This document shows positions 1 to 64,000 of a DNA stretch of 64,000 bases, one piece after another. The DNA is from a virus. The stretch spans positions 39,724 to 103,723 of the IMG/VR virus record IMGVR_UViG_3300032516_000011, one strand, 5' to 3'. Within the stretch, counting starts at the first letter, position 1, and each line of letters starts with the position of its first letter. Below the pieces are notes generated by a model. It made no database searches, had not been told where the DNA came from, and saw only the letters and a list, made by a program, of their open reading frames with translations. The translations under genes were made by a program, and so were the position numbers.

Positions 1-38
1 AAGATGGTATACTGCCGATTTTTGAGGGTCAATTTCGA

Positions 39-563
39 ATGTTACAAGATCAACAAACCATTGATGCTCTTATTACTTATATTGACGAACATGCCGGAGA
101 ATTTGTAATTGCAGATAGAATACCAAAAATAATTGTACAGAGCTTGCAGATATTGCGAGCGCCTTTTAGTGCACGTAGTTTAGAAGAATCTATAATATAC
201 ACTACGGCTATAATCAAACAACTAGATCGTGGAATGCGTATTGATCGTTCGCTACTGCACAAGACGATGCTTATATCGGAACCTTTACAACAATTTTCAC
301 AGCTATTAAAAGTTGCCTCAAAATTACCTCCGCCGATATCAAGCATAGCTAATGCCTTATCTACTGGACAAGCGCAGGCTGTACTGGGATTTATTGCGGG
401 AATAACTTTAGGTACAATAGATAGTATTAAAGAACTATTTGATCCATCATGTCCAGAAGTTACTACTACAGAAGATGTGTCCATCAATACCAATGACAAA
501 TTAAATGATACCCAAGATGAATATTTTGGCATCGGCGGGGGAGAGACTACGGCTATAAAATGA
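39..563 (+). CDS. Hypothetical baseplate-region protein (possibly 5'-truncated)
   Basis: I do not recognise this 174-residue protein. Its stop overlaps the start of the gp25-like gene by ATGA, so it belongs to the baseplate operon. A GAGG sits 11-12 bases before the ATG at 39. The same frame is open back to base 3, so the gene may begin outside the window. The N-terminal 110 residues look alpha-helical and the C-terminal 30 residues are acidic and probably disordered. A baseplate or tail-completion role is inferred from position only. Confidence 0.6.
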   Translation: MLQDQQTIDALITYIDEHAGEFVIADRIPKIIVQSLQILRAPFSARSLEESIIYTTAIIKQLDRGMRIDRSLLHKTMLISEPLQQFSQLLKVASKLPPPISSIANALSTGQAQAVLGFIAGITLGTIDSIKELFDPSCPEVTTTEDVSINTNDKLNDTQDEYFGIGGGETTAIK

Positions 564-997
564 GAACTTTACAAGTATATGAACCTGATAGTATAACCGG
601 TGTTTTGGTGATGCGCTTCCCAAAAAACAGACCTTCATCAGTAACTGGTGTCCAAACCTTGTTGCAAAACATTGTCCTTTATTTAAGGACAAAGCCTGGA
701 TCAGATGCCTTTTCTACTGATCGCGGATCTATTTTAGGAGATAGTCGTGCTTTATCCAAGGTTCTAAATAACCAAACACAGCTAAAGGTATTGATATCTG
801 ACTCAATCCAACGCTGTCAATCTTATATTATTGATCAACAAACAAAACAACGAGAACGTGGACAAATATTAGCTCCAGATGAAACACTTAATAAACTTGA
901 GATAAATAATATTTATCAAGGGGCAGATATCACTTCCATATTTGTAGAAATTTTAGTATATACAGATGGTAACAAACAATATTTCCTAACGGTGTAA
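560..997 (+). CDS. Baseplate wedge protein, gp25/GPW-like
   Basis: A 145-residue protein with the plan of the T4 gp25 / phage lysozyme-like wedge family: an early strand with a short loop (residues 10-30), a central helix with the LQNIVLYLRTKPGSD-type segment, a glycine-rich turn (DRGSILGD), then a C-terminal strand pair (DITSIFVEILVYTDG). Family members are usually 110-150 residues. The protein joins the wedge to the tail-tube/sheath initiation site of contractile tails. It overlaps the gene before it by 4 nt and ends 1 nt before the baseplate J-like gene, the usual gp25-gp6 order. Confidence 0.75.
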   Translation: MRTLQVYEPDSITGVLVMRFPKNRPSSVTGVQTLLQNIVLYLRTKPGSDAFSTDRGSILGDSRALSKVLNNQTQLKVLISDSIQRCQSYIIDQQTKQRERGQILAPDETLNKLEINNIYQGADITSIFVEILVYTDGNKQYFLTV

Positions 998-998
998 A

Positions 999-3971
999 AT
1001 GAATATAAAAGAATATATTATTGATAGACTTAATTCCTACGATCCCACTTTAGATACCAGCGATAATTCGGCGCTTGTGGATTTATTAGTTAATCCAGGT
1101 TCTGCAATGCTGGATCCGGTTATTTCCCAACTAAACTATTTATTAGACAATCTAGGACTAACAAGTCCAGATAATATAAGTGATAGTGAATTAGATGCTA
1201 TAGCTAAAAATTTTCTAAAGGCCAGGAAGTTGGGAGCTCAAGCTGTTGGTACTGTAGAATTATTTTATAATAATCCTATTGATTTAGATATACCGGCGGG
1301 AACAACCTTTACTAGTTCTACTGGAACTGTGTTCGTCACCAAACAAGCAATACATATACCGCTATCTGCTATGGCAGGAAATACATGGAACTTTCCAAGA
1401 TACTCAACAGGAAATATTCCGGTTGTTGCTCAAGAATTTGGTCTTATAAGTTCTATTGCCCCAAACAATATAAAAACTACAAATTTAGTTCCTGCCCCAG
1501 CATTAGTTACCAATCCCTCAGCATTTACTGGTGGGGTAGACCAAGAAAATAATGTTAATTTTATTTCCAGAATCATTGAAGAGGTTCTTACCGCAGCATT
1601 AGGAAGTGCAGCAAGTATAAAAACTAATCTTAGTCCAGCTTATCCATCCATTAAAGAAATTAAAACACGTGGAATGAATGATTTGGAGATGCTTAGAGAT
1701 CTGGTATACTCTGGAATACAGGTTTATTTAAATTATTATGTCGTCGATTTTTACGGTAAATTTTCAGGCATCGGCGATCTTCCATTTCCACAAAGTATAG
1801 CTTATTGGAATGTATTTTTTGATGATCCTACAACTACAGGATTAATTCCAGACTTACCACCCGTGGCCGAATTTTTTGATGAGTTTACTACAACTCAGTA
1901 TGGTGGAATTTATAAGTTAAATGATGCCCTTAAAACTACGATACAAACCCTTACAATATTAAAAGACGATTTTCAAGCAACCACGCTTGATTCGGCATGG
2001 GATCTATCTGATGCGATGACTGGTAACGGGGGACTCAAGGATCCAGATGAAATTGCGTTAACAACAATTAGTGGTTCTCAGATGCTTCGTGTCGGTCACC
2101 AACTTTCTATTAGCGAAGCTGACCAATTTAACATTGTATCTATTACACAACAACAGTTATACAATGCTTTGAATAGGTTAATGAGTGTTGATGTGTTAGG
2201 ACAAGATATTGTACAAAACTGGTTAGCAAAGTTTGGTATTACGGGTAAATGGCAGATCCTTTCCTATGTACATTTATTACAAGTCTTGGCTGCCAACCCA
2301 GTAAATGAAAGTACAGTTACTGCTCAAGAACGTATACTATGGGAGTTAATATTAGATTTAGCAAATGCTGGTCGTATTGAAGTCTCCCATAATTTTTATC
2401 CAGTTGTTAAACGTTGGCTCGCTAAACACCACGGTATCACAGTGACTGGACGATTTATGACCGATGATACGATTACCACCGACAGCACATTATCTTATGT
2501 TACAGTTTTACGTGATGAAACTTCTATAGATCCAACCAATGGGTATGGTTTTGCATGGATGATTAATGATGCTGCCAATAGTATCTTCAATGTTTACCTG
2601 GTCGATAATAGTCCTATGGCTAATGATTTATTTGTGAGCCCAACATTCATTGTTCAGCCTCAGGGCGAAAACCCATTTAAAGCCGCGGCACAAATAGATA
2701 TAAAGGCGAATAAGCTATATAGATATAAATTGGTTATAGGTACCGATTACGCCATGTCATTGAAGATATGGCTGGACGGTGCGGCGGAACCAGGATCTCC
2801 ACAACTTACAGCAGGAGCTCCTCTTAATGTTTCTGCCACTGGTACACACATAGGTTTCGGTGTGATGGGAACCCATAATGCGCGTTGGTTTTATGATGAT
2901 CTGTTAGTAGAAAATAGTGCGGGCGTACATACTGCGGCACTATATAGGTTGAAAGCAGACCCCGCGTTATTTCCAAACGGAACTTATTCTAGAGTTAATC
3001 ATTATGGGTATGGATATGATTCTGCGACCTACGGTTTAAGCGCATTTATTAAATCATTCAATGGAAGTGCTTGGATATGGACACTTATTGGTACTAATAC
3101 AAGTACAAATGTAAGTGATAAAACTAGTACCAAAGTATTATATGAATTTACCATGGGTAGTACGTATAGAGATACTGACAATTTTATCGATGTTTTAGTA
3201 ACGTCTACGACCGCACAACAAACTATTACAGAAGTAAGTTCGTACTATGTAAGTTTAGAAACAGGTATTCCATCAGGCGTTCATACGGGTGGATGTGCAG
3301 ATATTTATATAAACGATCCTGCTTCGATATTAGTAGCTGAACAAACTGTGAATAATGTGACGGGCAATTTATCGCTCGATGTGTCCAATGGATTTGTGGG
3401 GCCATTACACAGCATAGTAGATGTACAAACAGCGTTGGTAGGTGATTCTTTAATACAGAATGAAGACTGGACATTGATCACAACTAATCCAGCTACAGCA
3501 TTTTCTACTTTAGAATTTCCATATCTTGCATTTACCCCAAGCTTAATTAATACTAAGGTAAAGGTTATATACAGATATTATGCCTATGGCGCAGATGTCC
3601 AAACAAGAATAACTTCTGATGACTATCGTTATTCAGGAACAAGTAACCTGGCAAAAATAATGCCTCCAGTTATAGTACGTATAAACAGTTTAAATTATCG
3701 TGGACCTATTTCAGTGGCCCAAGTACAAACTGCTATATCAAACTATGTTAATAATAGTAGTACAAGAATTACGCGCGATGAGGTTGTAACCGCAGTATAT
3801 TCGGCAGGGATAACTTTCGTGGATCTTGCCACATTGGATATTGAGACTATCACGACTAACTATAAACGGATAACCTCCGATCCTGCACAACTTGTTGGTG
3901 AATATATTAAACCAGATTTAGCTGGCTTTTTTACGGATACATATGATATGAATGGAGTTATTAAGTTATAA
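999..3971 (+). CDS. Baseplate J / gp6-like wedge protein with a large insertion
   Basis: 990 residues. The N-terminus (residues 1-200) and the C-terminal 200 residues match the Baseplate_J / T4 gp6 plan: a helical start, then a PAGTTF strand motif near residue 110, and a terminal section with repeated short helices and strands that dimerises wedges. Residues about 330-700 look like inserted beta-sandwich domains, including a concanavalin/LamG-like part with DDLLVENSAG near 640. Such insertions make it longer than the usual 300-660 residues. It shares one base with the next start (TAATG). Confidence 0.72.
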   Translation: MNIKEYIIDRLNSYDPTLDTSDNSALVDLLVNPGSAMLDPVISQLNYLLDNLGLTSPDNISDSELDAIAKNFLKARKLGAQAVGTVELFYNNPIDLDIPAGTTFTSSTGTVFVTKQAIHIPLSAMAGNTWNFPRYSTGNIPVVAQEFGLISSIAPNNIKTTNLVPAPALVTNPSAFTGGVDQENNVNFISRIIEEVLTAALGSAASIKTNLSPAYPSIKEIKTRGMNDLEMLRDLVYSGIQVYLNYYVVDFYGKFSGIGDLPFPQSIAYWNVFFDDPTTTGLIPDLPPVAEFFDEFTTTQYGGIYKLNDALKTTIQTLTILKDDFQATTLDSAWDLSDAMTGNGGLKDPDEIALTTISGSQMLRVGHQLSISEADQFNIVSITQQQLYNALNRLMSVDVLGQDIVQNWLAKFGITGKWQILSYVHLLQVLAANPVNESTVTAQERILWELILDLANAGRIEVSHNFYPVVKRWLAKHHGITVTGRFMTDDTITTDSTLSYVTVLRDETSIDPTNGYGFAWMINDAANSIFNVYLVDNSPMANDLFVSPTFIVQPQGENPFKAAAQIDIKANKLYRYKLVIGTDYAMSLKIWLDGAAEPGSPQLTAGAPLNVSATGTHIGFGVMGTHNARWFYDDLLVENSAGVHTAALYRLKADPALFPNGTYSRVNHYGYGYDSATYGLSAFIKSFNGSAWIWTLIGTNTSTNVSDKTSTKVLYEFTMGSTYRDTDNFIDVLVTSTTAQQTITEVSSYYVSLETGIPSGVHTGGCADIYINDPASILVAEQTVNNVTGNLSLDVSNGFVGPLHSIVDVQTALVGDSLIQNEDWTLITTNPATAFSTLEFPYLAFTPSLINTKVKVIYRYYAYGADVQTRITSDDYRYSGTSNLAKIMPPVIVRINSLNYRGPISVAQVQTAISNYVNNSSTRITRDEVVTAVYSAGITFVDLATLDIETITTNYKRITSDPAQLVGEYIKPDLAGFFTDTYDMNGVIKL

Positions 3972-5461
3972 TGATCCCGCAAATTACAAGACTTTGGGAT
4001 TATGTTGGAACAGCCTGGGATAGTTTTGAGAACAAAGATGTAATAGAAACATTTTGGCTTGCTCTCCTAAGTGGTCATCAACATATAATGGAATACACTG
4101 GAAATGTACAATTCAGTCGTACAATAGACATGATGTATCCTACATATGACTATGGCCCAGAAAATTATATGATTGTGTATTCGGGAGCAATAGAGGATCT
4201 AACTGTGGGACCTATAAAAACTACTGTGGAGCAGGTGCTTAATGGTGGTTTTGAAATTAGTACTTCTGGTTGGTCTTATAACGCTGCTGCATCTCCGTTC
4301 TCAAGATCTAATACAGTAGTACATGGTGGATCGTGGGCTTTAAAGATACCAGGTACACAGAGAAGTAATGATGCAACTTATGTATTTGGTGGAACTCAGC
4401 GCGGATCTTCTACATTAACGGCGTGGGTATATATAGCATCTGGTTATCTGAGTACGGATTTTGGTTCAGTAGGCATGGCGGTTCAAGGACCTATTAAAAA
4501 ATCTTTTCCAAAAGGAACAAAGGAAACTCCACTAGCTACAGATTTTTGGTATACCGCCACTATGGCGAGCGTACTTGCAAACCTGAGTATTCCTGGATGG
4601 CAAAAATTAACCATGCATATTCAAGCGGGTAATATTACACAAATACAAATAGTTAATACTACCAACAAAGATATTTATTTAGATGACGTATCATTTAAAA
4701 CGTTGGCTTTATTTGAATACCCACTTCCTGATTTTACATATTCGGTGCCAACATTAACCTATAAATATACTTATAATGGAGTAGTTTATAGTGGGATTTA
4801 TACACAAGACGTTGATTATGTTATGTCTGCCGAATTAAATTCTTTGGCATGGGTAGGTAGTGGAATAGTTCCAGACCAACGTTTTACTAATAAAGGTGTA
4901 TTGATGTCCACGGCCGACCATGTGTATCGAATTAATCCGGTACTTGGGCATGTATGGGCTAAACAATGTGGGTTTAATATACCATCCATGTATTCACAAT
5001 ACCGGGCCTATGGACAAGATAAATATACGCATTTAAAACAATTTATTTGGTCACTTGATTATTATCAAAATCAAGCACCCAATATCACCACATTAAAAAA
5101 TGCTTATGGCGTCGCTAGAGGATTGCCCTTTGCATATGAATCTGGGTTAATGAGCTATTCTCTTATTAGCGGTCTCTATACCACCTCAATCGGTGGATAC
5201 TCACATATTTTTCCTTCTGGAGTAATGCCACTGGCTTCGGGATACTACAATAAATTTTCTGTACTTGTCAGTGGATTAGATTTATATGATTATACCACGA
5301 ACCCAGCATTAATTGATAGCTATACAAATGTATATACACGTAGATCAACGCTAGTTTACAAAGTTAGCCCCACTTTATCGGGGATATCCTTTTCACAGGA
5401 TTTTCTGGATTCTTATACGGCAAAGATAATGCCAGAACAAATACAATATTTAATAAAATAA
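3971..5461 (+). CDS. Baseplate/tail protein with carbohydrate-binding-like insert
   Basis: 496 residues, translationally coupled to the J-like gene by TAATG. Residues about 88-245 form a beta-rich insert beginning VLNGGFEISTSGW and ending IYLDDVSFK, the plan of CBM4/9-type carbohydrate-binding domains. The flanking segments, with a helical N-terminus (LWDYVGTAWDSFENKD) and a tyrosine-rich C-terminus, are not recognised. Position suggests a wedge or fibre-attachment protein, and the insert could touch a surface glycan. Confidence 0.6.
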   Translation: MIPQITRLWDYVGTAWDSFENKDVIETFWLALLSGHQHIMEYTGNVQFSRTIDMMYPTYDYGPENYMIVYSGAIEDLTVGPIKTTVEQVLNGGFEISTSGWSYNAAASPFSRSNTVVHGGSWALKIPGTQRSNDATYVFGGTQRGSSTLTAWVYIASGYLSTDFGSVGMAVQGPIKKSFPKGTKETPLATDFWYTATMASVLANLSIPGWQKLTMHIQAGNITQIQIVNTTNKDIYLDDVSFKTLALFEYPLPDFTYSVPTLTYKYTYNGVVYSGIYTQDVDYVMSAELNSLAWVGSGIVPDQRFTNKGVLMSTADHVYRINPVLGHVWAKQCGFNIPSMYSQYRAYGQDKYTHLKQFIWSLDYYQNQAPNITTLKNAYGVARGLPFAYESGLMSYSLISGLYTTSIGGYSHIFPSGVMPLASGYYNKFSVLVSGLDLYDYTTNPALIDSYTNVYTRRSTLVYKVSPTLSGISFSQDFLDSYTAKIMPEQIQYLIK

Positions 5462-5471
5462 TGGATAAATC

Positions 5472-8012
5472 ATGGAACGAGTAATAGTAAATGAAGGTAC
5501 AAAAGTTGATCTGTTCAATCTGTTCGAAGATTTACAGAACTATACAGCAAGCAACTTTAATAGACTAGTCGGTCTTTTTATAGAGAGCTACGGTATTAAT
5601 GCTAGTACGTTGGAGAATGGGCAAATATACCCATCTGATAACTCTCTACAAGTTACCGCATCAGCGGGCACATTTGTAAATGTGGCGGTTGGAGAGGCTA
5701 TTACTTCGGGATTACATTATATAGGAATCACTACTCCTACAACAGTATCGCTTGTAGGCTTAGGTATTGGTATACATACATTGTATATGCGGCATCAATA
5801 TACATATGGCAATCCTGTTAATGTAATGAGTGGTTTCGCAATCGGTCTTGTCGGAGGATCACAGAAAAATTCTCGTACACACGATTCTTATGCGTTTGTT
5901 TGGGATACAAGTCCCGCAGTTAGTGGAGTTATATTAGCACAAGTAAATGTTTTAGATGGTGCATATAACCACACCGTCACGGCAGATTATCGTTGGACTA
6001 ATGTATTTAAACTTGCCGCTAACGCTATGCCAGGATGGGATATAGTTAGAAAAAATTATCCGGGTGTACAAACAATGGCGTCCGGTATTCAAGCTGCATC
6101 CTATATGGTCAAGAGTACCTTAACTCCTAGCAATTCTTTTTTTCTGACTACAGGTAGCGGAATTAATACTTTAACAGGGTCAGAGGCCACCTCATTAAAA
6201 GCTTTAAGTCATATCCAAAATACAGATACATATACTACAGCGTCTGGTTTTTGGGTAGGCGGCGGTCCAGGTGTAGGGGCACTTGTTCTAACTGTGGCTG
6301 ATGATCCTATGATGCCATTAAATCTTCGTATAACAGATATATCTCCTGTTACGTTAAGTAACTATCGACAACCCGGATACGAAACAAAGCTTGCATTACC
6401 AGTTGCTCAAGGGATAATTTCCCATGACGCTGCATTCACGATCAGATGGAACTGGGATAATGTATTGATTAATAGTTTTGATGGTACTAATATTATGACA
6501 GTTGTATTAAATCCTGGTCCTATTCATAGTGTAGTTGTTAATGCATTAATAGGATATCATTTTTGGCACCCTGCAAACTTTGATTATGTAGTAACGGCTA
6601 ATACGGCAAGTGTATTACAGGTTGCGGGATCCAATATATACACCACACAATTAACGGTACAACCATACAAGCATACTACTAATATAAACACATTAGGACT
6701 TTTATTTTCTGGATCCCCCACAGCGGGATGTATACATAGTAACGCTATTCATTATGAAATAAATACACAAGTTTTTGCAGTACATCAAATGACTGTGCGA
6801 GAAGAACGCTATGAAAGTACTATAGTTGGAATAGATATTCCAGATAGTTTAATAACTAAAGAAAATTACTACTTAGGAGAATCAATAGGAATAAATATAC
6901 GTGCACGAACTATGAATAAAGTGTCTGGATGGCAAACTTTGCTTGGGGGCTCGTTCACAAAACCTTCGCCATGGAAATCTCCGGTGTACTATGAATTTCC
7001 AACGCTTGTACAAATCCCGGATATCTCTTCAGTTGGGGCCTCGGTCTCTGCTTCAGCAACTACGGCTGGATTCGTAGTGAATATAAATGGATGGACTTTA
7101 GCCACTGCGTTTGAATTGGTGTGGTCTACTGATGCTAATAGTACGGATTTTACTAATACAAGAGCTTTCCGCACGGTAAGTTCTTCTAGAACAATAGATA
7201 TTAGTACCACTGATTCAGCAAAATATTATATAAAAGTTCGACCACTCATTTCTGGACAGGCGGTTGCTGATCCTTTATCGGTAAATGTCACATCAGGGGC
7301 TGGAGGAATGGGAGTTATAATATATTCATTTGGCCCAGTACGTTCACATTTAAGAAGCTATTCCGGAACCCTTGGAGGATTGGCTACCGGAAGTTATGGA
7401 TATTCTTGGACCGTTTCTGGCCTGGCAAGTCCCGCTGGAACTTCCTATTCTGGAGTGCTTAGTGATTTTCCAACTATAGAGGGGGAAATTTTAACAGTAG
7501 GCAATAATGATTATACAATAGATTATATGATCCCAGACTGGCCGGGCAATGGACCTGCTGCTAATTCTCTTGTATTATTAGATTCCACAGGTGCCCAAGT
7601 ATCGACTGGGCTGGCTGGACAAGCTTTTACAATAGGTGTATCAAAATTTGCACGAGAACTAATAACATGGACAGGCCCAGACTTTGACTTTACAATAACA
7701 CAAATTGAGGTTTCTCAATATGGCAGACCCGGATATAGTTTATATCCTGTAGCTCCCGTTGTACGAGTATATCCTCTAGCAATGGAATCGGATGCGGATT
7801 CGGTTATATGTAGCACAAGTGGACAAATTAAATATACACAGCCTGCAGACATTTTTATAACTCAAATTAATGGAAATCGTATAGTACGTATTGATGCTTA
7901 TGACCCTAGTGGAGTAGCGGGTGCAAATAAAATGGGCTTAGTCGCCGATATCACATTAACTTATATGAAAGCTGTAACACATACAAATATTACTAAAGAT
8001 TTTGTAAGCTAA
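5472..8012 (+). CDS. Large tail / baseplate structural protein
   Basis: 846 residues, rich in Ser, Thr, Gly and beta strands, with few charged residues. The N-terminal 90 residues resemble a fibre-attachment segment (SDNSLQVTASAGTFVNVAVG). Residues about 520-620 could be a fibronectin type III-like module (TTAGFVVNINGWTLATAFEL, then KYYIKVRPL). No catalytic motif is visible. It lies 10 nt after its neighbour in the same operon. A tail-fibre base or baseplate periphery role is inferred. Confidence 0.6.
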   Translation: MERVIVNEGTKVDLFNLFEDLQNYTASNFNRLVGLFIESYGINASTLENGQIYPSDNSLQVTASAGTFVNVAVGEAITSGLHYIGITTPTTVSLVGLGIGIHTLYMRHQYTYGNPVNVMSGFAIGLVGGSQKNSRTHDSYAFVWDTSPAVSGVILAQVNVLDGAYNHTVTADYRWTNVFKLAANAMPGWDIVRKNYPGVQTMASGIQAASYMVKSTLTPSNSFFLTTGSGINTLTGSEATSLKALSHIQNTDTYTTASGFWVGGGPGVGALVLTVADDPMMPLNLRITDISPVTLSNYRQPGYETKLALPVAQGIISHDAAFTIRWNWDNVLINSFDGTNIMTVVLNPGPIHSVVVNALIGYHFWHPANFDYVVTANTASVLQVAGSNIYTTQLTVQPYKHTTNINTLGLLFSGSPTAGCIHSNAIHYEINTQVFAVHQMTVREERYESTIVGIDIPDSLITKENYYLGESIGINIRARTMNKVSGWQTLLGGSFTKPSPWKSPVYYEFPTLVQIPDISSVGASVSASATTAGFVVNINGWTLATAFELVWSTDANSTDFTNTRAFRTVSSSRTIDISTTDSAKYYIKVRPLISGQAVADPLSVNVTSGAGGMGVIIYSFGPVRSHLRSYSGTLGGLATGSYGYSWTVSGLASPAGTSYSGVLSDFPTIEGEILTVGNNDYTIDYMIPDWPGNGPAANSLVLLDSTGAQVSTGLAGQAFTIGVSKFARELITWTGPDFDFTITQIEVSQYGRPGYSLYPVAPVVRVYPLAMESDADSVICSTSGQIKYTQPADIFITQINGNRIVRIDAYDPSGVAGANKMGLVADITLTYMKAVTHTNITKDFVS

Positions 8013-8015
8013 TTT

Positions 8016-9230
8016 ATGCTAGATAATTTATCCATAGCGCAACCTAATATAGATAGACTGACCATACTTAATTCAGGTACGATCACTCTTATAGAAGATT
8101 TATATAGAGATGAGTTTGTATTAGATCGAAGTCGAGTTAAAGTAACTGTTGCTTCAGTACAGGTATCTGGAGTTATTAGTAGACTATATTATGAAATATA
8201 TGGTGGGGATTTAAAGGCTGATAATGTTATAACATTTATTACGGCTCCTTCTGGCACCGAACTAATTGAAATAGCCGGTACGAAATATAGATTTGCTAAC
8301 AGTCTCTCTGGTATAAATGATGTGCCAAGAAAGAATACAGCTTTAGGAAATGCAGTAGCTTTATACCGCGTATTAAATATTGCTGGTTTATCTGGAGCTG
8401 ATTATTATTCAGGACAAAATGCAAACATATATGTATCGGGGTTATTAGCTGATAATCCGTTGTATATTCAGGTGCGCGTATCCGGTATAATTGGAAACAC
8501 TTATACTATACGTAGACAAGCTTCATCTAGTGCAATAAAAATATATAATTGGAAATTTACTAAGGGTATGGTACAGGACCTAACAGATGCGATACAATAT
8601 GGATACGTTGCATATTCTGGGGTTAACGGAACTACCTATTTACCCGAAGTACCATCTTCCGATTATGGCAATATATACTATGTGCGCTTATATTTTGCTA
8701 ATAATAGTGGATTACAAGCCTTAAATACTGCGCAACAATTATCGGACTATTGGTTATATACCCCGACATTTTATGGGCGTACCTCATTACCTTATTATGC
8801 CGAAGTATCTGGACTTATAGGATCAGACTTAGTAGGAGGAAAAATTCCATCTATAGGAGAACTATCATTAAATTGGCGTGATATGATAGCATTCTCTGGA
8901 ATTACGGCTATGTTAGCTTCGCCAACTACTTCGGGAACACCCACCCAGTCTACTGACTATTATGATATGATAGAGTTGGGACAAAAATTTCATTACATAG
9001 TATTTGTATTCAAATCTGCTGCGGGCTCGTCCCCACAACGAAGCTGGCCAAGACCTCAGGATAATAATGGTACTTGGTATTATGCTGGCCGTACGGAAAA
9101 AATTTTTACTAAAGTAATCATGCCTTTTGGAACTACGTATTCTGTTTGGGTAGGTTTTGGAAATGCTGGTACACTACAAACATCAGGACTTCCTTTTGAT
9201 GTTGTTCATCCACAGATATACCTGGAATAA
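8016..9230 (+). CDS. Tail structural protein, unrecognised
   Basis: 404 residues of beta-rich sequence with many Ser-Gly steps (VSGV, YSGV, ASGL types). This composition is shared with the two neighbouring fibre proteins and suggests a common origin or a common fibre fold. No enzyme motif is seen. The gene sits 3 nt after its neighbour and 2 nt before the large fibre gene, so it is probably a connector or a short fibre. Confidence 0.55.
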   Translation: MLDNLSIAQPNIDRLTILNSGTITLIEDLYRDEFVLDRSRVKVTVASVQVSGVISRLYYEIYGGDLKADNVITFITAPSGTELIEIAGTKYRFANSLSGINDVPRKNTALGNAVALYRVLNIAGLSGADYYSGQNANIYVSGLLADNPLYIQVRVSGIIGNTYTIRRQASSSAIKIYNWKFTKGMVQDLTDAIQYGYVAYSGVNGTTYLPEVPSSDYGNIYYVRLYFANNSGLQALNTAQQLSDYWLYTPTFYGRTSLPYYAEVSGLIGSDLVGGKIPSIGELSLNWRDMIAFSGITAMLASPTTSGTPTQSTDYYDMIELGQKFHYIVFVFKSAAGSSPQRSWPRPQDNNGTWYYAGRTEKIFTKVIMPFGTTYSVWVGFGNAGTLQTSGLPFDVVHPQIYLE

Positions 9231-9232
9231 CT

Positions 9233-12200
9233 ATGGCATATTTATTAAAACGAACCGCCGATAGTGTAGTATATGGAACAAAAATAAAAAACGGCTCGCT
9301 TGTTGTAGGTGCCTATGTTGTTCTATATAACTCTACTACCTCCGCACTTCTCGGACAAACTACAACCGATCAGTATGGTCGCTGGTCATTTATTTTAAAT
9401 ACTATTTCTCCCACACCAGGAACATACGAAGTACGTTTCTATGGTTCTGGATTAACCTCTTCTCTTCCTCCCGCAGGTGACTGGGAATTCGTCGAAGTCA
9501 TTGATCTCTCGGCAGTTACAGCTTCTGCAATAACCTATCGTGGAATATGGAATGTTTCAAAACAATACTACGGTACATCTACATATCATGAAGCTGTAAA
9601 AGCTCCCGATGGTAAATATTACTATTCAATAGCTAACAGTTTAGGTGTATCCCCTCCCAATGCTACTTATTGGACATATTTTTCTGACCAATTTTCATCT
9701 GTAGCTACCGACCTTCTCCTCGCGCAAGATGTAGCTGTAGGACGAACTATAACTCTTGGTACAGCATTAGACGATGGTGGCGCTGGTGGGATATTGAAAA
9801 CTGCTGGTGTGGGGACGTTGTATACAGGTACTGGAGGATTTTATGTTAAAGGTTCGGGACTTAGCGAACTTCGAATAGGGACGGTGAATGGTAGCTCAGC
9901 TTTGATCAGCGGTATTCTATGGGACGGCCCAAACGGTGTATTTGAAATTCGCTCGAAGAATTTTGTAGTAGATCGTTTTGGAAATGTAATATTGAGTGGT
10001 ACTATAACGGCGGCGTCTGGCATAATTGGTGGTTGGAATATAGGCCCTACTTATTTATATAGTAATGTAGGAGCAGGTGCTGGACTAGCTCCAAAAGAGT
10101 ATCCTTTTTTTGGCGGTGCTCTATATGCTTCACGTGCAACTGCTCCATTTAGAGTTGATACTTCAGGGAATATGTGGGCTACGGCCGGATATATTGGGGG
10201 AAATAGTACTAGTGATGGTTGGCAAATTACTACCGGATCATTAAGTACAGGGGATATACTTATAGTGGACGAGTACTTTCAAGTTAGTGCTGCCCTTAAA
10301 CGTTTCGGAGTTGGGCCTTTCTATGCAGGCATGTTTACTCACTATAGTGGTAGTGGTCGAGATGCTAGATCGGGAGTTCTTGGAACCACTTCAGAAAACG
10401 TTCCAGCAATTTATGTATCTGCCAATGTTGAACCCCCAATTATAGATTTTGACACCATTGCTTTTTATGTAGATCAGTATGGTGGAATGAAGGCATCGCA
10501 CATTGATCTACTGCAAACTGCCTACTCCACCACACTAATATCTAATAACTTATTAAATACAGTAATTAAAAAAGATATTATTGTAGGAGATATAATACCA
10601 CGAAGCTTTAATACTTTAGGTAGTGGAACTGCTTTGGGTTTTGATACACTAACTGGATACTGGAAACCGTTCACATACACTAAGGCTATAAGACAAAAAA
10701 TTGATGTGTTCCCAGATATATATCAGAGTACTTTAAGTGGCTGTCTTAGTACTTATGGAACTGTTAATCTTACTACATCCTTTCCTATATATGCTACTGA
10801 TGCGGTGATGGTGTTTGATCGTAACGATTCGACTGGATATAAAGGACTATCGTTACGCGGACAAAACCGAATTAACAGTACAGGGTTTTTAACAGGCGGT
10901 AACTCTCTACTTAATTTATACCAACTAAGTAATGAAGATGCAGCAACACAAACCGTAGAAATTTTTCATAGCCTCTCAGGTATCACAAGTGAAGTACAAA
11001 AAACACTTTTTATTAGTTCCACTGGCTACGGAGATAATAGAACCATATACGTGATGGCGGACTCGCGCGTTGAAAAACCCAATGCTATACATGCAGCGCG
11101 CGGTGTATCGGCAGAAGCATATTCCAATGCCAGTGGTTTGGCTTATGGTGTACAAGGATATGCGTATGGCAACGGAGGCACAAGCCGTGCTGTTGGTATT
11201 GTTGGTTATGCATCTGGTGGGGGAACTGGTGGAACATACGCCGGTTTATTTGATAATGCCCCGGTACAATTTAGATCGTACGAAGAGCTATGGGAAATCG
11301 CAGCTCCGGGAACGCCTGCTACTGGAACAGGATTTCTTTACCCAAAAGCAAACCATCTTTTATATTGGAAGAGTCAAGCCGGTATTGAGTATGATTTGAC
11401 TGGAGCAACTACAGGCTCTGGAATAACAAGTTTAAACGCACTCACTACCAGTACTCAAAATTTTGTACCCGGTACAGCGGGATCCACTTTTAATATATCC
11501 TCTGCAGCCAGTACGCACACATTTAATATTCCGAATGCGGCGCTTTCGGCTAGTGGGTTAGTTACTACAAGTGCCCAGACGTTTGCAGGAGACAAAACCC
11601 TTCGAAATTTTTTAATCTTCGATACCTCTAATATTGCTCCTCCAAGTGGAAGTACTCGGTCACTTGGTACTCGAGCTGTTCTATATTCACAAGTTGGTGG
11701 CGGTAATGCAGACTATGCGATAGGAATAGATAATGGATCATTTTGGCTTAGTCTTCCACTTCCTGACTCTGGATATTCATATCAATGGTATGGTGGTACA
11801 ACAAAAGTAATGACTCTCGACGCGACTGGGGTATTAGCAATACTTGCTTCTGGAGTTAGTACGAATATTAGTAATTTTATTGAACTCAATGAAATTATCG
11901 CCCCCATTTCTCCTGGTGCTAGTAAAGGAAGATTATATGAAAAAACAGATAGACGACTTTACTTTAAAAACGCAACAGGAACAGAGTATGATTTAACTTC
12001 ATCGGGCATAACCGCATTAAATGGTTTAACAGACCCTGGACAAACATTAGCTACTGGAACCGCCGGCTCAACATTCAACATCGTTTCGTCAGCAGGAACA
12101 CATACGTTCAATATACCAGTAGCTGGAACAACTGCTAGTGGTTTGATGACTACGAGTGCTCAAACATTCGCTGGAAATAAATCCTTCAGTGATACAATAG

Positions 12201-13648
12201 ATGTTGGTGGCGGTACTCTTTCCTCCGCTGGATTTAGCTTCTTACATCCTACACAAAACTGGATTGACTTTAAAACTCCAGGAATTAATCCTCCAACATA
12301 TACTACGCGTTCTACGGGTACAAAGATAGCTCTATACAATGCACTCAACTCAACACAAGTTGACTACGCTCTTGGAATCGAAATTAATACTCTCTGGTAT
12401 TCAGTACCACAGTTTGCTGCTACATATCATCACAAATGGTATGCTGGAACTTCAGGCATCATGGACCTCTCCGGCCAAGGAGATCTTACAGTTGCTAAGC
12501 ACATCAACGCTGGTGGCTTACTACAGCTTCGTGGAGCTGACGTAAACGTAGCCGGCACTCTATCGAATGTTGCTTACCTCAATCAAGCAAATACTTTTAC
12601 CGCTACGCAAAATATGTCTGTAGCCGGAACCTCTACAACTCCAGCTGTATTATTAGGTGGGACAACCCAACGTTGGATAGATTTTGGTGCGATTGGAGCA
12701 GCGGCTCCGGCATATACAACAAAGTCTATAGGTATAAAACTAAATTTATTTGAAGGTATATCTTCAACTCAAGTAGACTATGCAATAGGTATTGAAGCAA
12801 ATACGCTATGGTATTCTACACGACAAGCAACCAATGCATTTTTTCACAAATGGTATGCTGGAACTTCTGGTATTATGGATATTAGTGGTGTTGGAGACTT
12901 GCGTGTATTTCATAATCTTCATGCTGGAGGAACCGGTATATTCATGGGGCCCGTAGGAGTTGGAGAGGCTTCTCCGCGATTTTCCCTTGAAGTGCTCGGA
13001 GACATTGGCCAATCGATGTCACGAAGAGAGATGCGGGTGTTGGTGAACGCAGGTGCTACAACTATAAGTACACTTGGTTTAGCTGCTGCTCCCGCCATCA
13101 ATGCCACGCTTAGCAATGCAGATTCGACTGACGGTCCGTGGCTTAATCATGCCACAACTGGTTCTGGTGGACACACAGAAGTAATTAGTGCCTTTACTGT
13201 TATACGTAGAGATTGGGAAGTTGAATATGTAACCCGAGTAAAAACAGATGCCACAACTATTGCTGGGCTTAGATATTGGATTGGACTATTTGAGACTGAT
13301 CCATCAGCTGTTACTCGTACAGGTAATTTTAATACGATATCATTCAGCTATGATTCAGCACTGGACAGCACAAATTTTTGGAGAACCTGTACTTCTATAA
13401 GCGCGGGAACGTGGACTACTAACACAACAACTGCAGCAATTGCGGCCAATACATCTTATCAACTAAGGATAATTTGTAATACAGCTAATGCAGATGTAAG
13501 GTTTTACGTGGATGGTGTATTAGTGACTACGCATACTACTAACTTACCTAATGCAGCGGTCTTAATGGGTTATGGTAATGTTGTTACCGCCCTCACTGCG
13601 GGTGTTCGCAATATAAAGTGGAGTAGAATTTTAATAAGACATAATTAA
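9233..13648 (+). CDS. Long tail fibre protein with repeated C-terminal modules
   Basis: 1471 residues. The N-terminus (1-85) looks like a carboxypeptidase-regulatory/transthyretin-like strand domain (YVVLYNSTTSALLGQTTTD). The middle has a trimeric-fibre style segment around GIIGGWNIGP (about 262). Two clear repeats follow (near residues 725-880 and 920-1060), each with GITxLN, TAGSTFNI, THTFNIP and SAQTFAGxK, and a third partial copy shares DYAIGIEANTLWYS and FHKWYAGTSGIMD. The last 190 residues look like a lectin-type jelly roll and are the likely receptor-binding tip. Confidence 0.75.
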   Translation: MAYLLKRTADSVVYGTKIKNGSLVVGAYVVLYNSTTSALLGQTTTDQYGRWSFILNTISPTPGTYEVRFYGSGLTSSLPPAGDWEFVEVIDLSAVTASAITYRGIWNVSKQYYGTSTYHEAVKAPDGKYYYSIANSLGVSPPNATYWTYFSDQFSSVATDLLLAQDVAVGRTITLGTALDDGGAGGILKTAGVGTLYTGTGGFYVKGSGLSELRIGTVNGSSALISGILWDGPNGVFEIRSKNFVVDRFGNVILSGTITAASGIIGGWNIGPTYLYSNVGAGAGLAPKEYPFFGGALYASRATAPFRVDTSGNMWATAGYIGGNSTSDGWQITTGSLSTGDILIVDEYFQVSAALKRFGVGPFYAGMFTHYSGSGRDARSGVLGTTSENVPAIYVSANVEPPIIDFDTIAFYVDQYGGMKASHIDLLQTAYSTTLISNNLLNTVIKKDIIVGDIIPRSFNTLGSGTALGFDTLTGYWKPFTYTKAIRQKIDVFPDIYQSTLSGCLSTYGTVNLTTSFPIYATDAVMVFDRNDSTGYKGLSLRGQNRINSTGFLTGGNSLLNLYQLSNEDAATQTVEIFHSLSGITSEVQKTLFISSTGYGDNRTIYVMADSRVEKPNAIHAARGVSAEAYSNASGLAYGVQGYAYGNGGTSRAVGIVGYASGGGTGGTYAGLFDNAPVQFRSYEELWEIAAPGTPATGTGFLYPKANHLLYWKSQAGIEYDLTGATTGSGITSLNALTTSTQNFVPGTAGSTFNISSAASTHTFNIPNAALSASGLVTTSAQTFAGDKTLRNFLIFDTSNIAPPSGSTRSLGTRAVLYSQVGGGNADYAIGIDNGSFWLSLPLPDSGYSYQWYGGTTKVMTLDATGVLAILASGVSTNISNFIELNEIIAPISPGASKGRLYEKTDRRLYFKNATGTEYDLTSSGITALNGLTDPGQTLATGTAGSTFNIVSSAGTHTFNIPVAGTTASGLMTTSAQTFAGNKSFSDTIDVGGGTLSSAGFSFLHPTQNWIDFKTPGINPPTYTTRSTGTKIALYNALNSTQVDYALGIEINTLWYSVPQFAATYHHKWYAGTSGIMDLSGQGDLTVAKHINAGGLLQLRGADVNVAGTLSNVAYLNQANTFTATQNMSVAGTSTTPAVLLGGTTQRWIDFGAIGAAAPAYTTKSIGIKLNLFEGISSTQVDYAIGIEANTLWYSTRQATNAFFHKWYAGTSGIMDISGVGDLRVFHNLHAGGTGIFMGPVGVGEASPRFSLEVLGDIGQSMSRREMRVLVNAGATTISTLGLAAAPAINATLSNADSTDGPWLNHATTGSGGHTEVISAFTVIRRDWEVEYVTRVKTDATTIAGLRYWIGLFETDPSAVTRTGNFNTISFSYDSALDSTNFWRTCTSISAGTWTTNTTTAAIAANTSYQLRIICNTANADVRFYVDGVLVTTHTTNLPNAAVLMGYGNVVTALTAGVRNIKWSRILIRHN

Positions 13649-13658
13649 GGAGAAATAA

Positions 13659-13904
13659 ATGCCGTTTAATAAAGAAAGTTCACAAATTCCTTCCACTATA
13701 GGTAGTTTTTCCGTTGTTATAAATACTCCAAACGGAGTGGCCCCAGCAACAATTAATGCCTTTGTGGATGTACTTGCAGGAGATGGAAGCATCATTCGTA
13801 GGGTTAGCTTAGATTTATTACCCCATTTAGCAGGTGCACAGATAACAACTATAGAGACTTTTATGGCTAATTTAAGAACTAAAGCTGTTGTTGAAATGAT
13901 TTAA
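13659..13904 (+). CDS. Small hypothetical protein
   Basis: 81 residues, preceded by a good ribosome binding site (AAGGAG, 7 nt before ATG). It is the last gene before the promoter at 13908. The sequence predicts a short beta unit followed by a C-terminal helix. No family is recognised. Its place after the long fibre suggests a fibre chaperone or small virion part, which is inference. Confidence 0.55.
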   Translation: MPFNKESSQIPSTIGSFSVVINTPNGVAPATINAFVDVLAGDGSIIRRVSLDLLPHLAGAQITTIETFMANLRTKAVVEMI

Positions 13905-13907
13905 TGC

Positions 13908-13936
13908 TTGATACTTTTATAATAATTTCGTATAAT
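13908..13936 (+). promoter_or_regulatory. Sigma70-like promoter
   Basis: TTGATA at 13908-13913 and a perfect TATAAT at 13931-13936, separated by 17 bp, in a 57-bp gap between genes. It would drive the 13962 to 19315 block and shows use of host-type polymerase. Confidence 0.7.
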
Positions 13937-13961
13937 AATACATAAACCAATACCAATAACT

Positions 13962-14351
13962 ATGAAATATTATCAAATCTTAGAAGTTAAAAATGCACTT
14001 ACCGACTTAGGTCGCGAGCGTTTACCCATTGCATATGAAGTAGCGAAAAACATTCGCATATGCAATAAAATTATAGATGAGACTGCAGAGCTATCAAAAG
14101 ATATGTTTGAGAAATTTGCAGATAAAGGTTCTGATAACAAACCTATCATGGTGCCTGATGAAAAAAATGGTAATCAGCCTACAATGAAAATTACCGATGC
14201 TGTTAATTTAGCAGCTTATCAAGAAGAAATAATGAAGATCTTAAATGCAGATCATAAAGTGGAATTTATCAAGATTTCAAAGATTCGTATTCAAAGTGAA
14301 AAATTAACGGCCTCTATGATTGTGCCGCTAATTGATGCGATTATAGAATAA
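13962..14351 (+). CDS. Hypothetical protein
   Basis: 129 residues, mostly helical, with charged helices and one beta turn (MVPDEKNGNQPTMKI). It is the first gene after the promoter at 13908. No known domain is recognised, and the mixed charge suggests a soluble protein. Confidence 0.55.
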   Translation: MKYYQILEVKNALTDLGRERLPIAYEVAKNIRICNKIIDETAELSKDMFEKFADKGSDNKPIMVPDEKNGNQPTMKITDAVNLAAYQEEIMKILNADHKVEFIKISKIRIQSEKLTASMIVPLIDAIIE

Positions 14352-14361
14352 TGGATTATCG

Positions 14362-15099
14362 ATGCCAAAGAAAGCTACCGCCAAAGAAAGACGCCATACT
14401 ACGGGCAAATTGAATGACGGCGTTAAAGAATATATAGATGGGGTCACAATGAAAATACATGATGAGTTAATATCTAAATTAAATGTTATTGATAACCGTG
14501 ATAAAGCTCAGTATGATGCTGCAAAAAAAATAATACTGGATACTAATGCAGTATTTGATCGACGGCAACAAACTATAGAAGATACCGTATCACGAATGGA
14601 GATCGCATTAAACACGGTGCAGAAGGAGCGTGAGACTACAGATATTAAACTAACTACTTCTATAGCAAACATCCACAGAGAGTTTAGAACCCATATACAC
14701 GATGAAACAGATGAGTTTAAGCAAATAGCTTCTAACCAACTTAACATGGCAACTAATATTGCTGATATCCAAACCACATTAAATACTGTATCAGCTAATG
14801 GAAATAAAGGATTGCACGCCTCTTTACGTGATCTATATGAAAAAAATAGTGAGGTTCATACTGATTTAAAGGAAATAAAAATCCTGTTAGCTCCAGCACT
14901 TGATCGACATCAATGGTGGGAAAGTACAAAGAAAGTATTTAAAACTTCCGGTATATTTACTATAGTAAAAAGTAAGGTTGGCCGCCTGGTATTATTATTA
15001 TGTATACTATTACTAGTGAATACCGTTTTGCATCCATTTTTTGGTGGTAACTTTGATCTACAGAGTATCCTGGAATTTTTTGGCATTGGAAAGGGTTAA
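14362..15099 (+). CDS. Coiled-coil protein with C-terminal membrane segment
   Basis: 245 residues. Residues 1-190 are long charged helices typical of a coiled coil. A hydrophobic run (VLLLCILLLVNTVLHPFF, about residues 212-230) is a single membrane anchor, leaving a short C-terminal tail. The next gene is a small membrane protein, so the pair may act at the cell membrane, for example in lysis or exclusion. The function is not known. Confidence 0.6.
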   Translation: MPKKATAKERRHTTGKLNDGVKEYIDGVTMKIHDELISKLNVIDNRDKAQYDAAKKIILDTNAVFDRRQQTIEDTVSRMEIALNTVQKERETTDIKLTTSIANIHREFRTHIHDETDEFKQIASNQLNMATNIADIQTTLNTVSANGNKGLHASLRDLYEKNSEVHTDLKEIKILLAPALDRHQWWESTKKVFKTSGIFTIVKSKVGRLVLLLCILLLVNTVLHPFFGGNFDLQSILEFFGIGKG

Positions 15100-15102
15100 T
15101 AT

Positions 15103-15369
15103 ATGAATTGGATTGAGCGCCAGATAGAGTGGGGAAAAAGTTTTCTTAGCGAGTCTTATAAAATTGGAGTTGCCGGAAAAGCTTCCTCACGCAGAGTTAT
15201 CGAGCTCGGCGTTGTATGGGCATTTATATTCTCCTATGTTAAGATCGCAATTGCTTCTGCAACTGTGATCGATATTCCAACGACTTGGGGGATGGTTATA
15301 TTAGGAATCCTGGGAATCAAGGTTTGGGATAAAATTAAAAATAAAGATATATCAGAAACTAAGCCATAA
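15103..15369 (+). CDS. Small membrane protein, holin-like
   Basis: 88 residues with one or two hydrophobic segments: WAFIFSYVKIAIASATVI and TTWGMVILGILGIKVWDKI. The order of helix, short turn, helix and basic tail (KIKNKDISETKP) resembles phage holins and holin-like membrane proteins. It starts 4 nt after the coiled-coil membrane gene. No endolysin is seen beside it, so the lysis role is tentative. Confidence 0.5.
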   Translation: MNWIERQIEWGKSFLSESYKIGVAGKASSRRVIELGVVWAFIFSYVKIAIASATVIDIPTTWGMVILGILGIKVWDKIKNKDISETKP

Positions 15370-15457
15370 AATATTGCTGTTGAGTTAAAAATGTTAAATA
15401 CTCTACGCAAATAAAAGTAAAAGTATAGAATAACAAACTGTTTATAAGGAATAAATA

Positions 15458-16519
15458 ATGAAAAAGTTTGCAGGGATATCGTATGATGTCACAGATTTAG
15501 TTTCCGATGGGAGAATTGAATACCTTGTTTCTCTTACAAAGGATGACGCTGATGACTTAATAAAGAATGCCCACATCCCCTCTAAAGATGAGGTAGAAGC
15601 TATGCCATCAGAAGACTTTGCCGTCATTCTGTATCATCCGCATACGGGCTTTCTAAAAAAATTCGCATGCCATGATAAGTATGTAACAAAGTTAAACATA
15701 AAGATTCTTCAGGATACAAATCAAAATTATCCCGATGAGATCTCCAAGACAGCGGCGTTTTACTTGACCAAAGCAGCGAAGCATTTTCGGCTTGAAGTGC
15801 CAGAGAATTTAAAGAAATTAGCAGAAGGAAAACATGTAACAAATATTGTAGACCTTGATGAGATTGATCGCACAGGGTGGTATAAAAAACATACGTCTCA
15901 AATAAAGGTAGCTGAATCTAAAGAATTTGCTTTACCAGAAGTAAAAAAGTATCCTATTGATACTGCCACATTAACGAAGACAGCTGTGCAGTACTTCGAA
16001 AAGAATGCAACTAAGTTATCGCCTAAAGATGCTATTACCTATGCTCTCAATGTAAAAAAAGCATCAAAAAAATTCTCTGTTGATACGACAGATACACGTA
16101 TTGAAAAGTATGCGGCTCTTACTGCATCACATTTCAACGACGATTATAGAGAACACATTCGCTCAAGAAAGATTTTCACCACCGAAGATAATCGTGGCAT
16201 CTACGAAGAGCTTCTTGATCATGCTGAAGATTTTGGAGTAATAAAAACAGCAGAAGTTCTCGAACATATAGATAAAACATTGGATGTATATCGTGAATGG
16301 GGACATGATATTGTAGATCCTTATATATCTGTTTTAGGCATGAAGAAAGAAGCAAATTGTAGCCATAAGGGTAAAAAGATACAGGTATCTATGCTAAAGA
16401 AAGCTGCAGAAGGTATCGTAGATTCTGGCACACTTAGAGATTTAGACGGCCCTGAAGCTGCGTTTGTATTTGATTCACTTCCGACACCCATAAAAGATAA
16501 GATAATTAACAACATATAA
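15458..16519 (+). CDS. Hypothetical virion-region protein
   Basis: 353 residues, rich in Lys, Asp and helices. A ribosome binding site (AAGGA) lies before the ATG. It is in the same run as the portal gene and shares one base of its stop with the next ATG (TAATG). A head-assembly or packaged-protein role fits the position, but no motif proves it. Confidence 0.55.
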   Translation: MKKFAGISYDVTDLVSDGRIEYLVSLTKDDADDLIKNAHIPSKDEVEAMPSEDFAVILYHPHTGFLKKFACHDKYVTKLNIKILQDTNQNYPDEISKTAAFYLTKAAKHFRLEVPENLKKLAEGKHVTNIVDLDEIDRTGWYKKHTSQIKVAESKEFALPEVKKYPIDTATLTKTAVQYFEKNATKLSPKDAITYALNVKKASKKFSVDTTDTRIEKYAALTASHFNDDYREHIRSRKIFTTEDNRGIYEELLDHAEDFGVIKTAEVLEHIDKTLDVYREWGHDIVDPYISVLGMKKEANCSHKGKKIQVSMLKKAAEGIVDSGTLRDLDGPEAAFVFDSLPTPIKDKIINNI

Positions 16520-17016
16520 TGCACCCAGCACTAAAGGCTCTTATAACGAGCCAAGAAAATATTCTCGAGCCGGAAACTATAAGACAGTTCGAACCAGGCA
16601 TGAGCGAAGAGGACGTTAATAAAATATTAGCGTTAGCTACTCTTTATAAGTCTCGAGTCTTCTTCGAAGATTATAATTCATTTGAGGATATTACACAAGC
16701 ATTGAACGGATTAGTTCCAACCCCCAATGTATTGCAAGGATGCTCACCCGAACAAATATGGTATGCACTTGATATGGCGCATAAATTATATCCTGATCGT
16801 GAATATAGTCTCGAAGTCCTAAAATATATAGAGTTTATATTCAATGAATCTGGTGTATTTATTTATCCGAGCTATCTTCCAATTGATAATCCATATTTTG
16901 ATAAGGCTGTAGAGCTTGCAACCAATGGTCCCTTCCCTTTGGGAGAGACTACTGAAGAAATTCAGGCGGCAAAGTACCTCGCAATACAAGCGTACTTAAC
17001 ACAAAAAAAGGACTAA
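16519..17016 (+). CDS. Hypothetical protein upstream of portal
   Basis: 165 residues, acidic and helical, coupled to the gene before it through TAATG and ending 6 nt before the portal gene. It is not recognised. Small acidic proteins at this position are often head-assembly factors, but this is inferred from context only. Confidence 0.5.
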   Translation: MHPALKALITSQENILEPETIRQFEPGMSEEDVNKILALATLYKSRVFFEDYNSFEDITQALNGLVPTPNVLQGCSPEQIWYALDMAHKLYPDREYSLEVLKYIEFIFNESGVFIYPSYLPIDNPYFDKAVELATNGPFPLGETTEEIQAAKYLAIQAYLTQKKD

Positions 17017-17022
17017 TAAGCT

Positions 17023-19005
17023 ATGCCAACACTTCCATTTGATGGGACAGCTCTTTCGGCTTCGGACGCAACTATAGCAACATACAGCCGGCTCCAGTAT
17101 CCCAACCCATTCTTTGATTTATCCAGGCATTATTTTCCAAAAACAGTTAAGACACTGTTTAAATATTGCCGTATCTTTTTTTATCAAAATGAATTTATCA
17201 GTAATGTTATCACCAAGTTAGCCGAATACCCTGTCACTGATTTCCTCTACGAAAATATTCAGGACAAAGAAGTTAAGGCTAACTATAAGGAGTTAATAGA
17301 TCACCACCTCAATTTAAAGTCATTCCTTATTGAATGTGGACTGGATTACTTTACTTACGGTAACTGTATCATCTCTGCAAACATGAAGTTCAAACGCTTC
17401 TTGCAGTGTCCTGCGTGTAAAGAAATGTTACCTGCAGAAAATGTAAAATTTAGATGGGTAAATTATGCCTTCATTGGTAAGTGTGAAAAATGTAGCGTCG
17501 AAGGAGTAACCTTCAAGATAGTCGATAAATATTTAAAGAGCCCGCGGTTCTTAAAATTTATACGCTGGGCCCCAGAAAATGTTAATTTAGATTACGATGA
17601 TTTGACTGGCGAAACCGTGTACTATTACACGATGAACGATAAAACAAATAAAGCTATACGAGAAGGCAAGCCCGAAGTTCTGGTACGAGTCCCTAAAATT
17701 TTCATTGATGCTATCAAGAACAATAAAAAAATAGTACTTGACGCACACAACCTATTCCATCTGAAACGTCCTACTCTTGCCGAAGAAGATCAGGGCTGGG
17801 GCAAACCATTACTCCTTCCCACTATGAAAATGCTTTGGTATATGCAGACATTACGCAGAGGAAATGAAGCCATAGTAGCAGACCATCTTATCCCTAACCG
17901 TGCTGTATTCCCTTCGTCTCAGGGCAACCTCGATCCATTTACACAGCTTAATATGGGTCAATGGAGAAGTAACGTCGAAGATCAAATACTCAAGTGGAGA
18001 CGCGATCCTAATGCGATTGGCATATTCCCTATACCTATTGGATATCAATCCCTTGGTGGAGATGCACGCGTACTTATGGTTACTCCCGAGTTAAAGTATC
18101 TTGAAGAGTCAATCATCAACGCGCTCGGTGTTCCGGTTGAATTTATTAAAGGCGGTTCTACATGGACCAGCTCTTCGGTATCTCTACGGATAGTAGAGAA
18201 CCACTTCCTTACATACCGGGAAGAGCTCGACAAATTTATAAACTATTTTATTGTGCCTAAAATCCGGTATTTTTTAGGCTACCCTCCTGTAACAGTTCGT
18301 CTAAAGAAGTTTAAAATGATGGATGATTACCAAACTAAAGAAATTATGTTGCAGATGTCACAGCTTGGGAAGCTATCGGATACTACCTTCTATTCTGAGA
18401 TGGGTATGGATCCACAGGAAGAGATAGAGAATCGGCGTCAGGAAGCAAAGGTACAAACAGATATACAGACGCAATCAATGCTTGCTCAAGCTGATGCTCA
18501 AGGTAAGTCACTGGTTCTGCAGGCACGGTACCAAGCGAAAGCACAGTATGATGCTATCGAAGAGACAGCCCGTATAAAAGAACGTAAGTTTTCTCCTGAG
18601 CTTATAAAAGAATTACAGCTCACAGACATTGATCCCTCGGACTTTCTGGAAAAGCAATCGATTATGATCGAAGGATTGGATCCAGCTAAACAACAACAGT
18701 TACTTGAAATATACCAACAAAAGGCTCCGGTAGCATTTGGTTTTTTAATGAAAAGATTACAAGGACTGTCCGGGCTAACTCCTGAAGCTATGGCGCAGCA
18801 ACAAATGGAAGCAGAGAGTATGAAGCAGCAAGATAAGATGCAAGGTAAACAACACGAACGAGATATGGAAAAAGCAAAGGTTGAAGAGAAGCATTCAAAG
18901 ACCGAGCACGAACGTCATATAGAACGTACATCAGTTGATATGGCAAAGAAAGAACATGCTGCACAAGTAGAAAAAGAAAATCCAAAGGAAGAAAAAAAGA
19001 AATGA
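17023..19005 (+). CDS. Portal protein with zinc-ribbon insertion
   Basis: 660 residues. The plan fits large phage portal proteins: a helical N-terminal wing, a central strand and stem region, a long helical clip/crown region after residue 440 (DDYQTKEIMLQMSQLGKLSDTT), and a Gln/Lys-rich charged C-terminal tail from about 560. The segment LGVPVEFIKGGSTWTSSSVSLR near 370 is like the tunnel-loop region of portals. Two CxxC pairs (CPACKEM at about 128 and CEKC at about 153) form a probable zinc ribbon, which is unusual. The portal is the DNA gate of the capsid. Confidence 0.72.
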   Translation: MPTLPFDGTALSASDATIATYSRLQYPNPFFDLSRHYFPKTVKTLFKYCRIFFYQNEFISNVITKLAEYPVTDFLYENIQDKEVKANYKELIDHHLNLKSFLIECGLDYFTYGNCIISANMKFKRFLQCPACKEMLPAENVKFRWVNYAFIGKCEKCSVEGVTFKIVDKYLKSPRFLKFIRWAPENVNLDYDDLTGETVYYYTMNDKTNKAIREGKPEVLVRVPKIFIDAIKNNKKIVLDAHNLFHLKRPTLAEEDQGWGKPLLLPTMKMLWYMQTLRRGNEAIVADHLIPNRAVFPSSQGNLDPFTQLNMGQWRSNVEDQILKWRRDPNAIGIFPIPIGYQSLGGDARVLMVTPELKYLEESIINALGVPVEFIKGGSTWTSSSVSLRIVENHFLTYREELDKFINYFIVPKIRYFLGYPPVTVRLKKFKMMDDYQTKEIMLQMSQLGKLSDTTFYSEMGMDPQEEIENRRQEAKVQTDIQTQSMLAQADAQGKSLVLQARYQAKAQYDAIEETARIKERKFSPELIKELQLTDIDPSDFLEKQSIMIEGLDPAKQQQLLEIYQQKAPVAFGFLMKRLQGLSGLTPEAMAQQQMEAESMKQQDKMQGKQHERDMEKAKVEEKHSKTEHERHIERTSVDMAKKEHAAQVEKENPKEEKKK

Positions 19006-19208
19006 TGGAAAAGTACGGGGTAGTAAAAGAAGTAGTGATGGGCGAGGTACGTTTTCAAGTACCCCTTAATGCTACAGAGGAAGAAATAATAAGGGAAGGT
19101 GATGCTAGAGGAGTTGAATTTGAGAAAATGGCTTCTTGGAAGGAGGTAGACGATGGAGGAACGGAGAGTGTCCACATTCGATCTGAGCAATCTACAGGAG
19201 AAAATTGA
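19002..19208 (+). CDS. Small hypothetical protein after portal
   Basis: 68 residues, overlapping the portal stop by ATGA. It carries a KYGVVKE segment resembling the KYGIIKE segment in the next small ORF, which may mean an old duplication. The function is not known. Confidence 0.45.
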   Translation: MMEKYGVVKEVVMGEVRFQVPLNATEEEIIREGDARGVEFEKMASWKEVDDGGTESVHIRSEQSTGEN

Positions 19209-19314
19209 GTACGAGAGGATCCTGAACAAGTACGGGATTATTAAAGAAGAGTTCGCGTATATGAGGGACAGTACTCCAAAAGTTACTGTCTGGTATGTAG
19301 TGGAGGATGAATAA
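19153..19314 (+). CDS. Small hypothetical protein (53 residues)
   Basis: A 53-residue ORF (start MEERRVSTFDLSNL, end VVEDE) with a strong AGGAGG ribosome binding site at 19141-19146, seven bases before ATG. It overlaps the end of the gene before it in another frame and finishes just before the terminator. It is last in the portal operon. The product is not recognised. Confidence 0.55.
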   Translation: MEERRVSTFDLSNLQEKIEYERILNKYGIIKEEFAYMRDSTPKVTVWYVVEDE

Positions 19315-19316
19315 AA

Positions 19317-19338
19317 AAGGCCCTTATTACAGGGCCTT
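19317..19338. terminator. Bidirectional Rho-independent terminator
   Basis: An 8-bp stem (AAGGCCCT/AGGGCCTT) with a 6-nt loop. It is followed by T-rich sequence on the plus strand and by a T run on the minus strand, so it can end both the structural operon and the convergent glycosyltransferase operon. Confidence 0.8.
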
Positions 19339-19350
19339 TCTTTTTTGCTT

Positions 19351-19740
19351 TTATTTTTTTATTTTGTAAGGAAGATAATGAATTATAGTGGAGCTATATA
19401 ATATCAAAGATACAATTGTTGCAAGTGTCATTGTTAATGGTGGTGGTGTAAATATAATGCCGAGTAACATTACTGCGTAGCAGACTATACGTGCACATAT
19501 TAAATGTACTAACGCATAGATGCCTATTTCCGGTATTATAGTATATTGTAGAAGTAATTTACCGATGAAGGAGCCGTAATTAAATTCCTTTTGGCTCATT
19601 AATTTTGTAAATACCAAAGTAGCTATCAATGCCTCAACAACTATACCCATAGCATATGGTAGCCATATCAATGGTGGTGAAACAAAAATAAAGGTTAGCA
19701 ATACTGCAAGTCCGCTATAGGGTACGCGTATTTTAAGCAT
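19351..19740 (-). CDS. Membrane protein with about four helices
   Basis: 129 residues with four hydrophobic stretches, including GLAVLLTFIFVSPPLIWLPY and LTMTLATIVSLILYSSTII, and a basic C-terminus. It overlaps the end of the glycosyltransferase gene by 8 nt, so the two are co-expressed. It could be a lipid-carrier or flippase-like partner, or an unrelated exclusion protein. It is not recognised. Confidence 0.5.
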   Translation of the reverse strand: MLKIRVPYSGLAVLLTFIFVSPPLIWLPYAMGIVVEALIATLVFTKLMSQKEFNYGSFIGKLLLQYTIIPEIGIYALVHLICARIVCYAVMLLGIIFTPPPLTMTLATIVSLILYSSTIIHYLPYKIKK

Positions 19741-21281
19741 ATTCTTTCAACCAACCGAGCATCTGTGCCCGTTTTTCGTCCCACATAAAGTTCTTGTAGA
19801 CACGATCAATGGCAGCTTCATTAAGAACTCTTTTCCGTCCATTGGCTACCCATTTTTGATATTCTTTTTCTAATGCTTCAACATATAGCCTTGTATTAAC
19901 AATTGGGCGAAGATGCCCATTGTCCATTGCAATATTGATGTGTGCAACGTTCGGGATTATGTGGCCTGTTTCTCCAAGCATTTCTGGAATTGAAGAGTTG
20001 TTTGGAGCAATAGTTGTAGTGCCTACTGCAGAGGCTTCAATCAGCGACAGCCCTACGCCTTCACCAAGAGCAGTGCTAAGATTAACATCTGCCATGTTAT
20101 AAAACCCATTCAATTCTTCGTCCGAAATAGGATTAGCATATACGTTACCAGCGAATGCGGTAATAGTGTTGTTGACATCGGTGTTCTCGAAGCCTGCATT
20201 AATCATGTGTGCCTGAAGAATATTCGCGCGTCCAGGACCCATCATACGCTCTTGTGTATTACAGTGTAAATAAAGAATTGCATCCTGATGCCCCCCATGC
20301 TGTTCAATAACATCAGTGGCCGCACATCCGTTGAGATCGCATGTTGGGCGAGTTGCAACGTAGGAATTACCGCACTTGCATACTTTATAGCCCTTTGTAA
20401 AATGTGCCCACGCACGAAGTGTTCCAGGTATAAATTTTCTTGGTTGAAATCTATTGTTTGAAATAGCCATAAATTTATCATCCCAGCCACGTGCTTTACG
20501 CAACTGTGTTATTGCTACCTGTGGTAATGGGTAGAATATTTCGGTATTGACTCCGTGATATAGATATTCAATATTGGTTGTCGCAAGTTCGGGTATAGCT
20601 TCTTTTATACTTTTAATGCCCCATTTTGTATAGGTAACGAGTTTATTCATGCCTAACATGGTATTTCCCCACGAACGAGAAACGGGACTACCATCTATAG
20701 GAAAATAACCCACGATAGGGATTTTGTCATTAAATTTCTTTACAGAAGGCAATACGAAATCAATGTTGAATATATCTTGGAAAAGAAGAATGATGTCGGG
20801 ATTGAAATCCGGCAGAACTCTCTGCATGCGATCGAGGCCAAGCATGTCCTGTAGATCGACGGGGTATATAAAGTACTTCGTAGTATCATAACGATGGATA
20901 CCATAATAATTGACTCCGAGAATAGCAACTTCAAATTCTTGATGTAGATCTCTGAAGAGATTTTCTGCTACTATTCCGAAACCTGTTTTAACTGTTGGAG
21001 CGTCACCTACATGTTATCCTAAGGGCTTTTTATCCCTTAGTTCTTACAATTTTATTCTTGTAAGTCCAGCATATATTTTCAACCATTTTAAGGTTGTCGG
21101 GCACTCGTGCGAGCATTATATTTATTCAGCTCGTATGCGTTACACTGTCAATAGACCTTTAGCAATTCCATTGATTAGCACGGTATTGGCATTTCAGCGT
21201 TCACCGTTTTTGTCCGATTCATCATACAAGTTTCCTTGTATGCGGGCATTGCTACCAAATAAGTAACTTCTTTTTATTCAT
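19733..21281 (-). CDS. Glycosyltransferase family 4-like, interrupted by an intron
   Basis: The reading frame from 21009 to 19733 encodes a GT-B type glycosyltransferase: an N-terminal GDAPTVKTGFG loop, GVNTEIFYP at the domain link, and the donor-site region ALGEGVGLSLIEASAVGTTTIAP (E-x7-E type). The frame has no start of its own at the N-terminus. A 28-nt exon at 21254-21281 (ATG, MNKKKLLIW) lies beyond a 244-nt group I intron. Joining them gives LLIW-LGDAPTVKTGFG. The enzyme could modify phage DNA or a surface glycan. A cysteine-rich loop (CKCGNSY...CDLNGC) sits in the middle. Confidence 0.75.
21010..21253 (-). mobile_element. Group I intron (IA2-like), ORF-less, in glycosyltransferase gene
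   Basis: On the minus strand the segment has the group I core: AAACGGTGAAC, then CAATACCGTGCTAA, as in the T4 td intron, and P7 halves AACGCATAC and ATATATGCTGGAC. The 5' exon ends in GGT, which can pair with GCC inside the intron with a U-G pair at the cut (P1). The intron ends in G at 21010. Exact ends are inferred from restoring the reading frame. No nuclease is encoded within it; an HNH gene starts about 160 bp away on the other strand. Confidence 0.78.
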
Positions 21282-21315
21282 TTTGTAGTGTTGGTTAATG
21301 TTTTAATGTACCCCT

Positions 21316-21344
21316 ATTATACGAAAAATATATGACAAAATCAA
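21316..21344 (-). promoter_or_regulatory. Sigma70-like promoter for the glycosyltransferase operon
   Basis: Read on the minus strand: TTGATT at 21344-21339, 17-bp spacer, perfect TATAAT at 21321-21316, then about 35 nt to the exon 1 ATG. It is back to back with the promoter of the HNH gene. Confidence 0.72.
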
Positions 21345-21374
21345 GTTTTGGCCAGCAAAAAATGGTTTTGGCCA
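21345..21374. repeat. Direct repeat between divergent promoters
   Basis: GTTTTGGCCA occurs at 21345-21354 and 21365-21374, 20 bp apart (about two helix turns) between the two divergent promoters. A repressor or activator site is possible. Confidence 0.5.
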
Positions 21375-21393
21375 CATTTAATTTGGGCAAAAT

Positions 21394-21422
21394 TTGACTC
21401 TTATTAGTTTTATTTGTATAAT
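21394..21422 (+). promoter_or_regulatory. Sigma70-like promoter for HNH gene
   Basis: TTGACT at 21394-21399, 17-bp spacer, TATAAT at 21417-21422, then AGGAG and the ATG at 21441. Confidence 0.72.
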
Positions 21423-21440
21423 AATTTAGGAGACTACTAT

Positions 21441-21953
21441 ATGACAAAAATCGAAAGAAAAGAATACCAACGAAAATGGAGAGAATCTCACAAGGGATAC
21501 TATAAACTATACTGTGAAAAAAATAAGTATCAAATAAGTGCCAATCGTAAACGATGGTGGGCAACCCATAAGAAAAAACATATAGAGTATGAAAACACAA
21601 GAAAAAAGAAATATATTTATAAGCCAGAATCAGAAAAAGTAAGTAAGCATAAGAACTACTATTTATGGGTTCATGCAAAACGTAGAGCTAAAAAAAGTAA
21701 GGTTCCGTTCACTATAAAAGTAACGGATATAATTATGATGGAGCATTGTCCATATTTAAATATCCCGCTATATAGAGGTAATAAAATACATTGTGCGAAT
21801 AGTCCTTCCATAGATCGCATTGTTCCAGAGAAGGGGTACATCCCCGAGAACATACAGGTGATATCATATAAAGCAAATCTTATGAAGAATGACGCCAGTA
21901 TCGATCGCCTAATAATTTTTGCCAACAACATATTAAGAATACATAGTTCTTGA
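21441..21953 (+). CDS. Free-standing HNH-family endonuclease
   Basis: 170 residues from the ATG at 21441, chosen because AGGAG precedes it (an earlier ATG at 21414 lies inside the promoter). The N-terminus is strongly basic (DNA binding). The C-terminal half has the motif order CPYLNIPL, SPSIDRIVPEKGY, NIQVISYKANLMKNDA, typical of phage HNH-like nucleases. It is on the opposite strand from the intron-bearing glycosyltransferase gene and could promote spread of that intron in trans, which is inference. Confidence 0.72.
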   Translation: MTKIERKEYQRKWRESHKGYYKLYCEKNKYQISANRKRWWATHKKKHIEYENTRKKKYIYKPESEKVSKHKNYYLWVHAKRRAKKSKVPFTIKVTDIIMMEHCPYLNIPLYRGNKIHCANSPSIDRIVPEKGYIPENIQVISYKANLMKNDASIDRLIIFANNILRIHSS

Positions 21954-22031
21954 TAAGGTAAAAAAAATGCAAGACGATTATGCACCTTTTCTTTTACTTT
22001 AAATGTCACTACTTGGTATTGGTTAAATAAA

Positions 22032-22053
22032 AGGGGAGCCCAAAGACTCCCCT
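22032..22053 (-). terminator. Rho-independent terminator
   Basis: Minus strand: stem AGGGGAG/CTCCCCT with an 8-nt loop, followed by TTTTATTT. It ends the operon that finishes with the radical-SAM-like gene. Confidence 0.75.
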
Positions 22054-22057
22054 AATA

Positions 22058-22945
22058 CTATTCGTTCCAGCCCAGTGTTTTCAACTGGAGCTTATATTGT
22101 TTTTTATTGAAAGATATCTTGCCAACGCAATTATTGCAATATTCCTTGCCGGCTATTGTACCACATCTTTCTTTTGTTTTTTTCCAATCATCATGTAACA
22201 TATTGGGGCGTAAATCTCCGTGACCATAACTAAATAGGCCGGTAGATTTCGCTTCATCCCAAGTTATATCCTGTCGGTTCTTTTCAAACACGGCTTTACT
22301 TGTATAATGCAGGGGCGTCAGTAAAATGCCCGCTGATCCCATTTCTTTGAATACTTGTTTATGGAAATCAGTCATTGGCAATGTTATATCGGCCACTATA
22401 CGTACCTGTGTAGGACAGCTTATTTTTTTATATTGAATAGCTTGCTGTAGTCGCCATTCATTGGTCGCGCCTTGCAAAACTGGACCTTTTTCTAACGCAT
22501 CCGCTCCTAAGCTTATGTGTACAATACCTTGTGATTGTATTACGAGATTTGCTACCCTAGGATCGTATTCTAATATCTTAGATGTTACAACCGGCCTCAT
22601 TTTGTATTTGACACAATACTCTAAAACTTGATATAATTGTGAGCGTGTGTTTCTATGACCACATTCAACATTCTTACCCAATCTTAAAATATGTGCTGGG
22701 TACTTTAGGGCTATTTTTTTGAATTCTGATTCTTTTACTTCCTTGACTTTATAAGCATCTGGATCTTTTTTATAGAGGTACGCAGCATAACAGTATGCAC
22801 ATGCTTTATCTCTATCTGCTTTTCCGGCTGCGTCTAAAGTGACAGAACAAACATTCGATTCAATATCTAAATTGAAATCTAAAATACATAGCTCATAATG
22901 TTGCCCTTTTCCGGGCACTATTTTTGCTACGGGATTATTTGACAC
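22058..22945 (-). CDS. Radical-SAM-like TIM-barrel protein
   Basis: 295 residues. An N-terminal cysteine cluster (C at NVCSVT, then KACAYCY, spacing C-x15-C-x2-C) looks like a radical SAM 4Fe-4S site with a widened first gap. A series of alternating strands and helices follows (MRPVVTSKILEYDP, GIVHISLGAD, PTQVRIVADI). The end has CGTIAGKEYCNNC, a possible second cluster. The order resembles radical SAM enzymes of the spore-photoproduct-lyase or elongator-like type, but the substrate is unknown. It overlaps the gene before it by 11 nt. Confidence 0.55.
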   Translation of the reverse strand: MSNNPVAKIVPGKGQHYELCILDFNLDIESNVCSVTLDAAGKADRDKACAYCYAAYLYKKDPDAYKVKEVKESEFKKIALKYPAHILRLGKNVECGHRNTRSQLYQVLEYCVKYKMRPVVTSKILEYDPRVANLVIQSQGIVHISLGADALEKGPVLQGATNEWRLQQAIQYKKISCPTQVRIVADITLPMTDFHKQVFKEMGSAGILLTPLHYTSKAVFEKNRQDITWDEAKSTGLFSYGHGDLRPNMLHDDWKKTKERCGTIAGKEYCNNCVGKISFNKKQYKLQLKTLGWNE

Positions 22946-23144
22946 TTCCTCGACTCACCCCTGCTATATACTCATCGCGTTCGATAAGTCTTGCATAGAG
23001 TAAGCGACCAAAGGGTATTTTCCTTACAACGTTGAGTAATCCACCGATTGCTTCTTTATCGGAAGCTTTTACCCAAATTGTTTTCTCGAATTGTTTTTTC
23101 TTTTTAAGCGATCCGCATGTAACTCTCGCTCGATAATACTTCAT
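22935..23144 (-). CDS. Small basic hypothetical protein
   Basis: 69 residues, rich in Lys and Arg, overlapping the radical-SAM-like gene by 11 nt. Its beta-strand-rich start (YYRARVTCGS) and basic centre could bind nucleic acid or assist its neighbour. It is not recognised. Confidence 0.5.
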   Translation of the reverse strand: MKYYRARVTCGSLKKKKQFEKTIWVKASDKEAIGGLLNVVRKIPFGRLLYARLIERDEYIAGVSRGSVK

Positions 23145-23194
23145 TCTTTAGTGGTATTCCTCAGTACTTAACCTTACACCTTATATATCCTTGC

Positions 23195-23299
23195 TTATGC
23201 TTTTTTCAGGTATTTCTCGATCCTATCATAAAGAAGGGTCGCTATTACAATTGAAAGAGTTGCAAACGCAAATACAAACTCTTTTCTCTGAATATGCAT
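23195..23299 (-). CDS. 34-residue single-pass membrane peptide downstream of retron
   Basis: A short ORF starting 21 nt after the stop of the retron-linked gene. The peptide has a basic start (MHIQRKE), one hydrophobic segment (FVFAFATLSIVIATLLY) and a charged tail (DRIEKYLKKA). This is the layout of small membrane toxins and tiny phage membrane proteins. The ribosome binding site is weak, so expression may depend on coupling. Some retron effectors are membrane proteins, so it is a candidate effector. That link is inferred. Confidence 0.5.
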   Translation of the reverse strand: MHIQRKEFVFAFATLSIVIATLLYDRIEKYLKKA

Positions 23300-23320
23300 A
23301 GCCGGTGTGCTGGTCTTTGA

Positions 23321-23713
23321 TTACGAAGTATGACAGTACAGTATGTAGAACCTGTTAGCCTCGTCGATCAGTATATTTATAGCTTCGTCTATATCTCGTA
23401 AATCTACGAGTAACCGGGATATCACAACGTTCTCTTTTTGTTTTAATCTGTAATTGAACCCCGGTATTTTTGTCATTGATAGGTGAATGTTGAGCGGCTT
23501 GCTCAACTCTTGTTGCAGTTCCCTTGTAAAAGCATGCCCTTTGTCTAATAATTGGTAAGACCAACTGATTCTCATGGGATGTACTAAACGATCACCAGTA
23601 AATGACCATTTCTTTACATGTGCCAAGGGCATTAGAGCGGAGGCATAGAATCCAATCAAAGGTATATCGAATTCTAATCTTGATAATTTTTGTTGCTGAA
23701 ACAACTCGTCCAT
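23321..23713 (-). CDS. Retron-associated protein, unknown family (130 residues)
   Basis: Starts at the ATG at 23713, which shares its A with the reverse transcriptase stop (TAATG), so translation is coupled. A longer frame from 23785 overlaps the RT gene and is less likely. The protein has mixed helices and strands (DIPLIGFYASALMPL, PLNIHLSMTKIPGFNYRL, ENVVISRLLVDLRDID). No catalytic motif is clear. Retron effectors normally sit directly beside the RT, so this is the main effector or accessory candidate. Confidence 0.65.
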   Translation of the reverse strand: MDELFQQQKLSRLEFDIPLIGFYASALMPLAHVKKWSFTGDRLVHPMRISWSYQLLDKGHAFTRELQQELSKPLNIHLSMTKIPGFNYRLKQKENVVISRLLVDLRDIDEAINILIDEANRFYILYCHTS

Positions 23714-24597
23714 TACACTACATCTATGTTCAAAAGTTGTTGGAGTAATTGGTTGCCCCGAGACGGGTTGAGAGATCGGATCCATTCTATTTGGCCCCTT
23801 AATTGCTGAAAATTTGTGGTGGTTATTGTGATGCCACTGTGTTTCAAATTATGAAGCTGGGCACGTAGATTTCTCCAAACTTCTTTTCTTATACTTGTTT
23901 TTTTATTGACCACAACGCCGGTTATTTGTTGCCTTTGATAATATCTTCTTATTTTTGTCTTTTTTTTATTCGGACGCAATCCATACGCAAAAATGTGTGA
24001 ATATACGGTTGCCTTTAATTTTAATATGTTTGGAGTATCGCCTGAAATTGCAATATCGTCTGCATAGCGCGTAATGGATACGTTGTGCACTGTTGCTAGA
24101 TCTGATAATTTTTTATCCAGTCCTAAGCATACTAAATTTGATATAATTGGAGAGGTAGGCGCACCTTGTGGCAGGGAGCTATCATAGCACATTAAGTTTG
24201 TAATTATGTTAACATCTTCTTCTGTGTATGCAAAAAGTTTTTGTTGCTGGAATAACCAATTAAGAGTACCGTTAACACTAAAATCCATTATAGAGTTAAA
24301 AAAATCTTTTATGTCCAATGTTACGATAAACTTTTTTCCTACGTGCTTTTCAGCGTTTGTTCTTGGGCTCTTGCCGTGTACAAATCCATGCGCGATTGGA
24401 TGCGCTTTAAAGTGGTATAGTATATTATCTACTATTGCACGCTGTATCGATTTTAGTGGTTCTTGTGGAGCATCGATTCTGCGAGTCTTTCCATTCCTTT
24501 TTTTTATTCTGTAGGTGATATAATACCTGGGGATATCTTGTGTAATGATTTCTAAGGTATTCTTATCATATCCTAAAACTGTGTATATATCTTGCAT
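23713..24597 (-). CDS. Retron reverse transcriptase
   Basis: 294 residues, close to the size of retron RTs (about 300). Motifs in order: GKTRRIDAPQ (residues 36-45), HGFVHGKSPRTNAEKH (70-85) containing the retron-type NAxxH, LDIKDFF (94-100), LPQGAPTSP (142-150), the catalytic RYADD (177-181), and ITGVVVNKK (225-233), the place of the retron VTG motif that reads the msr. There is no maturase or HNH extension, so it is not a group II intron RT. The gene starts 10 nt after the a2 repeat of the ncRNA. Confidence 0.88.
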   Translation of the reverse strand: MQDIYTVLGYDKNTLEIITQDIPRYYITYRIKKRNGKTRRIDAPQEPLKSIQRAIVDNILYHFKAHPIAHGFVHGKSPRTNAEKHVGKKFIVTLDIKDFFNSIMDFSVNGTLNWLFQQQKLFAYTEEDVNIITNLMCYDSSLPQGAPTSPIISNLVCLGLDKKLSDLATVHNVSITRYADDIAISGDTPNILKLKATVYSHIFAYGLRPNKKKTKIRRYYQRQQITGVVVNKKTSIRKEVWRNLRAQLHNLKHSGITITTTNFQQLRGQIEWIRSLNPSRGNQLLQQLLNIDVV

Positions 24598-24606
24598 AAT
24601 AAAATA

Positions 24607-24949
24607 ATAGACCTGTTTCCTATGCTATTGTTGGATTTTTCGTTAAGGCGTTCCTTAATGAAAAATTAGTTATGGAACGGTGTGAGTCCTACTTTATAAA
24701 ATTGTTCGTAAATTATTTAGCTGGAGATTAATTAGAAAGTTGAACCCTAATTAACTCGAGGTAAATTATTTTAGGGAAATATTATAAAACAGGTGAAGCA
24801 GTGCGGAATTCCATAACGGCAACTATGTTCTACTGACGTAATTCACATTTGCCACCAGAACGATACGCTCTGGATATCGCGTTAACACAGTACCCCACGA
24901 ATTTAATCATGGGGCATTATGTTTGGCGAACCATAGAAAACAGGCCTAT
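24607..24949 (-). ncRNA. Retron msr-msd RNA
   Basis: Directly upstream of the RT. a1 (24949-24932, AUAGGCCUGUUUUCUAUG) and a2 (24624-24607, CAUAGGAAACAGGUCUAU) form an unbroken 18-bp RNA duplex; both DNA-level mismatches are G-U pairs. Inside, two msr hairpins: an 8-bp stem at 24914-24893 (CCCCAUGA/UCGUGGGG) and an 8-bp stem at 24873-24855 (CCAGAGCG/CGUUCUGG, loop UAU). The msd holds a 9-bp closing pair (24817-24809 with 24677-24669) and a further small hairpin near a2. At 343 nt it is longer than many retron RNAs. The branch G and the msd ends cannot be fixed by eye. Confidence 0.82.
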
Positions 24950-24953
24950 ATAA

Positions 24954-25283
24954 TCAAATAAGTTTACGAAGTGTACGCGCAGTTTCTATCGCTTCGAGTA
25001 GTAACAGCTCGGCGTTATCTTCATCGATCAAAGCTTCTTGATCTATGATAGATGTACAAATTCTATACATCTCTTTTCGTTTGTCTTCCATAGAAATGGA
25101 AGGCTTAAATTTTGCACCTAATTCTTTTTCCGTGAGTACCTGAAAAGTATTGTCCGGAAAGGTAACCAGGAAATCGCCCGCAACAACGATTTTTTCAAGT
25201 GGCTGAGGAATCTTTATGCGTAAGAGGATTTCGCTGGTTATTTTCTGGACGACGACTTCTGGATTAATGTAACGATACTTCAT
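24954..25283 (-). CDS. Hypothetical protein upstream of retron
   Basis: 109 residues with a good ribosome binding site (AGGAG, 6 nt before ATG). The stop is only 4 nt before retron repeat a1, so gene and retron RNA probably share a transcript. Two halves are visible: a beta-rich N-terminus (VVAGDFLVTFPDNTFQVLTEKE) and a helical C-terminus. It is not recognised and could be part of the retron unit or an unrelated small phage protein. Confidence 0.55.
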   Translation of the reverse strand: MKYRYINPEVVVQKITSEILLRIKIPQPLEKIVVAGDFLVTFPDNTFQVLTEKELGAKFKPSISMEDKRKEMYRICTSIIDQEALIDEDNAELLLLEAIETARTLRKLI

Positions 25284-25764
25284 AATGCTCCTATACTATC
25301 CGGATGTCCGGTTTTCGAGTCATATATATTATTAACTTACATAACTTACTTACACCACTTATGTGGTATTGCCTGCTGCAGTTGTTTCCGGGAACCGGTT
25401 CCTTATTAGATGATGCCCGGTATGTTTTGCGACACGTGTTTGTTGGTGTGAGTCCTAACGTTGTGAATTTCGATCGATAAGTGAATGAGACTTATATTAG
25501 ATGTGTGCCCCACGTTACGTGACAGGTTATGCATTAGCGTGTTCGGATCTTGATATCCATTTTGCATGCATCGCTCGCGTTTAAAGGCCGGTCCTTGTAA
25601 TGCTAAGCGCTGGTAAAAGAATAAAGACGCCGTGTAATAACTAGTGGTCTTATTTCATCTTTATAATAGAGCACTGCGCCCCAGTCCAAAATTTATCGAC
25701 TTCCATCACTTTGTACGTACTACGAAACATAGTACACAGTAATTGTAAAGCTATAGAAACACTA
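25284..25764 (-). other. 480-bp region without a clear gene
   Basis: No convincing long ORF on either strand. The best small frame, minus strand about 25730-25650 (start MFRSTYKVMEVDKFW, 26 residues), ends early and may be a remnant. Several short hairpins occur (GTACTA/TAGTAC; CACG-TAA-CGTG; GGAACCGGTTCC). The 13-mer GGTGTGAGTCCTA at 25445-25457 is repeated exactly inside the retron msd (24679-24691). It is probably structured RNA or decayed sequence. Confidence 0.4.
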
Positions 25765-27318
25765 TTAAATATCGAGAAATAATTCCAGAGCTATCTCGTC
25801 ATTTTTATCTGATTCTCGAATATTGGAGAGTTTATCTACCCTATCCGAAAATTTTCTTACGGTGGCTATTGAGTTTTCATATGAGTCGATGAGTACCGAG
25901 TAAATGTTTACCTTGTTCTCACTTTTCCATTTTTTATACTCCTTAAGCCAGGGTTCACGTACAGCTGATTCACCATCTGTAACAAAAACAATATCCGCTT
26001 TTTCATACAGTTTTTCAGTACCGATTTTTTCCCGGGCTTTATCTAGCGGAGGTTCAAACTCTGTTCCACCACCTTCAAAATATTCGGCCATATCCAATAG
26101 TTGCTCCACATTGAATGGGTCGGCTTTAGAAAATTCATTGGTATGAAGATTTTGTTGTCTCCAGCCTGAAGAAAAATGAACGCAAAAGAAATCTCGTTTC
26201 TGTTCACGGGCTATCTCAAGAAGAACCAAGGCTACAGCTTTCGACCATATTTCTGGCAGTCCATCCATAGATCCAGAACTGTCAATACAGATTATAACTG
26301 GCCCTTTACCCTTCTTTTGTTTGCCCTGAATTTCATACTGTAACGTTTTACCTTCGAGTAAATCTAATAAGAATTGTTTACGTGTGGCTGGAAGTAATAA
26401 ACGCATAATTTCTGAAGGAATGAGCTGACTAATATCATTTCCTTGCTTTAGACTATATACGCTATCAAGACCATGCTTAACCTTTTCTTTTCGATGCGTT
26501 TGTGCAAGTCTACGATATCGACCTGCTAACTTTGCTATTTGTTTTAACTTTGAACTGTTACGCAAACGATTTAATAATTCCATTTTCTCATGGGGCGATT
26601 TTTTCTGGAATGAATCGCTTCGCTCCAATCCCCAATTTGAAATCATTTCGCTTGTTTCTTTAATTGAATCTTTGACTTTGGCCGCCATACGTTCGATGGC
26701 CTTTTCAAAGTCTTTACGTTCAGTTAACTCTTCAAAGTTATCCATAGCCTCTTCATAACGACGCTCGGCTTCTTCCAGATCAATCTCTTCGTTTTGTTCG
26801 CCTCGAGGCCCACCAAATCCATCTTGACTGTCCCCCTGGGCTTTATCTTGCTGTTGCTGTGCTTGATCTAAAGTGCCTCCTGCCTTAATTAGTTCCTGAA
26901 GAGCTTCTCGCTCTTTCTTCAATTCCTTTACAAGCCGCATAGCTTCGTCGGAAAGAAGTTCGGTTCCAATTGTGGAGTTTACCACATCAAGTTGAGTCAT
27001 CGCACGAAGCTCTTTGTACCGCTGAGATTCAACGAGTTGCTCCATAATCTTTCGATTAAGAAGAAAATCTCGTTTCATTGCCGCCGGTTCATTGAGTTCT
27101 GGTTCATATTTAAATAGAGCATCATACAAATCTTGCTGAAGTTGGGGAAATTGCTCATATTCTTTAGTTCCCTTTTCTTCGGTTTGTAAGAGTTTTGCGC
27201 TATGCTCTTTTAACTCCTGAAAATAACGAATGTCAAAGTTATCATTTTGTATGGAATATGGAGTGTATGCAACTTTGTCGTCTAAGAAGCCACCTTCTTG
27301 TGGAGTTAAGTCTCGCAT
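25765..27318 (-). CDS. VWA-domain protein, ViaA/CoxE-like partner of MoxR
   Basis: 517 residues. The N-terminal two thirds are helical and charged, with a Gln-rich link (about 157-170). The C-terminal third is a von Willebrand A domain with a complete MIDAS metal site: DSSGS (about 344), GGGTEF (about 415) and VTDGES (about 450). This is the plan of ViaA and other CoxE-type partners of MoxR ATPases. It follows the MoxR gene by 2 nt. Such pairs remodel or insert cofactors into protein complexes, but the phage target is unknown. Confidence 0.75.
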   Translation of the reverse strand: MRDLTPQEGGFLDDKVAYTPYSIQNDNFDIRYFQELKEHSAKLLQTEEKGTKEYEQFPQLQQDLYDALFKYEPELNEPAAMKRDFLLNRKIMEQLVESQRYKELRAMTQLDVVNSTIGTELLSDEAMRLVKELKKEREALQELIKAGGTLDQAQQQQDKAQGDSQDGFGGPRGEQNEEIDLEEAERRYEEAMDNFEELTERKDFEKAIERMAAKVKDSIKETSEMISNWGLERSDSFQKKSPHEKMELLNRLRNSSKLKQIAKLAGRYRRLAQTHRKEKVKHGLDSVYSLKQGNDISQLIPSEIMRLLLPATRKQFLLDLLEGKTLQYEIQGKQKKGKGPVIICIDSSGSMDGLPEIWSKAVALVLLEIAREQKRDFFCVHFSSGWRQQNLHTNEFSKADPFNVEQLLDMAEYFEGGGTEFEPPLDKAREKIGTEKLYEKADIVFVTDGESAVREPWLKEYKKWKSENKVNIYSVLIDSYENSIATVRKFSDRVDKLSNIRESDKNDEIALELFLDI

Positions 27319-27320
27319 GA

Positions 27321-28478
27321 TTACACCTTAGCCTGCATTTTTGCAAGATCAACACCTAAAAGATCTCTTGCCATATTCATGTTCATATTCTCTAATTCTG
27401 TCTCCATTTTTTCCACCTCTACAATGTCTTGCTTTTTTCCAGCCATTGTACGCTTAAGTTGGGCAATTTGCATACGAGCATCACGAATTTTTTGTGCCGC
27501 TTCGATAACTGCAGTTTGTCGTTTTGCAGCATCTTTATGTTTATATACCAACTTCACTACATCCTGAACATCGTTGTATAAGGTGTGGATTTTATTTTTT
27601 TCTGGAGAAATCATTTCAAGAATAAGCGAATGTACACTCTTTTCTTGTTCCGGCTTATTCCAGGCAATATGACGATACATTTCAAGTTCGTCAATCTGAA
27701 CAGCGTCTCTTCCATTTAGCCATGCTTCAGCTTGAAGTACCCGTATAGATGTTTTAAAGGTTCTGTCGGATACGGCAGTAATGTCTTTTCTAATTGCCTC
27801 GCGAACTTTTACTATGTGCGCGTATAGATTTTCATCTATTTGAATTTTTTCTATCTCTTCTTGCGCGGCACGAATATCCACCAAACTCACAGTTGCCTTT
27901 GGGGTTTGTTTTGCAAGCTGTAACATTTTAACGAAGCTGGAAGGTTCATGTATAGACTGCAAGTGATACTTTAAAATAAAGCGATCAAAGAAGGCATCCA
28001 GCCCATCATCGGTCTCAGGAATTTCGTTTGATGCGCCGGCAATTGTAACCAGGTCCAAAGGAACGGCTACACCGTCATTAAAGAATACTCGTTCGTTCAA
28101 TACAGTCAATAGCGCATTGAGAATAGAACTATTTGCCTTGAAAATTTCATCCAAGAATGCTGTATTAGCTTCTGGTAATTTGTTTTTTGTAACCCGATAG
28201 TATCGTTCTTCTTCCAATCCTTTTAATGAGATAGGACCAAACAATTCTTCTGGTGTTGAGAATTTCGTTAGCAACCAACCAAAAAATTTGGAGCCCGTAA
28301 TTCTTCGATTCCACTCATTAATGAGTAAAGACTTGGCAATACCTGCAGGACCAAGTAATAGTAAATTTGTTGACGATAATGTAGCCAACATAACCCCACG
28401 AATAGCTGCGGACCTTTCAACCAAAATCTGGTTCATTTCATGCTCTACAGCTAAAAATTTCTCTCTGGTACTGATCAT
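27321..28478 (-). CDS. MoxR/RavA-like AAA+ ATPase
   Basis: 385 residues. Walker A is LLLGPAGIAKS (about 35-45). Walker B is TAFLDEIFKANSSILNALL (about 112-130), followed by sensor 1 (TIAGASNEIPE) and the GLDAFFDRF arginine-finger region, all typical of the MoxR branch and close to RavA. The C-terminal third is coiled-coil helix. It overlaps the gene before it by ATGA and precedes the VWA partner, giving a three-gene operon. Confidence 0.82.
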   Translation of the reverse strand: MISTREKFLAVEHEMNQILVERSAAIRGVMLATLSSTNLLLLGPAGIAKSLLINEWNRRITGSKFFGWLLTKFSTPEELFGPISLKGLEEERYYRVTKNKLPEANTAFLDEIFKANSSILNALLTVLNERVFFNDGVAVPLDLVTIAGASNEIPETDDGLDAFFDRFILKYHLQSIHEPSSFVKMLQLAKQTPKATVSLVDIRAAQEEIEKIQIDENLYAHIVKVREAIRKDITAVSDRTFKTSIRVLQAEAWLNGRDAVQIDELEMYRHIAWNKPEQEKSVHSLILEMISPEKNKIHTLYNDVQDVVKLVYKHKDAAKRQTAVIEAAQKIRDARMQIAQLKRTMAGKKQDIVEVEKMETELENMNMNMARDLLGVDLAKMQAKV

Positions 28479-29164
28479 CGACGCCCTCCTAAAAACATTT
28501 CTGGTGACATACTTTGTAATTCAATTAGTGTTCCGGCAAACTGTGGACCATATTTCAATAGCTTTCCAAAGATTTCTAATATCCCCCCCAAAATGCGTTG
28601 GATTTCTCTTTGTTCCGCCAAATCAATTGGTACGGGACTCACGAGCTTTATATACATATCTTCGGTCGCTCCATGTACAACAATTTCGTAAGGCTGGTTT
28701 TTTGGTACGGGATCCATGCCGAATTTTACGGCAAACTCTGTTCTTTGAGTTTCGTCAAATTTTATAGGGGCTGCTCCACCCAAAGTTAATAAAGGCTTGG
28801 TTGGTGAAATTGCCTGCCCTACTTGTGGTGACGTAGAATTTGTAAATGGTGCCACACCTGTCGGAGATGGAGAAGTTGCAGAGGCTTCCGCAATAGCATC
28901 AGCCACGTTCGGCATCGCTGCACGAAAAAACTTTTGTTTGGTATATATAATACCTTCTTCTTTCGTGATATTTGGGCGCCCATATTCAACAGGTTCTGGA
29001 ATGGCCTGTTCCATATTCATGCTAACTAGGCTTTCCGCTAAACAAAACCAGCAGCGTCGTTGACTTGGATCAGCATTTTTCGCAAGCTCCTCATTTGTCA
29101 TTTGTTCGCGTTTACATATAGGACAAATGGGAAGTTTGGTCAATTGGTCTGGAATTAATGACAT
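28475..29164 (-). CDS. Zinc-finger protein leading the MoxR-VWA operon
   Basis: 229 residues. Two CxxC pairs near the N-terminus (CPICKRE and CWFC, about residues 14-42) form a treble-clef or ribbon. A Pro/Ser/Thr-rich flexible stretch covers about 90-135. The C-terminal half has strands and a hydrophobic helix (RILGGILEIFGKLLKYG). First gene of the operon, overlapping the MoxR start by ATGA. It is probably a specificity or adaptor subunit for the ATPase, by inference. Confidence 0.55.
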   Translation of the reverse strand: MSLIPDQLTKLPICPICKREQMTNEELAKNADPSQRRCWFCLAESLVSMNMEQAIPEPVEYGRPNITKEEGIIYTKQKFFRAAMPNVADAIAEASATSPSPTGVAPFTNSTSPQVGQAISPTKPLLTLGGAAPIKFDETQRTEFAVKFGMDPVPKNQPYEIVVHGATEDMYIKLVSPVPIDLAEQREIQRILGGILEIFGKLLKYGPQFAGTLIELQSMSPEMFLGGRR

Positions 29165-29190
29165 TGTGTATCCTTAAATTGTTATAATAA

Positions 29191-29345
29191 AAAAAGCCCC
29201 AGCCATATGCTGGGCGATCTGACAGCGGAGGTAATAAAACCCCTATTTTGATATCCTACTTACCAGTAGGTTTTCGTTGCGTCACAAGGGATACATTCCC
29301 GGAACGCCATGCATTTTGATACATTTAGTATACCATTAGTTTATG
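29191..29345 (-). ncRNA. Structured leader or small RNA with terminator
   Basis: Between the RNA polymerase gene and the zinc-finger/MoxR operon, the minus strand shows three hairpins in a row: GGGA/TCCC near 29300-29312, CCTAC/GTAGG near 29258-29273, and CCCAGC/GCTGGG followed by CTTTTTTT at about 29210-29186. The last has the form of an intrinsic terminator placed before the first gene, so this is a leader attenuator or a separate small RNA. No ORF explains it. Confidence 0.5.
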
Positions 29346-29365
29346 GTTTAGTGAGATATAAACAG

Positions 29366-29454
29366 TTACCATAGAATCTTATACCACAAAAGTTATTGAC
29401 TTTTACCTGGTTTTTTAGTATTATATATAAAAAGGCATAAACAATCTATGGTAA
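29366..29454. repeat. Inverted repeat around the RNA polymerase promoter
   Basis: TTACCATAGA (29366-29375) and TCTATGGTAA (29445-29454) are a perfect 10-bp inverted repeat. It is centred on the promoter, and the second arm covers the start codon of the polymerase gene. It is a possible operator pair or looping site. Confidence 0.45.
29396..29424 (+). promoter_or_regulatory. Sigma70-like promoter of the phage RNA polymerase gene
   Basis: TTGACT at 29396-29401, 17-bp spacer, TATTAT at 29419-29424, about 24 bp before the ATG at 29448. The host enzyme can therefore transcribe the phage polymerase gene. Confidence 0.75.
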
Positions 29455-32400
29455 ATAAACTCGATCCAGGCTTACAGTCCAAGAATATTCAACAAGCTAT
29501 AGTTGAAACCATTTCTGCACAATTTCCAATAAAAGGCCACTATCAAACTTTGGAACTTATAAAGCCACTAATTATTTCTGATGAATTAGATGATCAAGAT
29601 TTTCCTGGGCAACGAGAGGCTAAATTAAGCGGACGATCTTGGCAAGTACCTGTTTATGGAACCTTTCGTCTTATAGATAATAAAACTGGAAACATCATTG
29701 ATCAGATTAAGGATATTAAAGTTGCTAATATACCAAAACTTACCGATCGATTTTCCATGCTAATCGATGGCAACGAATACACCACCATGAACCAATTTCG
29801 TTTAAAGCCGGGTATCTATACTCGAAAAAAAGCAAATGATGAAATGGAATCACAATTTAATTTAGCGGTGGGGTATAATTTTAAAATGATGATGGACCCT
29901 GCAGACGGTCTTTTTTATCTGTATATCGGCAATCAAAAATTTCATCTTTATACACTTCTTCATGCTTTTGGTGTCCCAGAAAATGAAATGGCTAAAATGT
30001 GGGGCAATGAAATTTTCAATAGAAATAAGTCCTCTGGTATTAATGAGGAGGGCAAAGAAATTCCATTGATGTGGGAAAAACTAAAAAGACAGAAACTTCC
30101 GTATGAGGAAGCACTGAATGCTTTAAAAGAATATTTTGACAAAACACGTATTAATATTGATACCACCGAACTTACTATTGGTAAGGGAGTAGATAGAGTA
30201 ACTTCAGAGGCACTTCTTTTAACATCCAGCAAACTATTAAAAGTATTACGTGGGGAAGAGCCCGAAGATGAGCGTGATAGTTTAGTATTTAAAAATCTAT
30301 TCACAGTAGATGATTTGGTCAAGCAACATATTGCAAAACGTGCTCCAAACATTCAAAAAAATTTATTGGCTCGTACCGATCACAAACAATCTATAAGAGA
30401 AATTATCTCCCCCGATACCTATACCAAAGATATCAAATCATTTTTTACCCAGGGCGATCTTAGTAATCCTTCTCCTCAAACTAACCCCGTTGAAATGCTG
30501 GGTGAATGGAGAAAAACTACTATTATGGGTACTGGTGGAATCCAAAGCCCACACGCCATAACATTTAAAACACGCGATATCCATCCCACACATTTAGGTT
30601 TTCTTGATCCACTTAATACTCCCGAAAGTGGAAAAGTAGGAGTTACCCTTCCATTAGCTATGCACGTCGAAAAACACGGAGATGAAATTAAAACTCCAAT
30701 AGTTACTCCGACTGGTAAAGATAGCTATGTGACACCTATAGAATTTTACCGTATGAAAATTGGATTTCCAGATCAACATGTAGATGGCAAAGCTAAGGGA
30801 GCCACAGTCAAAGCTATGTATCGTGGGCAATCGGTGGTACTTCCTGCTAAAGATATTGATGGATATATTCAAGATCCTACCAGCATGTTTGCATGGACTA
30901 CCAACCTTGTTCCATTTTTAGGCAACAATTCCGGCAACAGGGCTTTGGTAGCGGCAAAAATGGTTACACAAAGTGTAGCATTAAAATCGCCAGAAACCCC
31001 ATTAGTAAAAGTTGTTGGGCAAACAGGAGAAACTCTTGATTCCATATTAGGAAAATTTTTAAAGCCTAAGGTTCCAGAAGGATTTGGAACCGCCACCGTA
31101 ATGAAAATAGAAGGTGATTATGTACATTTACGCAATGACAAGGGTGAGCAAACTAAGGTTGGTTTATATAAAGATTTTCCATTAAATCAAGAATCCTTTA
31201 TTAATTCCAAGCTATTGGTAGATATTGGACAAAAAGTAAAAGAAGGTGAACCCTTAGCAGATACTAATTTTTCTGATGCCAGCGGTAATTTTGCACCTGG
31301 AATAAACGTTAATGTTGCGTATATGCCGTGGCATGGATACAATTACGAAGATGGTATAGTTGTAACGGATGCTCTGGCGAAAAAATTCACGTCGACCGTG
31401 TTGTTAAAGAAAAGTTTGCAGGTTAGTAAAGATAGCATTTTAGATGCAAAAAAGTTTGTTTCATACTACCCCAAAGCATTGACCATACAAAATATTGAAA
31501 AATTAAATGATCTGGGTGTTATTAAGGAAGGTATACACGTAGAGCCCGGAGAAACTTTAATTGCACATTTAAGTAAAATGGATCTTACAGATACTGAGAA
31601 GATTCTAAAGAATATGAATAAAGCTATGTCTAATCCCTATAGAAATCAATCCTTAACTTGGGATGGGGATAATCCTGGAGTTGTTACGCACGTTAGAAAA
31701 GTTGGAAACACTTATCAAATCCATATAAAGGAAGAACAGCCGCTAAAGGTTGGAGATAAATTGGCAGCGCGTTATGGAGACAAGGGTATAATTACAAAAA
31801 TTATTGCCGATAATGAGGCTCCACATACCAAAGACGGTACACGTATCGATATGATGGTAAATATTCATGGTGTTGTAGGACGTATGAATATGGGGCAATT
31901 ACTAGAAGCCGCAGCGGGACGTATAGCACAAAAAACCGGTAAACCCTTTTTAGTAAAGAATTTTTCTGACCATGATTATCTTGGCGAAATTATGAGTGAG
32001 ATGAAAAGTCTAAAAATTGCGCCTAACGAAATATTATTGGACGGTAAAGATGGAAAGCCATTCCAAAAACCTATATTCTGGGGTAACAAGCATTATTTAA
32101 AACTAATGCATGTGGTCGAACATAAATACAATTCGCGCGGATTACCGGGATCCTATGATGCAAATGAACAGCCTATACATGGATCATCAGGAGGACAGTC
32201 GGTTGATCCTCTTCAAATGTATTCTTATTTAGCGCATGGAGCAAGACAAAATTTATATGAATTTACTGCGGTGAAAGGTCAGAAGAATGACGAGTATTGG
32301 CGTGCGCTACAGCTCGGTCTTCCACCTCCTCCACCCCAACGTAATTTTGTATTTGATAAATTCACAAATTATATAAAAGCCGCGGGAGTCAACATTGAAA

Positions 32401-35400
32401 AAAATGGAAATAAATTTAAACTATTTCCAGCGACTTCCGATGATATGCGTAAATGGTCCGCAGGAGAATTGACGGATCCTGGGCATATGTTACGTGGTAA
32501 AGATCTTAGTGAAATTAAGGGTGGATTGTATGATCCAAAATTAACGGGTGGTTTACGTGGTACCAATTGGACGCACTTTACTTTAGAAGAGCCTATCCCT
32601 AATCCATTGTATGAAGGAGCTATAAAATCTATATTGAATCTTAATACGCCACAATTCGATCATATTATAGATGAGGTGGATAAAGAATCTAAAATCAAAG
32701 GTAATCAACGACTTGCTAAAATGTTATCGGATATTGATGTGGATGAAGAGCTGGCAAAAGCTAAAGACTCGCTAAAAACTGCTGGTCCAACACAGGTTAA
32801 TGGAATCAATAAAAGAATTCGTTATCTAAGTATTTTAAAAGAAAAAAACTTGCGTCCAGAAAAAGCGTATATGATGGAAATTATTCCGGTCCTTCCTCCT
32901 ATATATAGGCCTGTATATCCTTTGCCTTCTGGCGATACACAAAACTCTCCAATTAATTATCATTATAGAGATGTGGCGATTTTAAATAAAGCTATTAAAG
33001 ATATAAAAGGTCAAGGACATTTGTTCGATGAGTTTGAACAAAATAAAAAGAATAGGGCTGATTTATACAAGGCTACAAAAGCTCTGATGGGATTAGCTGA
33101 ACCTATAACATTCACTACACGAAAATATGAGGGTTTATTAGGTACTCTTGCCGGCGATTCACCAAAACAGGGTTTCATACAAAATAAAGCTTGGTCGAAA
33201 CGACAAGATTTATCCGCTCGATCTACTATTACTGTTGAACCTTCTTTGGGCATTGATCAGGTCGGGTTGCCCGATATAATGTTAAAGGATTTATTTAAAC
33301 CTTTCATAATGAGAGAACTCGTTCGGCAGGGATATAAACCAACAGAAGCTTTAGAACAAATCAAAACTTGGACGCCTGTAGCAGAACAAGCATTGAATAA
33401 TAGTATTAAGCAAAGGCCCGTACTATTGAATAGAGCTCCGTCATTACATAAACACTCGGTACAAGCATTTTGGCCACAAAGATACGATGGGCACAGTATT
33501 CGAGTAAGCCCCTTATCGGCCAAAGGATTCAACTTTGATTTTGATGGAGATACAATGTCGGTTCATGTACCAGTATCAGAAAAAGCAGTGGAAGAAGCTA
33601 AGGGTATGTTACCAACTAAAAATTTATATAAGGCTGGGGATAGATCACAAATGATTAATATAGAACAAGATTATCAGCTTGGGCTATATTATTTATCCAA
33701 AATAACCGGCGATAGTGGTAAACACTTCTCTTCAATAAATAAGGCCACTAAAGAAATAAAAGATCGAACTACTAGCTTTACATTAGATGGTAAAACAATG
33801 ACCTTGGGGCAATGGGCAATAAATGAGCCCCTTCCTTCGGAACTCCGAGATTATACTAGAACCATGGATTCAAAAATAGTAAAAGAATTAATTGAAATAT
33901 TATTTCAAAAGTATCCAGGATACTTAGGAACTGTGATAGATGCTTGGAAAGAATTAGGCCGTGTATATGCGGTAGAACGTGGAAGTACTATATCTATAAC
34001 AGATATGGTCATAGATAGAAAATATCGTGATATTATTCTAAAGAAAGCTGAGAATAAGATAAAGCCCGGCATGGATAAATACGAGATCGCCAATATATAT
34101 GAAGACGCAAAAAAAGAAATGGAAGATGCTCAGGACCATAATCTTAAAGGAAAAAATAATTTCTATGATATGTTACAAGCAGGAAGTACATCAAAGAAAG
34201 GACAAGTAACACAAATCCTATCAATGCCCGGCATTGTTCAAGATGTACATGGAATTCCCATTCCGCATCCGATAAAGAAATCATATTCAGAAGGCCTAGA
34301 CACCTTTGATTATTGGAATCAATCATATGGTGCTCGTAAGGGTGTGGTAGATAGATCTGTTAATACACAGGATTCGGGGGCACTGAATAAAGAATTATTA
34401 TTTACTACTAAAAGTTTGCTTATTACGGAAGAAGATTGTGGTACCCCAGATGGTATAATTATGTCTACAAATTCAAAGGAAGTGATGGATCGGTTCTTAT
34501 CACAAGACGTTCCAGGAGTAGGCCATCGCAATGATCTTATAACTAATGAACGTGTGTTGAAGGCTAAAGTAAAGAAAATTGAAAGTTTACCTGTACGTTC
34601 TTCTCTAACATGTGAAGCGGATAATGGAGTATGTCAAAAATGCTACGGCCTTATGGCAAATGGACAATTGGCACGTATAGGAGAAAATGTAGGTGTTATC
34701 GATTCAGAAGCCCTTACCGAACGGTCCACACAGTTGACAATGCAAACATTCCATACTGGAGGCGCCGGTAAAGGTTCTTCAGTTACTTTAGGGTTTCCGC
34801 GATTAGAGGAATTGTTATATGTACCACAAAAAATTCGAGATGCAGGAGTTTTATCAAAAGAGGTAGGAATCGTAACTAATATTTCAGATAACCCTGCTGG
34901 CGGTAAAAATCTGTATATAGGACAAAATAATTACTATATCCCGCGTGAGCGTACATTATTAGTTTCAGTCGGATCCAAAGTTAATCGTGGAGATAGATTG
35001 ACAGATGGTTCTATAAAACCTCAGGAACTATCTGAATTAAAGGGACATTTAGCAGCACAAGAATATGTTGCTGATGAGATTAATAATATCTATGAAAATA
35101 AATTTGCTAGAAAAACATTTGAAACAGTATTACGTGGAGTTGCAAATAATGCAGAAATTACAAATGTTCCAGACGAGGTGGAAGACCAAGTTCATTTTAT
35201 GCGTGGAGATACTGTACCAATTACGCGCGTTAAAAGGCTTAACAGAGAATTCCAAGCAGAGGGGAAACCTTCAATTGAATATAAGCCTTTTTTCAAGTCA
35301 TTGTCAGTACTGCCGTTACATAATGAAGATTGGCTTAGTCGTTTAAGCACTAATCGATTACGACAAACTATACAAGAAGCTTCGGCAATGGGCATGGAAA

Positions 35401-35492
35401 GTGATACAAAAGGAACGGATCCAATGTCCTCCTATCTTTATGGCTTGGACTTTGGTCAAGAAACAGACCCAAAGAAAAAGAAATTCTATTAA
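29448..35492 (+). CDS. Single-chain RNA polymerase, fused beta and beta-prime subunits
   Basis: 2014 residues. Residues 1 to about 950 are beta-like: MPWHGYNYEDG (626 on), GDKLAARYGDKG with the two active-site lysines K771 and K779, and GVVGRMNMGQLLE. A PPPPP linker near 960 follows. Beta-prime then starts at MRKWSAGEL. It includes LPVLPPIYRP-like IPVLPPIYRP, LLNRAPSLHKHS, the catalytic NFDFDGD (1362-1368, Mg ligands D1364, D1366, D1368), zinc ligands C1664, C1722, C1729, C1732, and the trigger-loop region TQLTMQTFHTGG. The first beta-prime zinc finger is missing. No alpha, omega or sigma gene is seen nearby. It transcribes phage genes in the host cell. Confidence 0.92.
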   Translation: MVNKLDPGLQSKNIQQAIVETISAQFPIKGHYQTLELIKPLIISDELDDQDFPGQREAKLSGRSWQVPVYGTFRLIDNKTGNIIDQIKDIKVANIPKLTDRFSMLIDGNEYTTMNQFRLKPGIYTRKKANDEMESQFNLAVGYNFKMMMDPADGLFYLYIGNQKFHLYTLLHAFGVPENEMAKMWGNEIFNRNKSSGINEEGKEIPLMWEKLKRQKLPYEEALNALKEYFDKTRINIDTTELTIGKGVDRVTSEALLLTSSKLLKVLRGEEPEDERDSLVFKNLFTVDDLVKQHIAKRAPNIQKNLLARTDHKQSIREIISPDTYTKDIKSFFTQGDLSNPSPQTNPVEMLGEWRKTTIMGTGGIQSPHAITFKTRDIHPTHLGFLDPLNTPESGKVGVTLPLAMHVEKHGDEIKTPIVTPTGKDSYVTPIEFYRMKIGFPDQHVDGKAKGATVKAMYRGQSVVLPAKDIDGYIQDPTSMFAWTTNLVPFLGNNSGNRALVAAKMVTQSVALKSPETPLVKVVGQTGETLDSILGKFLKPKVPEGFGTATVMKIEGDYVHLRNDKGEQTKVGLYKDFPLNQESFINSKLLVDIGQKVKEGEPLADTNFSDASGNFAPGINVNVAYMPWHGYNYEDGIVVTDALAKKFTSTVLLKKSLQVSKDSILDAKKFVSYYPKALTIQNIEKLNDLGVIKEGIHVEPGETLIAHLSKMDLTDTEKILKNMNKAMSNPYRNQSLTWDGDNPGVVTHVRKVGNTYQIHIKEEQPLKVGDKLAARYGDKGIITKIIADNEAPHTKDGTRIDMMVNIHGVVGRMNMGQLLEAAAGRIAQKTGKPFLVKNFSDHDYLGEIMSEMKSLKIAPNEILLDGKDGKPFQKPIFWGNKHYLKLMHVVEHKYNSRGLPGSYDANEQPIHGSSGGQSVDPLQMYSYLAHGARQNLYEFTAVKGQKNDEYWRALQLGLPPPPPQRNFVFDKFTNYIKAAGVNIEKNGNKFKLFPATSDDMRKWSAGELTDPGHMLRGKDLSEIKGGLYDPKLTGGLRGTNWTHFTLEEPIPNPLYEGAIKSILNLNTPQFDHIIDEVDKESKIKGNQRLAKMLSDIDVDEELAKAKDSLKTAGPTQVNGINKRIRYLSILKEKNLRPEKAYMMEIIPVLPPIYRPVYPLPSGDTQNSPINYHYRDVAILNKAIKDIKGQGHLFDEFEQNKKNRADLYKATKALMGLAEPITFTTRKYEGLLGTLAGDSPKQGFIQNKAWSKRQDLSARSTITVEPSLGIDQVGLPDIMLKDLFKPFIMRELVRQGYKPTEALEQIKTWTPVAEQALNNSIKQRPVLLNRAPSLHKHSVQAFWPQRYDGHSIRVSPLSAKGFNFDFDGDTMSVHVPVSEKAVEEAKGMLPTKNLYKAGDRSQMINIEQDYQLGLYYLSKITGDSGKHFSSINKATKEIKDRTTSFTLDGKTMTLGQWAINEPLPSELRDYTRTMDSKIVKELIEILFQKYPGYLGTVIDAWKELGRVYAVERGSTISITDMVIDRKYRDIILKKAENKIKPGMDKYEIANIYEDAKKEMEDAQDHNLKGKNNFYDMLQAGSTSKKGQVTQILSMPGIVQDVHGIPIPHPIKKSYSEGLDTFDYWNQSYGARKGVVDRSVNTQDSGALNKELLFTTKSLLITEEDCGTPDGIIMSTNSKEVMDRFLSQDVPGVGHRNDLITNERVLKAKVKKIESLPVRSSLTCEADNGVCQKCYGLMANGQLARIGENVGVIDSEALTERSTQLTMQTFHTGGAGKGSSVTLGFPRLEELLYVPQKIRDAGVLSKEVGIVTNISDNPAGGKNLYIGQNNYYIPRERTLLVSVGSKVNRGDRLTDGSIKPQELSELKGHLAAQEYVADEINNIYENKFARKTFETVLRGVANNAEITNVPDEVEDQVHFMRGDTVPITRVKRLNREFQAEGKPSIEYKPFFKSLSVLPLHNEDWLSRLSTNRLRQTIQEASAMGMESDTKGTDPMSSYLYGLDFGQETDPKKKKFY

Positions 35493-35504
35493 GGTAAAAA
35501 AATA

Positions 35505-35527
35505 AAGGGGGAAATTATTTCCCCCTT
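35505..35527. terminator. Bidirectional terminator after the RNA polymerase gene
   Basis: A 10-bp stem (AAGGGGGAAA/TTTCCCCCTT) with a 3-nt loop, flanked by T-rich tracts in both directions. It separates the polymerase gene from the convergent minus-strand operon. Confidence 0.8.
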
Positions 35528-35531
35528 CTTG

Positions 35532-35897
35532 TTAATTTACTGGTTCGCCCATACCAAAAGAATTTGCCCACAAGCGCTCACCCCCACCAAAAGACATTTC
35601 AAAACAACCCATGTGTACACGCCTCATCAGGGCAGATAATTCCCAACCATAGATTAGTACTAAATGTTTAATATGGCGCATAGCATCTATGCTAGTGCGA
35701 CCAACATTAATATCTTCTATGGTAACAGTAAAAAAATCTTCTGCTGAGGCGTTATTTGAGATTGTAGCAAATGCTTCTAGATCGGGATTAGTTATCAAGA
35801 TCTGTCCATATGCTGGAGATAGCGTAAATACCTCTCCATAAGGTGATCGATTATACATTCCTGTAGGCTGTTTAGTAAAATCTAGCAAATAAATCAT
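35532..35897 (-). CDS. Hypothetical protein
   Basis: 121 residues from the ATG at 35897, chosen because it overlaps the stop of the gene before it as ATGA (a longer frame begins at 35921). It has beta-rich first and helical second parts (SIDAMRHIKHLVLIYGWELSALMRR). It is not recognised. Confidence 0.5.
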   Translation of the reverse strand: MIYLLDFTKQPTGMYNRSPYGEVFTLSPAYGQILITNPDLEAFATISNNASAEDFFTVTIEDINVGRTSIDAMRHIKHLVLIYGWELSALMRRVHMGCFEMSFGGGERLWANSFGMGEPVN

Positions 35898-36859
35898 TCG
35901 CCAAGCTTTACTGCACCCCAAATAGTTTCAAATGAGAGGGCGGTGCCTTTTTTAGGTCCAATGGTCTGAACCTTAAGGTTTTTCCAACTTGCATCCCCAT
36001 CCATTTTACGCTCCTGAATGTTTAAATCTTTGACATTAGGATATGGATAAAAATCGAGTTGCGAATTATATAGATTTGAGTTTACAACAATAACATAATG
36101 TTTTACTGAGTTGTAAACTTTCTTCATCAATATAATTCTGACAGTTTTTGGATTTGTTTGAAAATACATTTGTGCTACAAGATCATCGCTTCCATACCTA
36201 TCGGACTCTATAAGAATCAATGCGGATAATTCGTTATGAAAAATGACGTCATATTTTAGACTGGGGAAAATACGCTCCACAGGCTGCATTTCATCGACAG
36301 TTGTATGCCAAAAATCATTTTGTTCCACTATATAGTTCCAACACGATTCGGTTCGGGGTTTCCCTGGAAGATCTTTAAATGGATAAGGGAATTGATTAAC
36401 AAAGTTATTCAACAATCTTGGCCGTTGTTGCTTTGTAAACGTATATTTATCTGAAATCCATTCTGACAATTCTGACAATATTGCCGATAACTTTGTGCCA
36501 GAATTAAGAAGTACCTGTCGAGTTTCGCTTTCTAACAAACACACTGCTAAAGAATCGTCTGGAGTAATATCGTAGATAGGACGAAATAATTTCTTTGGTT
36601 CCCATTGTGGGTTATGTGTGATGAATGAATACGCTTGACTTCCAATCGATACTAAACTTGCGCGTTCTTCTGGTTTATGTAGTCGTTGCACACCGAACGT
36701 GGCGGATTTGAGGGTGGGATAAAATCTAAATTGTGGAAACCCATCTTTAGTTAGGGTCCCAGCATTGGTAATATTCAGTCCGATGATAGCAGTATTAGGC
36801 TCGACTGGGACTGTCATAAGTTCACTATTTTCTTTAGCATTGAGAAATACAACTTCCAT
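35894..36859 (-). CDS. Hypothetical protein, 321 residues
   Basis: A strong ribosome binding site (AAGGAGC) precedes the ATG. The sequence is mixed alpha/beta with an LNNFVNQFPYPFKDLPGKPR central part and a strand-rich C-terminus. No motif is recognised. It lies downstream of the ClpC-like gene with about 55 nt between, so it may be co-transcribed with it. Confidence 0.5.
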   Translation of the reverse strand: MEVVFLNAKENSELMTVPVEPNTAIIGLNITNAGTLTKDGFPQFRFYPTLKSATFGVQRLHKPEERASLVSIGSQAYSFITHNPQWEPKKLFRPIYDITPDDSLAVCLLESETRQVLLNSGTKLSAILSELSEWISDKYTFTKQQRPRLLNNFVNQFPYPFKDLPGKPRTESCWNYIVEQNDFWHTTVDEMQPVERIFPSLKYDVIFHNELSALILIESDRYGSDDLVAQMYFQTNPKTVRIILMKKVYNSVKHYVIVVNSNLYNSQLDFYPYPNVKDLNIQERKMDGDASWKNLKVQTIGPKKGTALSFETIWGAVKLGE

Positions 36860-36915
36860 TGTGAAAGCTCCTTTTAAAAATTATTATAAGTTGGCGGAAT
36901 TTCTTCCGCCACTAT

Positions 36916-39084
36916 TTATTTCGTTACTACTTCAACCTTGTTCTCATTCACACATACTTCAAAATTCTTTGCTTCTGGGATATCCAAAAGAAGATCTGAC
37001 ATACGTGTTTCTACCTCTTTTTCAAGAAGTCGGCGCATTGGTCGAGCACCATACTCCTGAGAATAGCCCTTCTCAAGGAACCAATCTTCGGCTTCTGGTG
37101 TAAAGGTTACCGTGAATCTTTCGTTGATATCATTAACCATAAGACGCATAATTTTTCGCATATCGTCTTTAGTTAATTTATTAAATGTAACGATTTCATC
37201 CAGACGGTTAAGAAATTCTGGTTTGAAAAAACTCTTCAGTGCGGCTTTGAGATTCTTTTTCATATCTTGATCCGCAGTAGTGTCTTCAAATCCAAGTGTT
37301 CTTTTACCGACTGTTTCGACACCGATGTTTGATGTAATAATGATAATGGTATTACGAAAACTAACCGTACGTCCTTGTGCGTCCGTTAATACCCCATCAT
37401 CAAAGATTTGCAAAAGTACATTGAATACATCTGGATGTGCCTTCTCAATCTCATCAAATAGAACCACTGAATAAGGTTTTTTACGTACTTTTTCAGTTAA
37501 TTTACCACCACTGTCCTCGTATCCTACATATCCAGGAGGTGATCCAATAAGCGAGGATATTGTGAACTTATCAAAAAATTCACTCATATCCAATCGTATC
37601 ATGGATTGCTCGGAATCAAATAGATACTTAGCCAATTGTCTGGCTGTTTCGGTCTTCCCGACGCCAGTAGGACCGATAAATAAAAATGTACTCGGACGTT
37701 TATCACTTTTAACACCCGTTCGTTTTCTCTTAATTGATGTAGCTATGGCTGTAATGGCTTCCGACTGCCCAACAACATTGGTTTCAAGGTCCTGTGCAAT
37801 GTGTTTGAGCTTATCCCGTTCCGATTGATTGAGATTGGTAATTGGAACGCCCGTGGTTTTGGATACGACTTTCCTAATGATGCCGTCATCCACGGATGTA
37901 GCACCGGATAACTTTGCCACCGCGGCAGCCTCATCAAGAACATCGATCGCCTTATCCGGGAGAAAGCGGTCTTGAATATATCGTTCAGTAAGTTCGATGA
38001 TAATAGGTATTGCAACATTTGGTATCTTTACTCCATGATAAAGTTCATAGACATATTTAATTTGATGCAGAATTTGTGTAGTTTCTTCAAGTGTAGGTTG
38101 CTCGACCATTAACTTCTGAAATCTACGTTCTAATGCCCCATCTTTTTCAATATGTTTTCGAAATTCATTGGCCGTCGTTGCTCCAATACATCGAATATAT
38201 CCACGTGACAATGCTGGTTTTATGATGTTTGCAGCGTCACCCGTTCCCTCAGATCCGCCCGTTCCCATAAGTGAATGCATCTCATCGATGAAAATAATTA
38301 TATCGGGATTCTTCTGTAACTCTTTAATAATCATTTGCATTCTTTGTTCAAATTGCCCGCGATATTGCGTGCCGGCAATAATTGAATTAAGATCAAGAGA
38401 AAGTATTCGCTTATTTACTAATGAGCGTGGCACATTGCCTGAAGCAATACGCATCGCAAGCCCTTCAACAATGGCAGTTTTTCCTACTCCTGACTCACCG
38501 ATCAACGCTGGATTATTCTTTTTCCGGCGTGCTAGGATTTCAATTAGTCGCGTAATTTCGGAATCACGTCCAATGACGGGATCTAACTTATTCTCCTGAG
38601 CAAGAATCGTCAGATCCATCGAAAAAGCATTCAGTGCAGGAGTATTTGAAGAGCCTGTACGATCACTAAACACTTTTTTCTTTGCCTCTCCTGGCTCTGT
38701 ATACCCAGTTTCAGTTAGCATTTTTGATGCTACACTGTCGTGTGTACGATAAAGGGCATGTACCAAAGTTTCAGCAGAAATTGTTCCGTTCAAAGATACA
38801 AACTTTGCAAAATTTAAAACGTAGTGCATTGCATGAGATATCTTTGGAATAGGATTGGTTAATGCCACATCTCGTTGTGTAATACGGAATCTGTCAGACA
38901 GTAGCGTGCGTAATTTTCCAATGTTTGTACCATTTTTATTTAATAACATTACGCCGTCATTATTTTCATGCTCGACGATAGCATATAATAGTATTTCGGT
39001 TGAAATATTATCTTGATTTAATTCTGTAGCTTTTTTTCGAGCAGTTGTAAATATCTCTTCAACTTGCTGAGAATACTGACTCAT
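36916..39084 (-). CDS. ClpC/ClpA-like AAA+ unfoldase
   Basis: 722 residues. A Clp N-domain (1-145), first AAA domain with GESGVGKT and FIDEMHSL, and second with GPTGVGKT and LFDEIEKAHPDVF. There is no ClpB-type long middle coiled coil, only a short link, so it is ClpA/ClpC class. The loop TLGF in VGKRTLGFEDTT sits where ClpC and ClpA carry their ClpP-docking (I/L)GF tripeptide. It should unfold substrates for ClpP, and a ClpP gene is in this window at 63334. A ribosome binding site (AAGGAG) precedes the ATG. Confidence 0.87.
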   Translation of the reverse strand: MSQYSQQVEEIFTTARKKATELNQDNISTEILLYAIVEHENNDGVMLLNKNGTNIGKLRTLLSDRFRITQRDVALTNPIPKISHAMHYVLNFAKFVSLNGTISAETLVHALYRTHDSVASKMLTETGYTEPGEAKKKVFSDRTGSSNTPALNAFSMDLTILAQENKLDPVIGRDSEITRLIEILARRKKNNPALIGESGVGKTAIVEGLAMRIASGNVPRSLVNKRILSLDLNSIIAGTQYRGQFEQRMQMIIKELQKNPDIIIFIDEMHSLMGTGGSEGTGDAANIIKPALSRGYIRCIGATTANEFRKHIEKDGALERRFQKLMVEQPTLEETTQILHQIKYVYELYHGVKIPNVAIPIIIELTERYIQDRFLPDKAIDVLDEAAAVAKLSGATSVDDGIIRKVVSKTTGVPITNLNQSERDKLKHIAQDLETNVVGQSEAITAIATSIKRKRTGVKSDKRPSTFLFIGPTGVGKTETARQLAKYLFDSEQSMIRLDMSEFFDKFTISSLIGSPPGYVGYEDSGGKLTEKVRKKPYSVVLFDEIEKAHPDVFNVLLQIFDDGVLTDAQGRTVSFRNTIIIITSNIGVETVGKRTLGFEDTTADQDMKKNLKAALKSFFKPEFLNRLDEIVTFNKLTKDDMRKIMRLMVNDINERFTVTFTPEAEDWFLEKGYSQEYGARPMRRLLEKEVETRMSDLLLDIPEAKNFEVCVNENKVEVVTK

Positions 39085-39324
39085 AGTACTCCTTTTATTT
39101 TATTATGATTATATACTTGGAAAGGAATTCTTAGTTAGGACTAAAGCTTCCTCACTTCAACCCCATTGCTCAGGTCTGGCCGATTAGGTCCATTTATTAT
39201 ATAAATAATTCCCTGTCAAAAGTCGTAACGACTTTATATAGCACTATGACCTTAGGTGCTGTATTTGTGCCCAAGATCCATAGTTAGCACCCACCTTTAG
39301 TAGTAATCCAAGAATTCCCTATTA
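39085..39324 (-). other. 240-bp intergenic region
   Basis: No gene seen. A short hairpin AAAGTCG/CGACTTT lies near 39218-39235. TTGACA and TATAAT are both present on the minus strand but only 12 bp apart, so no good promoter can be called. It is the likely leader for the ClpC-like gene. Confidence 0.35.
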
Positions 39325-39609
39325 TTAATTTGATATGTTTGCGTCGTCGAATGTCTCTCCAGGAGCAATTCCTTGCATTTCAGGAGAATTTTCAGCCGCC
39401 TTCATTTCCGCTGCGATAAATTCATTTAAAGACTGTCCAATTTTTCCTTCCGGATCTTTACTGATAATAAGTGTACAAATATCATCAACAAGTTCTGGAG
39501 GAATCAATGGTGGGCATAAAATGACTGGGGTAGCTTCCATGGCCTGTCCCTGATCGCCCCAAGCAACCATTCGTATATCGCCATCGGTTATAACAAAATA
39601 TTGGTCCAT
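39325..39609 (-). CDS. Small acidic hypothetical protein
   Basis: 94 residues, acidic, between the Pnkp-like gene and the ClpC-like gene. The helical middle (LVDDICTLIISKDPEGKIGQSLNEFIAAEMK) may be a dimer surface. The acidic end suggests disorder. It is not recognised. Confidence 0.5.
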   Translation of the reverse strand: MDQYFVITDGDIRMVAWGDQGQAMEATPVILCPPLIPPELVDDICTLIISKDPEGKIGQSLNEFIAAEMKAAENSPEMQGIAPGETFDDANISN

Positions 39610-39625
39610 AAAAATATGGGCACCT

Positions 39626-41800
39626 TTAAGTGCCCTTCTCCTTATAATACATGTTTCTCAATGTGATGATATCTCTGGCTAATTCTTCTTCGGTTCTAGT
39701 TTTTAACCAGGCATAAAAATAATTAGCTTCAGGAGTAATTAATCCTGAGAGATTCACCTGTCGTCTTGCTCTTAACGCGTCTTTGACCACCCGCATGTGT
39801 TTCCAGAAATTATAATAAGGAAGCTTTAGCTTCATCATAAAACCTTTGGAATCTTCGAATACCATACCCTCAACGGCTGTAGTTTTTATCTTTTGGGCTA
39901 CATTGTAGTATCTGAAAAGCTGTTCGCGATTTTCTATTTGACATCGCAATCGTTTCCATGAAAGATTATGGCGCTGTGCAAATGTTGCGGTCTCTTCGTA
40001 TGGAAGCTTCTCATAATCCAATGTTCTTCGTACGAGATCTAAAAGAATTATGGCATATTTCATTGGATATTCGATTATATGTGGGTCGGTTTCCTGATTG
40101 ATAACTTCGAATACGAGCGAAATATTCTTTTCTTTTAGTTCCTGTTTAATAGCTTCCAAACCCACATTTGGTTTGGCTAGTGCCCAAGTTCGTTTAAACA
40201 TATCCGGGTAAATACCTTCGATTGAACTTTTTGAGGTAAAGAGTAGTTGGTCGGATGCTGTATCATAACCAATCATTCCAAGGAACCCATTATACTTGTC
40301 GAATACATTGACTGGATATTCTAATTTCACTGTTCCAATCTTTGTATCTTCCTGTTCGTTTACGTTGAAGAACTTGTTGTATGATCGAGCTACAATCTCG
40401 TTAGTCTTTGTGTTGATGAAAAGACCCCGAGCTTTCACTGTCATACCGTCCCAAACCTTTTTGTAGAAGGCATTCCTCGTGAAATTGAAGGAGGAGATAT
40501 CACCATAAGGACGTTCTGTTATGTATCGATTACTTCTTAACTGTTGAACGAATGAGTCGGATCCAAGGGTTGTTTCCACTTTTATATTCTTAGGACGAAA
40601 TACCGTATTCTTCACTTCTTGTACTACTATTTCATCTGTCAATAAAGTAAGTGTCACAACTCGAAGATTTTCACCAAACTCTATATCACCTTGAAGATTA
40701 TAGTATTTGGGATTTATCATTGTTGGAGATTTGGTTACGTTGCGATGTCCAGCTATTTGAATTGCATTTGTAGGTGAATTTTGCATCCATGATTCAGCAA
40801 CCTCAAGCATGTCTTCGTATTTTCCTACGCCTTTGATAAATTGTTCAGTAGCGATAGTTATGAGGCCTAAATCATCTGGAAGTTTGGAGATGCCGGCATG
40901 ATTAACTAATAGTAATCTGCTACCGTAATAGAAATAGGCTATCTGTGCAAATTTTCTACACAGTTGTCTAATTTCGCCTTTATCTAGATTACTGGCATCC
41001 AGTTCTTTCATTGTTTGGAAGAGAAACTCGTTTGAACGAATACTCACTATCTCTCCATGAGCCCAATGCTTCAGCCAGCGTTCGTGATTACCTTCGAGAA
41101 GAAGAATATTTGGTTTGGTATAGTTTTCCACTAACCAACGAACAACTTCGGTATTCTGGATACCGCGATCAATATAATCTCCAATAAAGATATAGTAGTG
41201 ATCCTCACAATAACCATTTTGCTCAAACCATTGTTTGAGTGGTTCATAGCATCCGTGAATATCGCCTATTACATGGATGGCTTTATAGTGACTAAGATCC
41301 AGAGGAGTATAATCAAATACGGTATTATATTCATGTGGCTTTACCACTTGAACATATCCGGGTACTGGCTGACTTTTAATACGCGCATCTAAGTTATCTA
41401 ATACATGCTCCGGCACCCATTTGTATTCCGCACGTGCTTTGTTTTGTATTTTACAAGTCTCTAATGGTACGTCCGAAAAATCTATACAGAAAATTCGATA
41501 CCGATATTCGCCTGCGAGGTTTTTATATTTGGCAAAATCACTTCCTTTGGAATGAGTAGCATCTATAAATACCAATTCTCCGCGCCCCATTCGTGTTTCA
41601 AGCATTTCAAATAGAAGTTGCCAAACCTTACGATCGTTTTCAGGACTGATGGCTAAAACTCCTTTTGTAGTTAATATTGGAGATTGTAGTTGGAGTCGAA
41701 TGTCATCTGCACATAATGTATAGGGGGTTAAGCCCTCTGTGGCAAGCCAATGTGACTTTCCACAGCCAACATTGCCGCGGAGCAAGTATAGATGTCTCAT
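39626..41800 (-). CDS. Pnkp-like RNA repair enzyme: kinase, phosphatase and ligase
   Basis: 724 residues in the three-domain order of bacterial Pnkp. Kinase: P-loop GNVGCGKS (9-16) and CADDIR. Phosphatase (about 180-380): GDIHG, GDYIDRG and GNHERW metal-binding motifs of the calcineurin-like family. Ligase (about 410-724): the nucleotidyl lysine K502 in FDKYNGFLG, with downstream strand motifs. Together they would heal and seal broken RNA ends. Bacterial Pnkp works with the Hen1 methyltransferase; none is seen here. It shares one base with the IF3 stop (TAATG). Confidence 0.83.
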   Translation of the reverse strand: MRHLYLLRGNVGCGKSHWLATEGLTPYTLCADDIRLQLQSPILTTKGVLAISPENDRKVWQLLFEMLETRMGRGELVFIDATHSKGSDFAKYKNLAGEYRYRIFCIDFSDVPLETCKIQNKARAEYKWVPEHVLDNLDARIKSQPVPGYVQVVKPHEYNTVFDYTPLDLSHYKAIHVIGDIHGCYEPLKQWFEQNGYCEDHYYIFIGDYIDRGIQNTEVVRWLVENYTKPNILLLEGNHERWLKHWAHGEIVSIRSNEFLFQTMKELDASNLDKGEIRQLCRKFAQIAYFYYGSRLLLVNHAGISKLPDDLGLITIATEQFIKGVGKYEDMLEVAESWMQNSPTNAIQIAGHRNVTKSPTMINPKYYNLQGDIEFGENLRVVTLTLLTDEIVVQEVKNTVFRPKNIKVETTLGSDSFVQQLRSNRYITERPYGDISSFNFTRNAFYKKVWDGMTVKARGLFINTKTNEIVARSYNKFFNVNEQEDTKIGTVKLEYPVNVFDKYNGFLGMIGYDTASDQLLFTSKSSIEGIYPDMFKRTWALAKPNVGLEAIKQELKEKNISLVFEVINQETDPHIIEYPMKYAIILLDLVRRTLDYEKLPYEETATFAQRHNLSWKRLRCQIENREQLFRYYNVAQKIKTTAVEGMVFEDSKGFMMKLKLPYYNFWKHMRVVKDALRARRQVNLSGLITPEANYFYAWLKTRTEEELARDIITLRNMYYKEKGT

Positions 41801-42273
41801 TATAGTTTCCTTAACATAGTTAGTATTTGATTTCCTTCACGCTTTGGAGATTCCATTGTTGCTTTAGTCAACAATATTTTTATTTTTTCCAACACTTCAT
41901 AGCCTTGTTCCGGGTGTGTCATTTCACGCCCATGAAATTTCACTACTATGCGAATAGGATGCCCTTTTTCTATTAGACTATTTATTTGTCGCGCCTTAGT
42001 TTGTAAATCATGGGCAGCAATTTTAACTCCAAATCTGAATTCTTTTAAATCAGGGGCCGGTTTTGACTTATGTGCTTTTTTTTGTTGGTATTGAAACTTT
42101 TCAAAGTTTTGTAACTTACATACCCCACGACCAACTTCAACAAGATCCAGCTCTTTAGAATGAGCTAACTTTATTGCTTCTGCAGTAGCAAGTGTGCCCA
42201 GATTGGTCCCAAGCTCATCAATTACGATTACTTGCTTATCTGTTATTTGATTATTGACGCGGTTCAAGTTCAA
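41800..42273 (-). CDS. infC: Translation initiation factor IF-3
   Basis: 157 residues. RVNNQI and NLGTLATAEAIKLAHSKELDLVEV form the IF3 N-domain, followed by a basic linker and the C-domain with KEFRFGVKIAAHDLQTKARQ, FHGREMTHPEQG and EGNQILTMLRKL. Bacterial IF3 is about 170-180 residues. No ATG fits the conserved start; the frame begins with TTG at 42273, preceded by GGAG. IF3 binds the 30S subunit and proofreads the initiator tRNA. It is coupled to the Pnkp-like gene and overlaps the gene before it by 23 nt. Confidence 0.88.
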   Translation of the reverse strand: MNLNRVNNQITDKQVIVIDELGTNLGTLATAEAIKLAHSKELDLVEVGRGVCKLQNFEKFQYQQKKAHKSKPAPDLKEFRFGVKIAAHDLQTKARQINSLIEKGHPIRIVVKFHGREMTHPEQGYEVLEKIKILLTKATMESPKREGNQILTMLRKL

Positions 42274-42589
42274 TTTTCTCCAAAGATTGGAAAGTTGTAT
42301 AAATATAAAAAGTACCTAAATTTGTACCCGTATTGGAAAAACATAGCCGTAATTTTATTACGTCGGAATCTGCCCTATAAGGTAAGGTCCAAGAAAGAAG
42401 TTCTATTTCAGTACCTATAGGAAGGGTTAGAACTCCTGTTTGATGATAGGTATTAGAGACTGGTGCAAATAACTTTCGTCCGTGCTTCTCTACACGTTGT
42501 CTAGCATGTTCAGTACTTAAACGTGCATGTATCTCGGTATCTATCATTACGGTAAATTTTTTTTGGGCCCCTAAAAAATTAAATCTCAT
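42251..42589 (-). CDS. Hypothetical protein before IF3
   Basis: 112 residues, mostly beta strands (FTVMIDTEIHARL, GVLTLPIGTEIELLSWTLPY, FYIYTTFQSLEKI). It overlaps both neighbours by a few bases. It is not recognised. Confidence 0.5.
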   Translation of the reverse strand: MRFNFLGAQKKFTVMIDTEIHARLSTEHARQRVEKHGRKLFAPVSNTYHQTGVLTLPIGTEIELLSWTLPYRADSDVIKLRLCFSNTGTNLGTFYIYTTFQSLEKIELEPRQ

Positions 42590-42933
42590 ACTTTTTTGTA
42601 TTTTGGTTTTAATATTTTCTCTTCGTCATCAGTATCTTCGGACAGAGTAGAAAGAAACGACATTTTTTTAGGAATGACATTAACTTCAGTCTCTGGCCCA
42701 TAATAATTAAATCGTTCCAGAAGAGATGATAAATTAATTCGGAGTTGCATTCGTACCACCATACGTTTTGAAGAACGCGCTTCGTTTTCTATATATTGGC
42801 GGTACATTTGTAAACGTTTATGTCTCTGTAAGCCAATTAATGGCCGTATTTCAGAGGCTATTGAATCAAAATACGGTTGTAATACTTGATTGACAATTTT
42901 TATTTTCGGATCTATGGATGGAATTTTAAGCAT
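42586..42933 (-). CDS. Hypothetical protein
   Basis: 115 residues, helical and basic, with many Arg and Lys (LIGLQRHKRLQMYRQYIENEARSSKRM). The C-terminal part is acidic (SEDTDDEEK). An RNA- or ribosome-related role is possible from charge and from IF3 nearby, but not shown. Confidence 0.45.
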   Translation of the reverse strand: MLKIPSIDPKIKIVNQVLQPYFDSIASEIRPLIGLQRHKRLQMYRQYIENEARSSKRMVVRMQLRINLSSLLERFNYYGPETEVNVIPKKMSFLSTLSEDTDDEEKILKPKYKKV

Positions 42934-42942
42934 ACATTACTC

Positions 42943-43422
42943 CTAAAATAATAGGTGTTCTAATTTCATTTCTTGGTTAATCCAAAAATTTAAACTTCGT
43001 TCAAACATAAAATCAGCTTTAGAAGCAGCTAATTCGCCAGCTAATTGTAATTTTTCATTCGGCCGACTCCGAAACACTATACTCATCTTTATACTAATAA
43101 CCACCAAATAACAAATAGCAACTAAAAACATTACGCGCGGAACCCATTGAAGCGTATCCGCTAGTGTTTTATATAAATATGTTTTTAGCGTATATTTACG
43201 CAGTTCAACAAATAATAAATTTGGGTATTTAGTATCAAATAAATACCCCGTACATAATCCAATATGAGATTGATTTCCACAGGCACCTGTGCAATCTCCA
43301 CGAAAATTTACAACCGTTTTTCCACAACCTTCACATACTATTGCATTATTTCGAATTTTGGTACAAAATGTGTCATGGTCCATGCCTAAAGTCTTAGCAC
43401 ATTGCCTACAATATTCTGCCAT
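42943..43422 (-). CDS. Zinc-finger protein with a membrane segment
   Basis: 159 residues from the ATG at 43422 (an earlier GTG at 43443 would overlap the previous gene). Cysteine pairs (CRQC, CEGC and CTGAC) form one or two zinc sites in the first 60 residues. A hydrophobic segment (WVPRVMFLVAICYLVVISI, about 105-125) anchors it in the membrane. It is not recognised. Confidence 0.5.
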   Translation of the reverse strand: MAEYCRQCAKTLGMDHDTFCTKIRNNAIVCEGCGKTVVNFRGDCTGACGNQSHIGLCTGYLFDTKYPNLLFVELRKYTLKTYLYKTLADTLQWVPRVMFLVAICYLVVISIKMSIVFRSRPNEKLQLAGELAASKADFMFERSLNFWINQEMKLEHLLF

Positions 43423-43429
43423 AGAGGGC

Positions 43430-43618
43430 TCATCTCTGCCCACGGGTGGTTCTGTGTTTATTAAGATATTCTTTTTTTAATTGTCGATATACGCCTTTGG
43501 TACAGTTTGTGGCCAATACAACGGCACCATTTGAATCTACGGTGTATTCTGCTTTTGGAAAACCTACTGTAAGTGATCTTGCCTTTTGTCTTAACGCACG
43601 AGCTTTTCTTCCGTTCAT
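43430..43618 (-). CDS. Small basic protein
   Basis: 62 residues, very basic at both ends (MNGRKARALRQKARS and KKEYLNKHRTTRGQR). It is first in the run ending with IF3 and Pnkp and just after the tRNA-Gln gene. The charge suggests RNA binding. It is not recognised. Confidence 0.5.
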   Translation of the reverse strand: MNGRKARALRQKARSLTVGFPKAEYTVDSNGAVVLATNCTKGVYRQLKKEYLNKHRTTRGQR

Positions 43619-43649
43619 ATTTTCCTCATAATTTAGTTTAGTTTATTGC

Positions 43650-43725
43650 TGGCTGGGAAGGAAGGATTTGAACCTTCAACGCCAGCCTCCAAAGGGCTGT
43701 GATCTACCAATTGATCTACTTCCCA
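43650..43725 (-). tRNA. tRNA-Gln(UUG)
   Basis: Full cloverleaf: acceptor TGGGAAG/CTTCCCA, D-arm GATC/GATC, anticodon stem CAGCC/GGCTG with loop CTTTGGA (anticodon TTG), T-arm GAAGG-TTCAAAT-CCTTC, then GCCA. The CCA end is encoded, unlike most tRNAs here. The U1-A72 pair fits tRNA-Gln. Confidence 0.88.
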
Positions 43726-43735
43726 AAAAATATCA

Positions 43736-43753
43736 GGGGCCCTTTTGGACCCC
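43736..43753 (-). terminator. Likely terminator or processing hairpin before tRNA-Gln
   Basis: Minus strand: stem GGGGTCC/GGGCCCC with loop AAAA, then TGATATTTTTT. It lies between the permuted tRNA-like region and tRNA-Gln. Confidence 0.55.
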
Positions 43754-43855
43754 CGATTCTTGAAGAGTGGCCAGCCTATCCGTGCCGACCACCCAAACGA
43801 TTTCAATACGTTTTTGTATTGTTTTGCCTGTTCACCTAATGCTGTGAAAGAATAC

Positions 43856-44057
43856 AACAGATATTACAATATCAAGTTAACCATTTGCTCTGCCTCTGAG
43901 CTACCGAGCCATATCGACGTATTAAGCAGCGGTGTGCACCCGCATGCTGGAAACGTCGGCAAACCTTCTGCTTGTCACGTGCATCAAGCGCACGTAAGGT
44001 TGCATAGAGACTCGGGCGGGACTCGAACCCGCGACCTTCTGGAAAATACCATCTGTT
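43856..44057 (-). ncRNA. tRNA-like RNA in permuted order (3' half before 5' half)
   Basis: On the minus strand a T-arm (GCGGG-TTCGAGT-CCCGC, 44032-44016) is followed by CCGAGTC (44015-44009) and T. About 98 nt later come GGCTCGG (43910-43904), TA and a perfect D-arm GCTC/GAGC (43901-43887). GGCTCGG pairs fully with CCGAGTC (six Watson-Crick pairs, one G-U), making a 7-bp acceptor. Outer arms AACAGAT (44057-44051) and ATCTGTT (43862-43856) can pair too. The layout matches a permuted tRNA or the tRNA part of a two-piece tmRNA, but the anticodon stem is weak and no tag peptide is clear. Confidence 0.5.
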
Positions 44058-44313
44058 ACTCCTTCAACACAGATCTGGTTACTCAAACGGCTTTGGGCAA
44101 TCTGGACAAGTTCACGGACAAGTACGCTACTATTCGCTGGGTGTACCCAGGTCAAAGCGACAAGTTCAAGGACAAGTTTATACCCAAAATTTTATTTGTA
44201 TCTTGGTGTTGCCAACTCAAGAGCGCGTTTATAGAGACGAGTGTTGCGAAATGCCTCGTCTCGATCTCCACGACTAATGACTATAGCAACTAAATACCAG
44301 CAATCGGTATCCA
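44058..44313 (-). other. Non-coding stretch with short repeats
   Basis: No gene seen. The 19-mer GACAAGTTCACGGACAAGT at 44105-44123 recurs with one mismatch at 44159-44177. A perfect 8-bp hairpin GAGACGAG/CTCGTCTC lies near 44234-44262. It probably belongs to the same RNA as the permuted tRNA-like element. Confidence 0.4.
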
Positions 44314-45069
44314 TTACTTACCGGACAAGATGAAGCCGAAAAGTTTTGAACCGATAGTGTTGGTCGAAGCTTCAGCATCATTTGCTTTCCGAATTGCCTT
44401 TTGAACGGCAGTCAGAAGCTTGTCTACTCTTTCAAGCAAGTTTGACTTGTAAGAGGAGGTGACTCTGGAATCCCATTGCATTTCAGTATAACTGCCGATG
44501 GTTTCCGTCTTCTCTTCTTTCTGAACTTGCGGAGGATGCTTATCTGTTCCGGGGTGAAGTACAAAAGGAACAGATACTTTTCTCGTGCGATACTGAACCA
44601 ACGGTTCAGCAAGCTTGAAAATATCCTTGCCCTTTTGCGAATCTTCGACCCACTTCATACCATTCGGAATCGTCGGAGCATTGAGAATGACCGAGCGGAT
44701 CTTCTGCAAACGATGCTCTAAAGAAAGCAGGAACGTCGCGGGGAGATTCGTCCCTATCATTACCCCATCCACGATAAGATCTGCCTTTGCTCCTTGGTTA
44801 GTAGTTTCCTTTTGGAGTAACCAGTCGTACTCGTTTCCAACCGTGTCGAAGGTATACTTCAACTTTGCAGGGACCGTATCGACAAGCTCCTTGGTATCCG
44901 GAGGTACGAGATCTTTATCACCTTCAATAAACGGTGCATATGTTTTGATTCGGCCAGTGTAAAACTCAACCGCCTTGTCTTTAAATGTCTTGATAGTCTC
45001 CTCGATAATCGAGTGTGCGCGGCCGACTGTATCCTTCTCTACCGCAAGAAGTTCGTGCATTTTTCCCAT
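44314..45069 (-). CDS. Conserved-looking hypothetical protein, 251 residues
   Basis: A helical protein with a long amphipathic N-terminus (AHSIIEETIKTFKDKAVEFYTG), a central KLKYTFDTVGNEYDWLLQKE segment and a helical C-terminus. GSYTEMQWDSRVTSSYKSNLLERVDKL looks like a regular conserved block. It is soluble, of unknown role, and set alone after the tRNA-like region. Confidence 0.55.
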   Translation of the reverse strand: MGKMHELLAVEKDTVGRAHSIIEETIKTFKDKAVEFYTGRIKTYAPFIEGDKDLVPPDTKELVDTVPAKLKYTFDTVGNEYDWLLQKETTNQGAKADLIVDGVMIGTNLPATFLLSLEHRLQKIRSVILNAPTIPNGMKWVEDSQKGKDIFKLAEPLVQYRTRKVSVPFVLHPGTDKHPPQVQKEEKTETIGSYTEMQWDSRVTSSYKSNLLERVDKLLTAVQKAIRKANDAEASTNTIGSKLFGFILSGK

Positions 45070-45081
45070 TGGTTCTATTCC

Positions 45082-45501
45082 TTACAAGTTTAATGGTAGC
45101 GGTACTTTACTTCCCGCCGAAATTTTTGACATATTAGTTATATAATCACTAATCTCATCAGCAAAATTGCTGTATACATCCGAATTTTCTATTATTATAT
45201 GATTCGGTTCTATAGTATAGCCCTTTTTCGCTTTTTCATTGATGAGTTTTTGAAACGTATCTTTATCGTAATCTTCGTGCATCCCTGATATACCACCATC
45301 GAATGGTCCCCAAAATCGTGCTAAGTACATCTTCTTATTATGCGTTGCTACGATAAAAATATAAAGCTTATTAGATGTTCCCGTTGTGCAACGAGTAATG
45401 ACATAGGTCATTATCTTTTTGTTATTAACGAGTGGTCCCAAACATGCTGGAATTGATAAATCAACACTCAATATGGAGGAAGTTTTTTTCTTACGGGGCA
45501 T
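45082..45501 (-). CDS. WGR-like domain protein
   Basis: 139 residues. ARFWGPFDGG, then a helix FQKLINEKAKKGYT, matches the shape of WGR domains (a W-G-R-like turn, a strand pair, then a helix ending KKGY), which bind nucleic acid ends in PARP proteins. The terminal part is hydrophilic. Recognition is tentative because the central W-G-R is W-G-P here. Confidence 0.5.
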   Translation of the reverse strand: MPRKKKTSSILSVDLSIPACLGPLVNNKKIMTYVITRCTTGTSNKLYIFIVATHNKKMYLARFWGPFDGGISGMHEDYDKDTFQKLINEKAKKGYTIEPNHIIIENSDVYSNFADEISDYITNMSKISAGSKVPLPLNL

Positions 45502-45722
45502 TATTGAGATCTTCGTTGATATTGTTTAGAGCGCTGTAGTTGTTTCTTTGTCGGTTTTGTACTCATGCATTTCTTTGTGGTACCGACACGTTGTGCACTT
45601 ACACCGTACCGACTGCCCCAATCACTAAGTAAATTGTTTGGAGCATCTGGTGTAACTACTATGCCCGTGATTGATTCAGCAAATGTAATTGGAGCTACTT
45701 TATTTTTAAACTGGGCTGTCAT
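45501..45722 (-). CDS. Small hypothetical protein with basic tail
   Basis: 73 residues, with a basic C-terminus (KPTKKQLQRSKQYQRRSQ). It shares a stop/start base with the WGR-like gene and overlaps the gene before it by 4 nt. It is not recognised. Confidence 0.5.
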   Translation of the reverse strand: MTAQFKNKVAPITFAESITGIVVTPDAPNNLLSDWGSRYGVSAQRVGTTKKCMSTKPTKKQLQRSKQYQRRSQ

Positions 45723-46048
45723 TTTACTCGAATCCTTTCGTAATTAACCGTGATTTTATCCGCAGATTTGGGTAGTGTGTTATATAGAAATTCTTTTATT
45801 TTGTCGAGTACATTACTTTCATCCCCAATATAAAATATGCTGTCTGCGTTATATTTTGGAGGTCTTATGGAATATACTTTCGTTCTATTATACCCCTCCT
45901 CATAAATTTTAAAAATTGGGTTTGCAGGCCTTTCAATTTGGACTTCACATTCACCTGATGGAAGAATAAAAATATTGATTTTTAGGAAGGGGCTTATAGC
46001 ACCGCTTTTATATAGTATTTGTGCCCATGCTGTTTTGTTTGAGACCAT
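45719..46048 (-). CDS. Hypothetical protein
   Basis: 109 residues, mixed strands and helices (LKINIFILPSGECEVQIERP, then IKEFLYNTLPKSADKITV). No family is recognised. It overlaps both neighbours in a compact operon. Confidence 0.45.
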   Translation of the reverse strand: MVSNKTAWAQILYKSGAISPFLKINIFILPSGECEVQIERPANPIFKIYEEGYNRTKVYSIRPPKYNADSIFYIGDESNVLDKIKEFLYNTLPKSADKITVNYERIRVK

Positions 46049-46427
46049 TTTGCCTCTCTTTCAATTGCTGCTTTTTTTCGTACAGTTTTAAAAGTTTTTT
46101 TTCTTTTTTCTCTTCTGCCGCTTGTTTTTGAGCCTTTGTTTTTTTTGGTTTAATTGGTGTCTGTGGAAGTGTACCTTTTAATTTTGGTTGTTCCACACCC
46201 TCATGAAAAACATTACCTTCTGCATCTACATACACTTTCATAAAATGCCAACCCTTAGCTTTTCGTATACCGTTAGTAGGATGCTGTACCGCTCGAATTT
46301 CTGGAGGTGCCACCATATGAGATACACAATACCAACAAATAACAGACTCAACACTTGAATCTACTTCTACCGCTTGTCCACAACCTTTACTACAAACCAT
46401 TGTCTTGAAAGTGACCATTTTTTTCAT
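46008..46427 (-). CDS. Zinc-finger protein with Lys-rich tail
   Basis: 139 residues from the ATG at 46427; a frame to 46475 exists but would overlap the phosphoesterase gene. CSKGCGQ and CWYC form a zinc ribbon near the start. The last 50 residues are almost all Lys, Gln and Glu (helical, RNA-binding style). It is not recognised. Confidence 0.5.
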   Translation of the reverse strand: MKKMVTFKTMVCSKGCGQAVEVDSSVESVICWYCVSHMVAPPEIRAVQHPTNGIRKAKGWHFMKVYVDAEGNVFHEGVEQPKLKGTLPQTPIKPKKTKAQKQAAEEKKEKKLLKLYEKKQQLKERQNGLKQNSMGTNTI

Positions 46428-46446
46428 GTCTATGGCACTATTTTTG

Positions 46447-46986
46447 CTACTTCTCGCTTTCCGTAACTTTAACATCTCGTGTTTTCATGGTTTCTAAAAG
46501 TTGGTCTAAACTAATTGGTTTGTAGTCATTTACATCGACACAAACATTCCAAGCTTTTTGGTTTTCAAATTGTTTTAATTGTCCTGCATTGTGTACATGT
46601 CCATACAGGTGTATACTGCCACTATGCCGTCTTTCCCAGGAAAGTATAGGATAGTGGAATAAAATTATTTCTTGATGGTCGATTTTCAACTTTAAATAAT
46701 GTCGAACCGATGCGAATTGTTGTTCGTACTCTATCAATGGTAATCGATCATGATTTCCAAGAATGAGGTGTTTAATTCCATTAAGGGGTTCGGCATAAGT
46801 TGATAGTCTGGATGCCATTTTATAAGCAAAATCTCCTATAATATAGACAATATCGGTTGGTTTAATAATCGAATTCCAATTGTCCGTAATGGTGGTATTC
46901 ATATGGTGTACATCGGTAAATGGACGCATACAAAGCTTTATTATATTGGTGTGTCCATAATGTTGGTCACTAGTAAAGTATATCAT
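46447..46986 (-). CDS. Calcineurin-like metallophosphoesterase
   Basis: 179 residues with all family motifs: TSDQHYGHTN (D-x-H), IIGDFAY (G-D), LGNHDR (G-N-H-D) and a GHVHN end motif. Two metal ions are bound by these Asp, His and Asn residues. Small stand-alone members act on nucleotides, RNA ends or cyclic nucleotides. The substrate is not clear here. Confidence 0.8.
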   Translation of the reverse strand: MIYFTSDQHYGHTNIIKLCMRPFTDVHHMNTTITDNWNSIIKPTDIVYIIGDFAYKMASRLSTYAEPLNGIKHLILGNHDRLPLIEYEQQFASVRHYLKLKIDHQEIILFHYPILSWERRHSGSIHLYGHVHNAGQLKQFENQKAWNVCVDVNDYKPISLDQLLETMKTRDVKVTESEK

Positions 46987-47010
46987 TTTTTTTCTTGCAC
47001 CTTAAATTTG

Positions 47011-47082
47011 AGCGGGTAATCAGAATCGGACTGATGTCTCCTGCTTGGAAGGCAGGGGCCCAAGCCACTAGACCACACCCGC
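47011..47082 (-). tRNA. tRNA-Gly(UCC)
   Basis: Acceptor GCGGGTG/TACCCGC (last pair G-U), D-arm, anticodon stem CCTGC/GCAGG with loop CTTCCAA (anticodon TCC), T-loop CCGATTC and discriminator T, which fits tRNA-Gly. CCA is not encoded. Confidence 0.85.
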
Positions 47083-47391
47083 CTGCATACCTTTCGAATA
47101 TGTTAAAATCAGTTGGTTGAAGGGAATAAACCGCATTTCACCAGATAATATATGACGATTACATAGCTGTTTAAGCTTTAGTAATGCGGTACTATGATCA
47201 TCGGCAATAGCAAAATAGCCCGACAATTTCCTAAAGTATCCTTTACTGACAAGTAAGGTGGCTTCTACATCACCTTTACGGACCCATTGAAAAATAATTT
47301 TTGCCGTGTTATGCTTCTCTTCGTCGGTAAAATATAGCGCTTTATATTTATGTTTTTTCATAAAATTTAGAGTGACTATAAAAATAGCCAC
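47068..47391 (-). CDS. Hypothetical protein, GTG start
   Basis: 107 residues, starting with GTG at 47391 behind a good AGGAG site. Basic and beta-rich (KYKALYFTDEEK, GDVEATLLVSKGYFRKL). Its last 15 nt overlap the tRNA-Gly gene. It is not recognised. Confidence 0.45.
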   Translation of the reverse strand: MAIFIVTLNFMKKHKYKALYFTDEEKHNTAKIIFQWVRKGDVEATLLVSKGYFRKLSGYFAIADDHSTALLKLKQLCNRHILSGEMRFIPFNQLILTYSKGMQAGVV

Positions 47392-47403
47392 CCCACTCCT
47401 ACT

Positions 47404-47961
47404 TTAATGATATAAAATTTCAATCAGCATATCTACCAAAGCATTTTTGTTTTGTATACTTGGGTCTGGAGTAGCTCCAATATCAGTTAATAAGTCAATC
47501 AACTCTTGCTCACTAAATTTTGAATCGATCATAGCAATAATTGCTGTTTGATTTGGCCCAATTGTAGCTGTCATATTAAAAGGCCCCAATGAGGTTTGGG
47601 CGTTCGTTGCCAATCCGATTTGTTGGAGTAGTGCCCCTAGGGGATTTCCGGTATTAACAGGTTCAAGTGGAATAGGAACTATTCGTACAATTCGTACAGT
47701 TTTAGTGCACATACTGCAACGTACCTCAGTAGCAGTGTCCTCAACCCAACTCTCCACGAGCGCCGCGTAACGGATTGGGTTTGAAGTATGTTGAAATTTA
47801 TCTTCACATAAGGAAGTGGGACGGGCAGACGTACCATCACGGTGTATGGTAACTTCGAATGTAATATCAATGAGCTCCGCTTCACCAGTCGCGGATCCAT
47901 CGACCCGGACGATTTGCAGATCCTTGTCGCAAAAGTTGCAGTGTGGCTTTCTTAATTTCAT
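47404..47961 (-). CDS. Zinc-binding hypothetical protein
   Basis: 185 residues. CNFC near the start and CSMC near residue 88 can bind zinc together. A glycine-poor middle strand region and a C-terminal helix pair (SEQELIDLLTDIGATPD) follow. It shares an ATGA-type junction with the gene before it. It is not recognised. Confidence 0.5.
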   Translation of the reverse strand: MKLRKPHCNFCDKDLQIVRVDGSATGEAELIDITFEVTIHRDGTSARPTSLCEDKFQHTSNPIRYAALVESWVEDTATEVRCSMCTKTVRIVRIVPIPLEPVNTGNPLGALLQQIGLATNAQTSLGPFNMTATIGPNQTAIIAMIDSKFSEQELIDLLTDIGATPDPSIQNKNALVDMLIEILYH

Positions 47962-48401
47962 TTTGTTTTTTCCTCGACTTCGTTACATTTAGTTTCCTTT
48001 TCAGCTTTTTTTTCATAGAGGTGCACCATTTCTCCCACTATTTTTCTAATGTTTGCAATAGTTGCTCTAATAGTCCCATCAAAATCTTCGAATGGGATAC
48101 CCTGTAAAAAATCATGCCTTGGATGATGTAGCATTACTCTGTGTGTACTAATGCTTCCACGAGACATAACCCACCCAGTAGCCAGAGTGTGGTCTTTACG
48201 CTTTACAATTTTTGTCATATACCAAACAAATCCATTATGAAATACTGGTTTGTTAATACGTTCCATTGCCTTCTTATAAGTCACATGATGGCCTTTTTTA
48301 AATACAGCCCGTGCAAGAGTATCGGTTTTTTGTCGTACTTTACCCAGCGCTATTGTAGCATTTTTATGTTCTTCGCGAAGAATTTCATAGTTCTTGTTCA
48401 T
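47958..48401 (-). CDS. Hypothetical protein
   Basis: 147 residues. The N-terminal helix is basic and the middle (HVTYKKAMERINKPVFHNGFVWYMTKIVKRKDHT) beta-rich. The C-terminus is highly charged. It overlaps the genes on both sides by 1-4 nt. It is not recognised. Confidence 0.45.
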   Translation of the reverse strand: MNKNYEILREEHKNATIALGKVRQKTDTLARAVFKKGHHVTYKKAMERINKPVFHNGFVWYMTKIVKRKDHTLATGWVMSRGSISTHRVMLHHPRHDFLQGIPFEDFDGTIRATIANIRKIVGEMVHLYEKKAEKETKCNEVEEKTK

Positions 48402-48745
48402 TAGTATTTATTGCCCCTCATTTTAAAATATTCTTGCCACACTGTCTTACGATCTTCTTTAGTAAATACTGAGCCCCATTCTTTACCTTGAGTAGGTATT
48501 TGAGGAGGAACTCGAGTAAGAAGGGCACGCTCTAAACTAAGTTTACGCCCCGTATTTTTACTGAATCGATCACGATTACTACATTCCGCTTTGCCTTGAA
48601 TAAGCAGTCGTTTTTCAATGTCTGAAAGTATTTCATAAATATAACACTCTGTGTGCATGCGAAACAATATCCCCCCAGATACAGTTGTAAAATTTGCATG
48701 TCTCCATGTAATGAGATATTTTTTACCGCTCAGTATTGCAAACAT
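48401..48745 (-). CDS. Hypothetical protein
   Basis: 114 residues, basic and probably alpha/beta (KKYLITWRHANFTTVSGGILFRM). It shares a base with its downstream neighbour. It is not recognised. Confidence 0.45.
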   Translation of the reverse strand: MFAILSGKKYLITWRHANFTTVSGGILFRMHTECYIYEILSDIEKRLLIQGKAECSNRDRFSKNTGRKLSLERALLTRVPPQIPTQGKEWGSVFTKEDRKTVWQEYFKMRGNKY

Positions 48746-48896
48746 CTTTAATTTCCTTAATCTGTTTGTGTAACAATTGTTTTAGAAAACGTCTTATTCG
48801 TCTACGGAGTGGCTTTTTTCCTTCCACATCGCCACAAATAATACATCCAATAACTTTACCATGAGTTTTATATGTTTCTTTGAATGTGTCTTTCAT
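48723..48896 (-). CDS. Small zinc-knuckle peptide, 57 residues
   Basis: A short ORF (MKDTFKETYKTHGKVIGC) with one CxxC pair and a very basic middle (KKPLRRRIRRFLKQLLHKQ). It overlaps the next start by 23 nt. The ribosome binding site is weak, so this is a tentative gene. Confidence 0.4.
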   Translation of the reverse strand: MKDTFKETYKTHGKVIGCIICGDVEGKKPLRRRIRRFLKQLLHKQIKEIKDVCNTER

Positions 48897-48916
48897 TGGT
48901 ATTGTAAATAAATTTG

Positions 48917-49044
48917 AGTGTGGGGTCGGAATCGAACCGACGATAGCGATACAACTATATCTTTTAGCACTATTATCTAACTTCTAAATTACTATATATA
49001 TATTTAAATTCTATTTGCTGCCCTTCCACTTGGGCTACCCACAC
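48917..49044 (-). pseudogene. tRNA-like gene, 128 nt, enlarged or broken
   Basis: The ends are tRNA-like: acceptor GTGTGGG/CCCACAC (7 bp), TA, D-arm GCCC/GGGC, T-arm GTCGG-TTCGATT-CCGAC. The middle is about 75 nt of A+T-rich sequence instead of a normal anticodon arm. A stem TTTAG/CTAAA is possible around a TAG or TAA-like anticodon, with a 16-nt loop. It may be a class II (Leu-type) tRNA with an insertion, or a decayed gene. Confidence 0.45.
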
Positions 49045-49057
49045 TCGACACTACTTT

Positions 49058-50158
49058 TCAATCTTTGATATTATAAATTTCCGCCAATGTAAATCCTGTT
49101 GTTTTTTCAGCCTTGATTTTACTGAAATCTTTTTCTATTTTATTTGCCAGTGTTTTTGCCTCTTCTAAATTTAATGCCCTGGTATGAACAGTAGCATAAC
49201 ATCGTCCTGGTCTAAGAAGAGCATCGTCAATATTGGAAATACCATTAAGATTCGTGGATAGAATTATTTTTCTCTTAATTCCCGAAATCATTCCATCTGA
49301 ACCCCCTAACAACTTATACATAAAGGTATTACCATCTTTTCGACTTTTTAGATTAAAATCGATATCTTCAAGAATCATAGCATCGTAGCGTTCACCTAAA
49401 AAACGAACAAAAAATTGATCGTCTTGAAAAATCTTATCTTCCATAGAATATAAGATCGACGGATTCTTTGTACATTTAGCTTTATCCAATGAGTAATCAT
49501 ATGAATCTTCTACCTCGGTATCAGTATTCTTTAGGCTATTTTTTCTTATTCCTATGGTTTTAAGAATATGTTTAATAAGGCGCGTTTTTCCTGTTCCAGG
49601 CGGACCGATAAGTATCATTACCGGAGATTTATGATCAAGATACGCATCTATATAGGCATTAAAATTATTTATATACGGATAAGCTTCAGGATAGACCGTT
49701 TCATCTAACTCTGTTTGTAGATCGACATAATCCATACCATTGCGAGATGTGATAGCCCATGATATGTCCAATGCCATTCGCTGATGAATATACTTACTAA
49801 ATTTTTGTAACACCAGTTCTCTTAATCGTACCGTACGATCAAGTGTTGTGAGAATCCATATTTTAAATCTTACTAATGCTCCTTCATCTCTTATCACCTC
49901 AGATTTTAAAATAAATTCATCATTGATTACAATGATGCTCGCACCTCCGACACTGTAGGTTTTGCCTAAGTCAGCCATAGTATTCAAAATTTCAGCTGTC
50001 CTACATTCAAAGGTTTCTTCTATGTATATTCGTGTATCAAATGTTCCTCTTTCAATAGTTGAAAGAGCAAGGCCTTTGACGTGAATGTCAAAGACCTTTG
50101 CCAGTCCATCATATCCTTCAACTGAGAAATTTAACAGCCTAGATAATTGCTCAGGCAC
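49058..50158 (-). CDS. AAA+ ATPase, BCS1-like C-terminal fold
   Basis: 366 residues. The first 170 form an alpha/beta N-terminal region. The AAA core has Walker A LIGPPGTGKT (about 181-190), Walker B AMILEDID (about 260), sensor 1 ILSTNLN and the LRPGR arginine finger. This is a classic single AAA domain as in BCS1, spastin or phage remodelling ATPases. The substrate is unknown. Confidence 0.8.
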   Translation of the reverse strand: MPEQLSRLLNFSVEGYDGLAKVFDIHVKGLALSTIERGTFDTRIYIEETFECRTAEILNTMADLGKTYSVGGASIIVINDEFILKSEVIRDEGALVRFKIWILTTLDRTVRLRELVLQKFSKYIHQRMALDISWAITSRNGMDYVDLQTELDETVYPEAYPYINNFNAYIDAYLDHKSPVMILIGPPGTGKTRLIKHILKTIGIRKNSLKNTDTEVEDSYDYSLDKAKCTKNPSILYSMEDKIFQDDQFFVRFLGERYDAMILEDIDFNLKSRKDGNTFMYKLLGGSDGMISGIKRKIILSTNLNGISNIDDALLRPGRCYATVHTRALNLEEAKTLANKIEKDFSKIKAEKTTGFTLAEIYNIKD

Positions 50159-50237
50159 TCTATTACTCCTGGTACATACGGCAATAAGATATGCAGTTGT
50201 ACATATATGTTCGTGATTATTACGTGAATTTTGTGTA

Positions 50238-50783
50238 TCAGGTACATCCTAATATCTCTTTTGTTTTGGCATACATGACTTCGTCGATAAAGAACATGAA
50301 TCCGTTATTTAATTCAAGCCATCCTCTTGTACGTGGGTACTCCTTTTTTTGTAAGGCTTCGTATAATTGGACCCGCTCCTTTGAACTTGTTTGTGGAGCT
50401 TTGGAACATGCTTCCTTTGCCCAGACCAAGATTCGACGACGCACTTCATTTTCGTAAGGAATCGGACAAATGTACATTATCATACCTTCGGAGGGACATA
50501 GTATGCCGCTCACCAAGTTTTTCTTATCACCCTCACGCGAAAGAAAGTTTAGTGTTTGTGAAATGCTACCATGTTCAAATTCCGCGGCACCCATGTATTC
50601 GAACGTGAAAATATTTTTTAGTGCCTTCATTGCTTCGGGGGAAAGCCCTCCGTCTTTATATCCACCACCAAATACAAAGGGGTTCACACAATTTATTGGA
50701 GGCTCCAAGCGTTGAATAAGCCAGCTATTTTCCATTTCATGTGCTTCAAGTAGCGTAAGAGGCAATTCACCTGGAAACGACAT
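50238..50783 (-). CDS. Conserved-looking hypothetical protein
   Basis: 181 residues with a striking block FEYMGAAEFEHG (about 80-91) inside an alpha/beta protein, and an ILCPSEGMIMYICPIPY strand region. The block looks conserved and may be an active site, but I cannot name the family. Confidence 0.5.
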   Translation of the reverse strand: MSFPGELPLTLLEAHEMENSWLIQRLEPPINCVNPFVFGGGYKDGGLSPEAMKALKNIFTFEYMGAAEFEHGSISQTLNFLSREGDKKNLVSGILCPSEGMIMYICPIPYENEVRRRILVWAKEACSKAPQTSSKERVQLYEALQKKEYPRTRGWLELNNGFMFFIDEVMYAKTKEILGCT

Positions 50784-50828
50784 AGTATTTAACCTTTCTT
50801 TTTGTTAAAGTTAGTCACTCATACTACC

Positions 50829-51056
50829 TTATACCATATTTGTCGGAGTGGGTTCCAACGTATTTATCATAGGCGCGTCAAATTTTATAGGAGGTGGTTC
50901 TACAATATCTTCAAACACTGCATCTTTAATTTCGTCTACTATAAATATCTTTCCATCATTGCGTCTTAAATGTACCGCGGAAGGGACTGCTGCATGTTCC
51001 GGCAATATATTTAAAACAACAAATTTCTTTCCTTCTATCTCTATGATTTGTTCCAT
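50829..51056 (-). CDS. Small beta-rich hypothetical protein
   Basis: 75 residues, beta strands (IIEIEGKKFVVLNILPEHA, GKIFIVDEIKDAVFEDI) and a Pro-rich acidic tail. It looks like a small beta-barrel or nucleic-acid-binding peptide. It is not recognised. Confidence 0.5.
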   Translation of the reverse strand: MEQIIEIEGKKFVVLNILPEHAAVPSAVHLRRNDGKIFIVDEIKDAVFEDIVEPPPIKFDAPMINTLEPTPTNMV

Positions 51057-51104
51057 ATAGCTCCAGAATAGGTATTATTCGTTCAAATTTGACTTGTAGG
51101 ACCA

Positions 51105-51401
51105 TTATAAGAAATGTATGGCTCGCAGTAGTTGTTTTATACTGTTTTCATCTACTATGACATCATAAACCTGCATAAACTGTATTTGTATTCGTTTCGC
51201 CAAAGAAGGTATATTCTCTCCTATATATAGTAGAGTACATTCTCGATATCCACCCGACAGTGTTTCACGTACTACTATGTCAAGCTCCTCTCCGTACTGG
51301 TCAATAGAATATATACAAGGAATAGGACTAAAGATAGCATTGCTACCTATATTGTTGGCCGGAATAAAAAAGCCACTAAATGAATATTGTGCTAATTTCA
51401 T
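51105..51401 (-). CDS. Small hypothetical protein
   Basis: 98 residues from the ATG at 51401, just outside the tRNA-Thr gene; a frame to 51431 would run into that tRNA. It is beta-rich, with GEELDIVVRETLSGGYRECTLLY. It is not recognised. Confidence 0.45.
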   Translation of the reverse strand: MKLAQYSFSGFFIPANNIGSNAIFSPIPCIYSIDQYGEELDIVVRETLSGGYRECTLLYIGENIPSLAKRIQIQFMQVYDVIVDENSIKQLLRAIHFL

Positions 51402-51404
51402 ATG

Positions 51405-51476
51405 AGCTGACTGGAAGACTCGAACTTCCAATCTGTGGTTTACAAAACCACTGCTTCACCATTAAGCTAAGTCAGC
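51405..51476 (-). tRNA. tRNA-Thr(UGU)
   Basis: Acceptor GCTGACT/AGTCAGC, D-arm GCTT/AAGC, anticodon stem GTGGT/ACCAC with loop TTTGTAA (anticodon TGT), T-arm GGAAG-TTCGAGT-CTTCC. Discriminator T, no CCA. Confidence 0.85.
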
Positions 51477-51650
51477 GAATGGGGGCAAACCAGGCTTTGC
51501 ACTTGGCCCTGTTCCGGCATTCATCATCAGTAGAGTGCTTGTCACTGATGGAGCCCGCGCTTCTCGGGAACCGCACATTCACCCCAATCTCCACCGGTTT
51601 TCAGGGCCGGGGCGATACCAATTACGCTTTATGTCTCCATGTTATTCTAT
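51477..51650 (-). other. Structured gap
   Basis: No secure gene. A 7-bp hairpin CATCAGT/ACTGATG lies near 51526-51553. A short minus-strand frame from GTG without a ribosome binding site ends inside tRNA-Thr and is not called. It could be a leader or a small RNA. Confidence 0.3.
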
Positions 51651-51974
51651 TCATAATATTCGTCCTAATCCCCATCGTTCATATGGTATGTGGTTAGCGT
51701 TACAAGCTACCGCCATTCTATTGACTCCCGCGGGATTTAAAGATATGATGATTACTTTTTTCACGATAGCTTTATCGTGTTCGAGAAGGCCAACAAGAAA
51801 ATCATAACCATCCATTCCCATACCGAGATCGTGATCGAGATAAAGGATATCGATAATGGATTTGGTATCCAGTATAAACTCTGCTGCCTCTTCTCCTGTA
51901 CGGAAGACTTTGACGTCATCGGCATTTATTCCATACCATGCCGGATCCTTCATGTCATCTAGAAAAATTTTCAT
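51651..51974 (-). CDS. Cyclic-phosphate processing receiver-like domain protein
   Basis: 107 residues from the ATG at 51974, chosen for the GAGG upstream (a frame to 52010 exists). MKIFLDDMKDP, then VKVFRTGEEAAEFI, then DILYLDHDLGMGMDGYDFL match small receiver-like domains described as cyclic-phosphate processing. These keep the receiver acidic pocket (DD and DHDLG) but not the usual phosphorelay context. It may process cyclic phosphates, perhaps linked to RNA ends. Role is inferred. Confidence 0.6.
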   Translation of the reverse strand: MKIFLDDMKDPAWYGINADDVKVFRTGEEAAEFILDTKSIIDILYLDHDLGMGMDGYDFLVGLLEHDKAIVKKVIIISLNPAGVNRMAVACNANHIPYERWGLGRIL

Positions 51975-52140
51975 TGGAAGGCTTTTCCTCTTTTTTATTA
52001 AATCGTTCACAAATATCGCGACAATTTTTGCCAGCCTCTTTTAATTTATATTTTATTGCCCATCCATACCAACAATTCCTACACGGATGATTTGGTATAG
52101 TCGATAATGTATAGTCTGGATGTAGTTCACATTTTATCAT
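51955..52140 (-). CDS. Small cysteine-rich protein
   Basis: 61 residues from the ATG at 52140, preceded by AGAGGAAAG; a longer frame to 52239 lacks a site. Cysteines (KCELHPDY, HPCRNCWYGW, NCRDIC) suggest a zinc fold. It overlaps the start of the receiver-like gene. It is not recognised. Confidence 0.5.
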   Translation of the reverse strand: MIKCELHPDYTLSTIPNHPCRNCWYGWAIKYKLKEAGKNCRDICERFNKKEEKPSNENFSR

Positions 52141-52265
52141 GGTTCTTTCCTCTTTATAGCTTTCTAACCCCCCTAACGATATGGCGAAAATTGCTGGAGC
52201 GCTTTCGTTTAGCGCACTTACAAAAGTAACACTTCCCATTTAAGGGCGTCCACCTCAGCAACTTG

Positions 52266-52339
52266 TACTCCTGACGGGGCTCGAACCCATAATTACCACC
52301 TTGAAAGGGTGGTGACTTAACCAGTTTGTCTACAGGAGC
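52266..52339 (-). tRNA. tRNA-Glu(UUC)
   Basis: Acceptor GCTCCTG/CAGGAGT (first pair G-U), D-arm GAC/GTC, anticodon stem CCACC/GGTGG with loop CTTTCAA (anticodon TTC), T-arm ATGGG-TTCGAGC-CCCGT. No CCA. It lies 3 nt after tRNA-Asn. Confidence 0.85.
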
Positions 52340-52342
52340 GTG

Positions 52343-52414
52343 CTCACCCAGATGGATTTGAACCAACGACTTCGCGGTTAACAGCCGCGCGTTCTACCAC
52401 TGAACTATGGGTGA
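52343..52414 (-). tRNA. tRNA-Asn(GUU)
   Basis: Acceptor TCACCCA/TGGGTGA, D-arm GTTC/GAAC, anticodon stem CGCGG/CCGCG with loop CTGTTAA (anticodon GTT), T-arm with loop TTCAAAT. Discriminator G, as usual for Asn. No CCA. Confidence 0.87.
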
Positions 52415-52558
52415 ATATGAAGAAGTAGTCGAGTATTTACGCCACGCTTAAACGGTCTCGATAGTTTTTACTTGGCACTACTCTTCGTATGGGGTGTTAA
52501 ACAAACTGTTGGCGCATTGCATGTCATCGCTACATGTTTGTGAGTTATATTTTTTTTG

Positions 52559-52631
52559 TGGACCTAACAGGAATCGAACCTGCGATGTCCTGATTGCAGG
52601 TCAGGTGCTCTCCCAACTGAGCTATAGGCCC
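52559..52631 (-). tRNA. tRNA-Ala(UGC)
   Basis: Acceptor GGGCCTA/TAGGTCC, with a G3-U70 identity pair typical of tRNA-Ala. D-arm GCTC/GAGC, anticodon stem CCTGA/TCAGG with loop CCTGCAA (anticodon TGC), T-arm GCAGG-TTCGATT-CCTGT. No CCA. Confidence 0.88.
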
Positions 52632-52717
52632 CGGGGTGGTGATGCTGGTGTGACTCATAAAGTCCTGGCTTATTCTGGTATCAGGTTCTTTTGCCTGACC
52701 GAACCAACATCATCGTA

Positions 52718-52791
52718 CACGTCAGGAGGGACTTGAACCCCCAACCTGCGGTTTTGGAGACCGCTGCTCTAGCCAATTGAGCTACTGACGT
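52718..52791 (-). tRNA. tRNA-Trp(CCA)
   Basis: Acceptor ACGTCAG/CTGACGT, D-arm GCTC/GAGC, anticodon stem GCGGT/ACCGC with loop CTCCAAA (anticodon CCA), T-arm GGGGG-TTCAAGT-CCCTC. Discriminator G as expected for Trp. No CCA. Confidence 0.87.
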
Positions 52792-52795
52792 ATAG

Positions 52796-52866
52796 TTGCG
52801 GGAGAGGGACTTGAACCCCCAGCAACGGGTTATGAGCCCGCCAAGTTACCATTACTCCATCCCGCA
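52796..52866 (-). tRNA. tRNA-Met(CAU), initiator-like
   Basis: Acceptor TGCGGGA/TCCCGCA, anticodon loop CTCATAA (CAT). The anticodon stem GCGGG/CCCGT carries three G-C pairs in a row (G29-G31 with C39-C41), the main mark of initiator tRNAs. The first pair is U1-A72 rather than the usual mismatched C1-A72. The cloverleaf otherwise resembles bacterial initiator tRNA. Its anticodon-stem feature is the one IF3 reads, and IF3 is encoded in this window. No CCA. Confidence 0.8.
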
Positions 52867-52879
52867 AGGATAATGTAAT

Positions 52880-52952
52880 TGGATACGAGAGCAGGACTTG
52901 AACCTGCAACTCTAGGGTGCGGCCCCAGCAAGCTACATTGCTCTATCTCGTA
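52880..52952 (-). tRNA. tRNA with unclear anticodon (CCA encoded)
   Basis: Acceptor TACGAGA/TCTCGTA, D-arm GAGC/GCTT with a short loop, T-arm GCAGG-TTCAAGT-CCTGC, discriminator T and an encoded CCA. The anticodon arm CTGGG/CCTAG has loop GCCGCAC, with C where U33 is normally fixed, so the anticodon (CGC by position) is doubtful. It may be a decaying or unusual tRNA. Confidence 0.55.
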
Positions 52953-52959
52953 TTCATAT

Positions 52960-53180
52960 AAAGGAGGGTGGTTGCCCTTACGTTGATGAGACGTCGTTGA
53001 GTTATCAGCTCGACCTCCACCCTCAAAACGGGATGCTCTGGGCTCGACGTTCTGGGTATTTATCGCATCCTTTTGGTACATTTCCCCAGCCCACTATAGA
53101 AACAAGTCACTGACAATCCTGGAACCACATCGATTTCACGCGCTCCTGAGCTCTGTCTAGGGTTCAGTGAGTGTATGAAT
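52960..53180 (-). other. Structured tRNA-array spacer
   Basis: Three hairpin-closed segments on the minus strand: CACTGA/TCAGTG (53171-53111), GGATGC/GCATCC (53073-53033), and GAGGGTGG/CCACCCTC (53025-52964). The last includes ACGT-CTCATCA-ACGT, an anticodon-like arm with CAT, but no T-arm. They could be tRNA-like RNAs without normal arms, or remnants. No protein gene is seen. Confidence 0.35.
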
Positions 53181-53383
53181 TATTATTACTACTGAAACAC
53201 GAATCGTATTTCATTTGAACACCGTAGCATAGAGGTTGTATACCGTATGATAGAGTGCCCATGTCTTCTTTGCGATTGTGAGTATACTTATTTCTGTTCT
53301 TGGTGCCCTTTCCTGGCCTTCCCAGGTAGCGATTCCTGTGCAACAACCCGAAGGGTGTAGCAGGGACCAAGGAAAGAGCGGTA

Positions 53384-53608
53384 TTACGAATCTATCCCAT
53401 CAAAGGAAATATGAAGGAAATGATTGTTTGCACATCTATATAGTTTTTTGCCGTCAGGTTCGGGACCATAATATTCCCACTCTTCTCCACATGTAACGCA
53501 ATATCCTTGATTCCATTTTGCTTCTTCTTTTTTTCGAGAATAATAACGTATAATTGCAATCGTAGCCGATACGCCCAATATCATTAGCGCTATTTCAATT
53601 TTAGTCAT
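53384..53608 (-). CDS. Small membrane protein with zinc ribbon
   Basis: 74 residues. One membrane segment at the start (IALMILGVSATIAIIRYY), then CVTC and a later CANNH (a zinc ribbon). A ribosome binding site (AAAGGA) precedes it. It is not recognised, though the layout resembles small phage membrane proteins. Confidence 0.55.
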   Translation of the reverse strand: MTKIEIALMILGVSATIAIIRYYSRKKEEAKWNQGYCVTCGEEWEYYGPEPDGKKLYRCANNHFLHISFDGIDS

Positions 53609-53661
53609 GTGAATATCCTTTGTAAGTTAGTGGTTTATTGATCCTTTATTTATTATGTATG

Positions 53662-53735
53662 TGGGCCCTGATGGATTTGAACCAACGACCTATTGATTAT
53701 GAGTCAATTGCTCTAACCAACTGAGCTAAGGGCCC
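53662..53735 (-). tRNA. tRNA-Ile2(CAU)
   Basis: Acceptor GGGCCCT/AGGGCCC, D-arm GCT/AGC, anticodon stem ATTGA/TCAAT with loop CTCATAA (CAT). It closely resembles the bacterial minor Ile tRNA (GGCCCCTTAGCTCAGTGG start), whose CAT is changed to lysidine-AU and reads AUA. Initiator features are absent. No CCA. Confidence 0.78.
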
Positions 53736-53738
53736 GTG

Positions 53739-53811
53739 TGCGTGCTGAAGGACTCGAACCTCCGGCATGTACCGTGTAAGGATACCGCTCTACCAACTGA
53801 GCTAAGCACGC
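53739..53811 (-). tRNA. tRNA-Val(UAC)
   Basis: Acceptor GCGTGCT/AGCACGC, D-arm GCTC/GAGC, anticodon stem GTATC/GGTAC with loop CTTACAC (anticodon TAC), T-arm GGAGG-TTCGAGT-CCTTC. No CCA. It overlaps the stop of the PurA-like gene by a few bases. Confidence 0.86.
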
Positions 53812-54902
53812 CACTCTACTTCCATTGAAGTTGTTTCGGCACCATAACTTCCAAACATACTTTTGAAGTCAGTGTCGAGTTCAAGTAATATATACATACC
53901 ATAATAGACTGGATCCCTTTGATCTAAGCATGTCATAACCAAATGTTTATGCATTCCTTTGGTAAAATGATTATCACATCTCAGTGCATAATTCAATAAT
54001 TCACTATCAAGCATGCTTATACGAAATTTACCTTGAAATCCATCGGATCTATTTGTTTCGTGCTCATTGTTTACAAGTTTTGGAACCTTGTCCTCATTCG
54101 TCATGAAACCATTTCCATGTCGAGTTTGATATGCTCGAGTAACATAATAGATATCTGGCTCCGGAAGTCCCAATTCTTTAATCAGCGCAATAGCATTTTT
54201 GCTCGTTGTATTACTTCGAGTGACGTGGGGGAAGAATCCAAAATCCATGTCCAATAATATACCTTGAGCTCCTTCGAAGATCACCTGCTCAAATCTATTA
54301 ATATTCAGTTGGTTTGCGGGTCTAAGCCAACGATAGTGACGAATTGTTTCTACATCTTTCAGAAACTGTGCTTTGTGTTCCAGCATAGTATCATTCAGGT
54401 ATGTGATATGGTAATAGTTCTTCATGATGTAATCTAATTTAGCATTCAGTATCGAATCATAGTATAAATCTTGAAAGTATAATTTATAGAAACTTTCATG
54501 ACGCTTAATGGTTGCTCCAAATCCTACGCCTACCGAGCCGTGAAACTTCATACTTTCTTCAGCTCGATTTGAATCAACGTCAAAAGGCGTGGTCACTGGA
54601 CATAAAGGATCAACAAATAGTTGTGGCCTTGCTGTTGTTTTTAATATCTCATATTCGTTCACTACCGCGGTAGGGTAAAAAGTACAGTACCGACTCCATA
54701 GGGTAGGTACTCCTTGAAGAGTGCCTGCCCCGAATGAGGAACAGACGTGTCTATTTCCCTTATGTACCACCGTATGACCTGCTTGGTGCCCCCCATTAAA
54801 ACGTACTACTAATGCGTCTGGATTTAAAGATGTAAGGTAAGAGACTGTTCGTCCCTTACCCTCATCCCCAAACCCTAGCCCAATCACGAGACTAGTTTTC
54901 AT
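53802..54902 (-). CDS. Adenylosuccinate synthetase-like enzyme (PurA/PurZ family)
   Basis: 366 residues, shorter than cellular PurA (about 430). The start GLGFGDEGKGRTVSYL has the GDEGKGK-type loop, with the catalytic Asp of PurA kept. NGGHQAGHTVVHKG and FEGAQGILLDMDFGFFPHVTRSNTT are the IMP- and GTP-binding motifs. Phage PurZ, which makes 2-amino-dATP precursors for diaminopurine DNA, usually replaces that Asp. This one could be a true PurA or a PurZ-like variant. No DatZ or other Z-genome gene is in the window. Confidence 0.78.
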   Translation of the reverse strand: MKTSLVIGLGFGDEGKGRTVSYLTSLNPDALVVRFNGGHQAGHTVVHKGNRHVCSSFGAGTLQGVPTLWSRYCTFYPTAVVNEYEILKTTARPQLFVDPLCPVTTPFDVDSNRAEESMKFHGSVGVGFGATIKRHESFYKLYFQDLYYDSILNAKLDYIMKNYYHITYLNDTMLEHKAQFLKDVETIRHYRWLRPANQLNINRFEQVIFEGAQGILLDMDFGFFPHVTRSNTTSKNAIALIKELGLPEPDIYYVTRAYQTRHGNGFMTNEDKVPKLVNNEHETNRSDGFQGKFRISMLDSELLNYALRCDNHFTKGMHKHLVMTCLDQRDPVYYGMYILLELDTDFKSMFGSYGAETTSMEVEWRA

Positions 54903-55765
54903 AGTGTTATTTTTGGCTCTTGTTCTGATTCAGTTAGTTTAGTTACAGGAGCAATTATCCCATTTACTTGATGAGATAAAATAATATTTGAAAGAGTTTG
55001 ACTAATTTGTTTATAGTCATACACCTCAATCAAGTTTTGTCCCAATATTTGTTTCCAGGTATCGTGGCAATTTCGACCTTCATGATTAACATGAATGTGA
55101 TATACATGATTATGCGCTTGAGCTTTTGTCAAAAGTTCTTCACGTGTATAGTTTCCTTGTCCGACTGCCGTGTCTCCCATAATTTCTTTGACCGCAGAAA
55201 CCGGAAGATTTAATAAACATGGTTCGTCACCAATTGTAAATACGAATCCTTTTTGATTTCGTTTATCAAAGGAATCAATACGTGTATGGTAACCCGCAAA
55301 ATACCATGCAAGAAGATAACTTTCTCCCATATTTGCACCGCCGCCCTGTTCAAGCCACACTCTTTTTAACCACATATCCATTTCGGCATCTCCGGACTCA
55401 AATTGCCCAATTTGAAGAGGTCCTCGATCACATTCATGATCTCCGATAGCTCCAAACATAAGTGATACATCTGCTATTCCATTTTGAATAAGTGTGCCAA
55501 CTAGTTTTGGAAGCCCGTCTTTAATCATTTCGTGTGGAATATATCCCATACTACCGGTTACGTCAAGGTACAATTGTATCGGTGTGGTATTTGGGTGTTC
55601 TTTAGAATCACAAGCTTCTCTAAGCTTAATTCCTTTCGGCATCATTAAAGCATGAACACTATGATATTTGCTCTGTTCAAAAACCTCGTCACGACTCTTT
55701 GTATAATATCCCGCACTATTTGCTCGGATCGCGCGGGATGATACTGAATAGGCGCTATATCCCAT
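54899..55765 (-). CDS. VWA-like domain protein
   Basis: 288 residues. LYLDVTGSMG near residue 70 is a MIDAS-type D-x-T/S-G-S motif, followed by MFGAIGDHECDRGP and FTIGDEPC on later metal-binding strands. GGGANMGESY near 140 fits the third MIDAS loop. It overlaps the PurA-like start by ATGA. It is different from the VWA protein at 25765. Role unknown. Confidence 0.62.
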   Translation of the reverse strand: MGYSAYSVSSRAIRANSAGYYTKSRDEVFEQSKYHSVHALMMPKGIKLREACDSKEHPNTTPIQLYLDVTGSMGYIPHEMIKDGLPKLVGTLIQNGIADVSLMFGAIGDHECDRGPLQIGQFESGDAEMDMWLKRVWLEQGGGANMGESYLLAWYFAGYHTRIDSFDKRNQKGFVFTIGDEPCLLNLPVSAVKEIMGDTAVGQGNYTREELLTKAQAHNHVYHIHVNHEGRNCHDTWKQILGQNLIEVYDYKQISQTLSNIILSHQVNGIIAPVTKLTESEQEPKITL

Positions 55766-55768
55766 TGT

Positions 55769-56128
55769 TTATTTTCCTTCAAAAAGATATTGATATCGTG
55801 TTTTAGCAATTTCTAATTTGATTTCAAGTTCGCGCAATTCAATACCAACGCGAATATCTTTGTCAACAAATGCATTTGAATTGAAATCAGATGCCAATAC
55901 TAATGAATCTGCGGTTGTGGGGCTAAGATCCAACATCGATTCGCGCTCACGTCGCAGTTGTTTAATTTTTACTTCGATATCCTCAACTGTACGTTTGTAG
56001 ATCATCTGTGCTGATTCGCCGATGGCGAGGGCGCGATCCTCACGGATTTTTTTATTGTTACGAACCAGTGAATTAATAAATGCGCCCTTCATATCGGTCG
56101 ACAATACTATTGTTGCTTCATCAGGCAT
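55769..56128 (-). CDS. Helical hypothetical protein
   Basis: 119 residues, mostly long charged helices (AQMIYKRTVEDIEVKIKQLRRERE and LRELEIKLEIAKTRYQYLF). It sits 3 nt before the second VWA gene, so it is probably its partner. It is not recognised. Confidence 0.5.
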   Translation of the reverse strand: MPDEATIVLSTDMKGAFINSLVRNNKKIREDRALAIGESAQMIYKRTVEDIEVKIKQLRRERESMLDLSPTTADSLVLASDFNSNAFVDKDIRVGIELRELEIKLEIAKTRYQYLFEGK

Positions 56129-56134
56129 ATGTTG

Positions 56135-56287
56135 TTACTCCGTTTTGATTGAATGGTTAAAAATATTGACAAGCTCTGCAATAAGCTTATCTTGAGTTTC
56201 GGAACTTTCAAAAATTACATTGTTACGTTGCATTGCTTGGGCAATTTTTTGCTCAAGCGTCTGCGGTACATACATTGGTGTTCCCAT
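56135..56287 (-). CDS. Small hypothetical protein, 50 residues
   Basis: ATG at 56287 with AAGGA upstream; the peptide starts MGTPMYVPQTLEQKIAQ and ends SIKTE. A single amphipathic helix is likely. It is first in the small VWA/PurA-like operon. It is not recognised. Confidence 0.5.
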   Translation of the reverse strand: MGTPMYVPQTLEQKIAQAMQRNNVIFESSETQDKLIAELVNIFNHSIKTE

Positions 56288-56347
56288 GTGTTTCCTTAAG
56301 ATGTTAATATAGGTTAATTATGTTATCTTATACCAGTAAAAAATGTG

Positions 56348-56421
56348 TGCGCCTTCCTTGATTTGAACAAGGCACCTGCGCCTTATCAGAGCGCCGCTCT
56401 AACCAAATGAGCTAAAGGCGC
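56348..56421 (-). tRNA. tRNA-Ile(GAU)
   Basis: Acceptor GCGCCTT/AAGGCGC, D-arm GCTC/GAGC, anticodon stem GCGCT/GGCGC with loop CTGATAA (anticodon GAT), T-arm CCTTG-TTCAAAT-CAAGG. No CCA. Confidence 0.86.
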
Positions 56422-56429
56422 GATAGTAA

Positions 56430-56640
56430 AAAATTGGATGGCGAGGATTTCCATTGTCACCTCGCATGAACTGTTTTATCGTTCCCCGATTAGTTCTGGT
56501 GCCGGGAACGGGCTGTACTATTGCCCTTGCCGCACTAGCGTTTACTTGTCCTCGGTTTCCCCGGTATAGGTTTTTCACCCATGTCTATTCCGCCACATCC
56601 ATATTAATAAGCGCCCCAAGCATTATCTCGAGGCGCTATT
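56430..56640 (-). other. Structured non-coding stretch
   Basis: No secure gene. A 7-bp hairpin CGTTCCC/GGGAACG spans about 56513-56481, and GGATGTGGCG near the top can pair with CGCCATCC near the bottom (GGA/TCC and TGGCG/CGCCA), closing the whole stretch. A minus-strand frame begins MGEKPIPGKPRTSKR but meets TAG after 15 codons. Could be a structured RNA or a broken gene. Confidence 0.35.
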
Positions 56641-56646
56641 CCAATT

Positions 56647-56952
56647 TTACGGTACTATATCGTAGGGATCAATACGAGTTAATTTACCCGCATCAATTAT
56701 TACTACAACAGTACTGTATTGTACTATTCTTGAGTCAAGCTTTTTCACATAAAACTGTAATACTTGGTCAAGACTATATGAATGCCCTTCAAGAACTTCA
56801 TCTACGCGCACCGATACTGAATCACATGTGATTTTCATAACAGTGGCATGAATTCTATCATGTGTAATAGGCGGTGCTGTCATCGTAACATCTGAACGTT
56901 CAGAACATCCGATAAGCAACATTGCTAATATTATGGCCAACAGATACTTCAT
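56647..56952 (-). CDS. Small lipoprotein
   Basis: 101 residues from the ATG at 56952, preceded by GAAAGGG (a longer frame to 56967 exists). It has a lipoprotein signal, MKYLLAIILAMLLIGC, cut before Cys. The mature part is beta-rich. Phage lipoproteins often block infection by other phages, but there is no direct evidence here. Confidence 0.62.
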   Translation of the reverse strand: MKYLLAIILAMLLIGCSERSDVTMTAPPITHDRIHATVMKITCDSVSVRVDEVLEGHSYSLDQVLQFYVKKLDSRIVQYSTVVVIIDAGKLTRIDPYDIVP

Positions 56953-56991
56953 ATTTATCCCTTTCAAGGATTAAAAACACTCTACACCCTC

Positions 56992-57285
56992 TTATACCAG
57001 AACTAAATGATCTTCTTTAATACTTGCTTCTACGGCGATATTATTAGAATATATCCAGCTTACTATATACCTAAAACCCAAAGGAGTAATTTTAATATCC
57101 TGCACACACCCATAGCCAACGAACCCTCTTTGCCAGGGCCCTTTAATGATATTTACTTTATCTCCATACTGAAATTTTGCGAGCCTACACAACTCACTCT
57201 TTGTTAGATCTAACATACTTTTTTGTTTTCGTATTTCCTGTTGTATATAATTATATTGTTCAAATAATTCTTTTAATGTTTGCAT
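56992..57285 (-). CDS. Small hypothetical protein
   Basis: 97 residues. A helical N-terminus (EQYNYIQQEIRKQKSMLDLTK) is followed by a small beta barrel (YGDKVNIIKGPWQRGFVGYG), similar in shape to KOW/SH3-type folds. It is not recognised. Confidence 0.45.
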   Translation of the reverse strand: MQTLKELFEQYNYIQQEIRKQKSMLDLTKSELCRLAKFQYGDKVNIIKGPWQRGFVGYGCVQDIKITPLGFRYIVSWIYSNNIAVEASIKEDHLVLV

Positions 57286-57301
57286 AGTGTGCCTAAAATA
57301 A

Positions 57302-57329
57302 AAAGGGCTTCCAGTTTCCTGAAAGCCCT
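57302..57329 (-). terminator. Rho-independent terminator
   Basis: Minus strand: stem AAGGGCTT/AAGCCCTT with a 12-nt loop, followed by TTTATTTT. It ends transcription from the gene at 57757. Confidence 0.75.
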
Positions 57330-57349
57330 TGAAAGTTGGTTAGTATTCG

Positions 57350-57757
57350 TTAGTTCAATTTATTCAACTGTTCAAAAAGCATTTCGGCTAATCCTGTAAA
57401 GGTATCTTGCATTGGAATGTGCCGCCCAAAATTAGGCGATGCAATGTAGGTTTGTACATCTGTTAATAATTGTTTGTACGCGGCCTTCACGGCATTTAAG
57501 CATTCTTGATTTGTATTACCGCCTCGTTGAAATATAACTATTGCTTCAGCATCCTTAAAAGTTAATACCGGCGTTTGTGCCAAGCCAATAGCATACTCTT
57601 GAAGAGTATCTTGAGGATCAAGAAGTGCCTCATAAAAAGCATGCGCTCGTTCGTGCAACGGCATCATTTCCCAAGGCCTCACAGTTTTAATATGAAGCGC
57701 GTATAGGAGATCCCTTAAACGAATTATCTGGGCTATATATTTATCATGGTCTGTCAT
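57350..57757 (-). CDS. Hypothetical protein
   Basis: 135 residues, mostly helical (RLRDLLYALHIKTVRPWEMMPLHERAHAFYEALL, ECLNAVKAAYKQLLTDV). No motif is recognised. It is between a tRNA pair and a terminator, so it may be transcribed with the tRNAs. Confidence 0.45.
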   Translation of the reverse strand: MTDHDKYIAQIIRLRDLLYALHIKTVRPWEMMPLHERAHAFYEALLDPQDTLQEYAIGLAQTPVLTFKDAEAIVIFQRGGNTNQECLNAVKAAYKQLLTDVQTYIASPNFGRHIPMQDTFTGLAEMLFEQLNKLN

Positions 57758-57795
57758 AACATTACATTATACAACTTTTTTTGATTAATGTCAAG

Positions 57796-57869
57796 TATCC
57801 CTGGAGGGACTTGAACCCCCGGCAAGCAGGTTAGAAACCTGCTGCTCTATCCAACTGAGCTACAGGGAC
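57796..57869 (-). tRNA. tRNA-Arg(UCU)
   Basis: Acceptor GTCCCTG/CAGGGAT, D-arm GCTC/GAGC, anticodon stem GCAGG/CCTGC with loop TTTCTAA (anticodon TCT), T-arm GGGGG-TTCAAGT-CCCTC. No CCA. It would read the AGA codon, frequent in AT-rich phages. Confidence 0.86.
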
Positions 57870-57872
57870 ATG

Positions 57873-57957
57873 TCCCTTAGAGAGGAGTTGAACCTCCATG
57901 CAATTGAATGCGGCAGACTCTAAATCTGCTGTGTCTTTCCAGTTTCACCACTAAGGG
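57873..57957 (-). tRNA. tRNA-Leu(UAG)
   Basis: A class II tRNA: acceptor CCCTTAG/CTAAGGG, TGGTG D-arm start, anticodon stem GCAGA/TCTGC with loop TTTAGAG (anticodon TAG), a long variable arm closed by GCA/TGC, T-loop TTCAACT, discriminator A. No CCA. Confidence 0.83.
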
Positions 57958-57995
57958 ATTTCTTGCGGTTATTAATCGACCACGAAGGCTCTATA

Positions 57996-58583
57996 CTATT
58001 TAACTACTTCTATCATTGTTACTGGATGGACCTCGAGTATGGACGCTCTCCAATTGTGGAGTGCCCCTGGACGATCTGCTTCTGTTGCATTTGTGTGCTC
58101 GGTATCGGCAAAGAGCCAGCCCGATATTTTTATTTTTTTATGTATGAGCATCTTTTTTAAATTCGAAGTAGACCAATCAATGCCCTTAGCTTTCATCATA
58201 GCTCTAAATCGTGGGGTCACTTCTGCAATTATACGGTATTTAGCTGTGGTGTGCTTAGCATCTGGAGTTAACGTTATGTGTGTATCCCGATCTTCCTGAT
58301 CTCGCATATGACAATTGCATGATTCGACGCCGCCCGGAGTAACGTTAAAAACATAGGCTGTAACTTCGACAGCATCTGACGAAATTACTTGGTGGAATTT
58401 ATATCTACTCATTGTGCTAAAAGTAATCTTTTTTGTTGAAACAGGAAACATGTTTTTATTTTTTAACGTGTCAATTTTGCGTATGGCCATAGTTTTTGCG
58501 TCGCCACCAGGAGGGCAATCTTTATAAAGATTTTGTGCCTGTGCCAGTGTACAGAATAATAAAGTAATAATAAATAATTTCAT
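57996..58583 (-). CDS. Secreted hypothetical protein
   Basis: 195 residues from the ATG at 58583 (a frame to 58619 exists). A Sec signal (MKLFIITLLFCTLAQAQ) is followed by a soluble beta-rich domain. The blocks GGVESCNCHMRDQEDRDTH and KISGWLFADTEH look conserved. No family is named. It would act in the cell envelope or outside. Confidence 0.6.
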   Translation of the reverse strand: MKLFIITLLFCTLAQAQNLYKDCPPGGDAKTMAIRKIDTLKNKNMFPVSTKKITFSTMSRYKFHQVISSDAVEVTAYVFNVTPGGVESCNCHMRDQEDRDTHITLTPDAKHTTAKYRIIAEVTPRFRAMMKAKGIDWSTSNLKKMLIHKKIKISGWLFADTEHTNATEADRPGALHNWRASILEVHPVTMIEVVK

Positions 58584-58591
58584 AAGGCCTA

Positions 58592-58786
58592 TTAAAAGGG
58601 GGGCGATGTGGAAGAACATTTTTTTATATATTCATTTAATGTGCCCATTAATTTTTGCACACAATGATAACAACAGTGTTTAGTTATACGAGTAAAAGTA
58701 AATGTTAAACAACTCATACTCGGTGGAATTTCACAGCTACACTCATTACATTTTCTTGCTCGTTTTGCTATTTGTATTTCAAACAT
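58592..58786 (-). CDS. Small zinc-ribbon protein
   Basis: 64 residues with CNEC and a later CCYHC (a four-Cys zinc site), flanked by short helices. It overlaps no neighbour. It is not recognised. Confidence 0.5.
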   Translation of the reverse strand: MFEIQIAKRARKCNECSCEIPPSMSCLTFTFTRITKHCCYHCVQKLMGTLNEYIKKCSSTSPPF

Positions 58787-58815
58787 ACTTTTCTCCTGAA
58801 GGTAAAAAACACCAG

Positions 58816-59565
58816 CTATGGTTTCATTAGTTGGTGCTCATCGATTTGTGCTTCTACGTACTTTTCAGTGAATTGTCCATCAACATACTCAAGAAAAAAC
58901 CACATTGGAATATTTTCTACTAAATCAATGTTCCAGTTATGGGATTCATTTCCCATCTTTTCAATGCCGGGAAGATATCGCGCGGTTCTTCCTCCTGTGT
59001 GTCCGAATATCTGACTGATCTGTGAGATTGGTTTAAACTCTTTATTGAAATCGCACCAGAAAGGTCCACCAACTGGATCTATCCCACCGCGTTCTCTTCC
59101 TAACCATCCAAACGGGGACGAGTCAAGAGGAGTTCTCCACCACTCTTCTAGGTTCTCACCAAGATTTTGAACGGTTAGTCCACGTTCTTTCCAAAGATAG
59201 CTGGTTAATCCTGCATGCGTGACTAGAAGATTTTCCTCCTTATATAGATGATAGAACTTGAGATGCTTCCACATTTTACTCTTCAGATGAATAAGCATAC
59301 TTTCCATAACACCTGAGTATCCAGAGCATCCCATTCCTTTATACAGGTATCCAAGATCATGGTTACCCATAAGAGCAATAGCTTCTTCTCGTTCAACCAT
59401 CAGAAGAATTTTCTCCAGTGTGAGAAGCTGGCTTTTTCGAGTGAAATAATAAGAATCTACATAATCTCCTACAAAAACCTTATCCCAACCCTTGTATTCG
59501 GCCTCGACGTGTAATATGCGATTGAGATCTCCGTGAAGATCTCCTATGAATACAGTTTTGTTCAT
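58816..59565 (-). CDS. Calcineurin-like phosphatase (Ser/Thr phosphatase fold)
   Basis: 249 residues from the ATG at 59565, which overlaps the gene before it as ATGA (the longer frame to 59631 is unlikely). Motifs: FIGDLHGD, FVGDYVDS, LMGNHDLG, THAGLT and FGHTGGR, the full set of a two-metal phosphoesterase. It is the third phosphoesterase domain in this window. Substrate could be a phosphoprotein or a nucleotide. Confidence 0.83.
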   Translation of the reverse strand: MNKTVFIGDLHGDLNRILHVEAEYKGWDKVFVGDYVDSYYFTRKSQLLTLEKILLMVEREEAIALMGNHDLGYLYKGMGCSGYSGVMESMLIHLKSKMWKHLKFYHLYKEENLLVTHAGLTSYLWKERGLTVQNLGENLEEWWRTPLDSSPFGWLGRERGGIDPVGGPFWCDFNKEFKPISQISQIFGHTGGRTARYLPGIEKMGNESHNWNIDLVENIPMWFFLEYVDGQFTEKYVEAQIDEHQLMKP

Positions 59566-59747
59566 AGAGTTTTTATATTGATTTTGAGATTGGGTATTGT
59601 AGTTGCTGCTTGTTCTTTTATATACGCCCACTCTTCGGGCGTAAGTTTGCTAAGTTTTCTCATTGTGGGTATAATTCGAATCAAGAACCACAGTTTTGTG
59701 AAAAAGCCCACATTCTCTACCACCACTTTCATTCCAAATAGTTTCAT
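59562..59747 (-). CDS. Small hypothetical protein
   Basis: 61 residues, a hydrophobic helix (VGFFTKLWFLIRIIP) in the first half, which may be a membrane segment, then a charged helix. Couples to the phosphatase by ATGA. It is not recognised. Confidence 0.45.
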   Translation of the reverse strand: MKLFGMKVVVENVGFFTKLWFLIRIIPTMRKLSKLTPEEWAYIKEQAATTIPNLKINIKTL

Positions 59748-59896
59748 GCTGGTACCCTTGTTCCAATATCATACAGCTGTAGGGTGCGAATAGCGCTGAG
59801 AGCCAGAAACTGTGCCGCCTTGTTATCCGGATGATTGATGAAATTTTGAATGCACTTTAACAGTCTTTGAAACTCATCTTTTTCGATTGTGATCAT
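59744..59896 (-). CDS. Small hypothetical protein, 50 residues
   Basis: ATG at 59896 with AAAGGGA upstream (longer frame to 59956 not supported). A helical peptide (KDEFQRLLKCIQNFINHPDN) overlapping the next gene by 4 nt. It is not recognised. Confidence 0.45.
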   Translation of the reverse strand: MITIEKDEFQRLLKCIQNFINHPDNKAAQFLALSAIRTLQLYDIGTRVPA

Positions 59897-59906
59897 ACTG
59901 TCCCTT

Positions 59907-60140
59907 TCAGAATTGGATTTTTTGTGTCTCCACTGCCTGATACTCGACAATTTCAAAGTCGGTTATAGGATAAGTTACTTCTTCTACTGGAGTGCGACAT
60001 ACGTGCGATGCGCTTGGAACTCGAGCATAGATTTTTCCTACTTTCGATAGATGCTTCTCTTCGAAAACATGTGAGTAGTATTTTTTATTGGGTGTATAGA
60101 ATAGCCCCGAGGGTGTGTGTCTAATCTTGTAATGTTTCAT
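59907..60140 (-). CDS. Small hypothetical protein
   Basis: 77 residues, aromatic and basic at the start (KHYKIRHTPSGLFYTPNKKYYSH). A beta-rich small domain, first in a chain of overlapping genes. It is not recognised. Confidence 0.45.
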   Translation of the reverse strand: MKHYKIRHTPSGLFYTPNKKYYSHVFEEKHLSKVGKIYARVPSASHVCRTPVEEVTYPITDFEIVEYQAVETQKIQF

Positions 60141-60208
60141 ATTTTCTTATGTGTAAATGTACCAGAGATCGGATTTGAACCGATATGCCATTGCTGGCAC
60201 AGGATTTT

Positions 60209-60891
60209 CTTCACTACATCGCTTTCGCATTGTAGTCCGGACTATGTCTTCATCCTTATTTTAAGGAGTACCCTATATAGTCTCTACACGTTTCGACCAC
60301 GATAATTATCTGTGAACGCATGACAGTTTGGGCATAAAATTTCTATGTTTTTCAAACGATGATCAAAATGATCTCCATTTTTATGATGAAATTCAAGTGG
60401 TATTGGTTTGCCGTACCACTTAGTTCTTTCACAACGCACACACTTTTTTTCAAAGAGCTGTGCAGCAAAGGCACGCTTTTTTAAAGTATGTGTGCTTGAA
60501 TAATGGGAGTTTTTAATCATTATTTTATCTAAAGGAATTCCTTTTTTGTTTGGAAATTTCATTCCCTTAGACCAACCTTGTCGCGTAAAGTGCGAGGTAT
60601 TTAGCTTTAACTGTTTGATCTTGAACCTGACGGTCTTATAATTACCTCCGATAGGAACAATTCCAATTAAACGACAAACATTTGCCGTACTCTTAGATTT
60701 TTTAACAGCTATTATAAACTGTGCATCTGTATAACGTGTGGTGTGATTCATACAACTATTATACAAAATGGCAGAGTCAAAAGCAAATATTGCTCACCCT
60801 TTGCCGTTTAGCTCGGCGTTACCATTTTACAGGTTTCGCCGAATTAGGGGTAATTCACTCAAAAGATTACTCTTTAGGTGCTCTTTTCTCA
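60209..60891 (-). mobile_element. Group I intron in tRNA-Leu(UAA), carrying an HNH gene
   Basis: 683 nt, ending in G. Core elements on the minus strand: AATTCGGCGAAACC with TAACGCCGAGC (P3-P6 region), P7 halves AGACTATAT and AAGACATAGTCC, and a P9 hairpin CTACA-TGCGAAAGCG-TGTAG near the 3' end. The intron interior holds the HNH ORF, whose end lies close to P7. Ends were set by restoring the tRNA and by the rule that the intron ends in G. Confidence 0.83.
60284..60751 (-). CDS. HNH homing endonuclease inside the tRNA-Leu intron
   Basis: 155 residues from the ATG at 60751 (five codons longer is possible). The N-terminus (YTDAQFIIAVKKSKSTANVCRLIGI) is a helix-turn-helix type DNA-binding part. 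The C-terminus has CVRC, LEFHHKNGDHFDHRLKNIEI and CPNC, the HNH catalytic His/Asn and zinc Cys pairs. It would cut intronless tRNA-Leu genes to spread the intron. TATAAT at 60763-60758 lies 7 nt before the ATG. Confidence 0.84.
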   Translation of the reverse strand: MNHTTRYTDAQFIIAVKKSKSTANVCRLIGIVPIGGNYKTVRFKIKQLKLNTSHFTRQGWSKGMKFPNKKGIPLDKIMIKNSHYSSTHTLKKRAFAAQLFEKKCVRCERTKWYGKPIPLEFHHKNGDHFDHRLKNIEILCPNCHAFTDNYRGRNV

Positions 60892-60932
60892 AAGTCCTGT
60901 GTGTCTGCCAATTTCACCACTCTGGCAATTTA

Positions 60933-61040
60933 TTAAAGGATATCTGGCCAAATGTCGTTCGGTGAATCGCAGGGAACAGCATTTACATGTGCTTCCATAT
61001 CGTAGTGGCCACCTTCGTCGATGAATTGATTCGCGCTCAT
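60933..61040 (-). CDS. Small hypothetical protein, 35 residues
   Basis: ATG at 61040 with a clear ribosome binding site (GAGAGGAAC), peptide starts MSANQFIDEGGHYDMEA. It ends 7 nt before the tRNA-Leu(UAA) gene. The short acidic peptide is not recognised. Confidence 0.5.
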   Translation of the reverse strand: MSANQFIDEGGHYDMEAHVNAVPCDSPNDIWPDIL

Positions 61041-61049
61041 AGTTCCTCT

Positions 61050-61796
61050 CTAAAATGGATGCCAAAATAGTCCTACGTTTACATTTCTGTAAACATCAAG
61101 ACTCGAATTGATTAAAGTGTAATATCCAAGAACGGTCCAGTTATCCGCGCTATATCCTGCGCCCAGGCCACCATACTGTCCCACTACCCCACCTAACAAA
61201 AATCTTTTTTGCGGTGTGGGAGGTGCATACTTTTGTAATCGGCGATAGGTATCGTTATCGAGAGTCCCTGTTCCCATTACTTTGACGCCGGCTGTTAAAG
61301 ACCAGGTATTAAATTTCCAAATTCCTTCCTCTTCAACAAGACCTGCTCCTACTAAAATAGGGTTAGGAAAAGTGAATGCAATATCCCATCTTGCATCGTG
61401 CGTACGAATGTTATAAAAGGTGGAGCCTGTATAATCTACAATTGATGCATGTCCTGAGAACGGAACAGTCACGGTACTATCGGTCACGACAGCCACCGCG
61501 GTTCCATGTTTATGTACGCTATCAACATAGGCTGAAAACTTTGCTTGAAGAGCGACATATAACCCACTTTTTTCTACAAGTTGCTCATTAAGATCTCGTA
61601 CAAATGTAGTTGTCTTATTGAGACTGTCTGCCTTTTGTTCGAGCGAATCACGTAATGCCAGTTCGTTTTGTTGCAATTTGCCGTGTTCCAATTTCAATGC
61701 TTGATAGTCATTATAAATTCCGTAGGCCCATGCACCGGCAGCGATAACAAGTGTTATGATTCCAATGTAAAGATATATTTTTAAATTTGCAGGCAT
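61050..61796 (-). CDS. Membrane-anchored coiled-coil protein
   Basis: 248 residues. One membrane helix (IYLYIGIITLVIAAGAWAYGIY, 6-27), a coiled coil (about 30-85), then a beta-rich domain ending in Phe. This order resembles spanins (inner-membrane lysis proteins), but the large C-terminal beta domain (GVVGQYGGLGAGYSADNW) is unusual. Role in lysis or in envelope change is inferred. Confidence 0.55.
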   Translation of the reverse strand: MPANLKIYLYIGIITLVIAAGAWAYGIYNDYQALKLEHGKLQQNELALRDSLEQKADSLNKTTTFVRDLNEQLVEKSGLYVALQAKFSAYVDSVHKHGTAVAVVTDSTVTVPFSGHASIVDYTGSTFYNIRTHDARWDIAFTFPNPILVGAGLVEEEGIWKFNTWSLTAGVKVMGTGTLDNDTYRRLQKYAPPTPQKRFLLGGVVGQYGGLGAGYSADNWTVLGYYTLINSSLDVYRNVNVGLFWHPF

Positions 61797-61849
61797 AATA
61801 ATCTCCTTAAGATATTAATGGGCGACCTCACTTGAAGCCGCCCAAAAGT

Positions 61850-62137
61850 TTATGTCAGGCTTGGTATAAAGCCCGGATGTTCGAGTTGGTTTTTGTAGTC
61901 GTAGTATCGACCCGTAAGTTGCCTTAGTGCTTCTTCTTCTGTTTCAGCCCAACGTACCGGCGAGAGGCTGCATCTCAGGCAAACGGCAATGTACACGTCA
62001 GGTTCCCAACCACCTCTAGGATTCATTCCTCTGAAGAGTTTGGCCTGACTATGACTACATCGTGGACACGCTATGGTGGTCATCGTCACTACTTTATTGT
62101 ATGGTATTCTTAGGATGGTACTTGCCTCACGTTCCAT
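61850..62137 (-). CDS. Zinc-ribbon protein
   Basis: 95 residues from the ATG at 62137, with AAGGAGG upstream (a longer frame to 62194 is not supported). CPRCSHS and CLRCSLS form a zinc ribbon, as in small transcription- or restriction-related proteins of phages. It is not recognised further. Confidence 0.58.
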   Translation of the reverse strand: MEREASTILRIPYNKVVTMTTIACPRCSHSQAKLFRGMNPRGGWEPDVYIAVCLRCSLSPVRWAETEEEALRQLTGRYYDYKNQLEHPGFIPSLT

Positions 62138-62138
62138 A

Positions 62139-62495
62139 TCAGTTACCTCCTTGCCACGTCCCTGTCCCAATTCTTTCGAAGTAATAGATTTCATTTCTAA
62201 AATTCATAAAGAATTGGCCACGACCGGTAAGATATCCTACTGTCCATGGGCGACCGGGAGCATCGTATATCGTGATGGCGGGACCGTGAGGAGTCCATTT
62301 CCCTCTAAATGTGGCGGCCCACGGACTACCAACTTTACTATCCAAAGTATAGGTACTATCTTTTTGAAGTACCAACATGGACATTTCTCCAGAAGTAGTG
62401 TAGCTTGTCCAAGGTCCAGCTAAGCGCTCGGTTTGAGACACTGAGCCACAACCAGTAACCAAGAATATAAGCAGCATAAAAATCATGTGTTTCAT
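62139..62495 (-). CDS. Small lipoprotein
   Basis: 118 residues. MKHMIFMLLIFLVTGC is a lipoprotein signal with the Cys at position 16. The mature domain is a small beta sheet (STYTLDSKVGSPWAATFRGKW, GPAITIYDAPGRP). It may be an exclusion protein. It ends 1 nt before the zinc-ribbon start. Confidence 0.62.
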   Translation of the reverse strand: MKHMIFMLLIFLVTGCGSVSQTERLAGPWTSYTTSGEMSMLVLQKDSTYTLDSKVGSPWAATFRGKWTPHGPAITIYDAPGRPWTVGYLTGRGQFFMNFRNEIYYFERIGTGTWQGGN

Positions 62496-62543
62496 AAAAA
62501 CATCCTTTCCTTTTATCTTATATTCTTATACCATTAAAACAAA

Positions 62544-62569
62544 AGGCCTAAGAAGTTATTCCCAGGCCT
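62544..62569 (-). terminator. Rho-independent terminator after Hsp20
   Basis: Minus strand: stem AGGCCT/AGGCCT with a 14-nt loop, then TTTTGTTTT. Confidence 0.65.
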
Positions 62570-62576
62570 CAAGTGC

Positions 62577-63038
62577 TTACTGCACAACTACCGTTCGTTT
62601 CTTAGGAGGGCTTTTTTCTTCAGTCTTTTTCTTTATTTCAACAGTCAATATACCATTTTTCACGGCTGCGGAAATACTGCTTTCATCAATGTTATCTGGT
62701 AAAGATATGTTTCTACAAAATGACGATCGATGTATTTCTTTCCTTACAAGATTCTTCGTACCACTTACTGTTTGTTTATCTGCACGTATGGATAAATAAG
62801 GAACGCCATTTTCTTGCAGTACTTCTACCGTTATGTCCGCACTGGTAAGTCCAGGAATAGTCGCATCAATTATAAATTTATCTGGTAATTCTTGTACATC
62901 CAGTTTTGGATATCCAGTACTATTACGTGTGGTAAAATCTTTATCGAAGTTATTTAGAATGTCGTCCATCAACTCTTCAAAAATTGTCTCAAAACGACTG
63001 TGGATGTCTGTACGTCGGAAGGGTAATAATCCTAGCAT
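62577..63038 (-). CDS. Hsp20 / alpha-crystallin family small heat shock protein
   Basis: 153 residues. A short helical N-terminus (RFETIFEELMDDILNNF), an alpha-crystallin domain (YPKLDVQELPDKFIIDATIPGL, then VPYLSIRADKQT and AAVKNGILTVEIKKK with the A-x-x-x-N-G-I/V-L motif), and a basic tail. It holds unfolded proteins and would act with the Clp proteins of the phage. It has its own promoter and a long structured leader. Confidence 0.86.
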   Translation of the reverse strand: MLGLLPFRRTDIHSRFETIFEELMDDILNNFDKDFTTRNSTGYPKLDVQELPDKFIIDATIPGLTSADITVEVLQENGVPYLSIRADKQTVSGTKNLVRKEIHRSSFCRNISLPDNIDESSISAAVKNGILTVEIKKKTEEKSPPKKRTVVVQ

Positions 63039-63276
63039 ATTTAACTCTCCTATTTTAAAGTTAGCCTTTGCTTAACAAATGAGGTGCCATTTGACTACCT
63101 CAAGGTGGGATTAGTATTTAATTATAGAGTGGGTATCAATCCCTTAATACCCACTCATTTCTTGGTGGAGCCTCGTTTTATATACGATACTTGTGCTGTA
63201 CACTTCCGCGCGGCGGAGGCTCCATGGCGTCTATCAACCGATAACGTCTCTTTGTGCTCGGCGGTCCGTGCCTAGC
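63039..63276 (-). promoter_or_regulatory. Structured leader of hsp20, RNA-thermometer candidate
   Basis: A leader of about 238 nt. Hairpins on the minus strand: GGAGCCTC/GAGGCTCC (63223-63067 side, arms 63216-63223 and 63167-63174), a 10-bp GAGTGGGTAT/ATACCCACTC (63127-63156) and GAGGT/ACCTC. Next to the start, TAACTTT (63063-63057) pairs with AGAGTTA (63048-63042), covering part of the AGGAG ribosome binding site (63051-63047). Several stacked hairpins with the last hiding the start region are typical of RNA thermometers of small heat shock genes. Confidence 0.5.
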
Positions 63277-63282
63277 ATATAT

Positions 63283-63311
63283 AATATAGTAAAAATTTAA
63301 GAGAAAGTCAA
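63283..63311 (-). promoter_or_regulatory. Sigma70-like promoter of hsp20
   Basis: Minus strand: TTGACT at 63311-63306, 17-bp spacer, TATATT at 63288-63283. Confidence 0.72.
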
Positions 63312-63328
63312 GTCATAGGATAAAAAAA

Positions 63329-63347
63329 AGAGCTTACAATAAGCTCT
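63329..63347 (-). terminator. Rho-independent terminator overlapping the clpP stop
   Basis: Minus strand: stem AGAGCTTA/TAAGCTCT with loop TTG, followed by a run of eight T. The stop codon is inside the hairpin. Confidence 0.8.
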
Positions 63348-63939
63348 CTTTTTTGATAACCTTATCAATCAATCCATATGTCACTGCTTCTTCCGCAGAC
63401 ATATAATTATCGCGATCGGTATCTTTTTCAACTAGCTCAAGTTCTTTACCTGTCCAATCTGCGAGAAATTGATTAAGTTTCTTTTTTGTTTTCAGTATCT
63501 GATTTGCTTGAATCGCAATATCTGAAGCTGTCCCTTCAACTCCACCCCAAGGCTGATGAATCATAATTTCAGCATTAGGAAGAGCTCCGCGCATACCTTT
63601 CTTTGCGCCGGCAAGAAGAATTGCACCCATAGATGCTACGATGCCAAAACCAACTGTACGAACTGGTGCTGAAATATAGTTCATAGTATCAAGAATGGCT
63701 AATCCCGCTGAAACAACTCCTCCAGGAGTGTTTAGAAAAAGTGTGATGGGAGTTTCGGCATTTTCTGAATTGAGATGCAATAATTGTGCTATAACTACGT
63801 TTGCAACATCGGCATTAATTGGTTGGCCAAGAAGAATTATTCTCTCCTTGTGTAATCGGCTGAATATGTCGTATGACCTCTCGCCATGGGACGTAGTTTC
63901 GATAACCATTGGAGCGTACATAACGGTTGGTGTGGGCAT
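63334..63939 (-). CDS. clpP: ATP-dependent Clp protease proteolytic subunit
   Basis: 201 residues, the usual length. The catalytic triad is Ser103 (IVASMGAILLA), His128 (MIHQPWGG) and Asp177 (DTDRDNYM), with the E. coli spacing (25 and 74 residues). The oligomerisation helix and handle (NQILKTKKKLNQFLADWTG) follow. It forms two heptamer rings and needs a Clp ATPase; the ClpC-like gene at 36916 supplies a possible partner. A ribosome binding site (AAGGA) precedes the ATG. Confidence 0.92.
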   Translation of the reverse strand: MPTPTVMYAPMVIETTSHGERSYDIFSRLHKERIILLGQPINADVANVVIAQLLHLNSENAETPITLFLNTPGGVVSAGLAILDTMNYISAPVRTVGFGIVASMGAILLAGAKKGMRGALPNAEIMIHQPWGGVEGTASDIAIQANQILKTKKKLNQFLADWTGKELELVEKDTDRDNYMSAEEAVTYGLIDKVIKKESLL

Positions 63940-64000
63940 AACGCTTTTCCTTTTTTATCTTTTCATAACGATTATGGTTGTTAAGTCCGGGAAGTGACGC

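Follow-up and report, generated by a model that had tools for sequence, protein, structure and literature searches.

A single uninterrupted open reading frame (ORF) on a metagenomic virus contig encodes both large subunits of a cellular-type RNA polymerase (RNAP) as one beta-beta' chain, and the same contig carries two sigma-family genes but no detectable alpha gene. The window analysed here, 64,000 nucleotides long, is the stretch 39724-103723 of a 103,723-base IMG/VR record obtained by metagenomic assembly. Because the record has no end repeats and the longest contigs of relatives reach about 165-205 kb, this contig is probably a fragment. We lean slightly towards the view that the gene represents a widespread lineage, found on hundreds of IMG/VR contigs, in which a self-contained one-chain core devoid of alpha would be served by an injected, lineage-specific sigma and an ancestral, private early promoter with the octamer GGTATAAG, beside sigma70-type promoters on the structural strand.

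The ORF runs without interruption from ATG to stop (Table 1). Along the chain, Pfam matches Rpb2 domains 3 and 6 first, followed by Rpb1 domains 1, 2, 4 and 5, and the highest-ranking sequence matches in the PDB (E 7e-106) are beta' chains of bacteria. Lysines K771 and K779 of beta and aspartates D1364, D1366 and D1368 of the beta' NFDFDGD loop are invariant in 41 relatives. With the beta and beta' domains in order, the catalytic Asp triad and the beta lysines, the chain has the double-psi-barrel core of cellular-type enzymes, and on these residues it is very probably catalytically active. The earlier note's proposal that one 2014-residue chain holds beta and beta', with the catalytic parts of both, is thus borne out. 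Relative to E. coli RpoC, the beta' part lacks the N-terminal zinc-binding domain and the first ~20 residues; the second zinc site (C1664, C1722, C1729 and C1732) is retained.

Table 1. Features of the window and of the flanking contig. Positions are those of the window unless marked 'contig'.
Feature	Position	Strand	Basis or remark
Single-chain RNAP core, beta-beta' fusion, 2014 aa	29448..35492	+	ORF, Pfam, model
Beta part, residues 1-986	29448..32405	+	alignment to E. coli RpoB
Beta' part, residues 987-2014	32406..35489	+	alignment to E. coli RpoC
Beta flap-tip helix, residues 715-723	31590..31616	+	predicted helix, moderate confidence; alignment
Beta catalytic-lysine motif GDKLAARYGDKGI (K771, K779)	31752..31790	+	
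PPPPP, residues 959-963, within beta	32322..32336	+	alignment
Fusion joint, predicted beta hairpin, residues 981-994	32388..32429	+	model and alignment
Beta' clamp helices, residues 1168-1214	32949..33089	+	predicted helix pair; alignment
Beta' active-site loop NFDFDGD	33531..33551	+	
Portal protein, end of structural module	17023..19005	+	matches Arash gp204
Classical sigma, 255 aa	contig 7338-8105	-	Sigma70 regions 2, 3, 4
Divergent sigma g053, 237 aa	contig 37762-38475	+	1249 b left of window edge
GGTATAAG promoter-like element	29378..29385	-	divergent from RNAP gene
GGTATAAG promoter-like element	56327..56334	-	40 b 5' of minus-strand gene
GGTATAAG promoter-like element	62525..62532	-	30 b 5' of minus-strand gene
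Sigma70-type site TTGACT-N17-TATTAT	29396..29424	+	immediately 5' of RNAP start codon
Sigma70-type site TTGATA-N17-TATAAT	13908..13936	+	5' of plus-strand structural-module gene
Sigma70-type site TTGACA-N17-TATAAT	57766..57794	-	exception to strand rule

Alignment to E. coli RpoB and RpoC shows the chain passing from the end of beta (NFVFDKFTNYIKAAGVNIE) directly into beta' (NKFKLFPATSDDMRKWSAGE) at about residues 986-988. In the predicted structure, strands 981-986 and 989-994 form a hairpin that stands in place of the beta C-terminus and the beta' N-terminus, and the span from residue 957 to 1010 measures 54 aa in 69 of 81 relatives. The PPPPP stretch, previously taken for the linker between the subunits, instead aligns inside the beta C-terminus, with E. 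coli beta ~1313-1321, about 20 residues ahead of the joint; a proline-rich stretch also occurs in relatives with a split beta'. Structure prediction, one of the checks proposed earlier, agrees with the assignment: AlphaFold, run on residues 580-1770, gave a model (mean pLDDT 86) whose best PDB matches in Foldseek are bacterial RNAP chains. The beta flap tip is the usual docking site of sigma region 4, and the beta' clamp helices that of region 2. Both elements are retained in the model, the clamp helices spanning residues 1168-1188 and 1195-1214.

No alpha partner had been visible in the window, and searches with two Pfam alpha families, covering 11 and 27 records, were likewise negative, whereas positive controls matched. 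The supposed lack of a sigma partner, by contrast, was an effect of the window's edge, since the contig encodes two sigma-family proteins just beyond it. The classical sigma contains Sigma70 region 2 at contig 7824-8033 and the motif TRERVRQI. The divergent sigma, g053, is encoded on the RNAP strand amid structural genes, in the same structural module as the portal protein, and is the counterpart of Gp10 of the Salmonella phage Arash. Pfam detects Sigma70_r3 in g053 (31.7 bits; cut-off 25.3), region 4 weakly and region 2 not at all; in Arash gp10, region 2 is weak. A model of g053, folded from an input that left out the Arash and D69 sigma rows, has a pLDDT of 87, and its best PDB fold matches are sigma chains of many holoenzymes, albeit with low overall TM-scores that we put down to domain arrangement. 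Sigma regions and a sigma fold together place g053 in the sigma-70 family. Against its proposed role in promoter opening, inspection by eye indicates that it has lost most of the aromatic residues by which sigma70 melts the -10 box. A profile of the g053 family is matched in 28 of 32 fused-RNAP phage records, not counting a 29th match, to a classical sigma of G038; five other large phages (RHph_Y65, Carin-5, IME392, T4 and phiKZ) gave no match. This co-occurrence suggests that the g053 family is probably the sigma of the fused core. Another gene, at 14362-15099 of the window, was considered as a virion sigma and set aside in favour of g053, as it encodes a coiled-coil that has a hydrophobic segment close to the C-terminus.

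Virion proteomics of Arash, whose RNAP consists of Gp206 and Gp216, recorded 3516 spectra for Gp206, the most of any protein and more than for the capsid protein; purified particles also yielded 1210 spectra for Gp216 and 467 for the sigma Gp10 (PMC10585845). By analogy with this one particle proteome, that of the relative Arash, it is fairly likely that the fused RNAP is packaged in the virion. The enzyme might alternatively be a non-virion, late-gene product made after infection, with the Arash signal reflecting carry-over and host RNAP reading the early genes. The Arash authors themselves raise carry-over as a possible source of virion enzymes (PMC10585845), and the RNAP gene sits on the structural strand, downstream of a sigma70-type promoter-like site. 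A packaged enzyme would require late expression of its gene as well, so that this position does not discriminate; and since Gp206 yields more spectra than any other protein of the Arash particle, in which sigma Gp10 is present too, we consider a non-virion enzyme unlikely.

How such a core would find promoters was approached by an exploratory motif search. A k-mer search of the window's contig alone returned chiefly tRNA T-loops, and a promoter signal appeared only after Arash and pooled relatives were added. The octamer GGTATAAG was picked after Arash and G000 had been seen, so that it is tested more fairly by G020, G021, G032 and the pooled loci. Gene calling simply took the longest ORF. In the pooled loci, GGTATAAG is the most enriched 8-mer 5' of genes on the strand opposite to RNAP (22 copies against 0.48 expected), with no sense copies 5' of RNAP-strand genes. 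On whole or nearly whole contigs, its intergenic copies number 20 of 29 in G021, 13 of 21 in G020, 6 of 13 in G032, 4 of 8 in G000 and 14 of 27 in Arash. All but one of these 57 intergenic copies oppose the RNAP strand (binomial 3e-10 against the opposite-strand share of upstream gaps), and permutations of the octamer give 0.2-0.5 intergenic copies on average (maximum 2 to 10). The sole RNAP-strand copy lies in Arash immediately 5' of gp9-gp10, where it could serve autoregulation. The octamer usually stands 5-95 b from the start codon and is followed about 5 b downstream by a second conserved TG; no -35 box is visible with it. We saw no intergenic copy in 47 kb of D69 or in the controls, which comprised three RNAP loci and 50-kb stretches of T4, phiKZ, RHph_Y65 and Carin-5. 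Most 26-kb loci also lack the octamer, but opposite-strand gaps are few there. The large contig G025, with none of four copies intergenic although sigma is present, counts against the explanation favoured below; the de novo motif in G025 comprised chiefly ribosome-binding sites. A search for diversity-generating retroelement repeats found none, and in the literature the titles of the ten listed matches to the octamer, of 413, were all off topic. On balance, GGTATAAG appears to be the promoter of the fused core, as judged from position and conservation.

A second signal, TTGAYW-N17-TATAAT, marks genes on the RNAP strand. Allowing up to 2 mismatches and spacers of 16-18, we found 8 intergenic sites in the window's record, where 200 shuffles gave an expectation of 0.8 and never more than 5; each of the 11 sites listed has a spacer of 17. 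One directly precedes the RNAP gene and another g053. G021, G020 and G000 have 7, 5 and 4 such sites on the RNAP strand (0.33, 0.23 and 0.18 expected) and 1, 0 and 2 on the opposite strand; none stands ahead of genes in Arash or G032.

As it resembles an extended -10 box that lacks a -35 box, GGTATAAG might instead be a variant read by host RNAP, or by the host core under a phage sigma, phage sigmas that redirect the host core being common (for example, T4 gp55); the fused core would then use another factor, as AR9 nvRNAP uses gp226. This arrangement seems improbable to us for several reasons. The octamer has G at the last -10 position, where sigma70 prefers T. It is kept although the polymerases are only ~31-45% identical and the GC content of the octamer-bearing phages differs (39% in the window's phage, 53% in Arash), differences that make different hosts probable. 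It also tracks the fused-RNAP lineage and is absent from the controls. Less probable still is that GGTATAAG acts as an operator, a processing signal or a replication signal and not as a promoter. The case for a promoter is one of position and conservation only, and the octamer often points away from the RNAP gene, at a site from which a repressor could work; but it is strictly oriented to the downstream gene, a strand specificity not expected of an operator, and the 5-95 b spacing and second TG suit a promoter.

Taken together, these observations are, with some confidence, best explained by an injected core without alpha and a divergent sigma that reads GGTATAAG early promoters. Covalent fusion would replace the alpha-directed assembly of beta and beta'. 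The core would be packaged in the virion and most likely injected together with a g053-type sigma of the Arash gp10 family, which would direct it to short, -35-less GGTATAAG promoters on the non-structural strand; gene content suggests that this is the early strand. The RNAP gene and the structural strand would be transcribed from the sigma70-type promoters by host holoenzyme, or by core with the classical phage sigma. The proposed division of labour resembles that of crAss-like phages, in which virion RNAP reads early and middle genes and cellular RNAP late genes (PMC10136315), without implying membership of that group.

A first IMG/VR scan yielded 23 related loci and an alignment-based scan at least 527. 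Among 103 loci examined, from many metagenomes, 75 encode beta and beta' in one ORF, measuring 1865-2642 codons from stop to stop, and several of the longest include intein-like inserts; one of the 75, L004, is 85% identical to the window protein. In 17 loci, a beta-beta'N chain is found, often with a separate beta'C at the same locus, and some of the remainder are interrupted by contig ends. In two loci (L052 and L067), reading TGA as Trp yields a single chain, and 3 of their 5 in-frame TGA codons match tryptophans of the window protein. Although the contig comes from metagenomic assembly, an assembly or sequencing error joining two genes, the outcome that the earlier note had named as fatal to the fusion, has a negligible probability given the uninterrupted ORF in 75 of 103 loci and the identical joint length in 69 of 81 relatives.

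Phylogenetic analysis with FastTree, likewise proposed earlier, groups the fused-type sequences in one clade on a long stem (SH-like 0.90), with bacteria, RHph_Y65 (beta' only) and Carin-5 branching outside it. Its named members, Arash and the Vibrio phages D69, D148 and D181, are of the re-split type. All re-split sequences form one subclade (support 1.00), and its position within the one-chain phages suggests that fission followed fusion, although the nesting nodes are weak (0.26-0.45). The polymerases of the named phages are homologous to the window chain over nearly the full length (~30% identity) and share its beta-beta' joint, so that by joint and monophyly the window chain belongs to an Arash-type fused RNAP clade. 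In the Arash type, beta' is cut past the active site into a ~1525-aa beta-beta'N chain and a separate ~606-aa beta'C, whereas the window encodes one chain. Arash and D69 resemble the window's phage in having a gp10-type sigma and no alpha found, and Arash in also having GGTATAAG. Arash-type RNAP chains are annotated merely as beta and beta', or as hypothetical. The words 'fused' and 'promoter' are absent from the Arash paper in a word search (PMC10585845).

Fused (crAss-like), separate cellular-like (mReC, multimeric RNAP-encoding Caudovirales; also RHph_Y65 of the Kleczkowskaviridae) and split (phiKZ, AR9) phage RNAPs are already known. RpoB-RpoC fusions in Helicobacter and Wolbachia are bacterial single chains that work with alpha and have an essentially complete beta'. 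By description alone, the window chain is set apart from them, as it lacks the beta' N-terminus and zinc domain. The virion RNAP of Crassvirales is also a single beta-beta' chain, packaged and used for early transcription (PMC10136315), but it is too divergent for cellular RNAP profiles (PMC7481178), whereas the window chain matches Pfam Rpb1 and Rpb2 and bacterial PDB structures and, unlike the crAss-like enzyme, belongs to a lineage with sigma factors. The mReC resemble the fused lineage in that their cellular-like beta and beta' form a deep, separate branch; fusion within mReC and sigma are not reported, fusion being noted for crAssphage only, and all mReC capsid proteins found are PF07068 (Gp23) (PMC7481178). 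This capsid family is matched in 0 of 12 fused-RNAP records, the window's contig being partial, and in 3 of 3 separate-subunit phages used as positive controls (RHph_Y65, Carin-5 and IME392), which separates the fused lineage from mReC as described. Where the mReC motif reads NADxDGD, the window has NFDFDGD and would fail the published filter; NADFDGD occurs in 70 of 81 relatives. The phiKZ- and AR9-type jumbo phage RNAPs are likewise phage-encoded and alpha-less (PMC7598289) but are divided among several polypeptides; the promoter factor of AR9 is not a sigma, and no sigma was found in group 1 jumbo phages (PMC7824862); the window's phage has one chain and two sigma genes. The contrast drawn earlier with split phiKZ-type polymerases thus holds, with the addition that relatives like Arash re-cut the fused chain inside beta'. 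In the open-access literature, we found no account of one-chain phages of this lineage together with their sigma and promoter signal.

If this account is correct, these phages would possess a minimal cellular-type RNAP that does without alpha, combines its two catalytic subunits in a single gene and has a sigma of its own, and so offer a handy system for studying the purpose of alpha and the co-evolution of sigma and core. As re-split and one-chain phages share a clade, fused and split phage polymerases may interconvert. With a relative, Arash, in culture on a laboratory strain of Salmonella and a specific predicted promoter, the question of how such an enzyme finds its promoters is directly testable.

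On the minus strand, opposite to the RNA polymerase (RNAP) gene, the window encodes a reverse transcriptase that possibly belongs to a diversity-generating retroelement, although the window showed no pair of template and variable repeats. The MoxR-type ATPase and the neighbouring von Willebrand factor A protein are members of a minus-strand cluster divergent from the RNAP gene, and the large protein downstream of that gene has matches to RNA ligase, phosphatase and kinase. The window carries 14 tRNA genes (spanning 43650-57957), and ARAGORN predicts, to the left of the window on the contig, a phage-encoded tmRNA whose tag has 29 residues.

Features of the window, of its contig (L027) and of related RNAP loci (other L-numbers)
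Feature	Coordinates	Strand	Remark
tmRNA	L027:14266-14651		contig, left of window; ARAGORN call
Reverse transcriptase	window 23713-24597	-	PF00078, phrog_2825
MoxR-type AAA ATPase and adjoining von Willebrand factor A protein	window 25765-28478	-	
ClpA/B-like ATPase and large multi-match protein	window 36916-41800	-	downstream of RNAP
RNAP gene, five in-frame TGA codons	L052:10001-16045; L067:10001-16045		
RNAP gene, single in-frame TGA	L098:10001-16219		

Among the relatives, intein-like insertions lie at the RNAP active site, within the beta GDKL motif (L005) and inside or following the beta' DFDGD loop (L007 and L120/L121). Immediately upstream of the separate-subunit RNAP genes of Cobetia phage Carin-5 (L170) is an annotated sigma factor gene, making these a candidate for another phage sigma-core pair.

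In L098 the RNAP would be one chain but for a single in-frame TGA at about residue 690, which is either a sequencing error or a true split. Three of the five in-frame TGA codons in the L052/L067 gene fall at conserved tryptophans, and the 205-kb phage that carries it (G020) probably reads TGA as Trp.

Follow-up and report, generated by a model that had tools for sequence, protein, structure and literature searches.

The phage DNA analysed here carries a set of genes that, with a probability of roughly 60%, serves to maintain protein synthesis during the decay or cutting of host RNA: 14 tRNAs with a candidate replacement initiator, a CCA-adding enzyme, an RNA repair enzyme, initiation factor IF3 and tmRNA. 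We analysed a stretch of 64,000 nucleotides (the window), corresponding to positions 39724–103723 of a 103,723-base IMG/VR virus record. All 14 tRNAs detected with ARAGORN and Rfam lie in the window. The tmRNA (Rfam, 89.6 bits) is found further left in the record, outside the window, and a tRNA nucleotidyltransferase-like (CCA-adding) protein is encoded in the same record (L124:6291–7541). The initial annotation had proposed that IF3 and an initiator-like tRNA jointly shift the host's choice of start sites towards phage mRNA; we found no sequence feature in favour of such an action.

A phage variant of the initiator tRNA

The initiator-type tRNA-Met(CAU) (TGCGGGATGGAGTAATGGTAACTTGGCGGGCTCATAACCCGTTGCTGGGGGTTCAAGTCCCTCTCCCGCAA) lies on the minus strand at 52795–52866, with the lower boundary at 52795 or 52796 (ARAGORN and Rfam). 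The initial annotation had described it as initiator-like from its CAT anticodon and three G-C pairs, and this observation is confirmed. The tRNA matches RF00005 with 61.5 bits, and the anticodon stem pairs G29:C41, G30:C40 and G31:C39 enclose a CUCAUAA loop. It also has A11:U24, G2:C71 and C3:G70, which aid formylation (PMC7949028). All these features, as well as the anticodon and A73, are shared with bacterial initiator tRNA-fMet of the metY/metZ type, from which the phage tRNA differs in a 4-nt variable loop, in the CCA, which is not encoded, and in a U1:A72 pair that takes the place of the bacterial-type 1:72 mismatch. A U1:A72 pair was present in none of 102 bacterial initiator tRNAs, but in 54 of 254 viral initiator-type tRNAs, and is thus a phage-type deviation. 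Because its 1:72 position is paired, we class the tRNA as initiator-type, phage variant. A11:U24 was found in 109 of 122 bacterial initiators and in 66 of 108 viral tRNAs with the three G-C pairs; C11:G24 was found in 131 of 158 viral CAU tRNAs that do not have these pairs.

We scored the tRNA with a simple position model trained on bacterial initiators and 1,736 elongators, in which the anticodon arm was masked. It scored +18.5 bits for initiator, against a maximum of +2.1 among the elongators (n=1,736). As the 5th percentile of bacterial initiators is 20.7, this value is at the bottom end of what bacteria show. The body of the tRNA, without the anticodon arm, identifies it as an initiator, apart from every elongator compared. 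Given this low placing among bacterial initiators and the phage-type U1:A72, formylation is likely but not assured.

Pairing at 1:72 favours binding to EF-Tu over formylation, and the U1:A72 pair might accordingly mark an extra tRNA-Met that acts in elongation only. This reading is very improbable, however, as the tRNA retains the three G-C pairs and A11:U24 on an initiator body, and a normal elongator tRNA-Met(CAU) is already encoded 0.8 kb away (53661–53735, minus strand; C11:G24, stem AUUGA/UCAAU), which scored −61 bits on the same masked-arm model.

IF3 and its neighbourhood

The same phage was said to encode IF3, and we confirmed that the factor is complete. The infC-like open reading frame at 41800–42273 (minus strand) matches both IF3_N (2.5e-18, 66.4 bits; Pfam cut-off 26.9) and IF3_C (2e-19, 69.8 bits; Pfam cut-off 34.8), and the full two-domain product aligns to Thermus and E. 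coli IF3. Its C domain keeps K110, R112 and R133 (E. coli numbering) and has the replacements R99G, Y107L, R116S, R131H and R168N, all eight being what we take to be 30S-contact positions of E. coli IF3. With several residues linked to 30S binding replaced, function of the phage factor on the ribosome is not assured.

No in-frame ATG or GTG was found upstream of the first conserved IF3 residues, either in the window or in one close relative whose IF3 is 79% identical, and the start codon is therefore most likely UUG (at 42273 or 42267), within a region that overlaps the end of the upstream open reading frame. We considered whether a rare start codon might let IF3 autoregulate, as it does for E. 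coli infC, and dropped the idea: the likely start, UUG, is not subject to discrimination by IF3 (PMC4611024), and the bases conserved there are also coding sequence of the upstream open reading frame.

IF3 genes are known from jumbo phages (Mimasvirus GAP32, Atu_ph07 and the huge phages of Al-Shayeb et al. 2020). The factor described here shares with them the two domains and the invariant K110 and R133, and is 18–36% identical to those aligned. Unlike theirs, it comes from a record of only 103.7 kb (possibly a fragment), and it adjoins an RNA repair enzyme, whereas the neighbour in most of these jumbo phages for which annotation was at hand is ClpS or a Clp ATPase. According to domain search, the repair gene (39626–41800, minus strand) encodes a fusion of a kinase, a calcineurin phosphoesterase and a T4 Rnl1-type RNA ligase, and its ATG overlaps the IF3 stop codon by one base. 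The order of the two genes is kept in the close relative (L002/L369, a 73-kb contig), where the repair fusion is 74% identical, and IF3 is probably cotranscribed with the repair enzyme. The relative gave no match to the tRNA in its contig, which stops before the tRNA cluster.

Besides the two tRNA-Met(CAU) and a tRNA called as tRNA-Ala(CGC), the tRNAs called by ARAGORN, all on the minus strand, are tRNA-Gln(UUG) with encoded CCA (43650–43725), tRNA-Gly(UCC) (47010–47082), tRNA-Thr(UGU) (51404–51476), tRNA-Glu(UUC) and tRNA-Asn(GUU) (52265–52414), tRNA-Ala(UGC) and tRNA-Trp(CCA) (52558–52792), tRNA-Val(UAC) (53738–53811), tRNA-Ile(GAU) (56347–56421), and tRNA-Arg(UCU) and tRNA-Leu(UAG) (57795–57957). 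A protein with a cREC_REC cyclic-phosphate-processing receiver domain (51651–52010, minus strand) adjoins the tRNA cluster. The window also contains a reverse transcriptase at 23713–24597, near which no long direct repeat (template/variable pair) was found.

IF3 presence follows genome size

The proposed action on start sites assumed that IF3 checks the three G-C pairs of the initiator. One source does describe IF3 as involved in their selection (PMC7949028), but G30-C40 and G29-C41 are read by A1339 and G1338 of the 16S rRNA in the 30S head (PMC11497404), and it has been argued that IF3 is rather unlikely to inspect the pairs directly and works via the conformation of the 30S subunit (PMC4611024). 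The assumption thus simplifies matters. With 16S rRNA as the main reader of the pairs, there is no need for a phage IF3 to be matched to a phage tRNA whose pairs are normal.

We compared the occurrence of IF3 in viral records with different tRNAs. At least 120 matches to the three-G-C initiator arm were found in viral contigs; IF3 was present in 1 of 50 records with this arm, in 5 of 50 chosen by the initiator body and in 1 of 50 from a control set, which was selected with an elongator-Met pattern and may hold initiator-type tRNAs elsewhere in its records. Among contigs of up to 200 kb, IF3 accompanied an initiator-type tRNA in 2 of 90, compared with 1 of 50 in the elongator-Met set (Fisher p = 1), in a coarse test where control contigs were smaller on average and some contigs were fragments. 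Above 200 kb, IF3 was found in 4 of 10 contigs with an initiator-type tRNA. In these small samples, the presence of IF3 tracks genome size, with no co-occurrence with initiator tRNA beyond it, and many phage contigs that have no IF3 carry an initiator-type tRNA.

We also searched whole jumbo phages. A CAU tRNA with A11:U24 is carried by 11 of 14 jumbo phages with IF3, about six of which are near relatives so that their independence is overstated, and an initiator-type tRNA by 4 of 8 not seen to carry IF3 (Fisher p = 0.34). The three G-C pairs are intact in only one of the 14 (LR756501); mostly, one or two of the three have changed. We considered whether changed stems go with IF3 and dropped this, because such stems are equally common among phages at large.

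It is quite improbable, then, that phage IF3 and phage initiator tRNA form a matched pair that redirects start-site choice to phage mRNA. Both genes are present, IF3 does help to select the initiator and to keep start-codon use accurate (PMC7949028, PMC4611024), and the jumbo phage counts lean in the expected direction; but the genes are 10.5 kb apart, phages with IF3 mostly do not have the intact pairs that the factor was thought to check, and smaller contigs show no association. IF3 and the tRNA work in one process, and nothing shows a paired action on start sites. We give their joint presence little weight, as both are known in phages and occur together no more often than genome size would lead one to expect.

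The dependence on size, together with the wide variation of phage tRNA sets, would also fit capture of both genes from hosts as passengers of large-genome growth, with little selected function. We consider this unlikely. Both IF3 domains are intact, the protein is conserved in the relative and its gene lies beside a repair gene. The tRNA has an intact structure and is distant from the cellular tRNA-fMet sequences compared, the closest (bacterial, Hydrogenimonas tRNA-fMet) being 84.5% identical, which makes recent capture of the tRNA unlikely.

Proposed maintenance of translation during host RNA damage

The reading that we favour is that the tRNAs, the CCA-adding enzyme, the repair fusion, IF3, tmRNA and the cREC domain protein, if expressed, would sustain protein synthesis as host RNA decays or as host tRNA nucleases cut. 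The initiator-type tRNA would replace host tRNA-fMet that has been depleted. It would be charged by host MetRS, for which it has CAU and A73, and formylated, possibly at a lower rate, by host Fmt via A11:U24 and the weak U1:A72 pair, after which it could begin translation. We assume that formylation is a host function, since no formyltransferase or deformylase domain was found among the open reading frames of the record scanned against Pfam. IF3 would serve the same purpose, as a spare factor for recycling and initiation or as one that is preferred. It counts against this reading that the 1:72 mismatch, by which formylation is driven in bacteria, is replaced by U1:A72, and that the CUCAUAA loop is the standard one and gives no reason to expect resistance to tRNA-fMet nucleases.

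Several reports are in line with parts of this scheme. Phage tRNAs have been proposed as a counter to anticodon nucleases (PMC10264068), and VapC toxins that cleave tRNA-fMet exist (PMC8522696). IF1 and IF3 are known from huge phages (PMC7162821), and the IF3 of jumbo phages has been suggested to support translation or rescue ribosomes (PMC7824862).

An initiator-bodied tRNA with a CGC anticodon

Next to the initiator-type tRNA, at 52880–52952 (minus strand), lies a tRNA called as tRNA-Ala(CGC). Its nearest tRNAs are all initiators (best 78%), and it scored +12.1 bits for initiator versus elongator with the anticodon arm masked. It has A11:U24, and the 5′ strand of its anticodon stem reads GGG, with G·U at 29:41; the acceptor and T stems are perfect. 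The loop is GCCGCAC, with C33 and not U33; position 73 is U, CCA is encoded and there is no G3:U70. Its likeness to initiators, together with C33, U73 and the missing G3:U70, indicates that this is no normal tRNA-Ala. The differences between the stems of the CAU and CGC tRNAs are paired changes, which speaks against simple decay of the latter. Possibly, it is a recoded initiator, a decoy or a pseudogene. The pattern of an initiator body and G-C stem with a middle anticodon base other than A was found in one other viral contig (L687, loop AUACUUC).

Variation of the anticodon stem in phage initiator-type tRNAs

A by-product of the comparison, the pattern of phage anticodon stems, matters more than the pairing of IF3 with the tRNA. 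As with other phage-encoded tRNA-fMet and tRNA arrays, the tRNA described here lies in a tRNA cluster; it is also one of many initiator-type tRNAs in IMG/VR phage contigs. It keeps all three G-C pairs, however, and most of them do not. When viral sequences were searched for the initiator body with the stem left free, GGG/CCC was intact in 24 of 113 matches, and the remaining 89 broke the set (45 AGG/CCU, 22 UGG/CCA, 10 AGC/GCU and more). In a pool of 199 distinct viral sequences from both body-pattern scans, one of which was limited to a phage D-loop subclass, G30:C40 was kept in 191, and it is 29:41 and 31:39 that vary.

A base other than G at position 29 was matched in 110 of 398 Pseudomonadota genomes, and was A29 in all the matches listed; we take A29 to be the variant of alphaproteobacteria such as rhizobia. 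Thus, among the matches listed, these hosts have one variant at position 29, whereas phages have several. The viral AGG class may come partly from phages of A29 hosts or from host DNA in the contigs. It is reported that phages of some hosts avoid tRNA-fMet (PMC10264068); we found no report of the stem pattern in the open-access literature. Two observations may be new: the breakage of the three G-C pairs in phages with G30:C40 kept, and the initiator-bodied CGC tRNA.

We tentatively suggest, with the odds somewhat against it, that phages have evolved a class of initiator tRNAs of their own. In this class the body and G30:C40, which is read by 16S rRNA A1339, would be kept, whereas 29:41 and 31:39 would be free to change and U:A would be frequent at 1:72; the CGC sister could be an initiator that has been recoded, or else a decoy that draws off tRNA-fMet nucleases. 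Relaxed stems could protect phage initiator tRNAs from nucleases that recognise host tRNA-fMet by its anticodon arm and still let them pass the ribosome. If the phage tRNAs do initiate, the initiator anticodon stem would have undergone natural mutagenesis on a large scale in phages, with a pattern that agrees with the structural view of G30:C40 as the critical contact.

Phage initiator-type tRNAs and the tRNA cluster

The set of three G-C pairs of the initiator anticodon stem (G29-31:C39-41) is broken in most phage initiator-type tRNAs on the matched viral contigs (L452-L650), with the middle pair, G30:C40, retained. Initiator-type bodies also occur without a CAU loop: one, called as Ala(CGC) (window 52880-52952(-)), lacks both the AlaRS identity pair and U33 of the loop, and a second, called as Ser, begins at position 286(+) of a further viral contig, L687, with the stem CCGGG/CCCGG and the loop AUACUUC. 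Across the record an encoded CCA is missing from almost every tRNA, the initiator tRNA among them; a CCA-adding/poly(A) polymerase-like enzyme is encoded left of the window (L124:6291-7541(-), record positions about 26091-27341).

Adjoining the tRNAs is an imperfect hairpin (window 52953-53040; ends GAGGGTGG/CCACCCTC; predicted fold -22.3 kcal/mol), perhaps a degenerate tRNA. The adenylosuccinate synthetase homologue next to the cluster (window 53802-54902(-)) could possibly be a PurZ-like enzyme for modified adenine.

Other phage functions

The phage encodes a tmRNA outside the window (L123:14266-14651(-), the same record positions; Rfam RF00023, 89.6 bits), with a predicted tag of 29 residues, AKNNSTFADIFTFGKPVGMKSVAPVFALA. 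A reverse transcriptase (window 23713-24597(-); RVT_1, 7.7e-21) possibly belongs to a diversity-generating retroelement; a search around it for direct repeats of at least 60 bases found none. We also noted an unusually full set of protein quality-control homologues, comprising a MoxR-type AAA ATPase (window 27321-28478), an ATP-dependent protease (PHROG 4871; window 36916-39084), Hsp20 (window 62577-63038) and ClpP (window 63334-63939).
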